A DNA stretch of 64,000 bases from Nakamurella deserti (GTDB lineage Bacteria; Actinomycetota; Actinomycetes; Mycobacteriales; Nakamurellaceae). The notes under the pieces were generated by a model that saw only the letters and a program-made list of their open reading frames with translations, ran no database searches and was not told the DNA's origin. The position numbers and the translations under genes are program-made. Position 1 is the stretch's first letter. Every line of letters begins with the position of its first letter. The stretch lies in NCBI RefSeq assembly GCF_003260015.1, contig NZ_QCXS01000002.1:2852001-2916000 (forward strand), read 5' to 3'. Positions 1 to 64,000 of the stretch are shown here, one piece after another.

Positions 1-1012
1 CGTGGATCTCGGTGGAACCGCCGGTCGACGCCGACCACCCGAAGGTCAGCTGATACGGCAGACCGGTGGCCGGGTCGTAGTACGACGCCGGGAAGCCCAG
101 TCCGGCCAGGGTGGTGGCGGTCGGAAGCGGCCCGGTGAGCAGCTGGCGGGGCGCGCCGAGCGACGTCCACGACACGAGCCAGCTACGGGCCGGCACGGTG
201 AGGCCGCTCGCCGTGGTGGCCGGCACCGGGTCCGGGTTCAGGGCGACCTGGACGGGCACGGCCGCCGGACGGGGGCCCGCCGCCAGGCGGTCCAACCGAC
301 CCGAGGACGTGGCGGTACCGAGGATGCAGTACCCCCGGTTGCCGTTGCCGGGACCGCGGACGGTGACGTTCTGCGCCGAGAACGAGCTGCTGGCACAGTC
401 CACCCCGCCGAAGGCGGAGTTGCGGAAGTTGCCGAAGACGTCGAGCCCGAAGCCCATGTACCCGAAGCTGACCCCCTGCTGGCCACCGCCGGTGGCGCTG
501 TACCCGAGGGAACCGCCGGCCGGCCCGGTCACGACCGGCGGGCTCGGATTCGTCGGATCGGTCGCCGCGAGGACGAACGCGATGCCGTCCGCCCCGCTGC
601 CGCTGTACTGGTAGGTGTTGAAGACGACGTCGATGCCCTCGGTCGTCGGGATGCTGGTGCTGTTGTAGACGGTGCCGACCTGGCCGGTGGCGTTGGTGGT
701 GAGCCGCAGCGTGCCGGAGCCCGGCGCGTCGATCGCCGGCGACGCACAACCACCGATGGGCAGCTGGGTCGCGTCCGTGCCGGCGGTCAGGCAGGCGCGC
801 GTACTCGAGCCCTCACCCACGACCCGCCAGTTCGGTGACGCCGTCGTCGCGTCGGCGAAGTTGTCCGCGCCCAGCGGCGTCACCGTGACGGCGGCGGCGC
901 TCGCGAGCGGGGTCGAGATCAGCACCGTGCTGCCGACGAGGGCGAGGACGGCCGCGAGGGCCGCTCCACGGCGTACGGAGGAACGGGCGGGACCGGGCGG
1001 CCTCGGACGCAT
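1..1012 (-). CDS. Secreted L-type lectin-like domain protein (3' end outside window)
   Basis: The reading frame is open from the ATG at 1012 to the window edge, giving 337 codons with the C-terminus missing. Residues 1-39 look like a signal peptide: a basic start with RR at 14-15, a hydrophobic run at about 17-32, and an A-S-A type cleavage site near 37-39. From about residue 45 the protein resembles a legume/bacterial L-type lectin beta-sandwich: a DGIAFVLAA segment, a GGSLGY loop, and a GYMGFGLDVFGN strand with the Asp and Asn usual in metal-binding lectin loops. The likely role is an exported carbohydrate-binding protein; what lies beyond the edge (more repeats or an anchor) is unknown. 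A weak GTGGAG ribosome site precedes the start. The lectin assignment rests on motif recognition only. Confidence 0.7.
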   Translation of the reverse strand, partial: MRPRPPGPARSSVRRGAALAAVLALVGSTVLISTPLASAAAVTVTPLGADNFADATTASPNWRVVGEGSSTRACLTAGTDATQLPIGGCASPAIDAPGSGTLRLTTNATGQVGTVYNSTSIPTTEGIDVVFNTYQYSGSGADGIAFVLAATDPTNPSPPVVTGPAGGSLGYSATGGGQQGVSFGYMGFGLDVFGNFRNSAFGGVDCASSSFSAQNVTVRGPGNGNRGYCILGTATSSGRLDRLAAGPRPAAVPVQVALNPDPVPATTASGLTVPARSWLVSWTSLGAPRQLLTGPLPTATTLAGLGFPASYYDPATGLPYQLTFGWSASTGGSTEIH

Positions 1013-1467
1013 CGACGCGAACTCCACTTCGGGACTGGTCACCGTCCACCGGAGCTCTGAGCGCGTCCGGGAGGCAACTGACTGTAGCTGCCTGAGTGCG
1101 CAGCGTCTCGACAGTAGCTCAACCAACACGCTCAGTTACTGAGCTGTCCGGGCGGTTCTCCGTCGTGGCGGGCGTCACCCGTTACCTCGAAAAGCCCATC
1201 GACGGACGGGTTCCGGTCACCGTCAGTGAGAACCGGGACGACCCCGTCGGGACATGGAATCCCTGGTGGGGGCGGTCGACGACGCTCCCGGGAGTGCGCA
1301 GCGCCGCCGGGACAGAGAAAGACCCCGGGCTGCTGCCACGTCGGGGGTCTGGCAGCAATCCGGGGTCATGCTCTCTATCGCCGTCCCCCCGCCGGGCGTT
1401 ACACACGGTCAGGAGAACTTCCGGCGCACCTCGCCGCGGCCGCCGGGTCACGACCGAGGCCAGGTCG
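1013..1467. other. Non-coding gap with palindrome and hairpin
   Basis: This 455-base stretch separates the lectin-like gene from the 49-residue gene, both on the minus strand. I see no convincing gene. It holds a 15-base palindrome, GCTCAGTTACTGAGC (1130-1144), about 120 bases upstream of the lectin start and so a possible operator. It also holds the strong hairpin listed separately at 1314-1376. Confidence 0.5.
1314..1376 (-). terminator. Strong hairpin, probable terminator of the 49-aa gene
   Basis: Arms 1321-1338 and 1350-1367 pair as GACCCCGG/CCGGGGTC plus TGCTGCCA/TGGCAGCA, with a two-base imperfect step between them and an 11-base loop. Outer AGAGA/TCTCT can extend the stem. Read on the minus strand the stem is followed by TTTCTCTGT, a modest T-rich tail, about 90 bases after the small gene's stop. 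The shape fits an intrinsic terminator; termination itself is inferred. Confidence 0.55.
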
Positions 1468-1617
1468 TCAGTCGAAGATCCGACCCTGACGCTGGGCGAT
1501 CACGATCAGCTCGTCACGCATCGACGCCGTCGGAGCGGAGTCGATCGCCCGGGTCACCAGGCGACGGGTACGGGACGTCTCACGGCGGCTGCGAATGGCC
1601 TTCGCGAGGTTACTCAT
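1468..1617 (-). CDS. 49-residue basic protein of unknown function
   Basis: ATG at 1617, stop at 1468, 49 residues, starting MSNLAKAIRSRRETSRTRR and ending with a QRQGRIFD tail. A good ribosome site (GAGAAGG) lies about 8 bases before the ATG. The frame shows normal high-GC codon use. The N-terminal half is strongly basic (about ten Arg/Lys in the first 25 residues), and the rest contains an A-P-T-x-S-M-R-D-E-L segment. No cysteines, signal peptide or membrane segment are visible. The pattern reminds me of short conserved actinobacterial proteins with an R-T-R-R core followed by M-R-x-E-L, but I cannot name a family. A nucleic-acid-binding or protein-docking role is a guess. The flanking hairpin and AT-richer upstream region support a free-standing gene. 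Confidence 0.65.
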   Translation of the reverse strand: MSNLAKAIRSRRETSRTRRLVTRAIDSAPTASMRDELIVIAQRQGRIFD

Positions 1618-2019
1618 TCAAAACACCTTCTCTGCTCGATCCGCCCGGCCGGGCGGGGGCGCCGTCTGATGACGACTGGTTCTCTCGTTGCATTGATACA
1701 GACGCCCCAGTACCCGCAAAGATGCCCGATTCGTCGATGAAGTGGCTCACACGCCGTCGATCGTCCGGCGGCGGCGCCTCCGGACGCCAGATCCCGGCGT
1801 CCGGTCCGGGTGAGTCCGTAGCCGACGGGTGCCCCCGCAGCGGCCGGCCACCCGGTCACGCGGTCCGGCGCCCCAGCCGGCGGCAGCCCTTCGGCGCCAC
1901 GGCGGCACGGCCGGCTCCCCCGGGGACGCCGCACCCGCCCAGCCGGGTGTCGCCTCGCGGCGCCGCCCGGGCCCGGAGGCCGAGTTGACTGCACCGGTGC
2001 CGGTCACGACCATCGCCGC
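1618..2019. other. Intergenic control region between the small gene and tetR
   Basis: This 402-base region lies upstream of two divergent genes. On the minus side a possible promoter is TTTGCG, 16 bases, TATCAA about 75-100 bases before the 49-aa gene. The part from about 1750 to 2019 is very GC-rich and shows no gene that I trust. The tetR start lacks a clear Shine-Dalgarno sequence. Confidence 0.35.
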
Positions 2020-2664
2020 ATGACCACTTCCGCGACCCCGCCGGGCGGACGCCGGGCTCTGGTGGCCGCCGCTCACGCCGAACTCGCCGAACACGGCCGC
2101 TCCGCGATCAGCCTGCGGGCGGTCGCCCGGCGGGCCGGCGTCTCCCACGCCGCACCCAAGCACCATTTCGGCGACCGGGCCGGGCTGCTCACCGCGGTGG
2201 CCACCGACGGCTTCGACGCGCTCGCCGACACCCTGCGACGGATCCTCCCCGCCGAGGGCCCGCCCACCGCGGCGACCCTCGCCGAGCTCGGCCGCGCCTA
2301 CATCGACTTCGGCCTCGCCCATCCCGCGCTGTTCGACCTGATGTTCCGACCCAGCGAGCTGCGCGGCGACGACCCGGACCTGATCCGGGCCGAGCGCGCG
2401 GCGATCGGGGTGCTCAGCGACACCGTCGCCGGACTCGCTCCGGACGCACGGGCGCCGGGTACGTCACCGGACGCACCGTCGGCGGCGGCGCTGAGCAGTT
2501 GGGCCCTGGTGCACGGCCTGGTGGTACTCACCCGCGACGGCGCCCTGCCCGGCATCGCCGGCGTCGCCGACCCAGCGGCCGCCGCCCGACTCGCCCACGA
2601 CCTGCTGCTCAGCAGCGGCACCGCCGCCACGGTCGCACCACCCGACCCGCCGCTCGTTCCTTGA
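2020..2664 (+). CDS. TetR/AcrR-family transcriptional regulator
   Basis: 214 residues. The N-terminal helix-turn-helix spans about 10-56: GRSAISLRAVARRAGVSHAA followed by KHHFGDRAGLL, the classic TetR recognition-helix and F-x-x-K/R region. The C-terminal ligand domain (about 75-200) resembles the WHG-type TetR C-terminal family, with AYIDFGLAHPALFDLMF. It should bind a short palindrome as a dimer and release it on ligand binding. A perfect 13-base palindrome (TTGACACTGTCAA) overlaps its own stop codon and sits just ahead of the DUF1707 gene, which makes that gene the obvious target. The ligand is unknown. Confidence 0.85.
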   Translation: MTTSATPPGGRRALVAAAHAELAEHGRSAISLRAVARRAGVSHAAPKHHFGDRAGLLTAVATDGFDALADTLRRILPAEGPPTAATLAELGRAYIDFGLAHPALFDLMFRPSELRGDDPDLIRAERAAIGVLSDTVAGLAPDARAPGTSPDAPSAAALSSWALVHGLVVLTRDGALPGIAGVADPAAAARLAHDLLLSSGTAATVAPPDPPLVP

Positions 2665-2673
2665 CACTGTCAA
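2661..2673 (+). promoter_or_regulatory. Palindromic operator overlapping a -35-like TTGACA
   Basis: TTGACACTGTCAA is a perfect inverted repeat around a central C. Its left half is a consensus -35 hexamer. It begins one base before the tetR stop codon and lies 46 bases upstream of the DUF1707 start. A weak -10 (CACACT) follows at about 17 bases. The placement suits repression by the upstream TetR protein; binding is inferred. Confidence 0.5.
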
Positions 2674-2719
2674 TCCACCGCCGCACACTGGGTGACACCA
2701 CCCGTCGACGGAGGTTCCC

Positions 2720-3256
2720 ATGTGTGGACGACCGCACCAGCACCCGGCCCCGTTCGCCTCAGCTGGTCCCGACCGGGCACCGGGCGACACCCCGCCTCCG
2801 GCGGCAGCCGACCGCGCCGGTGCGTCCGCACCCGGTGCCGGCGTGCGGCGACACATCCGGATCGGTGATGCGCAACGTCGCAGCACGGACGCGGTCCTGG
2901 CGCAGGCGATGGCGTCGGGGTACCTGACCTGGGACGAATGGCACGACCGGACGGCGTCCGTGCGCACGGCGACCACCGTCGGCGCACTGGATGCGGTCAC
3001 CGCGGATCTCCCCGTCGACAGGCTCCGCCGGCAGGACCCGGTCGCGCGGTCCGAACGCACCGCCGCCACCCGGCGTGACCTCCGCACCCGCACCGCGGGC
3101 TGGCTCGGTCTCGCCGCGCTGCTGATCACCATCTGGCTCGCCGTCGCCATCCCGACGGGCGCCTGGTACCCCTGGCCGGTCTGGCCGATCCTCGGCACCG
3201 GCATCGGCCTGGTGTCACACGTGCTGCCGGCCCGCGCCGCCCTGCGCAGCAGCTGA
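2720..3256 (+). CDS. DUF1707 domain protein with two membrane segments
   Basis: 178 residues; ATG at 2720 with GGAGG six bases upstream. The first 50 residues are Pro/Ala-rich. Residues about 50-105 match the DUF1707 (SHOCT-like) pattern: RIGDAQRRSTDAVLAQAM, then GYLTWDEWHDR and ALDAVTADLP. The C-terminal part carries two hydrophobic helices (about 128-143 and 150-168) separated by a WYPWPVWP turn. DUF1707 proteins are common in actinobacteria, usually small membrane proteins of unknown function. It is probably controlled by the preceding TetR regulator through the palindrome at 2661. It converges on bkdC with only 16 bases between stops. Confidence 0.75.
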   Translation: MCGRPHQHPAPFASAGPDRAPGDTPPPAAADRAGASAPGAGVRRHIRIGDAQRRSTDAVLAQAMASGYLTWDEWHDRTASVRTATTVGALDAVTADLPVDRLRRQDPVARSERTAATRRDLRTRTAGWLGLAALLITIWLAVAIPTGAWYPWPVWPILGTGIGLVSHVLPARAALRSS

Positions 3257-3272
3257 CCGGCACCGGCCGGCG

Positions 3273-4814
3273 TCACCAGGCCAGGGCGAGACCCGGATCG
3301 GTCAGCAGGGCGCCGACGTCGGACAGGAACCGCGCCCCCTGCGCGCCGTCGACCAACCGGTGGTCGAAGGTGAGCGAGAGCTGACAGACCTGCCGGACGG
3401 CGAGCTCACCGTCCACCACCCAGGGAGCGGCCTTGACGGCCCCCATCGCCAGGATGCCCGCCTCCCCCGGGTTGAGGATGGGCGTCCCGGCGTCGATACC
3501 GAAGACGCCGATGTTGGTGATGGTGAAGGTGCCGCCGCTCATCGCCGCCGGCGAGGTGCGCCCCGCCCGCGCCGTCTCGACGAGGTCGGCGAGGGCGAGG
3601 GCGAGCCCGTGCAGATCCAGCGCGTCGGCGTCCCGGATGTGCGGCACCACCAGCCCGCGGGGCGTGTCGGCGGCGATCCCGAGGTTGACGTAGTCGGAGA
3701 AGACGATCTCCTGGGCGGCCTCGTCCCAGTGCGCGTTGAGGTCGGGGGCGCGGCGCAGGGCGAGGCAGACCGCCCTGGCCGCGAAAACCAGCGGGGTCAG
3801 CTTCACGTCGGCGAACTCGCGTCGGTCCCGCAGCCGTTGACGCAACGCCATCAGCTCGGTGACGTCGATGCTCTGGAAGACGGTGACCTGGGGCGCGGTG
3901 AAGGCGCTGCCGACCATGGCGGCCGCGGTGGCCTTGCGGACGCCCCGGATCGGCACCCGGGTCTGGCGGGAGGTGTCAATGCCGGACCGCGGCGGGGCGG
4001 CTGTCGCCGGGGCCGGGGTGACCGGCGCGGCGGCCTGCCGGACGTCGTCCCGGGTGATGACGCCACCGGGGCCGCTCCCGGTCACGGTGTGCAGGTCGAC
4101 GCCCAGCTCACGGGCGAGCAGCCGGACGGGCGGCGCCGCCAGCGGCACGCCCCGGGTGGGTGCACCGGCCACCGCGGGTGCCGCCGGGGCCGGGTGCGGA
4201 TCGGTCGCGACCGGAGCGGGCCGGGCGGGGGCCGGAGCGGGCCGGGCGGGGGCCGGAGCGGGCGGGACGGCCGGGGCGGACGACGACGCAGCGGGAGCGG
4301 CCGGCGCCACCGCGGCCGGTCCGACCTGCGCCGACGCGGCGGCCCCGTTCACCGGCGCCGTTCCGGGCACCGGCGCGGCAGCGGGGGTACGGCGCGGACG
4401 TCGACCGGACGCCGCTCCCGCCGACACGAAGCCGACCAGGGTCGCGATCCGTCCGTCGGCGGTCATCTCGCCGATCTTGGTGCCCGCCTCGTCGTCGCCC
4501 GGTCCCGCCGCGGCGGCGCCGGCCGGACCGGTGGCGACGGCCGCGACCGGTGTCGCCGGGTCCGACCCCGGATCGGTGTCGATGGTGATGATGGGCACGC
4601 CGACGTCGACCGTCTGTCCCGGGGTGACCAGCAGTGACGTCACCCGGCCGGCGTACGGCGACGGCAGCTCGACCGCGGCCTTGGCCGTCTCGATCTCGAC
4701 CAGGATCTGGTTGACACCGACCTCGTCCCCCGGCGCGACCCGCCAGTCGAGGATCTCGGCCTCGGTGAGGCCCTCCCCGACGTCGGGCAGCGCGAAGGTC
4801 TCGACGTGACTCAC
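3273..4814 (-). CDS. bkdC: Dihydrolipoamide acyltransferase (E2), branched-chain oxo-acid dehydrogenase
   Basis: 513 residues from the GTG at 4814, which overlaps the bkdB stop (GTGA). Domain order is typical. A lipoyl domain spans about 5-80, with the lipoylated Lys near 45 in EIETAKAAVE. A long Ala/Pro linker follows. A peripheral-subunit binding domain (VRLLARELGVDLHTVTGSGP) comes next. The catalytic acyltransferase domain ends with DHRLVDG, giving the active His near 485 and Asp near 489. It transfers branched-chain acyl groups from E1 to CoA in the cytoplasm. The linker is encoded by near-identical 21-base DNA repeats around 4210-4262. Family knowledge favours the branched-chain enzyme, as for the M. 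tuberculosis bkdABC set; a 2-oxoglutarate or pyruvate role is less likely. Confidence 0.9.
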   Translation of the reverse strand: MSHVETFALPDVGEGLTEAEILDWRVAPGDEVGVNQILVEIETAKAAVELPSPYAGRVTSLLVTPGQTVDVGVPIITIDTDPGSDPATPVAAVATGPAGAAAAGPGDDEAGTKIGEMTADGRIATLVGFVSAGAASGRRPRRTPAAAPVPGTAPVNGAAASAQVGPAAVAPAAPAASSSAPAVPPAPAPARPAPAPARPAPVATDPHPAPAAPAVAGAPTRGVPLAAPPVRLLARELGVDLHTVTGSGPGGVITRDDVRQAAAPVTPAPATAAPPRSGIDTSRQTRVPIRGVRKATAAAMVGSAFTAPQVTVFQSIDVTELMALRQRLRDRREFADVKLTPLVFAARAVCLALRRAPDLNAHWDEAAQEIVFSDYVNLGIAADTPRGLVVPHIRDADALDLHGLALALADLVETARAGRTSPAAMSGGTFTITNIGVFGIDAGTPILNPGEAGILAMGAVKAAPWVVDGELAVRQVCQLSLTFDHRLVDGAQGARFLSDVGALLTDPGLALAW

Positions 4815-5788
4815 CGGTACTCCAGACTGCGGTCGACCGCGTCGAGGACGCGGTCCAGGGTGGGCAGGAACTCGTCCTCGAGCTTGCTCGGCGGGTACGG
4901 GACGTCGAGGCCGGCGACCCGCAGCACGGGTGCCTGCAGCGAGTAGAACGCCTCCTCGGTGACCCGCGCGGCGATGTCGGAGGTGATCGAGCTCTCCCGC
5001 GGCGCCTCCGACACGACGACGAGATGCCCGGTGCGGCGGACGGATTCGACCACCGGCGCGAGGTCCAGCGGCGACAGCGCACGCAGGTCGATGACCTCCA
5101 GCGAGCGGCCCTCGGCGGCGGCGGCCTCGGCGGCGGCGAGGGCGATCGACACCGACGGGCCGTAGGTCACGACCGTGCAGTCGCTGCCCTCCCGACGCAC
5201 CCGGCTGGTGAACCAGTCGCCCTGATGGTTCGCGGTCTCGACCTCGGCCTTCTCCCAGTAGCGGCGCTTCGGCTCGAGGAAGACGACCGGGTCGTCGGAC
5301 GAGATGGCCTGGCGCAGCATGTGGTAGCCGTCGGAGGCGTTGGAACACGACACCACCCGCAGACCGGCGATGTGGCAGAAGAACGACTCCGGCGACTCCG
5401 AGTGGTGCTCGACCGCCCCGATGCCGCCCCCGAACGGGATCCGGATGACCAGCGGCACCGTCCAGGCGCCGCCGGAGCGGAAACCCATCTTGGCGACCTG
5501 CGAGATGATCTGGTCGAAGGCCGGGAACACGAACCCGTCGAACTGGATCTCCACCACCGGGCGGTACCCGCGCATCGCGAGACCGACGGCGGTGCCGACG
5601 ATCCCGGACTCGGCCAGCGGGGTGTCGATGACCCGGTCCTCGCCGAAGTCCTTGTACAGCCCGTCGGTGATGCGGAAGACGCCGCCGAGCCGCCCGACGT
5701 CCTCACCCATCACGAGAACCTTGCGGTCGGCGGCCATCTCGTCACGCAGGGCGGTGTTCAGGGCTTTCGCCAGGGTCATCGTGGCCAT
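4811..5788 (-). CDS. bkdB: Branched-chain oxo-acid dehydrogenase E1 subunit beta
   Basis: 325 residues, starting MATMTLAKALNTALRDEM. The N-terminal pyrimidine-binding half shows VLVMGEDVGRLGGVFRIT and DTPLAESGIVGTAVGLAMRG, hallmarks of the E1-beta transketolase-like fold. The C-terminal half has the LEVIDLRALSPLD and LRVAGLDVPYP segments. It pairs with E1-alpha to form the thiamine-diphosphate decarboxylase. Its ATG overlaps the bkdA stop (TGATG) and its stop overlaps the bkdC start, so the three subunits are translationally coupled in the order alpha, beta, E2. No E3 gene is present nearby; a shared lipoamide dehydrogenase must be used. Confidence 0.92.
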   Translation of the reverse strand: MATMTLAKALNTALRDEMAADRKVLVMGEDVGRLGGVFRITDGLYKDFGEDRVIDTPLAESGIVGTAVGLAMRGYRPVVEIQFDGFVFPAFDQIISQVAKMGFRSGGAWTVPLVIRIPFGGGIGAVEHHSESPESFFCHIAGLRVVSCSNASDGYHMLRQAISSDDPVVFLEPKRRYWEKAEVETANHQGDWFTSRVRREGSDCTVVTYGPSVSIALAAAEAAAAEGRSLEVIDLRALSPLDLAPVVESVRRTGHLVVVSEAPRESSITSDIAARVTEEAFYSLQAPVLRVAGLDVPYPPSKLEDEFLPTLDRVLDAVDRSLEYR

Positions 5789-7047
5789 CAGTGCCGACCT
5801 CCCGTGCGGTCCCCGCCGGTCGTCGCGTCGGTGTCGGCGAAACCGGCCAGGTACTCCTCGAACGCGGCGCGCTGGGCCTCGACCTGCGGGTGCGGCGTCG
5901 CGTAGACGTGGTCGAACATCACCGACGGCGACGGCGCGGGCAGGTTGACCACCCGGGTGCGGAAGTCCGCGGCCAGCGCGTCCGACTCGGCGGCGACGGC
6001 CTCGAAGAACGCGGCGTCGGCGAGGCCGTTGCGCGCCAGGTAGGCCTTGACCCGCTCGATCGGGTCGAGCAGCTTCCAGGCCTGCGTCTCGTCGGCCATC
6101 CGGTAGCGGGACGGGTCGTCGGAGGTGGTGTGGGCGTCCATCCGGTAGGTGAACGCCTCGATCATCACCGGCCCGTTGCCCGACCGGCATTCGTCGAGCG
6201 CCCAGGCGGTGACGGCCAGACACGCCAGCACGTCGTTGCCGTCGACGCGGATCCCCGGGAAGCCGTATCCGGCGGCCCGCTCGTACAGCGGCATTCGCGC
6301 GACCCGGTGGATCGACTCCGAGATGGCCCACTGGTTGTTCTGGCAGTAGAACACCACCGGGGCGTTGAACGCCGCCGCGAAGACCATTCCCTCGTGGACG
6401 TCGCCCTGGGACGTCGCCCCGTCGCCGAAGAACGCGATGGTGGCCTCGGCGGTGTCCTCGTCGCCCATGGCGCCGTCCAGGCGCTGGCCCATCGCCCAGC
6501 CCACGGCGTTGATCACCTGGTTGCCGATGACGATCGCGTAGGAGTTGAAACGCTTCTCGCGCGGGTTCCAGGATCCGAAGTCGATACCGCGGAAGATCGA
6601 CGCGATCTCCACCGGCGGGATCCCGCGGCAGTGCGCGACACCGTGCTCGCGGTAGGACGGGAAGGCCATGTCCTGCGGCCGCATGGCGCGACCGGCACCG
6701 ATCTGGGCGGCCTCCTGACCCAGCAGCGGCGCCCACAGGCCGAGCTGCCCCTGGCGCTGCAGGGCGTTGCCCTCGCGGTCGACGCGACGGACCAGCACCA
6801 TGTCGCGGTACAGGTCGCGGACCAGGTCGGGGGTGACGTCGAGCGGGAACCGGTCGGAGGGGGTGTACTCACCCTCCGGGCTGAGCAGGGAGAAGATGCC
6901 GGGGGCACTGACCGTGGCGCGCAGACCGGCCATCACCTCGTGGGGTTGCGGCAGTGACGAGGTACCGGCCGCCCCCCGTGCGGCAGCCGCACTGGCGGTC
7001 GCGGTGCTGTCGGTGTCGGTGGTGTGGGTGGACGGCTGCGATGGCAT
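5788..7047 (-). CDS. bkdA: Branched-chain oxo-acid dehydrogenase E1 subunit alpha
   Basis: 419 residues. I chose the ATG at 7047 because GAGGAGAGG lies just upstream; an ATG at 7071 is also in frame. After a disordered Ser/Thr/Ala N-terminus (1-45), the thiamine-diphosphate domain shows LLGQEAAQIGAG, YREHG, and the cofactor motif GDGATSQGD...NNQWAIS. Phosphorylation-loop-like residues ahead of RMADE are present. It catalyses decarboxylation of the 2-oxo acids of Val, Leu and Ile. It is the first gene of bkdABC and is divergent from the CoxG-like gene across a 250-base region that carries a long dyad (7097-7149). Confidence 0.92.
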   Translation of the reverse strand: MPSQPSTHTTDTDSTATASAAAARGAAGTSSLPQPHEVMAGLRATVSAPGIFSLLSPEGEYTPSDRFPLDVTPDLVRDLYRDMVLVRRVDREGNALQRQGQLGLWAPLLGQEAAQIGAGRAMRPQDMAFPSYREHGVAHCRGIPPVEIASIFRGIDFGSWNPREKRFNSYAIVIGNQVINAVGWAMGQRLDGAMGDEDTAEATIAFFGDGATSQGDVHEGMVFAAAFNAPVVFYCQNNQWAISESIHRVARMPLYERAAGYGFPGIRVDGNDVLACLAVTAWALDECRSGNGPVMIEAFTYRMDAHTTSDDPSRYRMADETQAWKLLDPIERVKAYLARNGLADAAFFEAVAAESDALAADFRTRVVNLPAPSPSVMFDHVYATPHPQVEAQRAAFEEYLAGFADTDATTGGDRTGGRH

Positions 7048-7096
7048 GGACCTCTCCTCAATTCCTCCCATAGTGGCACGGATCAGGGGGCGGGGT

Positions 7097-7149
7097 GACC
7101 TGCGCCACCCCGACTGTCGGACCCGCGACGGTCGGGATATGCGCAGGTC
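7097..7149. promoter_or_regulatory. Long dyad between divergent bkdA and the CoxG-like gene
   Basis: Outer arms GACCTGCGC (7097-7105) and GCGCAGGTC (7141-7149) pair perfectly. After a short internal loop, CCCGAC (7109-7114) pairs with GTCGGG (7131-7136). The structure sits about 50 bases upstream of bkdA, in the shared control region. It could be a regulator site or an RNA hairpin in either 5' leader; the sequence does not decide. Confidence 0.45.
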
Positions 7150-7297
7150 GGGCGACGCCGTCGCGACCGGCGACGGGACCGTCACGCCGTGCTGGCGGGG
7201 CCGGCCATACCGGCGACCTCTACGATCATCGCCAGTGCCGGCCACCGATTCCGGCGGCACGTCGATCACCGTCTCGTCTGCGTCCTGGAGGTTCGTC

Positions 7298-8047
7298 GTG
7301 GAACTGGAACACCGCTTCGAGCTGCCCGTGGGGGTCGACCGGGCGTACCCGGCGCTGACCGACCTGGACCTGGTCGCGCAGTGCTGGCCGGGGGCCACCC
7401 TGGACAAGGCCGAGGGCGACACGTTCTCGGGCTCGCTGAAGATCAGGATCGGTCGCATCCCCCGGACGTTCAAGGGCACCGGACGCTTCGTCGAGCGCGA
7501 CAGCGCTGCCCACCGCGCGGTCATCGAGGCGACCGGCGGCGCCACCCGGTCGGGCAGCTCGGCGACCATGCTGGTGAACGCCTCGGCCACCGCGGTGACG
7601 CCCAACCGCACGGCGGTGGTGCTGCTGACCACCCTGTCCATCACCGGCCGCGAGTCGTCCTTCAGCCGCCAGGTGATGATCGACGTCGGCAACGAGTCGG
7701 TGACCCGGTTCGCCGAGGCGATGGCGCAGAAGCTGGCCGGCAAGTCCGCTCCCGAGGCGGAGCTGCTCAGCGTCCTCAACCCCGACGAGGTCGCGGCCGA
7801 GGTGGTCGCCGACGAGTTCGAGGAGCCGGTGCAGCCGGCCGCGGAGGCCACCACCCCGCTCGGCGGGCTGCCGGCCGACGCACCGCGGGCGACGCACGCC
7901 CCGGCTCGGTCCGCCGGCGGCGGCAGTCAGCCGGTCGAGGTGCTGACCGCGGCCAAGGGACCGTTCCTGCAGCAGATCGCTCCGGTTATCGGAGCCGTCG
8001 TGCTGGCCGTGCTCATCCTGCGCAAGAAGCCGAAGAAGCAGGTCTGA
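7298..8047 (+). CDS. CoxG-like SRPBCC protein with C-terminal membrane anchor
   Basis: 249 residues from a GTG with GGAG seven bases upstream. Residues 1-150 fit the CoxG/SRPBCC fold: an N-terminal LEHRFELPVGVDRAYPALTD strand-helix segment, CWPGATL, and a GRFVERD...A strand. CoxG proteins are known from carbon-monoxide dehydrogenase clusters, where they help enzyme maturation or membrane recruitment. No cox genes are near, so that role is not supported here. Residues about 150-220 form an acidic, Ala/Pro-rich linker. The C-terminus has one hydrophobic helix (about 224-242) ending in RKKPKKQV, a typical single-span anchor with a basic cytoplasmic tail. The function is probably membrane-tethered lipid or small-molecule binding. 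Confidence 0.75.
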   Translation: MELEHRFELPVGVDRAYPALTDLDLVAQCWPGATLDKAEGDTFSGSLKIRIGRIPRTFKGTGRFVERDSAAHRAVIEATGGATRSGSSATMLVNASATAVTPNRTAVVLLTTLSITGRESSFSRQVMIDVGNESVTRFAEAMAQKLAGKSAPEAELLSVLNPDEVAAEVVADEFEEPVQPAAEATTPLGGLPADAPRATHAPARSAGGGSQPVEVLTAAKGPFLQQIAPVIGAVVLAVLILRKKPKKQV

Positions 8048-8104
8048 CCGGTCGCGCCGGCGGACCGTCTCCGCCGGGGTGAGCCCGACCCCCGCGCCTC
8101 GGAG

Positions 8105-8156
8105 CGCCGCTCGACCGGAGGCCCTGCCGGGATGCCCGGGGTGCGCTCGAGCGGCG
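8105..8156. terminator. Inverted repeat between convergent genes, likely bidirectional terminator
   Basis: CGCCGCTCGA (8105-8114) and TCGAGCGGCG (8147-8156) pair perfectly over 10 bp. Inside the 32-base loop, CCGG-rich segments can pair again. It lies between the stops of the CoxG-like gene (+) and pobA (-). There is no T-tract. Confidence 0.4.
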
Positions 8157-8171
8157 ACTCGAGCGGACGGC

Positions 8172-9362
8172 TCAGCCGGTCGGCCAGCCCGTGTAGCCCT
8201 CCGCGAGGTAGCGCGACCCGGCCTCCGACGACGTCACCGCGTCCAGTTCGCCGAGCTGCCGCCGCAGGTCGAAGGCGTCCGCCCCCGCCGGGGTGTGCAG
8301 CATCGTGGTCATCCAGTACGAGAAGTGCTGTGTCTTCCACACTCTGGCGAGAGCGCGCTCGGTGTAGCCGTCCAGTCGGTCCGGGTCCCGCTCACCGACC
8401 GCCGCCGCGAGATGCTCAGCCAGCACGCGCACGTCGGCCAGGGCCAGGTTGAGCCCCTTGGCCCCGGTGGGCGGGACGGTGTGCGCGGCGTCGCCGGCCA
8501 GCAGCAGGTTGCCGTACCGCATCGGCTCCTGGACGAAGCTGCGGAACGGCAGCACCGTGCGCTCCAGGATCGGCCCCTCCTGCAGCCGGAACCCGTCGGG
8601 TCCGGCGAGGCGCCGTTGCAGTTCCTCCCAGATCCGGTCGTCGGGCCAGTCGGCCACGTCGGTCGCCGGGTCGCACTGCAGGTACATGCGTTGGACGGTG
8701 TCGGTGCGCCGGCTGATCAGCGCGAATCCTTGGTCGGAGCGGGCGTAGATCAGCTCCGGGGCGCTCGGCGGCGCCGCGCAGAGGATGCCCAACCAGCCGA
8801 ACGGATACTCCCGGGCGTAGCGGCGGCGGTCCGTCTCGGGGAACAGGTGCCGGGTGACGCCCCGGGATCCGTCGGCGCCGACGACGTAGTCGCAGGAGAT
8901 CTCCCGGCGGACCCCGTCGGCGTCGGTGAAGGCCATCCGCGGACGGTCGAGGACGTCGGTCACCTCCGTGTCGGCGACCCCGAAGCGGACGTCGCCGCCG
9001 TCGCGGTCGGCGGCGTCGGCGAGGTCGAGGAACACGTCGGTCTGCGGATAGAGCCAGACCGACGTTCCCGCCAGTGCCGTGAAGTCGATGCGGTGACTCT
9101 CCCCGCCGTAGCGCAGGTCGATGCCGCGGTGTTCGTGCCCGTCGGTCAGCACCCGGTCCGACACCCCCGAGTCGACCAGCAACCGCGCACTGTCCCGCTC
9201 GAGGATGCCGGCGCGGTGGGTGGTCCCGATCTCCGTCCGCGGCCGGGTGTCGATCACGACGGAGTCGATGCCGTCGCGGCGCAGCAGGTGGGCGAGCATC
9301 AGTCCGGCGGGGCCACCGCCGACGATGCCGACGGCGGTCCGGGACGGGGACGGCGCTCTCAT
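8172..9362 (-). CDS. pobA: 4-hydroxybenzoate 3-monooxygenase
   Basis: 396 residues, close to the usual 390-395 of PobA. It is a class A flavoprotein aromatic hydroxylase: an FAD dinucleotide site VGIVGGGPAGLMLAHLLRR at the N-terminus, a DYVVGADGSRGVTR motif mid-chain, and LLAGDAAHTVPPTGAKGLN near 280-300. The THRAGILE and AREYPFGWLGI segments are characteristic of PobA rather than other hydroxylases. It converts 4-hydroxybenzoate to protocatechuate using NAD(P)H and O2. No pobR or protocatechuate genes lie beside it, so it may stand alone. A strong promoter or ribosome site is not obvious. Confidence 0.9.
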   Translation of the reverse strand: MRAPSPSRTAVGIVGGGPAGLMLAHLLRRDGIDSVVIDTRPRTEIGTTHRAGILERDSARLLVDSGVSDRVLTDGHEHRGIDLRYGGESHRIDFTALAGTSVWLYPQTDVFLDLADAADRDGGDVRFGVADTEVTDVLDRPRMAFTDADGVRREISCDYVVGADGSRGVTRHLFPETDRRRYAREYPFGWLGILCAAPPSAPELIYARSDQGFALISRRTDTVQRMYLQCDPATDVADWPDDRIWEELQRRLAGPDGFRLQEGPILERTVLPFRSFVQEPMRYGNLLLAGDAAHTVPPTGAKGLNLALADVRVLAEHLAAAVGERDPDRLDGYTERALARVWKTQHFSYWMTTMLHTPAGADAFDLRRQLGELDAVTSSEAGSRYLAEGYTGWPTG

Positions 9363-9736
9363 GACGGCGACCGTACGGCCGGCCGGTCGCGACCGTCGAG
9401 TCCGGACTCCCGTCCGGCGGTCAGGGTCGACGGATGCCGGCCCACCGCCGCGGGCCGCGGCCGACGGATGCCGGCCCACCGCACCGGGTGTGCGGTCGCC
9501 GGCCGGAGGGGTGGTGGCGACAGGTCAGCCGGGTGCCGCGAGCCGGGGCCGGGCGCCGCGGTGCGCGCCTCCTCGACCGGCGGGGCCGTGCCGAGGGGTG
9601 GACGGCGAACGCGGGCCGGCGGTCGACGGGCGACGGGCCGGGCGGCCCGGGTCGGCGGTCGACGGGCGGCGGGCCGGGCGGCCCGGGTCGACGGGTTACG
9701 GGTGACGGGTGACGGGCGAGAAGGCCGCCCCGGAGC
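9363..9736. other. Repeat-rich non-coding gap between pobA and xylR
   Basis: 374 bases of extreme GC content. CGGATGCCGGCCCACCGC occurs twice near 9430-9482. A 36-base unit occurs twice in tandem with one mismatch (9618-9653 and 9654-9689), followed by degenerate GACGGGT copies to about 9720. Long frames across it are low-complexity and I do not accept them as genes. Confidence 0.55.
9618..9689. repeat. Two tandem 36-base repeats
   Basis: Unit 1 (9618-9653) and unit 2 (9654-9689) differ at a single base (A9633 against G9669). Each unit contains GTCGACGGGC and the self-complementary GGGCCGGGCGGCCCGGG, so single units can fold back. Partial copies of the GACGGG start follow downstream. Confidence 0.7.
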
Positions 9737-10951
9737 TCAACGTTCGATCCAGGCCAGCGGGTCGCGGACGATCTCGGACCGTATCGACAGCGCGGCCCCG
9801 GCGAGGGCGGCCCCGCTGGTCACCAGCGCCGGCCGCACGGCGACCGGCGCCCACGCGTCCCACAGCACCCGGCTCCGCAGCTGCTGTTGCAGCGGCTCCC
9901 GCAGGTGGTCGACCAGCGCGGCGAAAGTCCCGCCCAGCACGACGGTGTCGACGTCGAGCAGGTTCACCGCGGTCGACAGGGCCAGGCCCAGGGCGTGCCC
10001 CGCGGCCTGCAGGGCGGCCACCGCTCCCGGCGCGCCGCGTCCGGCGAGGGCGCTGAGCTCCCCGACCCCGCGGTCGATGGGCAGCCCGGCCCGGCGCCGG
10101 AGGGCGTCCGTGCCGGCGTACTGCTCCAGGCACCCGCTGGCCCCGCACCCGCACCGCGGACCCGCGGGATCGACCAGGGTGTGGCCGATCTCGCCGCTCC
10201 AACCGTGGCTGCCGGCCACGATCCGGCCGTCCCGGACCAGGGCACCGCCGATGCCGATCTCACCCGAGACGTAGAAGAAGGAGGTCACGCCGGACTCCCG
10301 CAGCGCCCGCGCCTCGGCCTGTGCGGCCAGGGTCGCCTCGTTGGCCTGCACGACCCGCAGTCCCGGCCGGTCCAGCAGCCCGCTCAACGCCCCCACCACG
10401 TCCACGTCCCGCCACCCCAGATTGGGCGCGATCCGCAACCGGCCGGCTCCGCTGTCGACGAGTCCGGGCAGGGCGACGCACAGTCCGGCGACCGGCAGGT
10501 CGGCCGCGGCCGCGGCCACGACGTCCCGGCACAGCGCGGCGAGGGCGGCCAGTACCGGTGCCGGATCGCTGGACCGGTGGTCGCCGGGCACGATCCGCTC
10601 GCCGAGCGTCGCGCCGGTCAGGTCGACCACGCGCACGGCCAGGTGATCGACGTCGATCTCCGCCCCCACCGCGGCCAGCGTCCCGGCGGCCGGCACCAAC
10701 GGAGCCGCCGGGCGGCCGGCGGAGACGGCGCGCACCGTGGGCAGCACGGTCACCAGCCCCGCCGCGAGCAACCGGTCGGTCAGCGCCGACACCGTCGCCC
10801 GGGTGAGGCCCGTCAGCTGGGCGAGATCGGCCCTGGATGGTGGCGTCGTGCTGTCCACGACGGCGGCGAGCAGCACTCCGAGGTTGTGGGCGCGCAGCGA
10901 CGCCTGGCGGGCCGGGCTGCCGGGCGACAGGCTGCGCGCACTCTCGGTCAT
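9737..10951 (-). CDS. xylR: ROK-family transcriptional repressor of xylose genes
   Basis: 404 residues. The N-terminal winged helix-turn-helix (about 20-70) contains [20 protein letters not shown]. The C-terminal ROK sugar-kinase-like domain has [23 protein letters not shown] and the ROK zinc signature GHTLVDP...[12 protein letters not shown]. It is divergent from xylA-xylB, the standard XylR arrangement, and should repress them until D-xylose binds. A near-palindrome, GACAAATTGGTC, lies just past the xylA -10 element and is the likely operator. The kinase domain of such repressors binds sugar without phosphorylating it. Confidence 0.9.
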
Positions 10952-10954
10952 CTC

Positions 10955-11004
10955 TTGACCCTAGACGGGCAGGTGTATATGTTCAACGGACTGACAAATT
11001 GGTC
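10955..11004 (+). promoter_or_regulatory. xylA promoter with probable XylR operator
   Basis: A -35 TTGACC (10955-10960) is followed after 17 bases by TATGTT (10978-10983). The imperfect palindrome GACAAATTGGTC (10993-11004; GAC-N-AATT-N-GTC) covers the predicted start point. The block is much more AT-rich than its surroundings. Binding by XylR here would block transcription of xylA. Confidence 0.55.
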
Positions 11005-11058
11005 GGCCATCCTCCGGACCGCCGGCCTCCGCCCAGAACCGTGACAAGGATGTCCGCC

Positions 11059-12246
11059 ATGAGCCCCACCCCCACCCGCGACGACCACTTCTCCTTCGGC
11101 CTCTGGACCGTCGGCTGGCAGGGTCGCGACCAGTTCGGTGACGCCTCCCGGACCGCCCTGGATCCGGTGGAAGCGGTCGAGAAGCTCGCCGCCCTCGGCG
11201 CCTGGGGCATCACCTTCCACGACGACGACCTGATCCCGTTCGGTTCCGACGCCGCCACCCGCGACCGGATCCTGGGCAGCTTCCGACAGGCCCTGAGCGC
11301 CAACGACATCGTCGTGCCGATGGTGACCACCAACCTGTTCTCGCACCCGGTCTTCAAGGACGGCGGGTTCACCTCCAACGACCGTGGCGTGCGCCGGTTC
11401 GCGCTGTCCAAGGTGTTGCGCAACGTCGACCTGGCCGCCGAGCTGGGGGCGGCCACCTTCGTCATGTGGGGCGGCCGCGAGGGTGCGGAGTACGACGGGT
11501 CCAAGGACCTGTACGCCGCGCTGGACCGCTACCGCGAGGGTGTCGACACCGTCGCGTCCTACATCAAGGCCAAGGGCTACGACCTGCGGATCGCGCTGGA
11601 GCCCAAGCCCAACGAGCCCCGCGGCGACATCCTGCTGCCGACCGTCGGGCACGCGCTGGCCTTCATCGCCACGCTCGAGCACGGCGACATCGTCGGCGTG
11701 AACCCCGAGACCGGCCACGAGCAGATGGCCGGCCTGAACTACACCCACGGCCTCGCGCAGGCGCTGTGGGCGGGCAAGCTGTTCCACCTGGACCTCAACG
11801 GCCAGCGGTCCATCAAGTACGACCAGGACCTGGTCTTCGGACACGGGGACCTGCTGTCGGCCTTCTTCACCGTCGACCTCATCGAGAACGGCTTCCCGGG
11901 GGGCGGCGCCCGCTACGAGGGTCCGCGCCATTTCGACTACAAGCCGTCGCGCACCGAGGACTACGACGGGGTGTGGGCGTCGGCGAAGGCGAACATGGCC
12001 ACCTATCTGCTGCTCAAGGAGCGGGCGCTGGCGTTCCGCGCCGACCCCGAGGTGCAGGAGGCCCTGGCGGCCTCCGGCGTGCTGGACCTGGCCACCCCGA
12101 CGCTGGGTGCCGGGGAGACCGCCGCCGACCTGCTGGCCGACGCGTCCTCCTACGACGCCTACGACGCCGACACGTCCGCCGAGCACGGCTTCGGCTTCGT
12201 GCACCTGAACCAGCTGGCCGTCGAGCACGCGCTCGGCGCCCGCTGA
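11059..12246 (+). CDS. xylA: D-xylose isomerase
   Basis: 395 residues, the length of actinobacterial class I enzymes. I took the ATG at 11059 because AAGGA sits eight bases upstream; an ATG nine bases earlier overlaps that site. Active-site features include [10 protein letters not shown] (catalytic His), [10 protein letters not shown], the metal-binding [28 protein letters not shown] and HLDLNGQ. It isomerises D-xylose to D-xylulose with two divalent metals in the cytoplasm. xylB follows after 13 bases, so both are one transcript under XylR. Confidence 0.96.
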
Positions 12247-12259
12247 CCACTCACCGCTG

Positions 12260-13630
12260 ATGTCGGATTCGACGCTGGTCGCGGGGATCGACTCCTCCAC
12301 CCAGTCGGTGAAGATCCTGCTCGTCGACGCCGCCGACGGGACGGTGGTCGACGAGTCGTCGGCACCGCACCCCGGCGGTTCCGAGGTCGACCCGGCCGCC
12401 TGGTGGACCGCGCTCCGGGCCGCCGACTCCGGTCTGCTGCGCCGGGCCGCGGCGATCGGGGTGGCCGGTCAGCAGCACGGCATGGTCTGCCTCGACGGAG
12501 CCGGTGCGGTGGTGCGCCCGGCCCTGCTCTGGAACGACCTCCGGTCCGCCGACGAGATCCCGGCTGTGGTCGAGCATCTGGGCGGACCGCAGCGGTGCGC
12601 CGACGCCATCGGCTCGGTGCCTGCGGCGTCGTTCACGGTGACCAAGCTCCGCTGGCTCGCCGCACACGAACCGGCCGCCGCCGCCCGCACCGCGACGGTG
12701 GCGCTGCCGCACGACTGGCTGACCTGGCAGCTCACCGGAGCCCCGGTGGGCGGGGTCACCACCGACCACGGTGACGCCTCCGGGACGGGCTACTACTCCC
12801 CCGCCGACCGCGCCTGGCGACCGGACGTCGCGGCGTGGGCGCTGGGTCACGAGCCGGCCCTGCCCCGGCTGGCCGACCCGGGCGCGGTCGTCGGCGAGAC
12901 GTCGTGGGGGGCGCTGCTGTCCGCGGGCACCGGCGACAACATGGGGGCAGCACTGGCTCTCGGGCTCGGCCCGGGCGACGTCGCGGTGTCGATCGGCACC
13001 TCGGGGACGGCGTTCTGCGTCACCGACACCCCGGCGGCCGACCCGTCCGGTGAGGTGGCCGGGTTCGCCGACGCCACCGGGCGCTACCTGCCGCTGGTGT
13101 GCACGGTCAACGCCTCGCGGATCCTGTCGGTGGTGGCCGGCCTGCTGGGTGTGGACTTCGACGGGCTGACCGCGCTCGCGTTGGCGGGTACGCCGGGCAG
13201 TCACGGGTTGACCCTGCTGCCCTACCTGGACGGCGAGCGCACCCCGAACCGACCGGACGCGACCGGCGTCCTGAGCGGGATCACCTCGGCCACGACCCGG
13301 GAGGATCTCGCCCGGGCGGCGGTCGAGGCCCTGCTGTGCTCGCTGGCCGACGCGGTGGACGCCCTCGGCGTGACGCCGCGGCGGCTGGTGCTGATCGGCG
13401 GCGGCGCCCGCAACGCGGCCGTCCAGCAGCTCGCACCGGGCATCTTCGGCACCGCCGTCGAGATCCCCGCCCCGGCCGAGTATGTCGCCCTGGGCGCCGC
13501 CCGGCAGGCGGCCTGGGCACTGACCGGCACGCTGCCGGAGTGGCCGGTCGTCGGTGGCCGCCGTGTCGAGGGCGACACCGCCCCGGAGGTGCGCCACCAG
13601 TACGGCCGGCTCCGCGAGAACCTCGCCTGA
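12260..13630 (+). CDS. xylB: Xylulokinase
   Basis: 456 residues, FGGY carbohydrate kinase. Motifs: N-terminal ATP-binding VAGIDSSTQSVKILLVD, the substrate segment GVAGQQHGMVCLD, SIGTSGTAF at the domain boundary, LLPYLDGERTPNRPD, and the C-terminal LIGGGARN phosphate loop. It phosphorylates D-xylulose to xylulose 5-phosphate for the pentose phosphate pathway. It directly follows xylA. No xylose transporter gene is adjacent; the ABC importer at 39-44 kb is a possible but unproven supplier. Confidence 0.94.
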   Translation: MSDSTLVAGIDSSTQSVKILLVDAADGTVVDESSAPHPGGSEVDPAAWWTALRAADSGLLRRAAAIGVAGQQHGMVCLDGAGAVVRPALLWNDLRSADEIPAVVEHLGGPQRCADAIGSVPAASFTVTKLRWLAAHEPAAAARTATVALPHDWLTWQLTGAPVGGVTTDHGDASGTGYYSPADRAWRPDVAAWALGHEPALPRLADPGAVVGETSWGALLSAGTGDNMGAALALGLGPGDVAVSIGTSGTAFCVTDTPAADPSGEVAGFADATGRYLPLVCTVNASRILSVVAGLLGVDFDGLTALALAGTPGSHGLTLLPYLDGERTPNRPDATGVLSGITSATTREDLARAAVEALLCSLADAVDALGVTPRRLVLIGGGARNAAVQQLAPGIFGTAVEIPAPAEYVALGAARQAAWALTGTLPEWPVVGGRRVEGDTAPEVRHQYGRLRENLA

Positions 13631-13653
13631 TCCGTCCGCGCCCGGGGCGGGGA

Positions 13654-13714
13654 ACGACCGCGTGCGGTCGTCCTCGGTCCGGGACGGCGGGCCGGGCGAG
13701 CGTCCGGCGGACGC
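13654..13714. terminator. Two hairpins between convergent xylB and the MMPL gene
   Basis: ACGACCGC/GCGGTCGT (13654-13671) form an 8-bp self-complementary stem, and GCGTCC/GGACGC (13700-13714) a second. They fill the 107-base gap between two converging stops, where a bidirectional terminator is expected. No T-tract is present. Confidence 0.4.
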
Positions 13715-13737
13715 CGCCGGGAGCTCGGTGACGACGG

Positions 13738-15921
13738 TCAGCGCAGTGCGCCGACCGGCTGCGGACGTCCGTCGTCCACAGCGGCGTGCTCCTGCAGCGC
13801 CGAGCCCTCGACGTCGAGCACCGGGAGCCACCGCAGCCAACCCGGCAGCCACCACGCCTTCTCGCCCAGCAGCGCCAGCGCCGCCGGGACCAGCACCATC
13901 CGGACGACGAACGCATCGACCAGGATGCCCACGGCCAGCGCGAAGGCGATGGACTTCAGCGTCGGGTCGTCGCCGGAGGCGAACCCGGCGAAGACCCCGA
14001 ACATGATCAGCGCGGCGGCGACCACGACCGGCGCCGCCTGCCGGAAACCGTTGCGGATGGCGGCGACCGGCGCGTCGCCGTGACCGTGGGCCTCGTGCAT
14101 CCGCGACACCAGGAACACCTGGTAGTCCATCGCCAGCCCGAACAGGATGCCGATGACCAGGATCGGGGCCAGCGCGATCAGCGGCCCGGTGGTGGTGACG
14201 CCCATCAGGCCGGCGAGCCAGCCCCACTGGAAGACCGCGACCGCCGCGCCGAGGGCGGAACCGAGGGTCAGCAGGAAACCGAGGACGCCGACCAGCGGAA
14301 CCAGCAGCGACCGGAAGACCAGCACCAGCAGGATGAACGCGAGACCGACCACGAGCACCAGATAGACGGGGAGCGCGCCGTCGACGGCCGCGGTCACGTC
14401 GACGCTGACCGCGGTGGTTCCGGTGACCGAGACGGTGACACCGGGCGTTCCGGCGAGGGTGTCGCGCAGGGCGCCCACCAGCGTCTCGGTCTCGGTCGTG
14501 CTCGGTCCGGACTTCGGGACGACCGTGAGCAGCGCGGCGGTCCCGGCCGCGTCGGGGACCGGGGGTGAGACCAGGGCGACGTCGGGCAGCGCGGTGATGG
14601 CGGCCGTGGTGGCGGTGGCCGCCGCGGCGGCACCGGCACCCTCGAACAGCACGGTGAGCGGGCCGGTGAAGCCGTTCCCGAACGCGCCGGTGAGGAGCTG
14701 GTCGGCGCGGGCCTGCGTGGTGTCGGCCTCGGCGGCGGGCACCAGCGTCGTCTGCATCGACAGCACCGGCACGCTGAGGACACCGAGGGTGGCGACGGTC
14801 AGCACGACCGCGAGCACCCGGTGGCGGGTCACCCCCTGGACCCACCCGGCGAGGACACCACGGTCCTTGCGGATCGGCGCCGAGGCCCCGGCGGTGCCGG
14901 TGCGCTCCCGTTTCGGCAGCGCCCGGCGCCCGAGGAAGCCGAGGGCGGCGGGAACCAGGGTGACGGCGACGAGGACCGCGACGACGATGGTCGCCGCGGC
15001 CGCCAGGCCCATCTGGGTCAGGAAGGGGATGCCGACCACGGCCAGACCCGCCAGCGCGATGACCACCGTGACGCCGGCGGTGACCACCGCGGAGCCCGCG
15101 GTGCCGACCGCGGTCGCGATCGCGGCGCCGACGTCGGAGCCGTGCCGCAGCTCCTGACGGAACCGGCTGACGATGAACAGCGCGTAGTCGATGCCGACGG
15201 CGAGGCCGAGCATGCCGGCCAGCGCCGGGGTCGTGCTGGCGAGGTCGATGAACCCGGTCGCGATGGTGATCCCCGCGACGCCCAGGCCGACGCCGACCCC
15301 GGCGGTGAGCAGGGTCATCCCCGCGGCGACGAGCGAGCCGTAGGTGAGTGCGAGCACCAGCAGCGCGACGACGATGCCGAGCGATTCGCCGACCGGCTGG
15401 TGCGCGGGCCCGGCGGCGACGGCCTGTCCGGTGACCTCGGCGGTGAGGCCCGTGGTCCTGGCCTGGTCGACGGCGGCGGTCAGGGCGTCCTGGTCGCTCG
15501 CGCTGACGTCGCCGGCGGCGGCGACGAAGGTGACTGTGGAGTACGCGGTGGTCCGGCCGGGATCGATCGCCGGCGCGGTGGGCGACAGCGGGTCGCTGGC
15601 CGCGACGACGCCGGGCAGCTTGCCCAGGGCGTCGACGACACCGGCCACCTTGGCGGCGTTGTCGGGCGTGGTCAGCGTCTGCCCGGCGGGCGCCTGCAGG
15701 ACGACGGTGGCGGTCGCTCCCGAACCGGTGCCGAACTCGGAGGTGATCCGGTCCAGCGCGATGGTGGATTCCTGGCCGGGGATCGAGAAGGTGTTCGACG
15801 TCGTCCCCGCCAGCGTCGTGGCGCCCACCGAGGCCGCGATCAGCAGGAACAGCCAGACGAGGACGACCGCCAGGCGGTTGCGGTGCGCGAACGCGCCGAG
15901 TCGGGAGAGCAGGCGAGCCAT
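13738..15921 (-). CDS. MMPL/RND-family membrane exporter
   Basis: 727 residues from the ATG at 15921, with GGAGG 11 bases upstream. It shows two copies of the RND/MMPL layout: an N-terminal membrane helix (about 17-37), a large extracellular domain, then five or six helices (about 180-370), and the same again in the second half. Diagnostic signals are GLAVGIDYALFIVSRFRQE in repeat 1 and GLAMDYQVFLVSRMHEA in repeat 2, carrying the Asp-Tyr pair used in proton coupling. MMPL proteins export lipids, siderophores or drugs. No lipid-synthesis genes adjoin, so the substrate is open. It may follow pckG on the same strand but is separated by hairpins. Confidence 0.9.
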   Translation of the reverse strand: MARLLSRLGAFAHRNRLAVVLVWLFLLIAASVGATTLAGTTSNTFSIPGQESTIALDRITSEFGTGSGATATVVLQAPAGQTLTTPDNAAKVAGVVDALGKLPGVVAASDPLSPTAPAIDPGRTTAYSTVTFVAAAGDVSASDQDALTAAVDQARTTGLTAEVTGQAVAAGPAHQPVGESLGIVVALLVLALTYGSLVAAGMTLLTAGVGVGLGVAGITIATGFIDLASTTPALAGMLGLAVGIDYALFIVSRFRQELRHGSDVGAAIATAVGTAGSAVVTAGVTVVIALAGLAVVGIPFLTQMGLAAAATIVVAVLVAVTLVPAALGFLGRRALPKRERTGTAGASAPIRKDRGVLAGWVQGVTRHRVLAVVLTVATLGVLSVPVLSMQTTLVPAAEADTTQARADQLLTGAFGNGFTGPLTVLFEGAGAAAAATATTAAITALPDVALVSPPVPDAAGTAALLTVVPKSGPSTTETETLVGALRDTLAGTPGVTVSVTGTTAVSVDVTAAVDGALPVYLVLVVGLAFILLVLVFRSLLVPLVGVLGFLLTLGSALGAAVAVFQWGWLAGLMGVTTTGPLIALAPILVIGILFGLAMDYQVFLVSRMHEAHGHGDAPVAAIRNGFRQAAPVVVAAALIMFGVFAGFASGDDPTLKSIAFALAVGILVDAFVVRMVLVPAALALLGEKAWWLPGWLRWLPVLDVEGSALQEHAAVDDGRPQPVGALR

Positions 15922-16322
15922 GGGTTCAGGCCTCCGGGGAAGGGAACAGCGCGGAACGACGCGGGATCTGGCGGGGCACCAGGTACCGACCGGCCGGCCG
16001 CCTTCGGCCCGCCCGTCACGGAGGAGACGCCGTCGGTCACGTTCCGTCACGCGAGACCGATCGGTTCCTCACCCGGTGACCGGCACGCCGCGCCCGCGGC
16101 CGCGGTCACGGCCGGAGTCGTCGGCGACCGGCCCGCGGGTCCGGATCCGAGCGCCCGGGCTCCCGCGACCGGCCCGGAACGCGCGAAACCGGGCCGACGA
16201 CGGTGTCGGCCCGGTTTCGCGGGTCACGTGTCCGGGCCGACGACGGTGGCGGCCCGGTCACGGGTGGGGGGTGTGTGTCCGGAGCGGCGGCGCTGACGCC
16301 CCGGGTCACGACACCCGGCGGG
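15922..16322. other. Non-coding gap between pckG and the MMPL gene
   Basis: 401 bases without a credible gene. It holds a perfect 17-bp hairpin and a second, shorter version of its core (listed separately), then a GC-rich leader before the MMPL start. Frames that cross it are low-complexity. Confidence 0.5.
16182..16258 (-). terminator. Perfect 17-bp hairpin plus a duplicated hairpin core after pckG
   Basis: Arms 16182-16198 and 16205-16221 are perfectly complementary over 17 bp with a 6-base loop. The stem core GGGCCGACGACGGT...CGGCCCGGT (16191-16215) recurs at 16234-16258 with one change, 43 bases along. It lies about 65-140 bases after the pckG stop. It fits a GC-rich actinobacterial terminator lacking a U-tract. 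Confidence 0.55.
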
Positions 16323-18197
16323 CTACTCTGCCAGCCGGGACTCCAGTGCCGCCAGTTCCTCGCGCAGCGCGCCCGGAACCGTGTCACCCAGGAACTGGAA
16401 CCACTCCTTGATGAGCGGTACCTCGGCGCTCCACTCGGCCCTGTCGACCCGGGTCGCCTGCTTGACCTGCGCGGAGGTCAGGTCGAGTCCGTCGACGTCG
16501 AGGCCACCGGGCGTGGGGATCTTCCCGATGGCGGTGGGCTCCGCGTCGGCGGTGCCGTCGAGACGGTCGACGATCCACTTCAGCACGCGGGAGTTCTCGC
16601 CGAACCCGGGCCACAGGAAGCCGCCGTCGGCGTCGCGACGGAACCAGTTGACGTAGAACACCTTCGGCAGCAGCGCGGCGTCGGTGCGGTCGGCCATGCT
16701 CAACCAGTGGTCCAGGTAGTCGCCGGCGTCGTAGCCGATGAACGGCAGCATCGCCATCGGGTCGCGCCGCACCACACCCACCGCGCCGGTCGCGGCCGCC
16801 GTCGTCTCCGACGACAGGGTGGCGCCCATGAACACGCCGTGCTGCCAGGAGTAGGCCTCGGCGACGAGCGGGATGGTGGTCTTGCGGCGGCCGCCGAAGA
16901 TGATCGCCGAGATCGGCACGCCCTGCGGCGAGTCGTACTCGTCGGCCAGGATCGGGCACTGCGTGATGGGCGTGCAGAACCGCGAATTCGGGTGCGCGGC
17001 GGGCTGTCCGGCCGAGGGCAGGGTGTTGCCGTCGGTATCGAGGCCGGAGGGGGTCCACTCCCGACCCTTCCAGTCGGTGAGGTGCGCGGGCGCCTCCTCG
17101 GTCATGCCCTCCCACCAGACACCGCCGTCGTCGGTGGCGGCGACGTTGGTGAAGACGGAGTTGCCGGCGGCGATGGTGCGCATCGCGTTCGGGTTGGTGT
17201 GCCATCCGGTGCCCGGCGCCACCCCGAACAGGCCGAACTCGGGGTTGGTGGCGTAGAGCCGGCCGTCCTCGCCGAAGCGCATCCAGGCGATGTCGTCACC
17301 CAGCAGCTCGGCCTTCCACCCCGGGATGGTCGGCTCGATCATCGCCAGGTTGGTCTTCCCGCACGCGCTGGGGAACGCCGCCGCCACGTAGCGGACGTCG
17401 TTCGTCGGCCCGGTGAGCTTGAGGATCAGCATGTGCTCGGCCAGCCAACCCTCGTCGCGCGCCATCGCCGAGGCGATCCGCAGCGAGTAACACTTCTTCC
17501 CCAGCAGCGCGTTCCCGCCGTACCCGGAGCCGAACGACCAGATGGCGCGCTCCTCGGGGAAGTGCGAGATGTACTTCGTGTCGTTGCAGGGCCACGGAAC
17601 GTCCTGCTCACCCTCGCCCAGCGGGGCGCCCAGCGAGTGCAGCGCCTGGACGTAGGGGCCGGTGCGCTCGATGACGCGCAGCGCCTCGGTGCCGACACGG
17701 GTCATGATGCGCATCGAGCCGACGACGTACTCGGAGTCCGTCAGTTCCACGCCCAGCTTCGGGTCGGCCGCGTCCAACGGGCCCATGCAGAACGGGATGA
17801 CGTACATCGTCCGGCCGGCCATGCACCCGCGGTAGAGCTCGGTCATCAGCGACTTCATCTCCGCCGGTGCCATCCAGTTGTTGGTCGGACCGGCGTCCCG
17901 CTCGGCGACCGAGCAGATGAACGTCCGGTCCTCGACCCGGGCGACGTCCGTGGGATCGGACTCGGCCAGGTACGACCCGGGGATGGTCTCCAGCTCGGTG
18001 AAAGTCCCTGCCGCGACCAGCTTCTGCGCCAGGGTCCGCCACTGCTCCTCGCTGCCGTCGACCCAGACGATCGCCGCCGGCGTCGTCAGCGCGGCGACCT
18101 CGGCCACCCACTGCGCGAGTCCCTCGTGGGTGGTGCCGGTGACGGCGGGTGCCGGGGCGTTCGCGGTGGACTGGGGCGAGGCGATGACAGCGGTCAT
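16323..18197 (-). CDS. pckG: Phosphoenolpyruvate carboxykinase (GTP)
   Basis: 624 residues; ATG at 18197 with GAGGAGAA upstream. It is the GTP-type enzyme: the kinase-1 loop [15 protein letters not shown] with the reactive Cys, [18 protein letters not shown], and the N-terminal substrate segment [20 protein letters not shown]. It interconverts oxaloacetate plus GTP with PEP, CO2 and GDP, feeding gluconeogenesis in the cytoplasm. Actinobacteria typically use this GTP form. The 450-base upstream region is unusually AT-rich for the window, with short inverted repeats, suggesting a regulated promoter. It is monocistronic by spacing. Confidence 0.96.
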
Positions 18198-18647
18198 GGC
18201 GAAGGTTCTCCTCGGTGGCGGGGGTACGGGATGGCGTGCCCGACGTCGTCGGCGGGGGAGCGGGAGGTCCGGGCGGTGTTCTACCGGAGGTGATGAACGA
18301 CCTAACCACGTCGAATGGCGCACCACGATGCCTGAATATGTCGGACAGCCCACAGAATCGAGAAAGTAGATCGATTCAGAACGTCATGTTCGATTTTGTT
18401 TGTTCGCTTTCGTTTGATCTTGGGCTGGGATGTCCGACCTGCGGTAACGACTGTGGGCCAGCTCGCAGTCACACATCAACGACCACAACGGACACAAGTC
18501 GGCGCCCGTCGGTCATCCTGTGGCAGCATCCCGTTCACCATCTTTGTCAGGACAAAGAATGGGCACGCCGAAATGCTCGCGGATTCTCGCGGGCCATTCG
18601 GGAATGATCCGGAATCATTTCCGGATCGTGGGTGGGCCGGGACCGGC
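18198..18647. other. AT-rich control region upstream of pckG
   Basis: 450 bases. From about 18290 to 18500 the sequence has a clearly lower GC content than its neighbours. Inverted repeats include GAATCG/CGATTC (18355-18360 and 18372-18377) and the imperfect dyad GAACGTCATGTTC just after. A plus-strand frame of 105 codons can be read from 18293, but its codon use is unlike real genes here. The right end holds the pmbA hairpin. Confidence 0.45.
18606..18627 (-). terminator. Perfect 9-bp hairpin after tldE/pmbA
   Basis: GATCCGGAA (18606-18614), a four-base loop, and TTCCGGATC (18619-18627) form a perfect stem 20 bases past the tldE stop. The overlapping AATGAT/ATCATT pair (18603-18619) offers an alternative fold. 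It is probably a terminator. Confidence 0.5.
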
Positions 18648-20018
18648 TCAGCGGGCCTGTGACACCGAGGACATGTTGAACCCGTCGACCCGCACGGCGG
18701 GCATGGATGTGCGGGTGAACCAGTCCGACCACTCGCGCGGCAGTGTCCGCTCCGACGCGCTGACCTGCCGCGCCTGCCGGAGGACGTCCAGCGGCGACAT
18801 GTTGAACCGGAAGTTGTTCACCGCGCCGACGATCTCGCCGTTCTCCACCAGGAAGACGCCGTCCCGGGTCAGTCCGGTGAGCAGCAACGTCATCGGGTCG
18901 ACCGTGCGGATGTACCAGAGCGAGGTCAACAGCAACCCACGTTCGACTCCGCGGACCAGGTCGGTGGGCGACAGCGCCGGGTCGCCGCCCGTCAGCAGCA
19001 GGTTGTCGGCGGGCGGCCGGAACGCCGCACCGTATTCGCGCGCCGATGCCCGGGTGTGGATCAGGCCGCTGATCACCCCGTCGGAGACGAGCTCGGAACG
19101 GTCCACCGGCGCGCCGTTGTCGAACACCGAGACCTCGTCGCCCGACCCGGCCGCGACCACGAACGGCGCCGACCGGATCGGATCCACGGTGGGATCGGAG
19201 AACAACGTCAGCGGCAGCCCGGTGAGCCGCTCCCCCAGCTTGGTACCGCCACCGGGGGCCGAGAACGCGGAGCGCCCCTCGTACGCGGGCCGCGCACCGG
19301 CCGACCACGCCTGGTAGATCAGCAGATCGGCCACCGCGGTGGGCGGCAGCACGGTGTCGTACCGGCCCGCCGGCAGGTCGATCGCCCGCTCGGCCCAGCC
19401 CAGCCGCTCCGACAGCGCATCGGCCAGCCCGGCGACGTCCACGTCGGTGAAGTCGTCGGTGGACCGGCCCGCCCACGCCGAGCGGGCCAGATCGGCCGAC
19501 TTGGCGTTGACCTCGACGGTGCCCGTGGGCTGGACCCAGCGCCGGCGCAGACCCGTCGACGACCCCAGGTACAACGTCGCCGTCTCGTGCCGGGCGAACC
19601 CGTAGAGGATCTGACCACGGCTGGTGGCCGCGTCGAAAGCCGTTGCCAGCGAGGGGATCAAGGTGTCGTAGACGCCGAACCCGGACGGCGCCGGCGGCAA
19701 CCCGAAGTCGTCGTCGGCGGACCCGGTGACCAAGTCCGACGCGTCCCGGGCCGGACCGGCGTCGCGGGCCGACCGCTCCGCGGCACGGACGGCCGCCTCG
19801 ATGTCGGCGGGGTCGGCGGACGTGGACTCGACGGTGCCGGCGGACTCCCCCACCACGGCCACCACGAACCAGCTCAACGCCTCGGTGGCGCCACTGGTGG
19901 TCACCGTGTTGTTGGCCCACCGGATGTTGGCCGTCCGGAGGCTGGTGACCACCACGATGCAGCCGTCGGTCCGGGACGCAGCCAGCGCGCGTTCGACGAT
20001 CTCCTGGGGGGTGCTCAC
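18648..20018 (-). CDS. pmbA: TldE/PmbA family subunit of the TldD-TldE protease
   Basis: 456 residues from the GTG at 20018, chosen for the GAAGGTGAG ribosome site six bases before it; a GTG at 20048 is also in frame. The PmbA/TldD fold is recognisable from the N-terminal helix-strand pattern (EIVERALAASRTDGCIVVV) and the C-terminal barrel, with GDPALSPTDLVRGVERGLL and NFRFNMSPLDVL. Family knowledge: TldE lacks the metal-binding motif and pairs with TldD to form a processive peptidase acting on unfolded or modified peptides. It lies 49 bases downstream of tldD on the same strand, so the two are one operon. Confidence 0.88.
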   Translation of the reverse strand: MSTPQEIVERALAASRTDGCIVVVTSLRTANIRWANNTVTTSGATEALSWFVVAVVGESAGTVESTSADPADIEAAVRAAERSARDAGPARDASDLVTGSADDDFGLPPAPSGFGVYDTLIPSLATAFDAATSRGQILYGFARHETATLYLGSSTGLRRRWVQPTGTVEVNAKSADLARSAWAGRSTDDFTDVDVAGLADALSERLGWAERAIDLPAGRYDTVLPPTAVADLLIYQAWSAGARPAYEGRSAFSAPGGGTKLGERLTGLPLTLFSDPTVDPIRSAPFVVAAGSGDEVSVFDNGAPVDRSELVSDGVISGLIHTRASAREYGAAFRPPADNLLLTGGDPALSPTDLVRGVERGLLLTSLWYIRTVDPMTLLLTGLTRDGVFLVENGEIVGAVNNFRFNMSPLDVLRQARQVSASERTLPREWSDWFTRTSMPAVRVDGFNMSSVSQAR

Positions 20019-20067
20019 GGCCGGCTCACCTTCGTCTGAATGGGTCACTGCTCGACTCCCGGCCCGC

Positions 20068-21606
<1,539 letters not shown>

Positions 21607-21738
21607 GGACCCACCCTAGCCACCGCGTCCCGGCCCGGCGCGGCGGCGACACCGGGCGGCGGCCCCGGACGGCGGACCGGGCACCGGCGTGCCCAACCCC
21701 GGGAACCCGGACCGCCGTCCAGGTGGGACCATCGGTAC

Positions 21739-23235
21739 ATGGCTGAGATAACCGCGCAGACGATCGCCTACCCCGCCCTCGGATCGCGGCCCTCGCGCCG
21801 GGACGCCGAGCACATCGACCCGCACGTCGTCACCCTGTTCGGCGCGACCGGCGACCTGGCCCGCCGCAAGCTGCTGCCCGGGCTCGCCCACCTGGCGTTG
21901 TCCGAGCTGGCCCCGGACATCCAGGTGGTGGGCACGTCGCTGGAGGAGTTCGACGACGCCAGCTTCCGCGCCTTCGCCCGGCAGGCCATCACCGAGTTCG
22001 GCACCCACACGCTCAGCGAGGAGCAGTGGGAGACCTTCGCGGCCAAGCTCTGCTACGTCCCGCAGTCGGCCGGTCCCGAGGCGCTGGCCGCCGCGGTCGA
22101 GCAGGCCGAGGCCGCCCTCGGACCCGACGTGCGGCGGCTGCACTACCTGAGCGTCCCCCCGAAGGCCGCACTGGCGGTGATCACGATGCTGGAGGACGCC
22201 AAGCTCGTCGAGCGCTCCCGCATCGTCATGGAGAAGCCGTTCGGCACCGACCTGGAGAGCGCCGTGGCGCTCAACGCCGAGGTCCACCAGACGTTCAAGG
22301 AGAGTCAGGTCTTCCGGATCGACCACTTCCTGGGCAAGGAGGCCGCGCAGAACATCCTGGCGTTCCGCTTCGCCAACGGCCTGTTCGAGCCCATCTGGAA
22401 CCGCAACTTCATCGACCACGTGCAGATCGACATCCCCGAGCAACTCGGGCTGGACCGCCGGGCGGGTTTCTACGAGTCGACCGGCGCGTTCAAGGACATG
22501 GTGGTGACGCACCTGTTCCAGGTGCTCGCCTTCGTCGCGATGGAACCACCGACGGCGCTGGAGCCCCGGGCCATCAGCGAGGAGAAGAACAAGGTCTTCC
22601 GCTCGATGCTGCCGATCAACCCCGCGGAGGTGGTCCGCGGGCAGTACCAGGGCTACCGCCGCGAGGACGGCGTCGCCCGGGAGTCCGACACCGAGACGTT
22701 CATCGCCATGAAGGTGGCCATCGACAACTGGCGCTGGGCGGGGGTGCCGTTCTACCTGCGGACCGGCAAGAAGATGGCGGAGGGCCAGCGGATCATCTCC
22801 ATCGCCTTCAAGGAGGCGCCGAAGTCGATGTTCCCGGCCGGCTCCGGTGTGGGGTCACAGGGGCCCGACCACCTGACCTTCGATCTGGCCGACGAGAGCA
22901 AGGTGTCGCTGTCCTTCTACGGCAAACGGCCGGGCCCGGGGATGCGGCTGGACAAGCTGTCCATGCAGTTCTCCACCCACGACACCGAGCGCGCCGGTGA
23001 CGTCCTGGAGGCCTACGAGCGGCTCATCCTGGACGCCATGCGCGGGGACCGGACGCTGTTCACCACCGCCGAGGGCATCGAGAGCCTCTGGGAGCGGTCG
23101 ATGCCGCTGCTGGACGACCCGCCCGAGGTCAAGATGTACCCGCCGGGCAGCTGGGGACCGAACGCCATCCACCAGCTGATCGCCCCGCACGCCTGGCGGC
23201 TGCCGTTCGAGCGGGCCTGGCGCGGACCGCGCTGA
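21739..23235 (+). CDS. zwf: Glucose-6-phosphate 1-dehydrogenase
   Basis: 498 residues. NADP site LFGATGDLARRKLLPGL near residue 35, and the signature RIDHFLGKEAAQN near 195 with the catalytic His. Other family markers are IVMEKPFGTDL, FYESTGAFKDMV and VPFYLRTGKKM. It oxidises glucose 6-phosphate to 6-phosphogluconolactone, opening the oxidative pentose phosphate pathway. The usual actinobacterial neighbours (tal, opcA, pgl) are absent, so this may be a second copy or a relocated gene. A perfect 14-bp hairpin follows the stop. Confidence 0.95.
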   Translation: MAEITAQTIAYPALGSRPSRRDAEHIDPHVVTLFGATGDLARRKLLPGLAHLALSELAPDIQVVGTSLEEFDDASFRAFARQAITEFGTHTLSEEQWETFAAKLCYVPQSAGPEALAAAVEQAEAALGPDVRRLHYLSVPPKAALAVITMLEDAKLVERSRIVMEKPFGTDLESAVALNAEVHQTFKESQVFRIDHFLGKEAAQNILAFRFANGLFEPIWNRNFIDHVQIDIPEQLGLDRRAGFYESTGAFKDMVVTHLFQVLAFVAMEPPTALEPRAISEEKNKVFRSMLPINPAEVVRGQYQGYRREDGVARESDTETFIAMKVAIDNWRWAGVPFYLRTGKKMAEGQRIISIAFKEAPKSMFPAGSGVGSQGPDHLTFDLADESKVSLSFYGKRPGPGMRLDKLSMQFSTHDTERAGDVLEAYERLILDAMRGDRTLFTTAEGIESLWERSMPLLDDPPEVKMYPPGSWGPNAIHQLIAPHAWRLPFERAWRGPR

Positions 23236-23240
23236 CCGTC

Positions 23241-23275
23241 GCCGCCGGGCGGACGGCCGGCGTCCGCCCGGCGGC
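23241..23275 (+). terminator. Perfect 14-bp hairpin after zwf
   Basis: GCCGCCGGGCGGAC (23241-23254) pairs exactly with GTCCGCCCGGCGGC (23262-23275) around a 7-base loop, starting six bases after the zwf stop. It is a convincing stem for a GC-rich terminator, without a U-tract. Confidence 0.6.
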
Positions 23276-23319
23276 GGGCACCCTTGACCGGCCGCACCGG
23301 CCCGGCCAGGATGCAGCGC

Positions 23320-24390
23320 ATGGATCTGCTGCCCGGTGTGCGCTCCGTCCAGGTCGACACCGAGCGGCTGCGGGTGCACCTGCTGGAGAGCGGTCCCGCG
23401 GACGGGGTGCCGCTGGTGCTGCTGCACGGGAATCTGTCGACCGGCCGGTTCTACGAGCACCTGATGCCCCGGATCCCGGACACCTACCGGGTTCTCGCGC
23501 CGGACATGCGTGGCTTCGGCGACACCGAGCCACTGCCGCTGGACGCCACCCGCGGCCTCACCGACTGGGCCGACGACCTCGCCGCCCTGCTGGACGCTCT
23601 CGGGATCGACCGGCCACCGCATCTGGTCGGCTGGTCGACCGGAGCCGCCGCCATCACCGCGTTCGTCCGGACCCGGCCGGCCGCGTCGCTGACCTTCCTG
23701 GATCCGGTGTCGCCGTACGGCTACGGCGGTGTCCGCCGCGACGGCACACCGAACGCCGACGACCACGCCGGGTCGGGCGCGGGCAGCGTCAACCCGCAGC
23801 TCGTCGCGTCGCTGGCCCGCCACGACGACGACCCCGGGAATCCGTTCTCCATCCGCAATGTCATGCGCTCGCTGTTCTTCGCGCCCGGGTTCACGCTGCC
23901 GGCCGAGCGGGAGGACGTCCTCGTCGCCGAGATCCACAAGACGCTGCTGGGTGACGACGGCTATCCCGGTGACGCCGCCACCTCACCGCACTGGCCGGGG
24001 GTCGCGCCCGGGGTCCGCGGGATCGCCAACGCGTTGTCGCCGAAGTACTGCCGCTGGGACGACATCGTGGACCTCGACCCGAAGCCGCCGGTGCTGTGGA
24101 CGCACGGCGCCCTGGATCTGGTCGTGTCCGACGCCTCGCCGTTGGACTTCGGGGTCCTGGGTGCGCAGGGCCTGGTGCCCGGCTGGCCGGGTGCGCACGA
24201 GTTCCCCGTGCAGCCTCAGGTCACCCAGATCCGGGACGTGCTGCAGCGCTACGCCGCCGCCGGCGGCAGCGTCCGCAGCGAGATGTTCGAGGGTTCCGCC
24301 CACGGCCCGTGCATCGATGCCGAGGACCGCTGGCTCGCGGTGCTGCTCGCCTTCCTCGCCGACGTCCGCGCCGTGGACACCGTGTCGTGA
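23320..24390 (+). CDS. Alpha/beta hydrolase
   Basis: 356 residues from the ATG at 23320, with AGGA eight bases upstream; an ATG nine bases earlier is possible. The alpha/beta-hydrolase fold shows an oxyanion loop LLHGNLSTGRFYEHL, DMRGFGDTEPL, the nucleophile elbow GWSTGA (Ser near 110), an acid region around WTHGALDLVVSD, and a late EGSAHGPC with the likely catalytic His. The long insertion between about 140 and 250 is a lid domain. The substrate is unknown; esterase, lactonase or C-C hydrolase activity are all possible. It overlaps the next hydrolase by four bases, so the two are coupled. Confidence 0.82.
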   Translation: MDLLPGVRSVQVDTERLRVHLLESGPADGVPLVLLHGNLSTGRFYEHLMPRIPDTYRVLAPDMRGFGDTEPLPLDATRGLTDWADDLAALLDALGIDRPPHLVGWSTGAAAITAFVRTRPAASLTFLDPVSPYGYGGVRRDGTPNADDHAGSGAGSVNPQLVASLARHDDDPGNPFSIRNVMRSLFFAPGFTLPAEREDVLVAEIHKTLLGDDGYPGDAATSPHWPGVAPGVRGIANALSPKYCRWDDIVDLDPKPPVLWTHGALDLVVSDASPLDFGVLGAQGLVPGWPGAHEFPVQPQVTQIRDVLQRYAAAGGSVRSEMFEGSAHGPCIDAEDRWLAVLLAFLADVRAVDTVS

Positions 24391-25352
24391 CCGGGACGGA
24401 CCGGTACCGCACCCTGGACGTGCCGGTGCGCGGCGGTGAGCTGCGGCTGGGCGTCTGGGAACCGGCCGGCGCCGACGGCCGGGCACCCACGGTCGTCGCC
24501 GTGCACGGGGTGACCGCGTCGCACCGCTGCTGGTCGATGGTGGCCGACCGGCTGCCGCAGGTGCGGATCGTCGCTCCCGATCTGCGCGGCCGTGGCCGCT
24601 CCGCCGGCCTGCCCGGGCCGTACGGGATGGCGGGTCACGCCGACGACATCGCCGCCGTGCTGGACGCGCTCGAGGTTCCGACGGCCACGGTGGTCGGCCA
24701 TTCGATGGGCGGTTTCGTGGCGGTCGCGCTGCGCAGCCGGCACCGGGCGCGGGTCCCGGCGGTCGTGCTGGTGGACGGGGGCCTACCGCTGCCGCCCGGC
24801 CCGCCGGGTCTCACCGACGACGAGCGGTCGACCGCGCTGCTCGGACCGGCCAAGGCCCGGTTGACCATGACCTTCCCCGACCGCGCGAGCTACCGCGACT
24901 TCTTCCGCGCGCACCCGGCGTTCGCCGGTGGGTGGAACGACGCGGTGGCCGACTACGTCGACTACGACCTCACCGGTGCCCCGCCCGAGCTGCGGCCGTC
25001 CACCCCGGTCGCGGCGTTGACCGCGGACACGGCCGACCTGTGGGGCCGGTGGTTGCCGGCCGCGCTGGACGACCTGCCCGTCGGTACCACGGTGTTGCGG
25101 GCACCCCGCGGTCTGCAGGGTGAGGAGCCGGGGATGTACCCGCCGGAATGGGCCGGCTCGGTCGTCGCCGGCCGGCCCTCGCTGACCCTGCGCGACGTGC
25201 CGGGCGTGAACCACTACACGATCCTGTTCAGCGACCGCGGCGCCGCGGCGGTCGCGGACGCCGTGCGGTCGGCCGTCGGTACGGTCTCCGCGGCTGAGCG
25301 CGGAGCCGGCGAGCCGTCGGCGTGGGACTCTTCACCGGCCCCGGACCCGTGA
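24387..25352 (+). CDS. Alpha/beta hydrolase, second of a coupled pair
   Basis: 321 residues from a GTG whose sequence GTGA contains the stop of the preceding gene. Motifs are AVHGVTASHRCW (oxyanion loop), PDLRGRGRSAGL, the nucleophile elbow GHSMGGFVAVAL (Ser near 105), and VNHYTILF near 285 with the catalytic His. It is clearly a different subfamily from its neighbour, so the pair is not a recent duplication. The function is unassigned; the family includes esterases, haloperoxidase-like enzymes and epoxide hydrolases. Confidence 0.82.
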   Translation: MTGTDRYRTLDVPVRGGELRLGVWEPAGADGRAPTVVAVHGVTASHRCWSMVADRLPQVRIVAPDLRGRGRSAGLPGPYGMAGHADDIAAVLDALEVPTATVVGHSMGGFVAVALRSRHRARVPAVVLVDGGLPLPPGPPGLTDDERSTALLGPAKARLTMTFPDRASYRDFFRAHPAFAGGWNDAVADYVDYDLTGAPPELRPSTPVAALTADTADLWGRWLPAALDDLPVGTTVLRAPRGLQGEEPGMYPPEWAGSVVAGRPSLTLRDVPGVNHYTILFSDRGAAAVADAVRSAVGTVSAAERGAGEPSAWDSSPAPDP

Positions 25353-25418
25353 CGCACAGCTGACGTCTCCCGACGAGCGACCCCCGACGCCCACCGGCCG
25401 ACGAGGCACACTGGATCC

Positions 25419-26075
25419 GTGGACCTGCCCATGTTCCCGCTCGGCAGTGTCCTGCTGCCCGGCCAGCTGCTGCCGCTGCACATCTTCGAGGCGCGCTACC
25501 AGGCGATGCTCGAGCACTGCCGGGAGCACGGCGACGAGTTCGGCGTGGTGCTGATCGAGCGCGGGCACGAGGTGGGCGGCGGGGACATCCGGTCCGACGT
25601 CGGCACCGTGGCCCGCATCCTGGACGCGCACCTGGCCGCCCCGGGGCACTGGACGGTGGTCGCCGCCGGTGTCCGCCGCATCCGGGTCCGCCGCTGGCAT
25701 CCCGACGAACCGTGGCCGCACGCCGACGTCACCCCGCTGGTGGACACCGACGAGGGACCGGTGGACGCCCTCGGACGCAACGTCGGCGAACGCTGGACGG
25801 GGGTGCTGAACCGGCTCACCGTCGTCGCCGACATCGCCACGACCATGGGCGACGAGTCCTACGCCGGCATGCCCGACGTGGCCGACGACCCCCGGCTGGG
25901 CAGTTTCCAGGTCGCGGCGCTGTCGCCACTGGGCGCGTTCGACCGGCAGAAGATCCTGGCCACGACGAGTCTGGACCGGCGCATCGACCTGCTGATCGAG
26001 ATGCTCGACGACGTCATCGTGACGCTGCGGGCGGCGCGGACGCTGGGTGGCGACGCCAGTCCCTTCGCGGGCTGA
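25419..26075 (+). CDS. LON N-terminal (substrate-binding) domain protein
   Basis: 218 residues from a GTG at 25419. It starts DLPMFPLGSVLLPGQLLPLHIFEARY, the hallmark first strand and helix of the LON substrate-binding domain, and continues with EFGVVLIERGHEVGG and DVGTVARI. There is no ATPase or protease domain, so this is the stand-alone form widespread in actinobacteria. A helical C-terminal half (about 110-210) matches the helical extension of that domain. Its exact role is unknown; a chaperone-like or adaptor function is assumed. It lies 66 bases after the hydrolase pair and may share their transcript. Confidence 0.85.
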   Translation: MDLPMFPLGSVLLPGQLLPLHIFEARYQAMLEHCREHGDEFGVVLIERGHEVGGGDIRSDVGTVARILDAHLAAPGHWTVVAAGVRRIRVRRWHPDEPWPHADVTPLVDTDEGPVDALGRNVGERWTGVLNRLTVVADIATTMGDESYAGMPDVADDPRLGSFQVAALSPLGAFDRQKILATTSLDRRIDLLIEMLDDVIVTLRAARTLGGDASPFAG

Positions 26076-26289
26076 CCCCGCAGGGGTGGTCCCTGACCAC
26101 GGGTCGGTGCGCCCCCGACGGCGGCCGGGGTCGTCTCCCCCGCGCGGCGGACACCACGACACGACCTTCGACCGATGAAACCCCGGCGCCGATACGGCAG
26201 AGTTCTCGCCGGTGACGGACCCGGGAACGGAACGGCACCACACCGACCGGCACTCCCGCCACCGATCACCTCGCAAAGGGGATGACACC

Positions 26290-27246
26290 ATGATCGAAGC
26301 CGTAGGCCTCACGAAGAGGTACGGCGCCACGCTGGCGGTGGACGACCTGTCGTTCAGCGTCCGACCGGGAGTCGTCACCGGCTTCCTCGGACCCAACGGC
26401 GCGGGCAAGTCCACCACGATGCGGATGATCCTCGGGCTGGACAACCCGAGCGCCGGCCGGGCGCTGATCGACGGCGTCCCCTACTCCCGGATCAAGAACC
26501 CGCTGACCCGCATCGGCTCACTGCTCGACGCCAACTGGATCCACCCCAACCGCAGCGGCGGTGCCCATCTGCGCTGGATCGCCGCCTCCAACGGCATCCC
26601 GCGGTCGCGGGTCGACGAGGTGCTCGACACCGTCGGTCTCACCGCGGTGGCCGGCAAGGGCGCCGGGAAGTACTCGCTCGGCATGAAGCAGCGCCTCGGC
26701 ATCGCTGGTGCCCTGCTGGGCCGCCCCGAGATCCTGATGTTCGACGAACCGGTGAACGGCCTCGACCCCGAGGGCATCCTCTGGATCCGCAACTTCATGA
26801 AGTCGCTGGCCGCCGAGGGCAAGACCGTGCTCGTCTCGAGCCACCTGCTGTCCGAGATGGCCCTCACCGCCGACCATCTCGTCGTCATCGGCCGGGGGAG
26901 GCTGATCGCGGACTCGTCGACGAAGGACTTCATCGCCAACGCGACCTCGAGCTCGGTCCGGGTCCGCTCCCCGCAGCTGGCCCGGTTGCAGGAGGTCCTG
27001 GCCGGTGCCGGCATCCAGACGACCGCCGACGCCGACGGTCTCACCGTCGGCAACGCCCCGATCGAGCGGATCGGTGAGCTGGCCGCCGCGAACGGCCTGA
27101 CTCTGCACGAACTGTCGATCCGACGTGGTTCGCTGGAGGACGCCTTCATCAGCCTCACCGGTGGCGCCGTGGAGTACGCCGCCCACCCCGACGCCGGTCA
27201 CGGCACCACCGCAGCCGCGCTGCCCGGCTCGCCCGAAGGAAGGTGA
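26290..27246 (+). CDS. ABC transporter ATP-binding protein
   Basis: 318 residues; ATG at 26290 with AAAGGGG upstream. One nucleotide-binding domain: Walker A GPNGAGKS near 40, signature YSLGMKQRLGIAGAL, Walker B ILMFDEPVNGLDPEG, and a switch His in SSHLL. The C-terminal extension (about 220-300) is that of drug- or bacteriocin-type exporters (CcmA/YxlF-like). It powers the permease encoded four bases downstream. It probably exports a drug, peptide or lipid, or confers self-protection; the substrate is unknown. No regulator is adjacent. Confidence 0.92.
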   Translation: MIEAVGLTKRYGATLAVDDLSFSVRPGVVTGFLGPNGAGKSTTMRMILGLDNPSAGRALIDGVPYSRIKNPLTRIGSLLDANWIHPNRSGGAHLRWIAASNGIPRSRVDEVLDTVGLTAVAGKGAGKYSLGMKQRLGIAGALLGRPEILMFDEPVNGLDPEGILWIRNFMKSLAAEGKTVLVSSHLLSEMALTADHLVVIGRGRLIADSSTKDFIANATSSSVRVRSPQLARLQEVLAGAGIQTTADADGLTVGNAPIERIGELAAANGLTLHELSIRRGSLEDAFISLTGGAVEYAAHPDAGHGTTAAALPGSPEGR

Positions 27247-27250
27247 ACCG

Positions 27251-28000
27251 ATGTCGCTGATCACCGTCGAACGCATCAAGCTCTTCTCCACCCGCTCGCC
27301 CTACTGGTGTCTCGCGCTGGTGCCCGTGCTGGGCCTGGGCATCACGCTGCTGGTCTCCCTGGTCGACCGCGGCTCGGCGGCGTCGTTGGAGACCAGCCAG
27401 GCCTGGGTCAACTTCGCCATCTCGATCGTGATGGTGATGGCCGCGCTGTCCGTCACGACCGAGTACCGGTTCGGCACCATCCGCAGCTCGTTCCTCGCGG
27501 TGCCCTCGCGGTCGGGCCTGCTGCTGGCCAAGTGCGTGCTCCTCGCCGTCCTGTCTTTTCTCATCGTCGAAGTGACGTCCGTGGCCAGCTACCTGCTGGC
27601 CCGGGCGGTGCACGGCCCGGGCTCGACGGACGCGGCGTTCGCGTTGACGTCCTCCACCGACTACCGGGTGATCTGGGGTCCCGGGGTGATCGCGGCGGTC
27701 GCGGCGGTCCTGGCGATCGCGGTCGGCATCCTCATCCGGCAGTCCGCCGGCGCCATCGCGGTCGTGCTGCTGTGGCCGTTGCTCGTCGAGAACCTGTTCA
27801 ACCTCTTCGGCGACTTCGGCCGGGACCTGCAGCCGTGGCTGCCGTTCAGCGCGTCGACCGCGTTCTACAGCGGCGACAGTGGCTTCGGGCGGGCCGCCGA
27901 CGCGGCGCCCAACTGGTGGCAGGGCGGCCTGGTCTTCCTCGGCACCGCCGTCGTGCTGCTCATCCTGGCCCTGGCGTCGGCGAAGCGCCGCGACGCCTGA
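27251..28000 (+). CDS. ABC-2-type transporter permease
   Basis: 249 residues starting four bases after the ATPase gene, with GGAAGG before the ATG. Six hydrophobic segments are visible, at about 19-38, 55-72, 98-120, 145-170, 172-195 and 225-243, the usual ABC-2 exporter core. TTEYRFGTIRSSFLAVPSR, a conserved cytoplasmic loop of this group, lies near 72-90. It forms the membrane channel for the preceding ATPase. It converges on the next gene with a strong hairpin between. Confidence 0.88.
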   Translation: MSLITVERIKLFSTRSPYWCLALVPVLGLGITLLVSLVDRGSAASLETSQAWVNFAISIVMVMAALSVTTEYRFGTIRSSFLAVPSRSGLLLAKCVLLAVLSFLIVEVTSVASYLLARAVHGPGSTDAAFALTSSTDYRVIWGPGVIAAVAAVLAIAVGILIRQSAGAIAVVLLWPLLVENLFNLFGDFGRDLQPWLPFSASTAFYSGDSGFGRAADAAPNWWQGGLVFLGTAVVLLILALASAKRRDA

Positions 28001-28015
28001 GTCGGACACCGCCGC

Positions 28016-28052
28016 GATGCCCGCCCCCGGAATCCTCCGGGCGGCGGGCATC
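28016..28052. terminator. 16-bp hairpin between convergent genes
   Basis: GATGCCCGCC (28016-28025) and CCCGGA (28026-28031) pair with TCCGGG (28036-28041) and GGCGGGCATC (28043-28052), with a single bulged C. It sits between the ABC permease stop (+) and the aldehyde dehydrogenase stop (-), so it can serve both strands. Confidence 0.65.
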
Positions 28053-28069
28053 GTCGTGCCGGGACCCGA

Positions 28070-29578
28070 TCAGACCGGCAGCGTCAGCACGCCGTCGATC
28101 CGGCGCGGGATCCCCGCGTCCGCGTCGCGCAGCTCCCGCGGCAGCGCCGCCTCCGGGGCGTTCTGCCAGGCCAGCGGGCGCAGCCAGCGGCGCACCGCGG
28201 TCACGCCCACCGACGTGTGCTGGGAGTTGGTGGCCGGCCAGGGGCCGCCGTGCTGCTGGGCCCAGGAGACGCGCACCCCGGTCGGGTAGCCGTTGTGGAC
28301 CAGCCGGCCCGCGAAAGGCGCCAGCGCCTCGAAGAGGTCGGCCACCACGTCGGTCTCGGTGGGCTCACCGTGGACCGTGGCGGTCAACGACCGCGGGATC
28401 CGGCCCACCGCCGCGGTGACCTCGCCGAGGTCGGCGTACCGCGCGACGACCAGCAACGGCCCGAAGCACTCCTCCGCCACCTCGGCGGTCATCGCCACGG
28501 CCGTGGTCTCCAGGAGCGTCGGCGGCACCGTGAACCCGCCGTCCGCCGCCGGTTCCGCGGCGCGGGCGAGCGGCTCGGCGCCGGCTCCGCGCAGACGGTC
28601 GGCGATGTCGTCGAAGGACGAGCGGATCCGGGCGTTCAGCAGGATGCCGGGATCCGCCGCGGTGGTACGGGTCGCGAGCTCGGCGACCAGCGCGTCACCC
28701 GCCTCACCGTCGGGCACGAACGCGATCCCCGGCTTCGTGCACAGCTGGCCGGCCGAGCCGGTGTAGGAGGTGAAGAGGCCGGCGGCGATCTCGGCGGGCC
28801 GGGCCGCGGCGGCCCCCGGGGTGACGATCAGCGGGTTGATGCTCGAGAGCTCGCCGAAGAACGGGATGGGCTCGTCCCGGGTGCCGATCGCCGCCTGCAG
28901 CGCCTCCGCCGCACCGAGGGATCCGGTGAAGCCGACGGCCCGGATCGCGGGGTGCTTCACGAGCTCGGTCCCGGCCTGCTGGCCGTACACGATGCCGACG
29001 GTGCCCGCCGGGGCGCCGGCGGTCCGGCACGCCGCCGCGAGCGTCTCGAAGGACAACTGCGACGTGCGCGGGTGCGACCCGTGGGCCTTGGCGACCACCG
29101 GGCAACCGGCCGCGATGGCCGACGCGACGTCCCCACCGAGCACCGAGAACGCGAACGGGAAGTTGCTGGACCCGAACACGGCGACCGGCCCGATCGGCAC
29201 CAGCATCCGCCGCACGTCGGGCTGCGGGCCGAGCGGGGTGTCCGCGGCGTGGTCGATGGCCGCCTCGACGTACGAGCCCTCACGGACGGCGGCGGCGAAG
29301 AGCCGGAACTGGAAGGCGCTCCGGCTGAGCTCGCCGTTCAGCCGGACCGGTCCGAGACCGGTCTCGGCGTCCGCAACCGCGACGAGTTCGGTCCGGGCGC
29401 GTTCGACGGCGGTGCCCATCGCGTCCAGCAGGTCGGCGCGGAACGCCCTCCCGCGCCACGAGAGTGACGCCGCCGCCGCAGCGGCGGCCTCGGCGATGAC
29501 GGACACCGACGCCGTCGGGGTCGGCTCGATCGTCGTGGCAGCGCTGACACCGGAGCGCGGATCGGTGGTGGTCAACAT
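28070..29578 (-). CDS. 2-oxoglutarate semialdehyde (2,5-dioxovalerate) dehydrogenase
   Basis: 502 residues; AGGAG seven bases before the ATG. It is an aldehyde dehydrogenase of the KGSADH group: SSNFPFAFSVLGGD, VVAKAHGSHP, GFTGSLGAAEAL, catalytic Glu in FFGELSSINP and catalytic Cys in GSAGQLCTKPG. These motifs separate it from betaine or succinate semialdehyde dehydrogenases. It oxidises 2-oxoglutarate semialdehyde to 2-oxoglutarate, the last step of non-phosphorylating pentose or sugar-acid pathways. The partner FAH-type dehydratase is encoded two genes upstream in the same run. The third near-copy of the LacI-type palindrome (29536-29549) lies within its first 15 codons. Confidence 0.88.
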   Translation of the reverse strand: MLTTTDPRSGVSAATTIEPTPTASVSVIAEAAAAAAASLSWRGRAFRADLLDAMGTAVERARTELVAVADAETGLGPVRLNGELSRSAFQFRLFAAAVREGSYVEAAIDHAADTPLGPQPDVRRMLVPIGPVAVFGSSNFPFAFSVLGGDVASAIAAGCPVVAKAHGSHPRTSQLSFETLAAACRTAGAPAGTVGIVYGQQAGTELVKHPAIRAVGFTGSLGAAEALQAAIGTRDEPIPFFGELSSINPLIVTPGAAAARPAEIAAGLFTSYTGSAGQLCTKPGIAFVPDGEAGDALVAELATRTTAADPGILLNARIRSSFDDIADRLRGAGAEPLARAAEPAADGGFTVPPTLLETTAVAMTAEVAEECFGPLLVVARYADLGEVTAAVGRIPRSLTATVHGEPTETDVVADLFEALAPFAGRLVHNGYPTGVRVSWAQQHGGPWPATNSQHTSVGVTAVRRWLRPLAWQNAPEAALPRELRDADAGIPRRIDGVLTLPV

Positions 29579-29618
29579 GGTGGTCTCCTGACAGGGGGGG
29601 CGCGCGGGGGCGCGGGGT

Positions 29619-30713
29619 TCACGCGCTCTCGCGCGCGACGATCGAGAAGTCGAGGTCGACGATGCTCACGTCGGAGGTCCGTCCGGACATCCGGTCGAGC
29701 AGGACGGTGCCGGCCACGGTGCCGATCCGCCGGTTGGGCACCGAGACCGTGGTGAGGGTGGGCAGCAGGTGACGGGCCAGCTCGAAGTCACCGAAGCCGG
29801 TGACCGCGAGGTCGTCGGGGATCCGGATGCCCCGGCGGGCGGCCTCCAGGATGGCGCCGGCGGCGAAGACGTCGCTGGCGAACAACAGCACGTCGGTCTC
29901 CGGGTGCAGTGACCGGGTCATGTGCAGCAACAGCCGCCCGGTGTCCAGGTCCACTTTCTGGGTCCCGGAGTCGACCACCCGGACGGGCTCGCCGGGGAAC
30001 AGCTCGGGAACCGCCTCGATGAACGCGTCCCGGCGGCGGGCCGCGCGGAAGTCGCCGGTCTGCAGCGACCCGGCGAAGGTGGGATGGCGGTAGCCGCGGT
30101 CGGCGGCGTACTGGACCACGGCCCGGGCGGCGTCGCGGTTGGAGAAGCCGACCACGGAGTCGATGGGCGTCTCGCTCATCTCCCAGGTCTCCACCGTGGG
30201 CACCCGCGACTCCTGGAGCATCCGGGTCGTCCGGTCGGTGTGGGTGGTGCCGACGATGAAGAAGCCGTCCGGCCGCCGGCCCAGGAACGCCCGGACGAGG
30301 TCCTCCTCGTGGTCGGGCCGGTATCCGGTGGAGCCGATGAACAGGTGGTAGCCCGACGGCGCGAGCACCTCCTCCAGGCCGTGCAGCGCGTCGGCGAACA
30401 CGCTGGCCGAGACGTCGGGGACGATGGCCGCCACGGTCATGCTGCGGTTGGACGCCAGGTTGGAAGCGGCCAGGTTCGGGACGTAGCCGGTGGCGATGAT
30501 GGACCGCCGCACCCGCTCCAGGGTGTGCACCGAGACCTGCTCGGGGGCGCGGATGGACCGGGACACCGTCTGCGGGGACACCTGCGCGTGCCGGGCGACG
30601 TCGTCGAGGGTGACGACGTGGGTGGAGCGCCGGGTGGGTCGGGAGGCGTCGACCGGCTCGTCGGTCGCCGCCGGCCCGGGGGCGGTCACCGGACCGGTCA
30701 CCGCAGCGGTCAC
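29619..30713 (-). CDS. LacI-family transcriptional regulator of the 28-44 kb cluster
   Basis: 364 residues from the GTG at 30713, which overlaps the stop of the FAH-type gene (GTGA). After a low-complexity N-terminus of about 30 residues comes the LacI helix-turn-helix: VTLDDVARHAQVSPQTVSRS, then a hinge helix with PNLAASNLASNRS. The periplasmic-binding-like effector domain follows (VAAIVPDVSASVFADALHGL; VTGFGDFELARHLLPTLTTV). LacI proteins bind symmetric operators centred on CG and are released by a sugar or its derivative. Two sites with the core TGGCAGCGCTGCCA in this cluster fit. The gene lies inside the operon it probably controls, a self-regulated arrangement. Confidence 0.92.
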   Translation of the reverse strand: MTAAVTGPVTAPGPAATDEPVDASRPTRRSTHVVTLDDVARHAQVSPQTVSRSIRAPEQVSVHTLERVRRSIIATGYVPNLAASNLASNRSMTVAAIVPDVSASVFADALHGLEEVLAPSGYHLFIGSTGYRPDHEEDLVRAFLGRRPDGFFIVGTTHTDRTTRMLQESRVPTVETWEMSETPIDSVVGFSNRDAARAVVQYAADRGYRHPTFAGSLQTGDFRAARRRDAFIEAVPELFPGEPVRVVDSGTQKVDLDTGRLLLHMTRSLHPETDVLLFASDVFAAGAILEAARRGIRIPDDLAVTGFGDFELARHLLPTLTTVSVPNRRIGTVAGTVLLDRMSGRTSDVSIVDLDFSIVARESA

Positions 30714-31906
30714 AGCAGGCTTCGCGCGGCGAGGTTGCGCATCAGGGACCCGATCCCGAACTCCCACGGGTCACACTCCTCGCTGGCCTGGACCTGGTTG
30801 ACCAGCGTACCCAGCTCGGCCGACGAGATGGCGACCACGTCGCCCTGCCGGTGGGTGAACCCGCGTCCGGGCTCGGCACGGTCGTCCACCGGCGCGAACA
30901 TGGTTCCCAGCATCAGGATCGCGCCGTCGGGGTACTGGTGGTGGCGTCCCATCAACTGGGCGACCAGGTCGGCGGGGTCGCGGCTGATCTGCGACATCCT
31001 GCTGGTGCCCCGGACCCGGAACCCGTCGACGCCGAGGATGTCCAGGGACACCACCATCGAGCGCACCGTGTCCAGGTCGAAGGTCGCGTCGAAGAGGCGG
31101 ATGAACGGCCCGATGGCACACGAGGCGTTGTTGTCCTTGGCCTTGCCCAGCAACAGCGCGGAGCGCCCCTCGATGTCGCGCAGGTTCACGTCGTTGCCCA
31201 GGGCCGCACCGCGGATGCGCCCGCGTGAGTCCACGACGAGGACGACCTCGGGTTCGGGGTTGTTCCAGCTCGACGTGGACAGCACCCCGACCGCGGTGGC
31301 CGTGCCGACGGCCGCCATCACCGGCGCCTTGGTGAAGATCTCGGCGTCGACGCCGATCCCCACCTCCAGGTACTGACTCCACAGGCCCTCGGCCACGAGA
31401 TACTGCTTCAGCGACTGGGCCTCCGCCGACCCCGGGGTGAGATCACCGAGCTCGACACCGATCTCGGACAGGATCTGATCACGCATGGCGGCGGCGGCGT
31501 CCGGGTCGCCGTGCACCCGCTCCTCGATGACCCGCTCGATCATCGACACCGCGAAGGTGACCCCGGCGGCCTTCACCGCCTGCAGGTCGATGGGCGCCAG
31601 CAGCCACGGCCGCTCCGGGTTCCGGCCGGCGGGCGGGGTGTTGGCCAGCAGCTCCGCCAGCGAGCCGATCCGCTCCCCCGCCGCGCCGCGGGCCGCTGCG
31701 GCGGGGTCGTCGGTCTCCATCAGGTCGCGGACCGTCGCGAACGAGGCTGCCAGGTCGAACACCCCGTCCGCCCGGATCAGCACCGGTGACGGGCCACCGT
31801 GCTCGGGTCGCCAGACCCGGCCGACGAGGGTGCCCGCGCAGCCGTCGTCGGGCAGGGTGGTCGGGATGTCGGGGGCGAGAACCGGTCGGTCGGTGGTGGT
31901 CGTCAT
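30710..31906 (-). CDS. FAH-family sugar-acid dehydratase, XylX-like
   Basis: 398 residues; ATG at 31906 with GAGGAG nine bases upstream, preferred over an in-frame GTG at 31930. The C-terminal half is a fumarylacetoacetate-hydrolase fold with NNPEPEVVLVVDSRG, LGNDVNLRDIEGRSALLLGK and AKDNNASCAIGPFIRLFD. From memory this last block is typical of the group that includes Caulobacter XylX, a 2-keto-3-deoxy-xylonate dehydratase; I could not verify it by alignment. Such an enzyme forms 2-oxoglutarate semialdehyde from a 2-keto-3-deoxy-pentonate, exactly the substrate for the dehydrogenase encoded nearby. The stereochemistry of its substrate is not readable from the sequence. Confidence 0.82.
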   Translation of the reverse strand: MTTTTDRPVLAPDIPTTLPDDGCAGTLVGRVWRPEHGGPSPVLIRADGVFDLAASFATVRDLMETDDPAAAARGAAGERIGSLAELLANTPPAGRNPERPWLLAPIDLQAVKAAGVTFAVSMIERVIEERVHGDPDAAAAMRDQILSEIGVELGDLTPGSAEAQSLKQYLVAEGLWSQYLEVGIGVDAEIFTKAPVMAAVGTATAVGVLSTSSWNNPEPEVVLVVDSRGRIRGAALGNDVNLRDIEGRSALLLGKAKDNNASCAIGPFIRLFDATFDLDTVRSMVVSLDILGVDGFRVRGTSRMSQISRDPADLVAQLMGRHHQYPDGAILMLGTMFAPVDDRAEPGRGFTHRQGDVVAISSAELGTLVNQVQASEECDPWEFGIGSLMRNLAARSLL

Positions 31907-31932
31907 GGGGGCGGACTCCTCGGTGGGCACGG

Positions 31933-32733
31933 TCAGCGGCGGTGGAACGTGGCCGGACGCTTCTCGGCGAAGGCGGCGCGGCCCTCGTCGGCGTCGGCCG
32001 TGGCGAAGGTGACGGTCTGCAGGTCCCGCTCGTACCGGATGGCCTCCTCCTGCGGCAGGTTGTACGCCGCGCGGAGGTTGGCCTTGGCGGTCTCCGCGGC
32101 GATCGGCGGCCGGGAGGCGATGACGGCGGCCAGTTCCCGGGCCCGCGGCAGCAGCCGCTCCGGCGGGACGATCTCCGAGACCAGTCCCCAGGTCAGCGCG
32201 CGGGCGGCGTCGATCGGATCACCGGTCATCAGCATCACGGCCGCGTTACTGGCACCGATAGAGTGCGCCAGGAAGGTGCTCATCCCGCCGCCGCCGATCC
32301 AGCCGAGCTTGATCTCGGGGGCGGCGAAGGACGCCGTCTCGGAGGCGATCCGGATGTCGCAGGTCATCGCGGTCTCGAGGCCGCCGCCGAAGGCGTAGCC
32401 GTTGACCGCGGCGATCAGCGGCTTGCGCAGCCGGCGCAGGGCGTCGCAGTAGTCCTCGCGGTTGCGGAACTGCCAGGGCGTGGCGTACTTGTCCAGCGTC
32501 CGGATGTCCGACCCGGCGCAGAACGCCCGGTCGCCGGCCCCGGTCAGGATGACCGCGCGGACGTCGTCGTGGTCGTTGGCCCAGGTCATCGCGACGACCA
32601 GCGCGTCGGACATCTCCTGGGTCACCGAGTTCAGCTTGCGCGGCCGGTCGATCGTCACCACGGCCACCAGACCGTGGAGTTCCAGCCGGATCTCGTCGGT
32701 GCCGAGATCCGGGAGCGCGGGGTCAGTCGTCAT
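31933..32733 (-). CDS. Enoyl-CoA hydratase/isomerase family protein
   Basis: 266 residues. Crotonase fold: the oxyanion segments CAGSDIRTLDKY and GGGLE, and both acidic residues of true hydratases, the Glu in GGGLETAMTCDIRIA and the Glu in APEIKLGW. The loop after it, IGGGGMSTFLAHSIG, is unusual compared with the common PGAGGTQRL form. It should hydrate or isomerise a 2-enoyl-CoA, yet it lies among sugar-acid genes. It starts one base after the stop of the solute-binding-like gene, so it belongs to the same three-gene module with the CoA-transferase. Confidence 0.87.
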   Translation of the reverse strand: MTTDPALPDLGTDEIRLELHGLVAVVTIDRPRKLNSVTQEMSDALVVAMTWANDHDDVRAVILTGAGDRAFCAGSDIRTLDKYATPWQFRNREDYCDALRRLRKPLIAAVNGYAFGGGLETAMTCDIRIASETASFAAPEIKLGWIGGGGMSTFLAHSIGASNAAVMLMTGDPIDAARALTWGLVSEIVPPERLLPRARELAAVIASRPPIAAETAKANLRAAYNLPQEEAIRYERDLQTVTFATADADEGRAAFAEKRPATFHRR

Positions 32734-32734
32734 G

Positions 32735-33859
32735 TCAGACCTTCTCGGGGAGGGTGCGGGCGAGGCTGTGCCGGTACCGGTCGCGCAGTGCGGCCAACCC
32801 GGCCCGCGGCGGGGTGGTGCCGTCGACGATGTCGCGGACGACCGCCGACGCCTCCGTCTGGAAGCGGATGAACCCCGCGTGCCGGGGGCGGACCCAGGCG
32901 TCGGAGACGGTCGCCAGGGTTGCGCGGTAGAACCCCGCGGCGGATTCGTCGAGGTCGGGATCGAGCCACGCGAGGCGGGCGCTCGGCTGGCCGTCGTGCT
33001 GTGGGATGAACCGGGTCTGGGCGAGATCACCCATCAGCCACTCGATGTGGCGCACCAGCTCGGGAGTGACCACCGCCCGGCGGGACAGCGCGAGCCCCGT
33101 ACCACCCAGGGTGGACCCGTGCCGGCCACCGGCCGTGGCGACCGGCGCGTCGCTGAACCGGACGTCGGCCGAACTGTAGGTGACGTAGCCGTAGACCAAC
33201 GGGCAGTAGGCGATGTCGGTGGTGCTGCGCAGCCGTTCGAGCAGGGCGATGGGGTTGGCGACGGCGGTCCCGGCGGGCGCCCGCCGGGCGAGCTCCGACA
33301 TCAGGTCCAGCACCGTCAGGGCGACCTCGTCGGAGACGAGATCGTCTCCGTCGCAGGGCTCGTCGTGGGCCGCACAGATCGAGGCGAAGGTCAGGTAGGC
33401 GTGCGGGCCGGCCAGCGACAGGGCCACCGGCACCTCCGCCGAGAGCGCCCGGACCTCCTCCCAGGTGTGCGGCGGCGCAGCCAGCAGCGCCGTCCGGCTC
33501 ACCGCGACCTGGGTCGCGGCGTCCAGCGGCACCGCCCACTGCGCCCCGGCCACCGCATAGGACGCGAACGACGGCCCGACGGCGGCCGACCGCCACCGGG
33601 CCAGCACCGCCGGATCGACCACGGTGTCCAGGGCGATCAACGAACCGTGCTCCAGCGCCTCCCCGAGATGCGGGTGATCGAGCACGATGAGGTCGTGATC
33701 GCGGGCCAGCTCGTCGATCGGGAACGACTCGAAGTGCTCGAGACTGTGCGCCTTCCAGACGATGTCGAGGCCGGAACCGGCGGCACGCTCGCGGTCGGCG
33801 GCGGCGACCAGGGCGTTGCGCCCCCGCGGGTGGTCCCAGGTGATGCCCGCGTACCTCAC
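32735..33859 (-). CDS. Solute-binding-protein-like protein without signal peptide
   Basis: 374 residues from the GTG at 33859, overlapping the CoA-transferase stop by four bases. The chain starts RYAGITWDHPRGRNAL, with no charged-hydrophobic signal sequence, lipobox or membrane helix, so it should be cytoplasmic. The rest resembles family 1 extracellular solute-binding proteins: an early IVWKAHSLEHFES strand-helix, HDLIVLDHPHLGEAL, then WAVPLDAATQVAVSRTALL and a TWEEVRAL helix. I recall such proteins beside CaiB/BaiF genes in other bacteria but cannot verify it. It may sense or deliver a cytoplasmic ligand, or have become an enzyme. Its function is unknown. Confidence 0.72.
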   Translation of the reverse strand: MRYAGITWDHPRGRNALVAAADRERAAGSGLDIVWKAHSLEHFESFPIDELARDHDLIVLDHPHLGEALEHGSLIALDTVVDPAVLARWRSAAVGPSFASYAVAGAQWAVPLDAATQVAVSRTALLAAPPHTWEEVRALSAEVPVALSLAGPHAYLTFASICAAHDEPCDGDDLVSDEVALTVLDLMSELARRAPAGTAVANPIALLERLRSTTDIAYCPLVYGYVTYSSADVRFSDAPVATAGGRHGSTLGGTGLALSRRAVVTPELVRHIEWLMGDLAQTRFIPQHDGQPSARLAWLDPDLDESAAGFYRATLATVSDAWVRPRHAGFIRFQTEASAVVRDIVDGTTPPRAGLAALRDRYRHSLARTLPEKV

Positions 33860-35148
33860 GCGGGCCCGCCCTGGCCGGCCGGGGCGACGCCGGCGGCCGG
33901 CATCGTGTCGGGCGTGGCCTCGGCGGCCGCCGGTTCCGCGGCGACCACCCCGCCGTCGACCAGCTGCTCGATGCGCTCCGGGGCCACCCCGAGCTCGGTG
34001 AGGATCTCCCGGGTGTGCTCGCCGGCCAACGGTGCGCCGCGGTCGATGCGCGGCGGGGTGACCGACATCCCGTACGGGAACCCGGGGGTCCGGATCCGGC
34101 CCTCGGTGGGGTGGTCGTACTCGATGAACGTACCGTTGTGGACGATCTGCGGATCGTCGACGAGGTCCTGGTAGTCGTACACCGGACCGGCCCAGATGCC
34201 GACCGCGTCGAACGCCTCCAGCCACTCCGCGGTGGCCCGTTCGACCAGCCGGGCGGCGGTCCGCTCGTAGATCTCGTCGCGGTGGGTCCAGCTGTCCACC
34301 TCGGTGTCCATCGACAGGAACGAGTCCTCACCGATGACCTTGCCGAGCAGCGGGAGCTCGGGCATCGCCAGCGCGAGAAAGCCGTCGGAGGTGGCGAAAG
34401 CGCCGTAGGGGGCGCGGATGTAGACGTGGGCGTGCGGCTGCTGCCCACGGGTCTGCGCCACCTGGCCGACGGTGAACACCGACAGCTCCTGCATCTGCAG
34501 CGTGGTGATGGCGTCCAGCATGTTGACCGTGACGAGCTGGCCCTGGCCGGTGCGCTCGCGGTGGAACAGGGCGGCGAGCACCCCCTCAAACGCCGTGGAG
34601 GCGGTGACGGCGTCCACGAGGTACTGCCCGGCCGGCTGCGGCGGCGTCCCGTGGCTGCCCGCGGAGAGCATCGCACCGCTCATCGCCTGCAGCAGCAGGT
34701 CCTGCCCCGGACGGTTGCGGTACGGGCCGTCCTCGCCGTAGCCGGACATGCTGACGTAGACCAGGCCCGGATTGATCGCCCGCAGCGTCTCGTAGTCGAC
34801 CCCGAGCCGACCCGCCACTCCGGGGCGGTAGTTCTGCAGGAAGACGTCGCTGGTGGCGACGAGGTCGTACAGGATCGACCGCCCCTCGTCGCTCTTCAGG
34901 TCGACCGCGATGGACCGCTTGTTCCGGTTCAGCGACAGGAACGACACGTTGATCCGGTTACCGGTGGCACCACCGGCCGCGGCGTGCCGCTGCCACTCGC
35001 CGGTGATGGGCTCGACCTTGATCACGTCGGCGCCGAGGTCGCCCAACCGCTGTGCGGCGAACGGCCCGGCCATCGCGATCGAGCAGTCGAGCACGCGGAC
35101 GCCCGACAGGACCTCCGGGGCGGCGGTCGGTGCGGCAGGTTCAGTCAT
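33856..35148 (-). CDS. CaiB/BaiF family CoA-transferase
   Basis: 430 residues. Class III CoA-transferase: the N-terminal LSGVRVLDCSIAMAGPFAAQRLGDLGADVIKVE, here in two parts, is the hallmark, followed by NRNKRSIAVDLKS and the likely catalytic Asp in GQYLVDAVTAS. The C-terminus carries an extra Ala/Pro tail of about 35 residues. It moves CoA between carboxylic acids through a glutamyl/aspartyl-CoA style intermediate. It heads the operon with the solute-binding-like and hydratase genes, directly after a perfect palindrome at 35179-35200. The natural acyl donor and acceptor are unknown. Confidence 0.9.
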   Translation of the reverse strand: MTEPAAPTAAPEVLSGVRVLDCSIAMAGPFAAQRLGDLGADVIKVEPITGEWQRHAAAGGATGNRINVSFLSLNRNKRSIAVDLKSDEGRSILYDLVATSDVFLQNYRPGVAGRLGVDYETLRAINPGLVYVSMSGYGEDGPYRNRPGQDLLLQAMSGAMLSAGSHGTPPQPAGQYLVDAVTASTAFEGVLAALFHRERTGQGQLVTVNMLDAITTLQMQELSVFTVGQVAQTRGQQPHAHVYIRAPYGAFATSDGFLALAMPELPLLGKVIGEDSFLSMDTEVDSWTHRDEIYERTAARLVERATAEWLEAFDAVGIWAGPVYDYQDLVDDPQIVHNGTFIEYDHPTEGRIRTPGFPYGMSVTPPRIDRGAPLAGEHTREILTELGVAPERIEQLVDGGVVAAEPAAAEATPDTMPAAGVAPAGQGGPA

Positions 35149-35178
35149 CTGATGTCCGTTCGGAGCAGGTGTTCGGAA

Positions 35179-35200
35179 GCGATGGCAGCGCTGCCATCGC
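35179..35200. promoter_or_regulatory. Perfect 22-base palindrome, probable LacI-type operator
   Basis: A perfect inverted repeat of 22 bases with the core TGGCAGCGCTGCCA, flanked symmetrically by GCGA and TCGC. It lies 31 bases upstream of the CoA-transferase gene. The same 14-base core recurs at 39365-39378. Even-length symmetry with a central CG is characteristic of LacI-family operators, and a LacI gene is in the same cluster. Confidence 0.75.
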
Positions 35201-35235
35201 GGTAGCAGCGCAGGGGCGGAGGTCCGCCGGGTCGG

Positions 35236-36360
35236 TCAGGCCGGTTGATCACCGGCGGCGCGGACCGCCGCCCGCACGGCGTCGACCTCGGCCGCACCGT
35301 CGAGGAAGCGGATCGTCGTCCGGTACTCACGGGCGTCGCCGTGCTCGAGCCAGATCATCGATCCGTCCTCGCGGGCGGCGGAGTCGCCGGCGACGTGGTG
35401 CGTCGAGGGCTCCAGGCCGACGGCGTACTGCCCACTGCGCAGGTTCTGCCACTCGAAGAAGCACGGCATCCCGGCGGCGTCCCAGGCGACCTCGACCCCC
35501 AGCGTGCGGTCACCGCGCAGCAGCGCGACCCGGTGCCGACCGTCCGGCCCGGCCACGAGCTCGTGCTCGCTGACCTGTTCGACGAAATGCAGCTGCGGTG
35601 CGGGCATGGTCCGGTAGGAGGTGCCCTGTTCGGCGACGGAGTCCGAGGCCCACAGGTGCCGGCGGATCGGGGCCACGAACTCCGTGCCCTCGTCCACGAT
35701 CGGCCACCCGAAGTTGAAGTGGTACAGGAACATGTGGGGCGTTGGCTCGAAGCCGAGGTTGTCCACCACGTCGTGCAGCCGCAGTTCGCGGCCGTCGATG
35801 TCGACCTCGATGGTCCGGGTGAGGCGCAGGTGTTCGCCGAACGAGGTGGCCTGGACGACCTCGCCCACCACACGCAGCACCCACCGGTCGCCGTCGACCA
35901 CCTCCCTCGCCTCCAGCAGGCGGGCCGGGATCGCGGTCAGCCTCCCGTGCAGGCCGTGGGACACCGTGTCCTTCGGCGGGTAGGCGTACCGGGTGGCGTC
36001 CACCGTCCCACCGAAGAGCGTGTGGTCCAGCCCCCCGGACACCAGCAGCCCGTCCACGGCGCGCAGCCACGACAGGCCGCCCTCGTCGGAGTGTTCGTGC
36101 AGCCCGGGATGACGGAAGCCGTTACCCGACCGCCAGCCGAAGGGCACGCCCCGCAGCCGCGCCGAGCCGAGATCCATGGCCCGGTCGATCAGCACCTCGA
36201 TCTCCAGACCCGACGAGGTGCGCAGGTCGATCGCGCGCACCCCGCGCTGCACCCCGTCGTCCAGGACCACCGAGCGGATCCCGGCGACCGCGGACACGTC
36301 ACCGGTGCGGGCGGCGAGTTCCCGCCGGCTCAGCCGGTTCCCGAAGACCTCGTACGTCAC
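35236..36360 (-). CDS. DUF4432 / aldose-1-epimerase-like protein
   Basis: 374 residues from the GTG at 36360, which overlaps the SDR stop (GTGA); an ATG 12 bases earlier is possible. Beta-rich galactose-mutarotase-like fold: IDRAMDLGSARLRGVPFGW, NGFRHPG, GGLSWLRAVDGLLVSGGLDHT, SHGLHGRLTAIPA with a conserved His pair, and MFLYHFNFGWP. DUF4432 proteins are related to aldose 1-epimerases and accompany sugar-catabolic genes. A mutarotase or ketose-epimerase role on the cluster's sugar is likely but unproven. Confidence 0.85.
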   Translation of the reverse strand: MTYEVFGNRLSRRELAARTGDVSAVAGIRSVVLDDGVQRGVRAIDLRTSSGLEIEVLIDRAMDLGSARLRGVPFGWRSGNGFRHPGLHEHSDEGGLSWLRAVDGLLVSGGLDHTLFGGTVDATRYAYPPKDTVSHGLHGRLTAIPARLLEAREVVDGDRWVLRVVGEVVQATSFGEHLRLTRTIEVDIDGRELRLHDVVDNLGFEPTPHMFLYHFNFGWPIVDEGTEFVAPIRRHLWASDSVAEQGTSYRTMPAPQLHFVEQVSEHELVAGPDGRHRVALLRGDRTLGVEVAWDAAGMPCFFEWQNLRSGQYAVGLEPSTHHVAGDSAAREDGSMIWLEHGDAREYRTTIRFLDGAAEVDAVRAAVRAAGDQPA

Positions 36361-37097
36361 TCCATCACCCATCCACCGTCGACGTTGATCGTCTGGCCGG
36401 TCACGAAGCTCGCGTCCGGCCCGACGAGGAAGCTCACCACGGCGGCCAGTTCGGCGTCGGTACCGCGCCGCTTGATCGCCTGGTGCTCGATGACGTGCGC
36501 GGCGTACTCCGCCGCGTCGCCCTGGATCTCCTCGGCCTTCGTCGGGAACGCGCCCGGGGACACCGCGTTGACGCGGACGCCGAACGGGCCCAGCTCCCGC
36601 GCCAGCGCACGGGTCAGCGCGACCGCGGCGCCCTTGGTCGAGACGTAGCTGGCCAGGTTGGACCAGCCGCCGTGCCAGGTGATGGAGCCGACGTTGACGA
36701 TGGCACCCTCGCGCCGCTGCACCATGCCGCGGGCGGCCACCTGGGCGGCGTGGAAGTACCCGCGCTGGTTGACCGTCACGACGTCGTCGTACTCGGTCAA
36801 CGGGATGTCCAGGAACGGCGTGCTGGGATAGATCGCCGCGTTGTTGATCAGCGCCCCGACCGGGCCGAAATCCCGGTCGGTGGCGGTGATCGCGGACTCG
36901 ATCGACGCGGCGTCGCGCAGATCCACCTCCAGCACGCGCACCGGCACGCCGGCTTCGTCGAGCAGCTGGGCGGTCTCGTCCAACGCCGCACCGCGGCGGC
37001 CGAGCACCGCCACTCCGAAGCCGTCCGCACCCAGTCGCAGCGCGGTGGCGCGGCCGAGCGCACCGCCCGCTCCGGTGACGATCGCCGATCTGTCCAT
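36357..37097 (-). CDS. Short-chain dehydrogenase/reductase
   Basis: 246 residues, classical SDR. NAD(P) site AIVTGAGGALGRATALRL, INNAA near 88, catalytic Ser in VNVGSITWHGG, YVSTK (Tyr and Lys), and the C-terminal FVTGQTINVDGGW. It likely oxidises a sugar or sugar-alcohol hydroxyl, as the DxR-like acidic residue after the second strand is not obvious and the cofactor preference is unclear. It is translationally coupled to the DUF4432 gene and follows the TIM-barrel gene by 31 bases. In the regulon it is a candidate for the first oxidation step. Confidence 0.9.
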   Translation of the reverse strand: MDRSAIVTGAGGALGRATALRLGADGFGVAVLGRRGAALDETAQLLDEAGVPVRVLEVDLRDAASIESAITATDRDFGPVGALINNAAIYPSTPFLDIPLTEYDDVVTVNQRGYFHAAQVAARGMVQRREGAIVNVGSITWHGGWSNLASYVSTKGAAVALTRALARELGPFGVRVNAVSPGAFPTKAEEIQGDAAEYAAHVIEHQAIKRRGTDAELAAVVSFLVGPDASFVTGQTINVDGGWVME

Positions 37098-37128
37098 CCT
37101 CTTCCCTCCGTCGAGCCGGTACCGCAGC

Positions 37129-38043
37129 TCAGATGCTGTAGGCCTTGAGTGTGTCGGTCACGAACTTCTTCGCGCGCGGCACGTCCGATTCGTCGAGGTG
37201 CTCGATGATCAGCGGCACGTTGGGGTTGCGCTCGGACAGCCGCTGGAGGTACAGGTCGTAGTTGAGCGACCCCAGACCGGCAGCGGGCAACTCGATCTCG
37301 CCGACGCCCCGGAAGGTGTGCGACGCCAGGGCGTCGTCGTCGCCGATGTCGGCGTGCTTCTCGCTCTTGTCGTCCCCGGCGCGCTTGACGTCCTTGGCGT
37401 GGGCGATGCGCACCCGGTCGCCGAGGGTGTCGAACACCTCGTTGAGCACGGCGTCCATGTCGTCGATGTTGTTCTCGTCGAAGTAGTTCGTCGGGTCCGA
37501 CACCAGATCCAGTCCAGGACTGCGGATGTCGTTGAAGACCCGGACGGTCTCGCGGACCGAGCCGATGACGTTGTTGACGTAGGTCTCCAGCAGGAACGTC
37601 GCCCCGTGGTCGTAGGCCTCCTGGGCGAGCTCGGCCAGCACGTCCCGGACCTGCTCGTAGGCGTCCTCGGTGCGGTTGTGCGGATCGTGGTCCCACTCGC
37701 TGTCCGGGTTGAAGGTGCCGGACTCGCTGATGACGTAGGCGCTGCCGAAATCACGGGCGTTGCGGATGATCTCCTTCAACCGCTCGACGTTGCTCCGTCG
37801 GTGCTCGAGGTCGGGGTGCACGATGTTGGTGTAGCCGGAGATGGCGCAGACCGGGAGGTCGTGGTCGCGGAAGGTGTCGGCGACCCGCTTGGCCTTCTCC
37901 TTGGTGATCTGGCCCGCCGACAGGTCGACGTCCTTGAAGTGCAGGTCCAGCTGAACGGTGTTGAAGCCGAGGTTGCGGATCGTCTTCGCAGTGGTCTCGA
38001 GGTCGTAGGGGAAGTACCCGCTGAAGATTCCTACCTGGATCAT
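37129..38043 (-). CDS. Sugar phosphate isomerase/epimerase (AP endonuclease-2 fold)
   Basis: 304 residues, TIM barrel of the xylose-isomerase-like family. It opens IQVGIFSGYFPYDLETTAKTIRNLGFNTVQLDLHF; metal-site candidates include the Glu in FLLETYVNN, DLVSDPTNYFDENNID, IAHAKDVKR and the final LIIEHLDESD. Members interconvert ketoses, keto-inositols or sugar acids using a divalent metal. A GTG 12 bases upstream of the chosen ATG overlaps the ribosome site and is less likely. It sits between the Gfo/Idh oxidoreductase and the SDR, implying an oxidise-isomerise-oxidise sequence. Confidence 0.87.
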   Translation of the reverse strand: MIQVGIFSGYFPYDLETTAKTIRNLGFNTVQLDLHFKDVDLSAGQITKEKAKRVADTFRDHDLPVCAISGYTNIVHPDLEHRRSNVERLKEIIRNARDFGSAYVISESGTFNPDSEWDHDPHNRTEDAYEQVRDVLAELAQEAYDHGATFLLETYVNNVIGSVRETVRVFNDIRSPGLDLVSDPTNYFDENNIDDMDAVLNEVFDTLGDRVRIAHAKDVKRAGDDKSEKHADIGDDDALASHTFRGVGEIELPAAGLGSLNYDLYLQRLSERNPNVPLIIEHLDESDVPRAKKFVTDTLKAYSI

Positions 38044-38186
38044 GGGCGTCGTCACTCCTGTGTGAGGGTCGTCGGGGCCGGGCGGTGGTGGTACGGCGGT
38101 GCCGGTTCGGGGTGCTGCGGGTGGGGTGCTGCCGGGGGCGTGCGGTACGGGCGGGATCGACGGTGGTGCGGGCGGGACCGCCCGGC

Positions 38187-39287
38187 TCAGACGGGGAACT
38201 CGCTGAGCGGAACGGGCCGGCGCTCGGCGATGGACCGGTAGCCGGCCTCCACCAGCGCCATGGTCCGTACGTTGTCGGCGACGGACAGTTCGGCCGCGGT
38301 GCCGGTCGCGACCGCGTACTGCACCTGCTCCATCACCCCGACGAAGGCGTGCGGGAACCAGTGGGTGTCCCAGGTGGGGGTGATCCACCGACCGCCGGTG
38401 GTGTCGGCCGAGGCGTAGGCCAACGTCGACGGGGAGCCGTCGGGCCAACCGATGGTGCCCTTGGCGACACCGCGGGTGCCTTCGACGCGCCACGAGATGT
38501 ACTCGTCGGACGGATAGCCGTCCTCCCGCGGACCGCTCCAGACGTCCTCCAGGGACAGCGCGAGCAGGTTGCCCGGGAAGCGCAAGGTGGACACCACGAT
38601 GCCGTCGGTGTGCTCGAATTCGGTGCGGGGGTCCTCCCGCACGACGGTCGAGATCTCGGTCGGCTCGCCGAAGAGGTGACGCAGGGCGTCGAGGTGGTGG
38701 ACGCTCATGTTGGCCAGGGTCAGGCGGTCGTAGGCGGCGAGGAAACCCTGCCAGTGCGGGATGGCGTGCATCTCGATGGACGCGAACACCGGCTCGCCCA
38801 GGTCGCCGCGGTCCAGGAGCTGCTTGAGCACCCGGATCGACTGGTCGAACCGCATGTTCTGGTTGACCGACAGGATGGTGCCGGCCGCCGCCGCCTCGTC
38901 GCGGAGCGCGATCGCCTCGTCGAGGTCCAGGGCCAGCGGCTTCTGGGCCAGCACGGCCTTGATGTGCGGACGGGCCAGCGCCGCCCGGATGAGGGCCGGC
39001 TGCTGGTCGGGAGGGTAGGCGATGTCGAGGATCTCGACGCGCTCGTCGTCCAGCAGGGCGATCGGGTCGTCGTGGACGGTCCCGATCCCGTGCTGTGCGG
39101 CCACCCGGCGGGCGTTGGCCGGCGTCCGGGACGCGATGGCCACCACCGGGAACCCGGCGTGCCGGTAGGCCACCAGATGCTGCTCGGCCATGATCATGCC
39201 GGCACCGAGGCAGCCGATCCCGTGCCCCCGGGCCCGGATCTCGACATCCGGCTCGAACCGCGCGGTGTCGGTCTCGGTAGTGGTCAC
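38187..39287 (-). CDS. Gfo/Idh/MocA family oxidoreductase
   Basis: 366 residues; GTG at 39287 with a near-perfect AAAGGAG upstream. Rossmann fold with GCLGAGMIMAEQH, then VAQ...AQKPLAL, where the family EKP is QKP. The C-terminal alpha/beta domain includes HHLDALRHLFGEP with a likely catalytic His. These enzymes oxidise sugars, inositols or amino sugars with NAD(P). It is divergent from the ABC importer, and its promoter shares the palindromic operator region at 39356-39378. It is probably first in the minus-strand run. Confidence 0.9.
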   Translation of the reverse strand: MTTTETDTARFEPDVEIRARGHGIGCLGAGMIMAEQHLVAYRHAGFPVVAIASRTPANARRVAAQHGIGTVHDDPIALLDDERVEILDIAYPPDQQPALIRAALARPHIKAVLAQKPLALDLDEAIALRDEAAAAGTILSVNQNMRFDQSIRVLKQLLDRGDLGEPVFASIEMHAIPHWQGFLAAYDRLTLANMSVHHLDALRHLFGEPTEISTVVREDPRTEFEHTDGIVVSTLRFPGNLLALSLEDVWSGPREDGYPSDEYISWRVEGTRGVAKGTIGWPDGSPSTLAYASADTTGGRWITPTWDTHWFPHAFVGVMEQVQYAVATGTAAELSVADNVRTMALVEAGYRSIAERRPVPLSEFPV

Positions 39288-39355
39288 GCCAGTCTCCTTT
39301 CGCGTCGTTGCGAGTATCACCGGATCCCTCGTCACCTCGGACCGGTGCAATCTGA

Positions 39356-39378
39356 TAGCGCTACTGGCAGCGCTGCCA
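39356..39378. promoter_or_regulatory. LacI-type operator in the divergent importer/oxidoreductase control region
   Basis: TGGCAGCGCTGCCA (39365-39378) is a perfect palindrome identical to the core at 35183-35196. A shorter palindrome, TAGCGCTA (39356-39363), sits 12 bases to the left centre-to-centre, with the same AGCGCT middle. The pair lies 69-91 bases from each flanking start codon, and the region is AT-richer than its surroundings. One LacI protein could thus control both directions. Confidence 0.75.
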
Positions 39379-39446
39379 AACCTACGCTATCGTCAGCGCC
39401 ACTCGTTCGTCAATGTTCGTCGGAGCTGGGTTTCAAAGGAGAAACT

Positions 39447-40526
39447 GTGCACAGAACACCGCGCGCTACAAGCACTCTCACCGGTCTGACCGCCCTCGTG
39501 TGTATCGCCGCGGTGACCGGCTGCTCGAGCGCACCGGCACCGTCCACCCCCGCCGCCGCCTCCGGATCGGCGGCGGCCGGCAAGTTCGTGATCGGGTTCG
39601 AGCAACCGCTGGGCGGCCAGGCCTGGCGCGAGATGGGCCTGGCGTCGCTGCAGGCGCTCGCCGCCTCCCCCGCCTACAAGGACAAGGTCGAGCTCAAGAT
39701 CGTCCGCACCAACGACAACGATGCCGCCCAGCAGAACGCGGCGATGCAGAACCTCATCGCCGACGGTGTCGACCTCATCCTCTTCGATCCCGCTTCGTCC
39801 AGCGGTGCCGACGCCGCGATCACCCAGGCCGCCGCCCAGGGCATCCCGGTGATCGCCAACGGCGGACCCTACGACGGGGACGACGTCTACATCGTGTCCA
39901 CCGACTGGGCCAACGCCGGCACCATCGGGGCCGACTGGCTGCTGGAGAACCTCGGCGAGAACAAGAACGTCGCGGTGCTCGAGGGACTCGCCGGGGTGCC
40001 GCTGAACGAGGGGTCGATGCCCGGCGTCATCGAGCGGCTGGAGGCCGGGGGCGCCACCGTCGTCGCCCAGGACACCAACGGCTGGAACGAGGCCACCGCA
40101 CAGGAGGCCATGTCCAACATCCTGCGATCCAACCCCGACATCGGTGGCGTGTACTCCTTCCTCACCGGCGGTCAGGGGGTGCCCGAGGCGTTCAGCGCCG
40201 CCGGTCTGCCCTTCGTCCCGGTCGTCGGCGGCTCCGGGTACAACGGCGAGGCCTGCGAACTGGTGGAGAGCGGCCCGAAGGGCCTGTCGGGCGACATGGT
40301 CTTCGGCCAGCCGGCCATCTACGCCAAGGGGCTGGAGCAGGCGGTCAAGCTGCTCGAGGGCGGCACCATCGAGAAGGCCCAGTACTTCCCGCCGCTAGAG
40401 ATCACCAACGACAACGCCGCCGACTACTGCCTGGCGGACAAGCCGGCGAATTTCCAGCTCGGCTACGACTTCCCCGGTCTCGACCTCAGCCTGGACGAGG
40501 TCCTGAAGTACTACTCCGGGTCGTAG
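39447..40526 (+). CDS. Sugar ABC importer substrate-binding lipoprotein
   Basis: 359 residues from a GTG with AAAGGAG upstream. The signal peptide ends in the lipobox AVTGC (Cys near 24), followed by a Ser/Ala/Pro linker. The mature part is a type I periplasmic-binding fold: KFVIGFEQPLGGQAWREMG, DLILFDPASSSGAD, QGIPVIANGGPYDGDD and the LTGGQGVPEAFSAAG turn. It is anchored on the outer face of the membrane and presents a sugar-like ligand to the permeases encoded downstream. It is related to ribose/fructofuranose-type binding proteins; the exact sugar is unknown. Confidence 0.92.
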   Translation: MHRTPRATSTLTGLTALVCIAAVTGCSSAPAPSTPAAASGSAAAGKFVIGFEQPLGGQAWREMGLASLQALAASPAYKDKVELKIVRTNDNDAAQQNAAMQNLIADGVDLILFDPASSSGADAAITQAAAQGIPVIANGGPYDGDDVYIVSTDWANAGTIGADWLLENLGENKNVAVLEGLAGVPLNEGSMPGVIERLEAGGATVVAQDTNGWNEATAQEAMSNILRSNPDIGGVYSFLTGGQGVPEAFSAAGLPFVPVVGGSGYNGEACELVESGPKGLSGDMVFGQPAIYAKGLEQAVKLLEGGTIEKAQYFPPLEITNDNAADYCLADKPANFQLGYDFPGLDLSLDEVLKYYSGS

Positions 40527-40532
40527 GTCCCC

Positions 40533-42086
40533 GTGATCCCATCCCGGGCGGACGTCGCGGCCCCGGCCGCGACGCCCGCGTCATCCACAGGCTCCGCCCC
40601 GATGCTGGTGGCGACCGATCTGGTCAAGAGCTACGGCCCGGTGACCGCGGTCAAGGGCGTCAGCTTCGAGTGCCGGCCCGGCGAGGTCCTCGCCCTCGTC
40701 GGCGAGAACGGCGCCGGCAAGAGCACTGTCGCCAAGATGCTGGCCGGCGCGGTCGCCCCGACCGCGGGGTCGCTGACGGTCGACGGGGCGCCGCTGGCGT
40801 CGGGGAGCGTACGGCTGTCGCGGCAGTCGGGTGTCCGGTGCGCCTTCCAGGAACTGGCCCTGGTACCCGAGTGGACCGTCGCGGAGAACCTCGGCCTCCC
40901 CGACGGCGCGGCCCTGCGCCGGTTCTCCCAGCGGCTCTCCGTGGACGCCGCGGCCGCCCTGCTGGCGGAGCTGGACCTGCCGCACATCGACCCGCGCGCC
41001 ACGGTGGCGACCCTGTCGCTGGCCGACCGGCAGCTGGTCGAGATCGCCAGGGCCCTCGCCGGCCGGCCGCGGCTGCTGATCCTCGACGAGGCGTCGTCGG
41101 CCCTCACCCCTCCGGGGGTCGCGTGGCTGTTCGCCCGCATCCGCGACCTCACGGCGCGCGGCGGCAGCGTCATCTACGTCTCGCACCGGCTCGGCGAGAT
41201 CGCCGAGATCGCCGACCGTGGCACCGTTCTCCGTGACGGCCTGGTGGCCGGTGAATTCGTCCGGGGCGGCTGGACCGAGGACGAGCTCATCTCGATGATG
41301 GCCGGTCGGGAGGCGGAGCGCTTCTTCCCGGCACCACCGGCGCGCACGTCCGACGCCGTCGTACTGTCGGTCGAGGGACTGCGGGCCGACGGTCTGCAGG
41401 GTCTCACGCTCTCGCTCGGCGCCGGGGAGATCCTCGGCGTCGGCGGGCTCCAGGGACACGGCCAGGCCGAGCTGCTGCGGGCCCTGTTCGGTGCGGTACC
41501 CGCCACCGCCGACCGCTGGACGGTCGGCGGGGTCACGATCCGCCGGACGACCCCGATGCGTTCGGTCCGCCTCGGCCTCGGCTACGTCCCGGAGGACCGC
41601 AGGCGGGAGGGCCTCGCCCTGGAGATGAGCGTCGGAGAGAACCTCCTCGCCCCGTGGTTGCGCTGGTGGCAGCTGGGTGGCCGTCCCCGGGAGGCACGCG
41701 AAGGCCGGTGGATCAGCGGTGTGCTGTCCGCGCTCGCCGTCCGCACCCGTGGCCCGCTGGAGCGCTCCGGGGCGCTGTCGGGCGGCAACCAGCAGAAGCT
41801 CGTGTTCGGCCGGTGGCTCGACCGCAGCCGCACCGTCATCCTGCTGCACGACCCCACCCGGGGCATCGACGTCCGGGCGAAGCAGGAGCTGTACAACGCC
41901 ATCGTCGCCCTCGCCGGCCAGGGGGTCGGCGTGCTGTGGTTCTCGACCGAAGTGGAGGAGCTCGTGCACGTGTGTCACCGCGTCGTGGTGCTGTACCAGG
42001 GCGCCGTCGCCGACGAGCTCACCGGGGACCGGCTCACCGCCGACGCCGTCATCGGCGCCGCGGTCGGCGCGAAGGTCGCCCGGTGA
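40533..42086 (+). CDS. Sugar ABC importer ATPase (two nucleotide-binding domains)
   Basis: 517 residues from a GTG six bases after the binding-protein gene; an ATG at 40602 is an alternative start without the Ala/Pro leader. Domain 1: Walker A VGENGAGKS, degenerate signature TLSLADRQLVEIARAL, Walker B LLILDEASSAL. Domain 2: a degenerate first loop GVGGLQGHGQAE, then LGYVPEDRRREGL and the intact signature ALSGGNQQKLVFGRWL. This is the RbsA/MglA/XylG pattern. It energises uptake through the two following permeases and overlaps the first by four bases. Confidence 0.93.
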   Translation: MIPSRADVAAPAATPASSTGSAPMLVATDLVKSYGPVTAVKGVSFECRPGEVLALVGENGAGKSTVAKMLAGAVAPTAGSLTVDGAPLASGSVRLSRQSGVRCAFQELALVPEWTVAENLGLPDGAALRRFSQRLSVDAAAALLAELDLPHIDPRATVATLSLADRQLVEIARALAGRPRLLILDEASSALTPPGVAWLFARIRDLTARGGSVIYVSHRLGEIAEIADRGTVLRDGLVAGEFVRGGWTEDELISMMAGREAERFFPAPPARTSDAVVLSVEGLRADGLQGLTLSLGAGEILGVGGLQGHGQAELLRALFGAVPATADRWTVGGVTIRRTTPMRSVRLGLGYVPEDRRREGLALEMSVGENLLAPWLRWWQLGGRPREAREGRWISGVLSALAVRTRGPLERSGALSGGNQQKLVFGRWLDRSRTVILLHDPTRGIDVRAKQELYNAIVALAGQGVGVLWFSTEVEELVHVCHRVVVLYQGAVADELTGDRLTADAVIGAAVGAKVAR

Positions 42087-43081
42087 GCACCCTGGTCACC
42101 CCGCGGCGGCTGCTCGACCGCAGCGGCGTCGTGCGACTGCGCCGGGAGGGTGCGATCCCGCCCATCGGGGCGTTCCTGCTGTTCCTGCTGGTCTACGTGA
42201 TCATCAATCCGAGCCTGCTGACCCGGTTCCAGCTGCAGACCGCGGTCAACCTGGTCGTGCCGCTGGCGCTGGTCGCACTGGGTCAACTGATCATCGTGCT
42301 GGTCGGCGGGATCGACATCTCCATCGGCGCCACGATGAGCCTGGCCAACGTGGTCTTCGCGTCGCAGACCGAATCGCTGCCGACGGCGGTGGCGATGGTG
42401 CTGGCGCTGCTCGTGGGGCTGGCCTGCGGGGTGTTCAACGGGCTTCTCGTCGCCTACGGCGGGCTGCCGGCCATCGCGGTCACCCTGGCGAGCGCGTTCA
42501 TCTTCGGCTCGCTCGCACGGGAGGTGCTGGACCGGCCCGGTGGCGACATCTCCAAGGAGTTCTACCTGGCCACCTCCGGCGAATTCGTGCCGTTCGTGCC
42601 GATCGCGCTGGTCTGGCTGGCCGTCGTCGCGGTCCTGCTGTGGCTGCTGCTGCAGCGCACCGCCCTCGGGCGTCACATCTACGGGGTCGGGTCGAGCATG
42701 GACAGCGTCCGGGCCGCCGGTCTCGACGACCGGCGCACCACGTTGATCGCCTTCGGGCTGGCCGGGCTCGTGACCGCGATGGGCGCCATCCTGCTGGCCG
42801 GATCCACCCTCACCGGTGATCCCCGCAGCGGCGACTCGTACCTGCTGAGCTCGATCGCCGCGGTGGCGCTCGCCGGCGCGGCCTTCACCGGCGGTCGCGG
42901 CAGCATCATCGGGACCATCCTCGCCGCCTGCACCCTCGGGTTGATCGGCAACCTGCTCTTCTTCGCCGGCGTCAACTCCTACTGGCAGTACGTCATCAGC
43001 GCGCTCATCATCGTGGCCGTCGTCGGCGTTCCCGTGGTGTGGCGGATGCTGTCGTTCCGGATGAAGGGCGGCCGGTCGTGA
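42083..43081 (+). CDS. Sugar ABC importer permease 1
   Basis: 332 residues from a GTG overlapping the ATPase stop. About eight to ten hydrophobic segments follow the RbsC-type pattern (BPD_transp_2): LIIVLVGGIDISIGATMSLAN, here split, AVTLASAFIFGS, and a late SIAAVALAGAAFTGGRGSIIGT. It forms half of a heterodimeric channel with permease 2. A short basic N-terminus precedes the first helix. Its stop overlaps the start of permease 2. Confidence 0.93.
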   Translation: MSTLVTPRRLLDRSGVVRLRREGAIPPIGAFLLFLLVYVIINPSLLTRFQLQTAVNLVVPLALVALGQLIIVLVGGIDISIGATMSLANVVFASQTESLPTAVAMVLALLVGLACGVFNGLLVAYGGLPAIAVTLASAFIFGSLAREVLDRPGGDISKEFYLATSGEFVPFVPIALVWLAVVAVLLWLLLQRTALGRHIYGVGSSMDSVRAAGLDDRRTTLIAFGLAGLVTAMGAILLAGSTLTGDPRSGDSYLLSSIAAVALAGAAFTGGRGSIIGTILAACTLGLIGNLLFFAGVNSYWQYVISALIIVAVVGVPVVWRMLSFRMKGGRS

Positions 43082-44070
43082 CCGCCGTGACCACTGCTGT
43101 CGACGCCGCGCCGGAGACCTCCAGCGGCCGCTCGGTGCTCGCCCGGGTACCGCGCCCGGTGTGGCCGCTGCTCGCCTTCGTGGTGCTGTTCGCCGTGGGC
43201 GGCCTGATCCGGCCCAACCTGGTGTCGGTGGACTCCCTGATCGGCACGGCGACCTTCGCGCTCATCCTGTCGATCGCCTCCTTCGGACAGACCGTCGCGG
43301 TGATCCAGGCCGGCATCGACCTGTCGGTGCCCAACACCATCGGGTTCGCGGCCCTGTCGTTCCTGGCCTGGGTGGGACCGCTCGGCCCGGTCGGCGCCTT
43401 CGTGGCCGCACTGCTGTCCGGCGCGCTCATCGGGCTGGTCAACGGCGTGGTCATCGCCAAGCTCGGGCTGACCCCCATCGTCACCACGATCGCCATGAAC
43501 GGGCTGCTGTTCGGCGCCATCCTGTTGGCGTTCAACTTCTCCGAACTCACCGTGGTGCCCGACTTCGTCATCGGCCTGACATCGGCGAAGGTGGAGATCC
43601 TCGGTGTCCAGATGGCCGCGGTCCTGCCGCTGGGGCTGGCCCTGATGCTCGTGCTGCAGCTCGTGCTGTCGTTCTCGGGCTGGGGTCGCTCGCTCTTCGT
43701 GGTCGGATCGGCCGCCGAGACGGCCCGGCTCGCCGGGTTGAACGTGGACCGCATCCGCATCTCCGGCTACCTGCTCTCGGGCGTCCTCGCCGCCTTCGCG
43801 GGGATCGTCATCGTCGGCTACTACCAGCAGGCGTCGGCCACCATGGGCGCCAACTACCTGCTCTCGTCGGTGGCCGCGGTGGTCGTCGGCGGCGCCTCGA
43901 TCTTCGGTGGCCGCGGGTCCGTGGTGGGCACCGTCGGAGGTGCCCTGGTGCTGGGCCAGGTCTCCACGCTGGTGACCGTGCTCAACCTCGGCGCCAACAT
44001 CCAGCAGCTCATCTACGGGGTGATCATCCTCGTGGTCATCTCGCTGTACGGGCGCCGCAGCACCGCATGA
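43078..44070 (+). CDS. Sugar ABC importer permease 2
   Basis: 330 residues; the GTG overlaps the stop of permease 1. RbsC-like membrane protein with GQTVAVIQAGIDLSVPNTIG, LGLTPIVTTIAMNGLLFG, SGVLAAFAGIVIVGYYQQA and VVVGGASIFGGRGSVVGTVG. It completes a lipoprotein-ATPase-permease-permease set comparable in layout to the E. coli ytfQRT-yjfF importer. The four genes are tightly coupled and are transcribed away from the shared operator region at 39356-39378. Confidence 0.93.
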   Translation: MTAVTTAVDAAPETSSGRSVLARVPRPVWPLLAFVVLFAVGGLIRPNLVSVDSLIGTATFALILSIASFGQTVAVIQAGIDLSVPNTIGFAALSFLAWVGPLGPVGAFVAALLSGALIGLVNGVVIAKLGLTPIVTTIAMNGLLFGAILLAFNFSELTVVPDFVIGLTSAKVEILGVQMAAVLPLGLALMLVLQLVLSFSGWGRSLFVVGSAAETARLAGLNVDRIRISGYLLSGVLAAFAGIVIVGYYQQASATMGANYLLSSVAAVVVGGASIFGGRGSVVGTVGGALVLGQVSTLVTVLNLGANIQQLIYGVIILVVISLYGRRSTA

Positions 44071-44156
44071 CCGGGGCGGTGGCGCGTCGCGGACCCCGCC
44101 GAGGTGACCGGCCCGCGATTCGCCACCCGTCGCCGGGCGGCCGTAACCTGGGGCCG

Positions 44157-45110
44157 ATGTCCACCGAGCAGCCGTCCCCCGTCGGCACCGACGACCGCGC
44201 CGACGCCACCGGTCCCCTCGACACCGTCGACACCGTCGCGGTCACGGACCGGCCGGATCCAGCCGACGGGGCCGGAACGGCGGACGGGGCCGGAACGGCG
44301 GATCAGGGGGATGCGGTGGACGACGGGGATGCGGCCGCCGCCGTCCTGGACCCGCAGCCGATCCCGTTCGACGACGACGAGGACGTCCCGGCCGGCGACA
44401 CCCGCCTGCCGCACCTGACGGTCCCCGACGACGGCCTGCCGCTGCACTTCCGCCGCGTCGTCAGCTTCCACCCGCGGGGCGGCCGACTGAACCCGGTGCA
44501 GCGCAAGGCGTGGGACACCTACGCCGACCGCTGGAACGTCGACCCCACCCAGGGCCTGCCCGACCTGAAGTCGCTGTACGGCCGCAGCGCCCCGCTGGTC
44601 GTCGAGATCGGCTCCGGGATGGGCGAGGCGACCGCGGGGATGGCGGCCAACCGGCCCGAGGTGAACATCCTGGCCATCGAGGTCTACAAGCCCGGGGTGG
44701 CCCAGACGTTCCATCACCTCGGCAAGGCCGGCGCCGACAACGTCCGGCTGATGCGCGGCGACGCCATCGAGGTGCTCGAGGCGCTGATCCCGCCGGGCTC
44801 GGTCTCCGAGGTCTGGTTGTTCTTCCCGGATCCGTGGCCCAAGGCGCGGCACCTCAAGCGCCGCCTGGTCAACCCGGCGTTCGCCACGTTGGTGGCGTCC
44901 CGGTTGAAGAAGGGCGGCATCCTGCGGATGGGCACCGACTGGGAGCCCTACGCCGAGCAGATGCTGGCCGTCTGCACGAACGAGCCGAAGCTGAAGAACC
45001 GGCACGCCGGCTGGGCGCCGCGCCCGGACTTCCGCCCCCGCACGCGGTTCGAGCGCCGTGGGCTCACCGCGGGTAGGGAGATCTTCGACCTGGAGTTCGT
45101 CCGGCGTTGA
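44157..45110 (+). CDS. trmB: tRNA (guanine-N7)-methyltransferase
   Basis: 317 residues, longer than usual because of an N-terminal tail of about 85 residues rich in Asp, Ala, Gly and Thr. The core is diagnostic: RRVVSFHPRGGRLNPVQRKA, the SAM site VVEIGSGMGEATAGMA, ILAIEVYKPG, EVWLFFPDPWPKARHLKRRLV, and GTDWEPYAEQM. It methylates G46 of tRNA variable loops. The tail has no motif I recognise. A ribosome site for the ATG at 44157 is weak, so a later start cannot be excluded. It is unrelated in function to the upstream importer. Confidence 0.93.
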   Translation: MSTEQPSPVGTDDRADATGPLDTVDTVAVTDRPDPADGAGTADGAGTADQGDAVDDGDAAAAVLDPQPIPFDDDEDVPAGDTRLPHLTVPDDGLPLHFRRVVSFHPRGGRLNPVQRKAWDTYADRWNVDPTQGLPDLKSLYGRSAPLVVEIGSGMGEATAGMAANRPEVNILAIEVYKPGVAQTFHHLGKAGADNVRLMRGDAIEVLEALIPPGSVSEVWLFFPDPWPKARHLKRRLVNPAFATLVASRLKKGGILRMGTDWEPYAEQMLAVCTNEPKLKNRHAGWAPRPDFRPRTRFERRGLTAGREIFDLEFVRR

Positions 45111-45165
45111 GCTCCCGGGCCGGCGTCGACCGGCGACCCCGCCCCACCGAGAGGTTGGTACGCGC

Positions 45166-46014
45166 ATGACCGTCGTCGTCACCGGTGCGACCGGACAGCT
45201 GGGCGGGCGCGTCGTGCGCCTGCTCGACACCGCCGGGGTCCGCCAACGCCTGGTGGTCCGCGATCCCGCCCGGGCACCCGACGTCGCCCACGTCGAGCTG
45301 TCCACGATCGGCTCCTACACCGACGCCGACGGGCTGGCCCGCGCCCTGGCCGACGCCGGACCGGTGCTGATGGTGTCGGCGGCGGAGTCGGCGGACCGGC
45401 TCGACCAGCACCGCTCGTTCGTCGACGCGGCGGCCGCCGCGGGGGTGCCGCACCTGGTCTACACCAGCTACTACGGTGCCTCCCCGGACGCGACGTTCGC
45501 CCACGGCCGGCTGCACGCCGCCACCGAGGACCACATCCGGGCCAGCGGTGTGCCGTTCACCTTCCTGCGGGACAACCTGTACCTGGACTTCCTGCCGGAC
45601 CTGGCCGGCACCGACGGGGTCATCCGCGGTCCGGGCGGCAGCGGTGCGGTGTCGGCGGTGGCCCGCGACGACGTGGCCGAGGTGGCGGCGGTCGTCCTGC
45701 AGCACCCCGCCGACCACGCCGGCCGCACCTACGACCTGACCGGCCCGGAAGAGCTCACGCTGGCCGGCATCGCCGACAAGCTCACCGCGCTGACCGGTCG
45801 GGACGTCCGGTACGAGGAGGAGACCCTCGACGAGGCCTTCGCCTCACGCGCCTCCTACGGCGCGCCCGACTGGCTGGTCGACGCCTGGGTCTCCACCTAC
45901 ACCGCCATCGCCGCCGGCGAGATGGCCGGCGTCAGCGACGCCGTCCCCACCCTCATCGGACACCCCGCCACCTCACTGGCCGACCTGATCGCCCGGCAGC
46001 GGCACGAGGGCTGA
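45166..46014 (+). CDS. NmrA-like NAD(P)-binding reductase
   Basis: 282 residues. Atypical SDR of the NmrA/TMR type: VVVTGATGQLGGRVVRLL at the N-terminus, LVMVSAAES-like strand, HLVYTSYYGASPDATFAHG, and TYDLTGPEELTLAGIADKL in the C-terminal part. It resembles the quinone reductase QorB family in layout. It probably reduces quinones or senses NADPH. It converges on arsR with 35 bases between stops. It is probably not part of the arsenic island, though an electron-transfer link is possible. Confidence 0.85.
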   Translation: MTVVVTGATGQLGGRVVRLLDTAGVRQRLVVRDPARAPDVAHVELSTIGSYTDADGLARALADAGPVLMVSAAESADRLDQHRSFVDAAAAAGVPHLVYTSYYGASPDATFAHGRLHAATEDHIRASGVPFTFLRDNLYLDFLPDLAGTDGVIRGPGGSGAVSAVARDDVAEVAAVVLQHPADHAGRTYDLTGPEELTLAGIADKLTALTGRDVRYEEETLDEAFASRASYGAPDWLVDAWVSTYTAIAAGEMAGVSDAVPTLIGHPATSLADLIARQRHEG

Positions 46015-46049
46015 CCCCGGAGCCCCTGTGGCGGCGTCGCGCGGGCACG

Positions 46050-46409
46050 TCAGCCGGCGGCCCGCACCCCACCGGCCAGGACGGCGGCCACCGCCTCGAG
46101 CGCGCCGGGCACCAGGGCGAAATAGGCCCACACGCCGCGCTTGTCGCGGGTGAGCAGCCCGGCGTCGACGAGCACGCGGAGATGGTGCGAGACGGTGGGC
46201 TGCGACAATCCGAGCGGCTCGGTGAGGTCGCAGACGCACGCCTCACCGCCGTCGTGGGCGGCCACCATCGACAGCAGCCGCAGCCGGGCCGGGTCGGCGA
46301 TCGCCTTCAGCGTGCGAGCCAGCTCCGTCGCCGCCGCGGCGGAGAGCGGCTCGCGCGTCAGGGGCGCACAGCAGGCCACTCCCGCGGAAGGCGCATCGGA
46401 CGTCGTCAC
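46050..46409 (-). CDS. arsR: ArsR-family arsenic-responsive repressor
   Basis: 119 residues from the GTG at 46409. Winged helix-turn-helix with ELARTLKAIADPARLRLLSMV, the metalloid site ACVCDL at the start of the DNA-binding helix, and LGLSQPTVSHHLRVLVDAGLL. Extra cysteines at CC near the N-terminus could supply a third thiolate. Arsenite binding releases it from DNA. It is divergent from arsM-acr3-arsC, with two ACAT-N-GAC-N4-GTC-N-ATG dyads between them. Confidence 0.94.
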   Translation of the reverse strand: MTTSDAPSAGVACCAPLTREPLSAAAATELARTLKAIADPARLRLLSMVAAHDGGEACVCDLTEPLGLSQPTVSHHLRVLVDAGLLTRDKRGVWAYFALVPGALEAVAAVLAGGVRAAG

Positions 46410-46427
46410 CGCCCCAGTATGCGTGAG

Positions 46428-46485
46428 ACATTGACAATCGTCTATGTCTGCGGTGATGCTGGAAGACATCGACATCCGTCTATGG
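46428..46485. promoter_or_regulatory. Two ArsR-type dyads in the arsR/arsM control region
   Basis: ACATTGAC-N4-GTCTATGT (46428-46447) and ACATCGAC-N4-GTCTATGG (46466-46485) share 16 of 20 positions and lie 38 bases apart. The first contains TTGACA (46431-46436), usable as the arsM -35; a weak -10 (TGATGC) follows at 17 bases. The second dyad then covers the start point and ends at the ribosome site. Repression of both directions is expected. Confidence 0.75.
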
Positions 46486-46495
46486 GAGGTGTGCC

Positions 46496-47326
46496 TTGTC
46501 CGACGCCGATCTGCTGCGCGACCAGGTCCGCAACCGCTACGCCGCGGCCGCGACCGCGGTGAGCTCCGGTTCCGGGTGCTGCGGTCCGACCGACGCGCTG
46601 ACCGCGCTCGGTGATCCCGGCGACCCGGGCACCGCCGACGACGCCGAGATCTTCGGCGCCGCGCTGTACCGCGCGGCCGACACCGCCGACCTTCCCGCGG
46701 AAGCGGTGCTGGCCAGCCTCGGCTGCGGCAATCCGCTGGCCGTCGCCGACCTGCAGGAGGGCGAGCGGGTGCTGGATCTCGGGTCCGGGGGCGGCATCGA
46801 CGTGCTGCTGTCGGCACGCCGGGTGGGCGCGACCGGCTTCGCCTTCGGTCTCGACATGACCGACGAGATGCTCGCACTCGCCCGGAGCAACGCGGCGAAG
46901 GCCGGTGCCACCAACGTGGAGTTCCTGAACGGCCGGATCGAGGCCGTCCCGCTGCCCGACGACGCCGTCGACGTGGTCATCTCCAACTGCGTCATCAACC
47001 TCTCCACCGACAAGCCGGCCGTCCTCGCCGAGATGTTCCGGGTCCTGGTCCCCGGCGGCCGCATCGGGATCTCCGACGTCGTGGCCGAGGACCACCTCAC
47101 CACCGCCGAGCGCGCCGAGCGCGGCTCCTACGTCGGGTGCATCGCCGGCGCCCTGTCCCGCACCGAGTACCTCGACGGCCTCGCCACCGCCGGATTCGTG
47201 GACGCCGAGGTCACCTTCACCCACGAAGCCGCGCCCGGCATGCACGCCGCCATCATCCGCGCGAGCACACCCGCGCAGTCGACCGCACTCCCCACCACCG
47301 CAGCCGAGGATCCCTCCACCGCATGA
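46496..47326 (+). CDS. arsM: Arsenite S-adenosylmethionine methyltransferase
   Basis: 276 residues from a TTG preceded by GGGAGG. SAM-binding site VLDLGSGGGIDVLLSARRVG, and the cysteines of ArsM enzymes: a Cys-Cys pair in SGCCGP, LGCGNP, ISNCVINLS and GSYVGCIAGAL. The Cys in NCVINL and that in YVGCIAG match the As(III)-binding pair of known ArsM. It methylates arsenite, giving volatile or exportable products. Its stop overlaps the acr3 start (ATGA). A low-complexity tail of about 20 residues ends the protein. Confidence 0.93.
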   Translation: MSDADLLRDQVRNRYAAAATAVSSGSGCCGPTDALTALGDPGDPGTADDAEIFGAALYRAADTADLPAEAVLASLGCGNPLAVADLQEGERVLDLGSGGGIDVLLSARRVGATGFAFGLDMTDEMLALARSNAAKAGATNVEFLNGRIEAVPLPDDAVDVVISNCVINLSTDKPAVLAEMFRVLVPGGRIGISDVVAEDHLTTAERAERGSYVGCIAGALSRTEYLDGLATAGFVDAEVTFTHEAAPGMHAAIIRASTPAQSTALPTTAAEDPSTA

Positions 47327-48459
47327 CGCACACCGCCACGACGCCCACCGCCACCGGCGAGGCGCCGGTCCTGGCCCGCCTGTCCACCCTCGACCGCTTC
47401 CTCCCGGTGTGGATCGTCGCCGCGATGGCCGCCGGACTGCTCGCCGGTCGCTTCGTCCCGGGGATCGCCGACGCCCTCGGCGCGGTCACCATCGGGTCGG
47501 TGTCGCTGCCCATCGCCGTCGGGCTGCTGGTGATGATGTACCCGGTGCTGGCGAAGGTGCGCTACGACCGGACCCGTCAGGTCGCCCGCGACCGCCGACT
47601 GCTGATCTCATCGCTGGTGATGAACTGGCTCGTCGGGCCGGCGTTGATGTTCGCCCTCGCCTGGCTGATGCTGCCCGACCTCCCCGAGTACCGGACCGGC
47701 CTGATCATCGTCGGGCTGGCGCGCTGCATCGCGATGGTGATGATCTGGAACGAGCTGGCCTGCGGCGACCGGGAGGCCGCTGCCGTCCTGGTCGCCATCA
47801 ACTCGGTCTTCCAGGTGGTGGCGTTCGGGGCGTTGGGCTGGTTCTACCTGCAGGTGCTGCCCGGCTGGCTCGGCCTCGCCACCACCAGCGCCGGGTTCTC
47901 CGTCGGGGCCATCACCGCCAGTGTGCTGATCTTCCTCGGGGTCCCCCTGCTCGCAGGGTTCCTCACCCGCACCGTGGGCGAACGCAGGCTGGGCCGCGAT
48001 CGGTACGAGTCCCGGGTGCTGCCGCGGCTCGGGCCGTGGGCGCTGTACGGATTGCTGTTCACCATCGTCGTGCTGTTCGCCCTGCAGGGTGACCGCATCA
48101 TCGACCGGCCGTGGGACGTGGCCCGCATCGCGCTGCCGCTCGTCGTCTACTTCCTGGTCACCTTCGGGCTCGCGTTCGCACTGGGGCCCCTCCTCGGGAT
48201 GACGTACCCGCGGACCACCACGCTGGCGTTCACCGCCGCCGGCAACAACTTCGAGTTGGCGATCGCCGTCGCCATCGGCACCTTCGGCGTCACCTCGGGG
48301 CAGGCCCTCGCCGGCGTCGTCGGGCCACTCATCGAGGTTCCCGCCCTGGTGGCCCTGGTCCACGTCGCGCTGCGGCTGCGCCGCAGGTTCCCCACCGTCC
48401 ACCCCCAGCCGGCGGCCCTGTCGGCCGCTGTCACCACCGCCGTCCCGAGGAGCAACTGA
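47323..48459 (+). CDS. acr3: Arsenite efflux transporter Acr3
   Basis: 378 residues, ten hydrophobic segments of the bile-acid/arsenite/riboflavin transporter superfamily. Acr3 signatures: MMYPVLAKVRYD, GLARCIAMVMIWNELACGD with the conserved Cys of helix 4, and TLAFTAAGNNFELAIAVAIGTF near the C-terminus. It exports As(III) by the proton gradient, without an ATPase. Coupled to arsM by a four-base overlap; arsC follows after one base. Likely induced when ArsR leaves the double operator. Confidence 0.95.
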   Translation: MTHTATTPTATGEAPVLARLSTLDRFLPVWIVAAMAAGLLAGRFVPGIADALGAVTIGSVSLPIAVGLLVMMYPVLAKVRYDRTRQVARDRRLLISSLVMNWLVGPALMFALAWLMLPDLPEYRTGLIIVGLARCIAMVMIWNELACGDREAAAVLVAINSVFQVVAFGALGWFYLQVLPGWLGLATTSAGFSVGAITASVLIFLGVPLLAGFLTRTVGERRLGRDRYESRVLPRLGPWALYGLLFTIVVLFALQGDRIIDRPWDVARIALPLVVYFLVTFGLAFALGPLLGMTYPRTTTLAFTAAGNNFELAIAVAIGTFGVTSGQALAGVVGPLIEVPALVALVHVALRLRRRFPTVHPQPAALSAAVTTAVPRSN

Positions 48460-48460
48460 C

Positions 48461-48871
48461 ATGTCCCCCACGCCTCACGTGCTGTTCGTGTGCGTCAAGA
48501 ACGGCGGCAAGTCGCAGATGGCCGCCGGCCTGATGCGGAAGTCCGCCGGCGACACCGTGACCGTCGATTCCGCCGGAACGCGACCCGGGACCGCGGTCAA
48601 CGCGCTGTCCGCCCAGGTGCTGCTGGAGGTGGGCGTCGACATCACCGACCGGACCACCCAGCAGTTGACCGACGACATGGTCGCGGCCGCGGACCGGGTC
48701 GTCGTCCTCGGCCGCGACGCGCAGGTCACCTCCGTCGGCGGCACTCCGGTGGAGGTGTGGGACACCGACGAACCGTCCGAGCGGGGCATCGAGGGCGTCG
48801 AGCGGATGCGGCTGGTCCGCGACGACATCGCCCGCCGGGTGGACGAACTCGTCGCCGAGCTGCGGCGCTGA
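48461..48871 (+). CDS. arsC: Arsenate reductase, LMW-phosphatase fold, single cysteine
   Basis: 136 residues. The P-loop is FVCVKNGGKSQMAA, with the catalytic Cys11 and a Lys in place of the usual Arg of C-x5-R. The Asp of the late DTDEPS loop serves as general acid. There is no second cysteine anywhere, so the thioredoxin-type Cys triad is impossible. Family knowledge from Corynebacterium indicates such single-Cys enzymes form an arseno-mycothiol adduct resolved by mycoredoxin. It reduces arsenate to arsenite for Acr3. Confidence 0.9.
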   Translation: MSPTPHVLFVCVKNGGKSQMAAGLMRKSAGDTVTVDSAGTRPGTAVNALSAQVLLEVGVDITDRTTQQLTDDMVAAADRVVVLGRDAQVTSVGGTPVEVWDTDEPSERGIEGVERMRLVRDDIARRVDELVAELRR

Positions 48872-48960
48872 CGCGATCGGACCCGCGCCTGTCCGGGTCG
48901 GACCGGACCGCGCCGGGTCCAGTCGGATCGGACCCGCCGCGTCGGTCCGGGCCGAGTCGG

Positions 48961-49000
48961 ACCGGGCCGGACCGGGCCGGACCGGGCCGGACCGGGCCGG
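48961..49000. repeat. Four perfect 10-base tandem repeats
   Basis: ACCGGGCCGG occurs four times head to tail (48961-49000), embedded in a longer run of imperfect copies of GGACC/GGGCC from about 48880 to 49015. It fills the 192-base gap between arsC and the arsO-like gene and has a period that does not fit codons. Confidence 0.8.
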
Positions 49001-49063
49001 GCCGGACCGGACCGGCCGACGCTCCGGCAGGATCGACGGCGTGACGACCCTGCCGCGCCGCCC

Positions 49064-50134
49064 GTGACCGCCCGCACCCGGGTCGCGGTCATCGGTGCCG
49101 GGCAGGCCGGTCTGGCGGCCGCCTTCCATCTCCGCCGGGCCGGGTTCGAGCCGGGGCGGGACTACATGGTGCTGGACCGCAACCCGGGGCCGGGTGGAGC
49201 CTGGCAGCACATGTGGCACAGCCTGCGGCTGTTCTCCCCCGCCGAGCACTCCTCGTTGCCCGGCAGGCGGATGCCGCCGTCGCGAGACGGGTTCCCGACC
49301 GCCGGCCACGTCCGCGACTACCTCGCCGACTACGAGCAGCACTACGGGCTGCCGGTGCGACACGGGGTGACCGTGGACGCCGTCCGCGCCGCCGGCCGCA
49401 CCGGACCGCTCGAGGTACACACCGATCGCGGGATGCTCCTCGCCGACACGGTCCTCAGCGCGACCGGGAGCTGGGACCGTCCGTTCCGGCCCCACTACCC
49501 CGGGATGCGCGACTTCAGGGGCCGGCAGCTGCACGCCCGCGACTACCGCGACCCGGCGGAGTTCGCCGGCCACAGCGTCGTCGTCGTCGGTGGCGGCAAC
49601 TCCGCGGCCCAGATCCTCGCCGAGGTGTCCACCGTGGCGCGGACCACCTGGGTCACCCGGCGGCCGCCGCGGTTCATGCCCGACGACGTCGACGGCCGGG
49701 TGCTCTTCCAGGTCGCCACCCGACGCATCGCCGCCCGCGCCGCCGGCACCGCCGACAGCGCCGGCCCGCTCGGCGACATCGTCATGGTGCCGTCGGTGCT
49801 CGACGCCCGCGACCGCGGCGCGCTGGTCGCCCACCCGCCTCTCCTGCGGATCGTCCCCGACGGGGTCGTCGGGGCCGACGGTGGTGTCGTCGTCGCCGAC
49901 ACGATCATCTGGTGCACCGGGTTCCGGCCGGCGCTGCACCACCTCGCCCCGTTGCGGCCGGCCCGCGACGGCGACCACCCCGCCGTCGACGGCACCCGCC
50001 TGGTCTCCGACCCGCGCCTGCATCTGCTCGGTCACGGGGACTGGACGGGTCCCGCTTCGGCGACCCTCATCGGCGTGGGCCGGACCGCCCGGGATGCGGT
50101 CGCCCGGCTCGTGGCCGCGCCGACGTCGGCGTGA
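49064..50134 (+). CDS. arsO: Flavin monooxygenase of the ArsO type
   Basis: 356 residues from a GTG at 49064. Two Rossmann sites: VAVIGAGQAGLAAAFHLRR at the N-terminus and VVVVGGGNSAAQILAEV mid-chain, plus PGGAWQHMWHSLRLFSPAEHSSLPG, WSRP-like DRPFRPHYPG and the C-terminal IWCTGFRPAL. ArsO proteins accompany ars operons; their chemistry is not settled, oxidation of trivalent arsenicals or thiols being proposed. Position after arsC on the same strand supports the name. The 192-base repeat-rich gap suggests a separate promoter or variable distance. Confidence 0.83.
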   Translation: MTARTRVAVIGAGQAGLAAAFHLRRAGFEPGRDYMVLDRNPGPGGAWQHMWHSLRLFSPAEHSSLPGRRMPPSRDGFPTAGHVRDYLADYEQHYGLPVRHGVTVDAVRAAGRTGPLEVHTDRGMLLADTVLSATGSWDRPFRPHYPGMRDFRGRQLHARDYRDPAEFAGHSVVVVGGGNSAAQILAEVSTVARTTWVTRRPPRFMPDDVDGRVLFQVATRRIAARAAGTADSAGPLGDIVMVPSVLDARDRGALVAHPPLLRIVPDGVVGADGGVVVADTIIWCTGFRPALHHLAPLRPARDGDHPAVDGTRLVSDPRLHLLGHGDWTGPASATLIGVGRTARDAVARLVAAPTSA

Positions 50135-50165
50135 CCGACGAGCGCCACGGCCGTCCCGGCGTGGA

Positions 50166-51344
50166 TCAGGCGCGGTGCACGGCGACGTCCGGCTCGTGGA
50201 TCCGCCCGGCGAGCACCGCCACGGCGATGCCGGCGACCACCGTGACCCCGAGCGCCCCGCGGAGCCCGGTCAGGCCGGCCAGCGCACCGATCAGCGGGGG
50301 ACCCACGAGGTAGGCGGGCCACTGCCCGAACGACACCACGGCCACCCCACGGCCGGGCGGCAGTCCCGGCTGGTTACCGGCCAGGCCGTAGACGGTCGGC
50401 ACCAGGCAGGCGCAGCCGACGCCGAGCAGGAGGAAGCCCACGAAGGCCCCCCAGGTGGTGCCGACCCCCAGGCCGACCGCCATCCCGACGGCGGCGGTGA
50501 GCGCCGACGCGCGGATGAAGCGGACCTGTCCCAGCCGACCGACGACGCGGTCACCGAACAGCCGGGACGTGGTCATCGCGATCGAGAAGCAGCTCAGCAC
50601 CAGCGCACCGACACCCGCGCCGGCACCGACGGTGACCGCGCCGTACTGGGCGCTCCACTGCACCGCGGCCCCTTCGCTGATCGACGACAGCAGCGCGATC
50701 GCGGCGAGCAGGACGAGTTGCGGAGTCATCGTCCGCGGGCCGGCCGCGGCCTTCGCCGCCCGGACCGGCGGTGCCGTGGGACGGTCCTGCGGGATCCAGC
50801 GCCGGGTGGCGGCGAAGGCCACCAGCATGACCAGCGCGGTGGGCAACAGTTGCCGCACCGGGCTCACCCCCAGCGCGGCGGCCGCCGCACCGATCCCGGC
50901 GCCACTGAGCTGACCGAGGCTGAAGCAGGCGTGGAAGGTCGACATGATGCGCCGTCGGGCGGCCCGTTCGACGTGGACGGCCAGGGCGTTCATCGGCGTC
51001 ACCACGAGTCCGGCCGCGAAACCCTGCAGCAGCAACAACGTCATCAGCACCCAGACCTGCTGGGAGGCGGTGGTGGCGGGCACCACCAGCAGCACCAGCA
51101 GCGCACCGGTCAGGGCGGGGAGCCGGGAGCCGACGCGCGGGATCAACCGGGTGACCACCACCAGTGCGGTCAGCGTGCCCAGCGGCGCGGCCAGCAGGAT
51201 CAGCCCCCACTGCGCGTCGTCGACCACGACCTGGGACCGGACGCCGGGGATGCGGGCGGCCCAGCTCCCGATCATCAGACCGACCAGCAGGAACAGGACA
51301 CTGACCGCGAGACGGGCGCGGCGGTTCGAGGTCACTCCCGCCAT
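50166..51344 (-). CDS. Major facilitator superfamily transporter
   Basis: 392 residues with about twelve hydrophobic helices. It opens with a basic tail and a WAARIPGVRSQ loop after helix 1, then PMNALAVHVERAARRRIMSTFHACFSLGQLSGA between helices 4 and 5, a pattern seen in YbjJ-like and fucose-permease-like carriers. The central loop (about 180-205) is cytoplasmic and charged. The substrate is unknown. It converges on arsO, 31 bases between stops, so it is not on the arsenic transcript. Confidence 0.88.
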   Translation of the reverse strand: MAGVTSNRRARLAVSVLFLLVGLMIGSWAARIPGVRSQVVVDDAQWGLILLAAPLGTLTALVVVTRLIPRVGSRLPALTGALLVLLVVPATTASQQVWVLMTLLLLQGFAAGLVVTPMNALAVHVERAARRRIMSTFHACFSLGQLSGAGIGAAAAALGVSPVRQLLPTALVMLVAFAATRRWIPQDRPTAPPVRAAKAAAGPRTMTPQLVLLAAIALLSSISEGAAVQWSAQYGAVTVGAGAGVGALVLSCFSIAMTTSRLFGDRVVGRLGQVRFIRASALTAAVGMAVGLGVGTTWGAFVGFLLLGVGCACLVPTVYGLAGNQPGLPPGRGVAVVSFGQWPAYLVGPPLIGALAGLTGLRGALGVTVVAGIAVAVLAGRIHEPDVAVHRA

Positions 51345-51464
51345 GCTGCCCCGCCGCGGGGGTCGGTGACCACTCCGGGCACGACGTCACCGCCCGCCGC
51401 GACGGTCCGGCAGCATGGTCCCCCTGGACGCACGGACGCGTCACGGTCACGGGGGTGGGTGGGC

Positions 51465-52010
51465 ATGGGCGGCAGCGCGGTGCGTCGGTGGGTGGTGCCG
51501 GGGGTGCTCGGTGCCGTGCTGGGTGGGGCGGCGCTGGGGCTGGTCGCGGTGGTCAACGGTCAGCCCGTGCGCGATCTGGTCGTGCTCGGACTCGGGGTCG
51601 GCGCGCTGATGGGCGTCCTCGCCGGCCTGCTGCGGCGGACCGTGGATCCGACGGTTCCGCCGATGGGGCCGGGTGACCCGTACGTCGACACCCTGCACCG
51701 GTCGCAGCTGTCCGACTTCCGCCGCGAGGCGTTCCGCGGACCGGTGCCCGCCGACCCGGAGCGGCGGGCGGCCGCCATCCGGTTGCTGCGGCGGACGCTC
51801 GACCACGAGAGCGCCGAGCGGTTCTCGTCGCTGGTCTTCTACGTCGTCGCGTTGCTCTTCGGCGTGGTCGACAGCCTCGACAACACCTGGTCGCTGATCC
51901 TCGTCGTCCTGGGAGCGGGATTGCTGATCTGGACGCTGGTCCGGCCGGGTCGCATCCGCCGCCGCATCGCCGAGCTCCGGGCCGCCGGCGATCCGTCCGC
52001 GGCCCGCTGA
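51465..52010 (+). CDS. Small membrane protein of unknown function
   Basis: 181 residues; ATG at 51465 after a G-rich ribosome region. Hydrophobic segments at about 10-29 and 36-58, a soluble middle (about 60-118) with PYVDTLHRSQLSDFRREAF and DPERRAAAIRLLRRTLDHE, and two more helices at about 122-138 and 142-160, then a basic tail. The arrangement of two helices, a charged cytoplasmic loop and two helices is common to many uncharacterised actinobacterial proteins. I recognise no family. It ends ten bases before the stop of pxpA on the other strand. Confidence 0.72.
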   Translation: MGGSAVRRWVVPGVLGAVLGGAALGLVAVVNGQPVRDLVVLGLGVGALMGVLAGLLRRTVDPTVPPMGPGDPYVDTLHRSQLSDFRREAFRGPVPADPERRAAAIRLLRRTLDHESAERFSSLVFYVVALLFGVVDSLDNTWSLILVVLGAGLLIWTLVRPGRIRRRIAELRAAGDPSAAR

Positions 52011-52019
52011 CCGGGCAGC

Positions 52020-52778
52020 TCAGCCGGCGAACGGCACCACCTCGACGTCGGCGGCTGCGAGCGCCTCCCGTACCGCCCGCGCCATCGCCACCGCGCCCGG
52101 GGTGTCACCGTGCACGCACACCGATCCGGCGGTGACGGCGACCGGTCGGCCGTCGATGTCGTCCACGATCCCGTCGAGCACCATCCGGCGCACCCGGTCG
52201 GCGACCACCGCCGGGTCGTGCAGCACCGCGCCGGGCCGGTCCCGCGGCACCAGCGTGCCGTCGGCGGTGTAGGCGCGGTCGGCGAAGGCTTCCCCCACCA
52301 CCCGGAGACCGGCCTCCGCCGCCAGTGTGAGGAACCGCGAACCCGGCAGCCCGAGCACCGGCAGCCCACCCGGCCAGGCCGCCACCGCCGAGACCACGGC
52401 GGCGGCCTGCCGTTCGTGGTGGACGATCGCGTTGTACAGCGCCCCGTGGGGTTTGACGTAGGCGACCCGCCCACCGACGGAGCGGGCCAGTCCGTCCAGG
52501 GCGCCGATCTGGTACAGCACGTCGGCCCGCAACGCCGCCGGCTCCACGTCGACGAACCGCCGGCCGAAACCGACGAGGTCGTGGTAGCCGACCTGCGCCC
52601 CGATCACGACACCACGTTCGACCGCGGCCTGCACCGTGCGGAGCAGGGTGAGTGGATCCCCGGCGTGGAAGCCGCACGCGACGTTGGCGCTGCTGACCAC
52701 GCCGAGCATCGCCTCGTCGTCGCCCAGCGTCCAGGCGCCGTAGCCCTCGCCGAGGTCGCTGTTGAGGTCGACGTCCAA
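52020..52778 (-). CDS. pxpA: 5-oxoprolinase subunit A (LamB/YcsF family)
   Basis: About 252 residues. Family hallmarks: [14 protein letters not shown] at the N-terminus, [29 protein letters not shown], and KPHGALYN. PxpA works with PxpB and PxpC to hydrolyse 5-oxoproline with ATP; those partners are not in the window, so they must lie elsewhere or be missing. The start is uncertain: no ATG or GTG suits, and I used a TTG at 52778 just before the conserved Asp; a CTG at 52790 overlapping the aldo/keto reductase stop is the alternative. Probably coupled to the upstream gene. Confidence 0.85.
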
Positions 52779-52786
52779 CGCCGCGG

Positions 52787-53782
<996 letters not shown>

Positions 53783-53987
53783 GGCTCGATTGTTCACCCC
53801 CCGACCGGGACGTCGGCTCCCGGCGTGGTCATCACCGGATTCGGTGCGGGTCGAGCCCACCGTCGTGGGTCGGCCCCCGTCACCGCCACTGCGGCGTGGA
53901 CCTCACCGGATCCCGGCGATTCCCACGCCGGACGCGGCCGGTCCGGGACCAGCGGCCGGGCGCCCGCTCACGCTCGCTGCGGCACCC

Positions 53988-55304
53988 TCACTCCCCCTCG
54001 GCGCGCGCGATCAGCGCCTCCTCACGGTCCACCACACCGAAGGAGACGTCGTCGGGACGGGAGCCGGTGAGCAGCCAGTCGGCGGCGACCCGGGCCCGGC
54101 GGCGCAGGGTGGGCATCGCCAGCAGGTGGTAGCCGCGGGTGACGACCTTGGCCGGCCGGCCCTTCAACCGGATGCCGAGCGGGGTGGCGGCGGCGTCCGG
54201 CCCGCCGAGGTCGACCACCAGGCCCAGGTCGTGGTGCGTGTACGGCGTCACCCGGTCGCCGGCGAGGTCCGCGCGGATGTTCCGTGCCGCCGCGGTGGCC
54301 TGCCGGGTGGCGTGCTGCGCGGTCGGCGGGCACAGCGGCCGGTGCCCGTCGTCGTCGACCGGCTTGGTCAGGTCGGGGACCGCCGCCGCGTCGCCGATGG
54401 CGTAGACCTCGGGGTGCCCGGGCACCCGCAGGTCGGCGTCCACGACCAGCCGGCCCTTGACCGTCGGCAGCCCCAGGGTGGCGATCAGCGGGTTCGCGGT
54501 CACCCCGGCACACCAGACGACGGTGCTGCAGTCCAGCCGGGCCCCGTCGGTCAGCGTCACCGCGTCGTCGGTCACCGACTCGATGCTGACGCCCAACCGC
54601 ACGTCCACCCCGCGCCGCCGCAGCAGGGCCAGGGCGTCGGCGCCGAGGCTCTCGCCCAGCTCCGGCATCACGGCCTCCGCGACGTCGACGAGCAGCCAGC
54701 GGGCGTCGGCCGGGTCCAGGCCGGGCCGCTCGGCGAGCAGCCGGCGGGTCAAGCGGGCCATCTGCGCGGTGAGCTCGGTGCCCGCGTAACCGGCCCCGAC
54801 GACGACGAAGGTCAGCGCGGCGGTGCGGGTCGGTCCGGCCGGGAGCACCGCCGCCAGCTCGACCCGGCCGAGGACGTGGTCACGCAGCCAGAGCGCCTCC
54901 GTGACGGTCTTCAGGCCGATGGCGTGGTCGGCCAGACCGGGGATGTCGAGCATCCGGGTCACGCCGCCGGGCGCCAGGAGCAGCCGGTCGTAGCCGAGCT
55001 CGTGATCGGCGTCGTCGGGGCCGGTGAAGCGCACGACGCGGCGCTCGAGGTCGACGTGATGGGCCCGTCCGCGGACGACGGTGACGTCGCCGAGGGTGCC
55101 GGTCAGCGGCACCACCGCCGAGCGCGGGTCCACGGCACCGACCGCCACGTCCGGCAGCAGCGGCGCGTACAGCATCCCGTCGGTGGCGGACAGCAGGGTG
55201 ACGTCCAGCGCCGGCCGGCGCAGCGCCCGCGCCGCGCCGTACCCTCCGAAGCCGGATCCGACGACGACCACCCGCCGTGCTGATCCGCGGTCCTGTCCCA
55301 CCAT
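53988..55304 (-). CDS. NDH-2-like NAD(P)H dehydrogenase / pyridine nucleotide-disulphide-type oxidoreductase
   Basis: 438 residues; GGAGG six bases before the ATG. Two dinucleotide sites: RVVVVGSGFGGYGAARAL for FAD and FVVVGAGYAGTELTAQMA for NADH. VWCAGVTANPL and the FAD-closing EVYAIGDAAAVPD are characteristic of type II NADH dehydrogenases. It likely feeds electrons from NADH to menaquinone at the membrane without pumping protons. No redox-active Cys pair is seen, which excludes thioredoxin-reductase or lipoamide-dehydrogenase roles. A C-terminal membrane-binding helix is less clear than in standard NDH-2. Confidence 0.87.
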   Translation of the reverse strand: MVGQDRGSARRVVVVGSGFGGYGAARALRRPALDVTLLSATDGMLYAPLLPDVAVGAVDPRSAVVPLTGTLGDVTVVRGRAHHVDLERRVVRFTGPDDADHELGYDRLLLAPGGVTRMLDIPGLADHAIGLKTVTEALWLRDHVLGRVELAAVLPAGPTRTAALTFVVVGAGYAGTELTAQMARLTRRLLAERPGLDPADARWLLVDVAEAVMPELGESLGADALALLRRRGVDVRLGVSIESVTDDAVTLTDGARLDCSTVVWCAGVTANPLIATLGLPTVKGRLVVDADLRVPGHPEVYAIGDAAAVPDLTKPVDDDGHRPLCPPTAQHATRQATAAARNIRADLAGDRVTPYTHHDLGLVVDLGGPDAAATPLGIRLKGRPAKVVTRGYHLLAMPTLRRRARVAADWLLTGSRPDDVSFGVVDREEALIARAEGE

Positions 55305-55409
55305 GCGATCCTCCGTCCGACACACTCCGTCGCGGGTCCGGTACCCGGCGCGCCGGACCCGGACACGGTGGACGGCGCCGGGGCAGCGGACCGGACCGGC
55401 CGATGTGGC

Positions 55410-55524
55410 GCGGTGCCTGCGTCCCGGCGGTGCCTGCGACCCGGCGGTGCCCGCGTCCCGGCGGTGCCCGCGTCCCGGCGGTGCCCGCGTTCCGGCGGTG
55501 CCCGCGTTGCGGCGGTACCCGCGG
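55410..55524. repeat. 17-base tandem repeat, about 6.8 copies
   Basis: The unit GCGGTGCCCGCGTCCCG starts at 55410, 55427, 55444, 55461, 55478 and 55495, with a partial seventh copy at 55512-55524. Copies 3 and 4 are identical; others vary at one to three bases. The period is not a multiple of three, and the block lies in the 249-base gap between two minus-strand genes, so it is non-coding. Confidence 0.88.
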
Positions 55525-55553
55525 GATCGGCCGTCGGTTCCGCGCCTGCCGCC

Positions 55554-56413
55554 TCAGAGCGTGGCGAACACCGCCCGGGTGCCGGCCGCGGCCGCCGCCA
55601 GCGCCTCGTCCAGCGGCTGCGACCGGTGTGCGTCGGACAGCATCTCCACGCCCCAGGGCCCGGCGAAACCGCCGTCGGCGAGCACCCGAACGAAACCGGC
55701 CACGTCGAACACCCCGTCGCCGGGGAGCACCCGGCGCCGGATGGTGTCGTCGAACAGGTGGCCCTGCGGGGTGCCGGCGTCGTTGAGTTCCACCACGAAC
55801 ACCGATCCCGCCGGCAACGCGGCCACGTCGGCGAGCGTCGACGGGCCCCGCTCCACGTGCCAGATGTCCACCGTCAGCCCGGCCGCCGGGTGGTCGGCCG
55901 CCCGCACCAGCTCACCGGCCAGCCGGAAGTCGGCCACGTTGGAGAACGGCAACGGCTCCAGGGCGATCCGGCTGCCGACGTCGGCGGCCTGACCGGCCAG
56001 GGTGTGCAGCTCGGCCGCCCACCGCGCGACGTCGGCCGGCGGCGGCAGCGGCGAGTCGTCCAGGACGACGTCCGGGCCGACCTTGATCGACCGCGCGCCC
56101 AGCACCTCCGCCGCGACCAGCAGCCGCGACCGGACAGCGTCGGACGTCCGGCGTCGCTCCCCTGTCGCCCACCAGTCCTCCAGCAGCTCGACCTCGCGGT
56201 GCACCAGACCGAGATCGTCCAGCAGCACGGCGAAATCGGCCAGCGGCAGCGGCGACGCCTCGAGGTCGTCGATCGTGACACCGATCCCGGTGTAGCCGGC
56301 GCGGGCCACCGCCTCGGCCCGGGTCCGCAGGTCGTACGGGCTCAGGTGGGCGCCGGGCAGCGGCAGCGCCCCGGAGTGCGTCCAGCAGGTCGCGAGCAGC
56401 TCGACCGGTGCGC

Positions 56414-56417
<4 letters not shown>
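55554..56417 (-). CDS. Sugar phosphate isomerase/epimerase (TIM barrel)
   Basis: 287 residues from the GTG at 56417, overlapping the malic-enzyme stop (GTGA). AP-endonuclease-2/xylose-isomerase-like barrel: a GYTGIGVTIDDLEA strand, IKVGPDVV, a metal-ligand candidate Glu in IALEPLPFSNV, TVDIWHVERGPS, FVVELNDAG and GVEMLSDAH. It is distinct in sequence from the 37 kb paralogue. The substrate is unknown. Coupling to malic enzyme is odd, since no shared pathway is obvious. Confidence 0.83.
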
Positions 56418-57796
<1,379 letters not shown>

Positions 57797-57819
57797 GGGC
57801 GCTCCAGGTGACGTCGCTG

Positions 57820-57849
57820 TCGGGAAGGATCGCCGCTGATCCTTCCCGA
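57820..57849 (-). terminator. Perfect 12-bp hairpin between selO and the malic enzyme gene
   Basis: TCGGGAAGGATC (57820-57831) and GATCCTTCCCGA (57838-57849) pair exactly around a 6-base loop. It is 83 bases past the selO stop and 24 bases before the malic-enzyme start, both on the minus strand. It may terminate selO or act in the malic-enzyme leader. No U-tract follows. Confidence 0.5.
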
Positions 57850-57931
57850 GCGGGTCGGGAGGGGGCCAGCTCCGACCCGCGCGCATGGTCGAGATCACCT
57901 CCGGTGCCCCGCCGGGCCGGCGCCGGGCGCG

Positions 57932-59398
57932 TCAGGTGCCGCAGAACGTCCGGAATCCGGCGCTGAACTCCGCCGGCGCCGGCGCGGCGTACCGCTCGAG
58001 TCCGGGCCGCTCGTCGAAAGGCCGGGTCACCGCGTCCAGCAACGGCCCGAGCGGTCCGAGGTCGCCGCCGGTCGCGGCGTCGAGCGCCTCCTCGACGAGG
58101 TGGTTGCGCGGGATGTACGCCGGGTTGGTGCGGTCCATCAGCTCCGGGTCGGGGTTCAGGGCCCGCCACCGCTCGAGCCAGGCGTCGAAGCCGGCGAGGT
58201 CGACGAACAGCTCGCGCACCGGCTCCGCGTCACCCCGGACGGCCCCCGACAGCCGCCGGAAGAACCGGGTGTGGTCGACACGGCTCTGCTCGAGGGAGCG
58301 GAACAGCTCGTCCACGACCGGCGCGGTCGCACCCTCGGGCAGCGCGCCGGCCAGCCCGAGCTTGGCCCGCACGCCCGCCGACCAGGCGACGCTGTACCGC
58401 TCGCGGAACACGCCCAGTGACGCGACCGCCCGTTCGACCGCGGCGTCGGCGTCGTCGTCGATGAGCGGCAGCAGCGACTCCGCGAACCGGGCCAGGTTCC
58501 ACTCGGCGATGACCGGCTGGTTGCGGTAGGCGTAGCGGCCTCCGGTGTCGATCGAGCTGAAACTGGCCGTCGGGTCGAAGGCGTCCAGGAAGGCGCACGG
58601 GCCGTAGTCGATCGTCTCGCCCGAGAGGGTCATGTTGTCGGTGTTCATCACGCCGTGCACGAAGCCGACCAGCATCCAGCGGGCGATGAGCGACGCCTGG
58701 ACGTCGCGTACCGCCTCGAACAGGGCCAGATAGGGGTTGTCCGCGTCGGCCGCGGCCGGGTGATGACGGCGGATCGCGGCGTCGGCCAGCCGCCGGAGCA
58801 GGGCCACGTCGCCGGTGCCGCGGGCGTACTGGAAGCTGCCGACCCGCAGGTGGCTGGACGCCACCCGGGTGAGGACGGCGCCGGGCAGCACCTCCTCGCG
58901 CTGCACCGCCCGGCCGGTGGCCACCACCGCCAGCGACCGGGTGGTCGGGATCCCGAGGGCGTGCATCGCCTCGCTGACGACGTACTCCCGCAGCATCGGA
59001 CCGACGACGGCCCGGCCGTCGCCGCCGCGGGAGAACGGCGTCCGTCCGGAGCCCTTGAGGTGCAGATCGCGCCGCGTGCCGTCGACCGCGGTGATCTCCC
59101 CGAGCAGCAGTGCCCGACCGTCACCGAGGCGCGGCGAGTAGCCGCCGAACTGGTGGCCGGCGTAGGCCTGCGCCACCGGGGTCGCCCCCGGCGGCACGGT
59201 GTTGCCGATCAGCAGCCGGACCCCGTCCGGGGTGCGCAGCGCCGCCGGGTCGAGCCCGAGCTCGGCGGCCAGCGGCTCGTTGAGCACCAGCAGCGCCGGA
59301 TCGGGTGCGGTCTCGGCCGTCCACGGCATCGACAGCTCGGGGAACGCGGCGGCGAAGTCGCGGTGCAGCACCAGGTCCTGGACCGAGAGGACGCTCAT
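57932..59398 (-). CDS. selO: Protein adenylyltransferase SelO
   Basis: 488 residues, the usual size. Pseudokinase-fold AMPylator: [60 protein letters not shown], and the active-site [20 protein letters not shown] in the middle of the chain. The C-terminus ends FCGT, the Cys standing where some SelO proteins have selenocysteine. SelO transfers AMP to protein Ser, Thr or Tyr and is linked to oxidative stress. ilvA lies 33 bases upstream on the same strand; co-transcription is possible. Confidence 0.95.
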
Positions 59399-59431
59399 GT
59401 CCCCAGCGTACGGACGGCGGCGCGACCGGGG

Positions 59432-60772
59432 TCAGGTCAGGAAGCGGAAGGTCGGGGACCCGGGATCCAATTTCTCGATCTCCAGCGGACTGTCGGCCAT
59501 CCGCCGCAGCAGCGAGGGCAGTCCGTCGGCCGAGCCGAGCTCGATCCCGACCAGTGCCGGACCGGTCTCGCGGTTGTTGCGCTTGACGTACTCGAACAGC
59601 GACACGTCGTCGTCGGGACCCAGCACGCCGTCGAGGAAGCGCCGCAGCGCGCCCGGCTCCTGGGGGAAGTTCACCAGGAAGTAGTGCTTGAGTCCGTCGT
59701 GCACCAGGGAGCGCTCGAGGATCTCGCCGTACCGGGAGACGTCGTTGTTGCCGCCGGACACCACGCAGACCACCGTGCTGCCGGGGCGGACCACGACCAC
59801 TCCGGGGTCGCTGGCGGTACCGAGAGCGGCGCTGGCCAGCGCTCCCGCGGGCTCGGCGATGATTCCCTCCGTCTGGTACAGGGCCAGCATCTCGGTGCAG
59901 ATGGCGCCTTCCTCGACGGTCAGCACCCGGGTCCCGCCGGCCGCCACGATGGGAAAGGTGACGTCGCCGACGCGGCGCACGGCGGCGCCGTCGACGAACG
60001 GGTCGATGGCGGCCAGCGTGACCGGCTCCCCCGCCCGTAGCGCGGCCGTCATCGACGCCGCCCCGGCCGGCTCGACGCCGATCAGCTCCGCGTCGGGGGC
60101 GTGCGCACGCAGGTAGGTCACCATCCCGGCGGCCAGACCACCGCCGCCGACGGGCATCACGACCACGTCCGGCGCGGCACCGAGCTGGTCGAGCACCTCG
60201 CGGGCCACGGTGCCCTGCCCGGCGATGGTCCGCGGATCGTCGAAGGGGGCGACCATCGTGGCCCCGCTCTGCGCGGCGTCGGCCTTCGCGGCGGCCGCGG
60301 CATCGTCGTAGGTGGCCCCGATGAGCACCAGCTCGACCCAGTCGCCGCCGTGGAAGCGGATCCGGTCACGCTTCTGCCGTGGGGTGCTGCGGGGCAGGTA
60401 GATCCGGCCGAAGATGCCCAGCGTCCGGCAGGCGAAGGCGAAGCCCTGGGCGTGGTTGCCGGCGCTGGCGCACACCACCCCGGCATCACGTTCGTCCTGG
60501 CTGAGCCCGCTCATCAGGTTGAACGCGCCCCGCAGCTTGTACGAGCGGACCACCTGCAGGTCCTCGCGCTTGAGCCAGATCTCGGCGCCGGTCATCGCCG
60601 ACAGCCGCTCGCTGCGCTGCAGCGGGGTCCGCACGACCACCGTCTCGAGCAGCCGCGCCGCCCGGTCGACGTCCTCGGCGGTCACGACGGGATCCGCGCG
60701 GACGGGGGTGGTGGCGTCGACGTGGGGGCCGGTGGTCGCCGCCGGGATCAGCGCATCGGCGGTCTCGGGCAC
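59432..60772 (-). CDS. ilvA: Threonine ammonia-lyase (dehydratase)
   Basis: 446 residues from the GTG at 60772. PLP fold-type II: the PLP Lys in VRSYKLRGAFN, SAGNHAQGFAFACR, VMPVGGGGLAAGMV and VVCVVSGGNND. The C-terminal part (about 360-446), with HYFLVNFPQEPGALRRFLDGV and SPTFRFLT, is a single ACT-like regulatory domain, so isoleucine feedback is likely. It makes 2-oxobutyrate for isoleucine synthesis. It leads toward selO on the same strand. Confidence 0.93.
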   Translation of the reverse strand: MPETADALIPAATTGPHVDATTPVRADPVVTAEDVDRAARLLETVVVRTPLQRSERLSAMTGAEIWLKREDLQVVRSYKLRGAFNLMSGLSQDERDAGVVCASAGNHAQGFAFACRTLGIFGRIYLPRSTPRQKRDRIRFHGGDWVELVLIGATYDDAAAAAKADAAQSGATMVAPFDDPRTIAGQGTVAREVLDQLGAAPDVVVMPVGGGGLAAGMVTYLRAHAPDAELIGVEPAGAASMTAALRAGEPVTLAAIDPFVDGAAVRRVGDVTFPIVAAGGTRVLTVEEGAICTEMLALYQTEGIIAEPAGALASAALGTASDPGVVVVRPGSTVVCVVSGGNNDVSRYGEILERSLVHDGLKHYFLVNFPQEPGALRRFLDGVLGPDDDVSLFEYVKRNNRETGPALVGIELGSADGLPSLLRRMADSPLEIEKLDPGSPTFRFLT

Positions 60773-61017
60773 CGATCCATCGTGCCACCCGCCGGGCGCC
60801 GCCCCGGCCGCCCCGGATGGGACGCCGGTCACCGGCGCCGGCCGGCCGACGACCCGACCCGGAGCAACCGCACACAAACCCACACCGATGCGTTCGATTG
60901 CGTTGACTCGTCCCCGCCGGTGGCGGACACTGATCCCCACGGCGCCGAGGGTCGCGGGGGACAGCGGGGCGGCGTCGGCTGCGTCATCGACACTGGTCAC
61001 AACGGGGGGAAGAAACC

Positions 61018-61827
61018 GTGCTCGCACCGCAACGCCAGGCCAGGATCCTGGAGGAACTGCACCGCACCGGAGGGGTGCGGGTGTCCAACCTGACCGAGAT
61101 CCTGGGTGTTTCCGACATGACGATCCGGCGCGATCTGGACGTCATGGCCCGCAAGGGCCTGCTGTCGAAGGTGCACGGCGGCGCGACCGTGGTCGACACG
61201 GCCTCCGCCGACGAGCCGGGCTTCGAGGCCAAGAGCGTCCGGGAGACCGCGGAGAAGCAGGCCATCGCGGCCCGGGCGGCGTCGCTGGTACGGCCGGGCA
61301 TGGCCATCGCGATCACCGCGGGCACCACCACGTGGACGCTGGCCACCCACCTGGCCGCGATCGCCAACCTCACCGTGGTGACCAACTCCCTCAAGGTCGC
61401 CGAGGTCCTGCACGGGCAGGGCCGGCGCGACCTGACCGTGGTGCTCACCGGCGGCATCCGCACCCCCTCCGACGGGCTCGTCGGACCGATCGCGGTGCAC
61501 GCGATCCGTTCGCTGCACGTGGACATGACGATCATGGGGGTGCACGGCATCGACGAGCGGGCCGGCCTGACCACGCCCAACCTGCTGGAGGCCGAGACCA
61601 ACCGGGCCTTCGTCGACTCGGCGCGCCGCCTCGTCGTGATCGCCGACAACACCAAGTGGGGTGTGGTCGGCCTGTCCCAGATCGCGCCGCTGGAGTCGGT
61701 GAGCACCCTCGTCACCGACGACAAACTCCCCCATTCCGCGGTCTCGCAGCTGCGCGACCGCGTCGGCGAGGTCATCTGCGTGTCGAAGGAGAGCTCGCTG
61801 TACCTGAGTGAGGCGGCTGTGTACTGA
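61018..61827 (+). CDS. DeoR-family transcriptional regulator
   Basis: 269 residues from a GTG with GGGGGAAG upstream. N-terminal DeoR helix-turn-helix: RQARILEELHRTGGVRVSNLTEILGVSDMTIRRDLD, seen in two adjacent blocks. The C-terminal sugar-phosphate-sensing domain contains AITAGTTTWTLATHL, VVTNSLKVAEVL, TGGIR and VIADNTKWG. It usually represses sugar-catabolic genes and responds to a phosphorylated sugar. galE follows by 105 bases on the same strand and is a possible target. A promoter TTGACT (60903), 17 bases, GACACT lies upstream amid an AT-richer patch. Confidence 0.92.
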   Translation: MLAPQRQARILEELHRTGGVRVSNLTEILGVSDMTIRRDLDVMARKGLLSKVHGGATVVDTASADEPGFEAKSVRETAEKQAIAARAASLVRPGMAIAITAGTTTWTLATHLAAIANLTVVTNSLKVAEVLHGQGRRDLTVVLTGGIRTPSDGLVGPIAVHAIRSLHVDMTIMGVHGIDERAGLTTPNLLEAETNRAFVDSARRLVVIADNTKWGVVGLSQIAPLESVSTLVTDDKLPHSAVSQLRDRVGEVICVSKESSLYLSEAAVY

Positions 61828-61932
61828 GCCTCTTTTCCCCCCGTGCGGGCCCCCGGCGGGCGTCCGGGATGGGACGATCTGCGACGGACGTTCTCCGCCG
61901 CCGCGAGGCGGCCTGACGACAGGTGGTGTGCA

Positions 61933-62892
61933 GTGCGGGTTCTGGTGCTCGGTGGTGCGGGATACATCGGCTCGGTGGTGGCGCGGTTCGTGCTGGAGGC
62001 CGGTCACCGGGTGACCGTGCTCGACGACCTGTCGACCGGGCACCGCGACGCGGTGCCGGACGGGGTCGACTTCGTGCAGGGCGACATCTCCTCCGCCGGC
62101 GACCTGTTCGCCGACGGCGGGTACGACGCGGTCATCCACCTGGCGGCGAAGTCGCTGGTCGGCGAGTCGGTGGTGAACCCGTCGCTGTACTGGCACACCA
62201 ACGTCGAGGGCAGCCGGGCGCTGCTGGACGCGATGACGGCGCACGGGGTGCCCCGGTTGGTCTTCTCCTCGACGGCCGCGACCTACGGCGAGCCCGACGA
62301 GGTGCCCATCACCGAGGACTTCCCGACGAAGCCGACGAACACCTACGGCGCCACCAAGCTGGCCGTGGACATGATGATCACCGGCGAGTGCATCGCCACC
62401 GATCTCGCCGCGGTGTCACTGCGGTACTTCAACGTGGCCGGCGCCTCGCACGGCGCCGGCGAGCGGCACGGCACCGAGACGCACCTGATCCCCATCGCGC
62501 TGGAGGCGGTGCTCGGCAAGCGGGACAAGCTGACCGTCTACGGCGACGACTGGCCCACCCCGGACGGCACCCCGCTGCGCGACTACGTGCACGTCGCCGA
62601 CCTCGCGCGGGCGCACGTGCTCGCGCTGACCGCGGCCGATCCGGGCGAGCACCTGATCTGCAACCTCGGCAACGGCAACGGGTTCTCGGTGCGCGACGTC
62701 ATCACCACGGTCGAGAAGGTCACCGGCATGGAGGTCCCGCACGCCGTCGGCCCGCGCCGCGCCGGCGATCCCACCCGGCTCGTCGCCTCCGCCGCGCGGG
62801 CCAAGGAGCGGCTCGGCTGGGAGCCCGAGCTGGATCTGGAGGCGATGGTCTCCGACGCCTGGGCCTTCCTGCAGAGCCGCCAGCAGGCCTGA
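61933..62892 (+). CDS. galE: UDP-glucose 4-epimerase
   Basis: 319 residues from a GTG with AGGTGG upstream. Extended SDR: VLVLGGAGYIGSVVARFVLE, HLAAKSLVGESV, the Ser of FSSTAATYGEP, YGATK (catalytic Tyr and Lys), YFNVAGA, and DYVHVADLARAHV. It interconverts UDP-glucose and UDP-galactose with bound NAD. Length and motifs match the actinobacterial GalE group. The upstream DeoR regulator may control it. It converges on the last gene with nine bases between stops. Confidence 0.93.
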   Translation: MRVLVLGGAGYIGSVVARFVLEAGHRVTVLDDLSTGHRDAVPDGVDFVQGDISSAGDLFADGGYDAVIHLAAKSLVGESVVNPSLYWHTNVEGSRALLDAMTAHGVPRLVFSSTAATYGEPDEVPITEDFPTKPTNTYGATKLAVDMMITGECIATDLAAVSLRYFNVAGASHGAGERHGTETHLIPIALEAVLGKRDKLTVYGDDWPTPDGTPLRDYVHVADLARAHVLALTAADPGEHLICNLGNGNGFSVRDVITTVEKVTGMEVPHAVGPRRAGDPTRLVASAARAKERLGWEPELDLEAMVSDAWAFLQSRQQA

Positions 62893-62901
62893 GACCCGGG
62901 G

Positions 62902-63903
62902 TCAGGTCAGCCGGGCCAGCAGCTCCGCCTCCCGGTCGGCGGTGAGGACCCGACTGCTCGCCCGGGTCCCGTAGTCCGCCGACACCCGCTGGCCCCCGGC
63001 CGCCCACGCGACGACGTCGCGCAGGGTGTCGACCAGCGGCCGGCTGGTCAGCCCCGCGGCGAACGCCCGGTCGACGGTCATGTCCAGCACGCCGGGTGCG
63101 CTCCACGCCGTCGGCACCCAGAGCGGCAGCTCGCTCCACGGCTGCACACCCGCCCCGATCAGCAGCTGCTCGTCGACCCACCGGACGTCCGGACGGGACA
63201 CCCCGGCGGCCGCCGCCGCCTGCTGCAGGAACTCCCCGAAGGTCCACGCCCGCCGGGGCCCGGAGGCGTTCATCGTCCCGGTGACCCGGTCGGCGGCCGC
63301 CCGCACCATCCAGTCGGCGAGGTCCCGGGCGTCGAGGAACTGCACCGGGTGCGCCGCGACCGCGGGGGCGAGCACGGGGCCGGGACGACCGAAGCGCGTG
63401 GCCCAGTAGGTGAAACGGTCGGTGGCGTCGTGCGGCCCGACCAGCAGGCCGGCGCGGACGACGAGAGCGGTGTCGCCGCGGACCGCCCGCAGTGCGCGCT
63501 CGCAGCCTGCCTTCTGCGGTCCGTACAACTCACCGTGGACGTCGGTCACCTGCGGACCCGGGGGCTCCAGGACCGCGGTGTCCTCCGTGACCGGCGCCGT
63601 CGCCAGGTCCGCGTACACCGAGGCGCTGGACACGAAGACGTAGGAACCGGCGGCGATCCCGCGTGCGCTGCGCTCCACGTCGGCGGGCAGGTAGCCGCAG
63701 GTGTCGATCACCGCGTCGAAGTCCCGGCCGGCGAGGGCGGCGAACCCGGCGGTCCGGTCGCCGAGCGCCTCGCAGACGTCGGCGGCCCGGGGGGCGGGGT
63801 GCCGTCCGCGGTGGAAGATCGTCACGTCGTGACCGTGCGCCAGCGCGGCGTCGACCACGTGACGTCCCAGGAACACGGTGCCGCCCAGCACGAGCAACCT
63901 CAT
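62902..63903 (-). CDS. NAD-dependent epimerase/dehydratase family protein
   Basis: 333 residues; GGAGGGAG before the ATG at 63903. Atypical extended SDR: LLVLGGTVFLGRHVVDAAL, DVTIFHRGRHP, DAVIDTCGYLPADVERSA, VFVSSASVYAD, then YGPQKAGCE, where the catalytic Tyr and Lys of YxxxK are kept. The FHRG motif and overall plan resemble the reductase group with isoflavone-reductase-like and chloroplast RNA-binding relatives. The substrate is unknown. It probably reduces or isomerises a small metabolite. The 97 bases beyond its start show nothing definite. Confidence 0.85.
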   Translation of the reverse strand: MRLLVLGGTVFLGRHVVDAALAHGHDVTIFHRGRHPAPRAADVCEALGDRTAGFAALAGRDFDAVIDTCGYLPADVERSARGIAAGSYVFVSSASVYADLATAPVTEDTAVLEPPGPQVTDVHGELYGPQKAGCERALRAVRGDTALVVRAGLLVGPHDATDRFTYWATRFGRPGPVLAPAVAAHPVQFLDARDLADWMVRAAADRVTGTMNASGPRRAWTFGEFLQQAAAAAGVSRPDVRWVDEQLLIGAGVQPWSELPLWVPTAWSAPGVLDMTVDRAFAAGLTSRPLVDTLRDVVAWAAGGQRVSADYGTRASSRVLTADREAELLARLT

Positions 63904-64000
63904 GGCCCGACTCCCTCCGCGCCGGACCTGCGCCGGCCACTCCCTTCCTGCCACACCCGGCCACCGCCCGCCCAGCCGGTTTCGCCCACAGCGCACCCGG

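Follow-up and report, generated by a model that had tools for sequence, protein, structure and literature searches.

A sugar-receptor fold lacking an export signal, encoded between CoA-transferase and hydratase genes and predicted to act in the cytosol

In a 64,000-nucleotide stretch of the Nakamurella deserti genome (contig NZ_QCXS01000002.1, positions 2,852,001 to 2,916,000; hereafter the window), we observed a gene for a receptor-fold protein without a recognizable export signal, situated between genes encoding a CaiB/BaiF class III CoA-transferase (CaiB) and an enoyl-CoA hydratase/isomerase family protein (ECH). Functional coupling of this protein to the CoA-transferase and hydratase is well supported, as is, from the reading of its N-terminus and those of its relatives, a predicted cytosolic location. 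Co-inheritance with the two enzyme genes suggests that the protein hands sugar-derived acids to these enzymes. The explanation we favor, with a probability of roughly 45%, is that a former family-1 receptor of the maltose/trehalose type lost its signal and now serves as a cytosolic sugar-acid-binding partner of the class III CoA-transferase.

The first-pass annotation of this DNA had described a four-base overlap with the CaiB/BaiF gene and a stop one base short of the hydratase gene. Both were seen: the GTG start of the receptor-fold gene overlaps the CaiB stop, and base 32734 alone separates its own stop from the hydratase gene (Table 1). Stoichiometric production of the proteins, which the annotation derived from this arrangement, is not something that gene order by itself can establish. 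The N-terminus of the protein is likewise without a signal-like stretch, as had been claimed. An in-frame signal sequence upstream, named beforehand as the observation that would overturn this reading, was looked for and none was found. The frame is open upstream to 34327, and the 50 codons read there are Arg/Gly-rich and lie within the CaiB gene; export by way of an alternative start was rejected on these grounds.

The receptor-fold gene belongs to a run of ten closely packed minus-strand genes extending from 28070 to 39350, with gaps of −58 to 87 bases when measured between ORF limits (the last gap becomes 143 bases if the xylose-isomerase-like gene starts at 38043). The CaiB neighbor is a full CoA_transf_3 protein in which Asp179 lines up with the aspartate of YfdW and SUGCT, which we take to be the catalytic Asp of class III CoA-transferases. 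In the ECH protein, Glu120 and Glu140 align with both Glu residues of mitochondrial ECH. In relatives, the DUF4432 gene is annotated as “aldose 1-epimerase family protein.” The FAH-superfamily protein, which could instead start at an internal ATG (31906), is homologous to 2q18 (E = 1.1e-19) and to 9kkt (E = 3.5e-123), a structure whose label states no function. The aldehyde dehydrogenase (ALDH) matches 1eyy (E = 1.6e-93) and 3v4c, with no NCBIfam model above its cut-off. By the ALDH end of the operon, at 26212-28000 on the plus strand, an ABC-type ATPase gene is followed by a membrane-like translation without a Pfam match; this is probably an unrelated exporter pair.

Table 1. Coordinates of the operon, the divergent importer and members of the second receptor family (window positions unless a locus is given)
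Feature	Coordinates	Strand	Model match or remark
Aldehyde dehydrogenase, NADP type, candidate 2-oxoglutarate-semialdehyde dehydrogenase	28070-29578	minus	
LacI-family regulator	29619-30767	minus	GntR closest in NCBIfam, subthreshold
FAH-superfamily protein, probably 2-keto-3-deoxy-pentonate dehydratase type	30710-31930	minus	
Enoyl-CoA hydratase/isomerase family (ECH), 266 aa	31933-32733	minus	ECH_1, 3e-65
Leaderless family-1 receptor-fold gene	32735-33859	minus	GTG start, 374 aa
Four-base overlap, CaiB stop / GTG start of receptor-fold gene	33856-33859	minus	
CaiB/BaiF class III CoA-transferase, 430 aa	33856-35148	minus	CoA_transf_3, 7e-107
DUF4432, aldose-1-epimerase-like	35236-36372	minus	DUF4432, 1.5e-87
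SDR oxidoreductase, candidate aldose 1-dehydrogenase	36357-37097	minus	
Xylose-isomerase-like TIM-barrel protein, ATG start 38043	37129-38043	minus	AP_endonuc_2, 3.1e-26
Gfo/Idh/MocA oxidoreductase, start uncertain	38187-39350	minus	
Importer receptor, lipoprotein-like N-terminus	39447-40526	plus	Peripla_BP_4
ABC importer ATPase	40533-42086	plus	ABC_tran
ABC importer permease	42083-43081	plus	BPD_transp_2
Second-family member	L024:1426-2613	minus	
Second-family member	L129:11439-12671		
Second-family member	L130:7112-8239		
Second-family member	L131:7001-8236		

The first-pass annotation erred in stating that no permease genes accompany the protein: a complete ABC sugar importer, permease included, is encoded divergently at 39447-43081 on the plus strand. 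Its ATPase is 78 to 82% identical to those at the corresponding position in relatives L031 to L036. The importer receptor (start taken from the ORF list; the Peripla_BP_4 scan began at 39471) belongs to a fold class different from that of the leaderless protein. Permeases usually served by family-1 receptors are of the CUT1/MalFG type, and BPD_transp_2 is another type. Because the importer carries its own receptor, no evident transport role is left for the leaderless protein.

Likeness of the protein to solute-binding proteins, noticed in the first-pass annotation, was borne out by the fold and, below the Pfam cut-off, by the profile. The window protein matched no NCBIfam model, and its Pfam match was subthreshold only (SBP_bac_8, 21.8 bits; Pfam cut-off, 27). 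Some relatives score above the SBP_bac_8 cut-off, and among the 66 members of alignment A2, the window protein included, SBP_bac_8 was detected in 53 and SBP_bac_1 in 44 at E = 0.01. The structure comparison that had been proposed gave a predicted two-lobed family-1 sugar-receptor fold that is complete and spans the whole chain. The AlphaFold model (mean pLDDT, 96.0; pTM, 0.94) aligned with LpqY (7ape) over 361 residues at Z = 35.6, an rmsd of 2.9 and 17% identity (Foldseek, VIA-align); TMBP, SmoF and MalE3 tied with LpqY as fold matches, identity being at most 17% in the best rows. Every match listed, the best 50 per aligner, was a sugar receptor or a tag fusion of one. Enzymes of the MqnA, HemC and THI5 kind, which are built on type II binding folds, were not among these listed matches, but this excludes nothing.

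Conservation within the family points to the cleft. Across 15 divergent sequences, 32 positions were invariant, several of them in motifs that match sugar-receptor ligand loops. By hand count in the HMMER alignment, Arg324 aligns with LpqY Arg404 and Gly253 with LpqY Gly334. According to the LpqY study (PMC7949145), Arg404 links hinge and ligand, the Arg404Ala variant shows no detectable binding, and the buried glucose is touched by the Gly334 backbone. LpqY Asn134, which is important for trehalose, aligns with Ala115 of the receptor-fold protein, and the LpqY contacts Glu241 and Trp259 fall outside the aligned segments. A receptor predicted to close on a sugar-like ligand fits these observations best, and that ligand is probably not trehalose.

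The absence of an export signal extends to the relatives. In 96 of the 98 loci surveyed (L013 to L110), the start lay 3 to 24 residues (median, 7) ahead of the TW in the signature G[LMI]TWxHxRG; the upper bound arises partly by construction, since the start was assigned by rule to the closest ATG, GTG or TTG 3 to 25 residues ahead of TW. The two loci dropped were L104, which is frameshifted, and L106, in which the motif has no start within 25 residues. We judged N-termini by hydropathy and start position, calling signal-like any with a 10-residue hydropathy mean of at least 2.0. By this measure, none of the 96 relatives had a signal-like N-terminus, whereas 10 of 12 control receptors taken from these loci did. 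As for the two controls below the mark, one (L022:2215) has an N-terminus that looks signal-like by eye, and the other (L024:1426-2613) is another leaderless receptor. When starts were ignored and the 45 codons ahead of TW were scored, a signal-like stretch appeared in 1 of 96 (L022), within the overlapping CaiB gene. Annotated starts of relatives agree with the chosen ones. Moreover, the first strand of the model starts at residue 2, which leaves hardly any space for a leader. Given that no export signal was detected, the protein should remain in the cytosol. In the frameshifted locus, a Brucella cytisi contig, tblastn placed CaiB, ECH and other cluster genes in several frames, and the TW motif was unreadable; this state reflects either decay or poor assembly.

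Public records name these relatives “extracellular solute-binding protein” or “carbohydrate ABC transporter substrate-binding protein.” An earlier search of genome contigs with the single window protein as query yielded zero relatives; a profile search of contigs from named genomes with alignment A1 found at least 584 relatives (584 of 598 stretches). Loosening the threshold from E = 1e-5 to E = 1 raised the number of matching plasmid records from 145 to 147, and in an evenly spaced listing of the plasmid results the weakest member stood at E = 3e-31 and the next row at E = 0.2. Some profile match was obtained in 165 of the 296 genomes of a class sample, mostly weak, as from ordinary receptors; 15 matches in 14 genomes reached at least 276 bits, and the next stood at 69 bits. 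The leaderless receptor family is sharply bounded and large, with members in Actinomycetota, Pseudomonadota (Alpha- and Betaproteobacteria) and Bacteroidota. Two very small genomes (G230 and G331; contigs of 1.46 and 1.55 Mb) carry the gene adjoining MaoC, in clusters (L121 and L122) that also hold CaiB, a second MaoC and Gfo/Idh, the former additionally with RraA-like and amidohydrolase genes.

Across this family, the gene keeps company with CaiB. Counting as adjacent any same-strand gene less than 300 bases away on either side, we found CaiB as the direct neighbor in 90 of the 98 loci; 5 others have it further off in the locus, and 3 lack it there. These numbers include near-identical strains (several Sinorhizobium and Azospirillum) and so do not represent 98 independent cases. 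For L044 and L050, which have no CaiB in the locus, the genome encodes elsewhere a CaiB that shares 74% identity with the window CaiB. A Microvirga plasmid record (L027) carries two mannonate dehydratases, with CaiB, ECH and MaoC all missing from its 17 kb, which indicates that the module is not always a dehydratase replacement. No other locus examined has the protein next to mannonate dehydratases (L027:6973-9158) with CaiB, ECH and MaoC not found. Mandelate-racemase-family genes lie nearby in L022 and L026. In 12 further loci, picked to include divergent and second copies, CaiB was in the cluster in all 12 and adjacent in 8. All five class-sample genomes with a CaiB of at least 62% identity carry the receptor-fold protein. 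In 9 of the 14 protein-bearing genomes, no CaiB matched that of the window at E = 1e-100, and the loci inspected from these nine contain more distant CaiB genes.

A hydratase is also a regular companion. Our main scan covered the best 80 loci of the at least 584 relatives; we scored genes as present by tblastn at thresholds that we set ourselves, and 71 of the 80 loci span the full 21 kb, the rest ending at contig ends. ECH at 55% identity or more was present in 76 of these 80 best-scoring loci, a selection that leans toward the ECH type. The other four carry MaoC (L065, L096 and L076) or a distant ECH (L106), so that every main-scan locus holds a hydratase, be it ECH or MaoC instead. ECH and MaoC have different folds and the same chemistry, and the shared demand therefore seems to be hydration or dehydration of a CoA thioester. 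One relative has a CoA-ligase-like AMP-binding gene next to the protein, and its CaiB lies 9 kb off. CaiB (also at 55% identity or more) was present in 77 of the 80 loci, SDR in 59, DUF4432 in 53, FAH in 51 and ALDH in 20, which makes the trio of CaiB, receptor and ECH steadier than the other operon genes. Both Glu residues of ECH (120 and 140) and Asp179 of CaiB are retained. Linkage counts of this kind, recurring across phyla, rule out a chance neighborhood, and the earlier reading of a family-1 fold without an export signal, linked through gene order to CoA-transferase and hydratase genes, holds here and in at least several hundred relatives.

Sequence divergence is less informative as to contact. 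In 61 loci, mean pairwise identity was 57% for the receptor-fold protein (SBP), 74% for CaiB and 71% for ECH. Faster variation than in CaiB and ECH is unusual for a core subunit and counts against the explanation we favor. Distances of the SBP correlated with those of ECH (r = 0.853) as well as with those of CaiB (r = 0.836). We dropped tree congruence as evidence of contact because the SBP tracks ECH as well as it tracks CaiB, and co-inheritance suffices to explain this.

The strongest hint of a direct partnership came from clusters with two transferases. Persicobacter and Rufibacter, both Bacteroidota, share the gene order SBP1-CaiB1-CaiB2-SBP2, in which SBP2 belongs to a second, distant receptor family without a signal-like N-terminus (profile comparison probability, 95%; E = 2.3e-8). 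One receptor per transferase is a hint of contact, not proof of it. Croceibacterium, Persicobacter, Rufibacter and the haloarchaeon Halostagnicola all have members of this second family near or beside genes for CaiB, MaoC and Gfo/Idh; in the last, an AMP-binding gene and MaoC flank SBP2, and CaiB is 3 kb off. The annotated start of the Rufibacter plasmid member (L130, at 7112) seems to be about 40 codons late, and upstream of it the frame encodes residues matching the N-termini of second-family relatives.

How such a partnership might work can be outlined from the operon, and we infer the ligand, the contact, the reaction and the order of steps. The receptor-fold protein would close on a sugar-derived acid in its cleft and present it to CaiB, which would draw CoA from a donor, for example succinyl-CoA, and place it on the acid. 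Thioester formation would acidify the alpha proton, allowing the hydratase (ECH here, MaoC elsewhere) to remove water and give a 2-keto-3-deoxy acid as its CoA ester. This acid would be freed as CaiB moves the CoA to the next acid, in the manner of CaiB-CaiD; comparable passing of CoA to the next acid occurs in the carnitine pathway. Such a module could substitute for a missing aldonate dehydratase in a Weimberg-like route, running from import (ABC importer) through mutarotation (DUF4432) and oxidation (SDR) to CoA-dependent dehydration (CaiB, receptor and ECH), a second dehydration (FAH) and finally 2-oxoglutarate (ALDH). No aldonate dehydratase of the IlvD/EDD or enolase family was detected among the ten operon genes scanned, and the annotation of four FAH clusters (L013, L014, L017 and L021) names none in any of the four. 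FAH-superfamily 2-keto-3-deoxypentonate dehydratases yield 2-oxoglutarate semialdehyde, according to PMC6336799, and FAH-type dehydratases are also described in PMC9795676. With ALDH in only 20 and FAH in 51 of the 80 loci, the Weimberg reading suits only part of the family. Some clusters include L-rhamnose mutarotase, RhaT or fucosidase genes, which suggests that versions of the module handle several sugars.

The main rival to this explanation is a stand-alone enzyme built on the receptor fold, for example a lactonase, epimerase or acyl-CoA hydrolase that works on the sugar acid ahead of CaiB and the hydratase or after them, with the linkage to CaiB reflecting nothing beyond a shared pathway. 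We regard this as unlikely. It would account for the invariant polar residues within the cleft motifs and for the lack of a lactonase among the ten operon genes scanned, and it sits easily with CaiB adjacency that is not universal, as in the Microvirga gene without a nearby CaiB; enzymes on type II binding folds do exist (HemC, MqnA and THI5). However, the protein retains the hinge Arg and Gly loop of a closing receptor, the fold matches listed are sugar receptors or tag fusions, lactonases are present besides the protein in L017 and L027, and clusters with two CaiB genes have one receptor for each.

Also unlikely, in our estimate, is a cytosolic protein with no direct catalytic role that buffers or senses a pathway intermediate or helps CaiB to fold or assemble. 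A nonexported fold that closes on its ligand would suit storage or sensing, and the variation observed, faster than that of the enzymes, fits such a role. Against this, the clusters carry their own LacI or IclR regulators, and the strong conservation of the cleft would be unneeded for a mere chaperone. That the protein is an ordinary receptor, its export signal missed through a wrong start or a nonclassical route, we consider scarcely credible. Public annotation of the relatives as extracellular or ABC substrate-binding proteins would favor it; yet signal-like N-termini numbered 0 of 96, with 1 of 96 (L022) in the 45 codons before TW, annotated starts of relatives concur, and the importer in the window has its own receptor.

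Hundreds of genomes carry the receptor-fold protein, and annotation places it outside the cell, in transport. If our explanation is true, these extracellular and transport labels are wrong, and a receptor fold has switched from transport to partnership with a cytosolic CoA enzyme. CoA-dependent dehydration of sugar acids would then fill gaps in sugar pathways without a known dehydratase. More broadly, it is possible, though doubtful, that these proteins belong to an undescribed class of intracellular catabolic machines, in which Venus-flytrap receptors of at least two divergent families, moved from the cell surface to the cytosol in at least three bacterial phyla and haloarchaea, load class III CoA-transferases, and ECH or MaoC dehydrates polyhydroxylated sugar acids in the form of CoA thioesters, a task otherwise left to iron-sulfur or enolase-type dehydratases. 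CaiB, receptor and hydratase together make a three-gene test case that can be assayed directly.

A published description of a receptor fold combined with a CoA-transferase and a hydratase was not found in a search that left most subscription papers outside its reach. What would be new is the place and partnership of the fold; the fold itself is known. With the family-1 ABC sugar receptors (SBP_bac_1/SBP_bac_8; LpqY, TMBP/MalE and SmoF), the protein shares the complete two-lobed fold, at Z of about 35, and the hinge Arg and Gly loop aligned with LpqY ligand contacts; it differs in that 96 relatives are without an export signal and in that its gene stands beside CoA-transferase and hydratase genes. 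The CaiB-CaiD carnitine pathways share a CaiB-family transferase and a crotonase-family hydratase with the aligned Asp and Glu residues, whereas here the context is a sugar pathway and a receptor-fold gene is inserted between the transferase and hydratase genes; we know of no such third gene in the carnitine operon. Benzylsuccinate CoA-transferase (PDB 9fn0) is alike in being a class III CoA-transferase with a second kind of subunit, although both of its subunits match CaiB and the partner proposed here is a receptor fold. Finally, Weimberg-type pentose pathways have in common with this operon an SDR, an FAH-type 2-keto-3-deoxypentonate dehydratase-like protein and an NADP-type aldehyde dehydrogenase, but the operon is without a recognized aldonate dehydratase and has CaiB, the receptor and ECH in its place.
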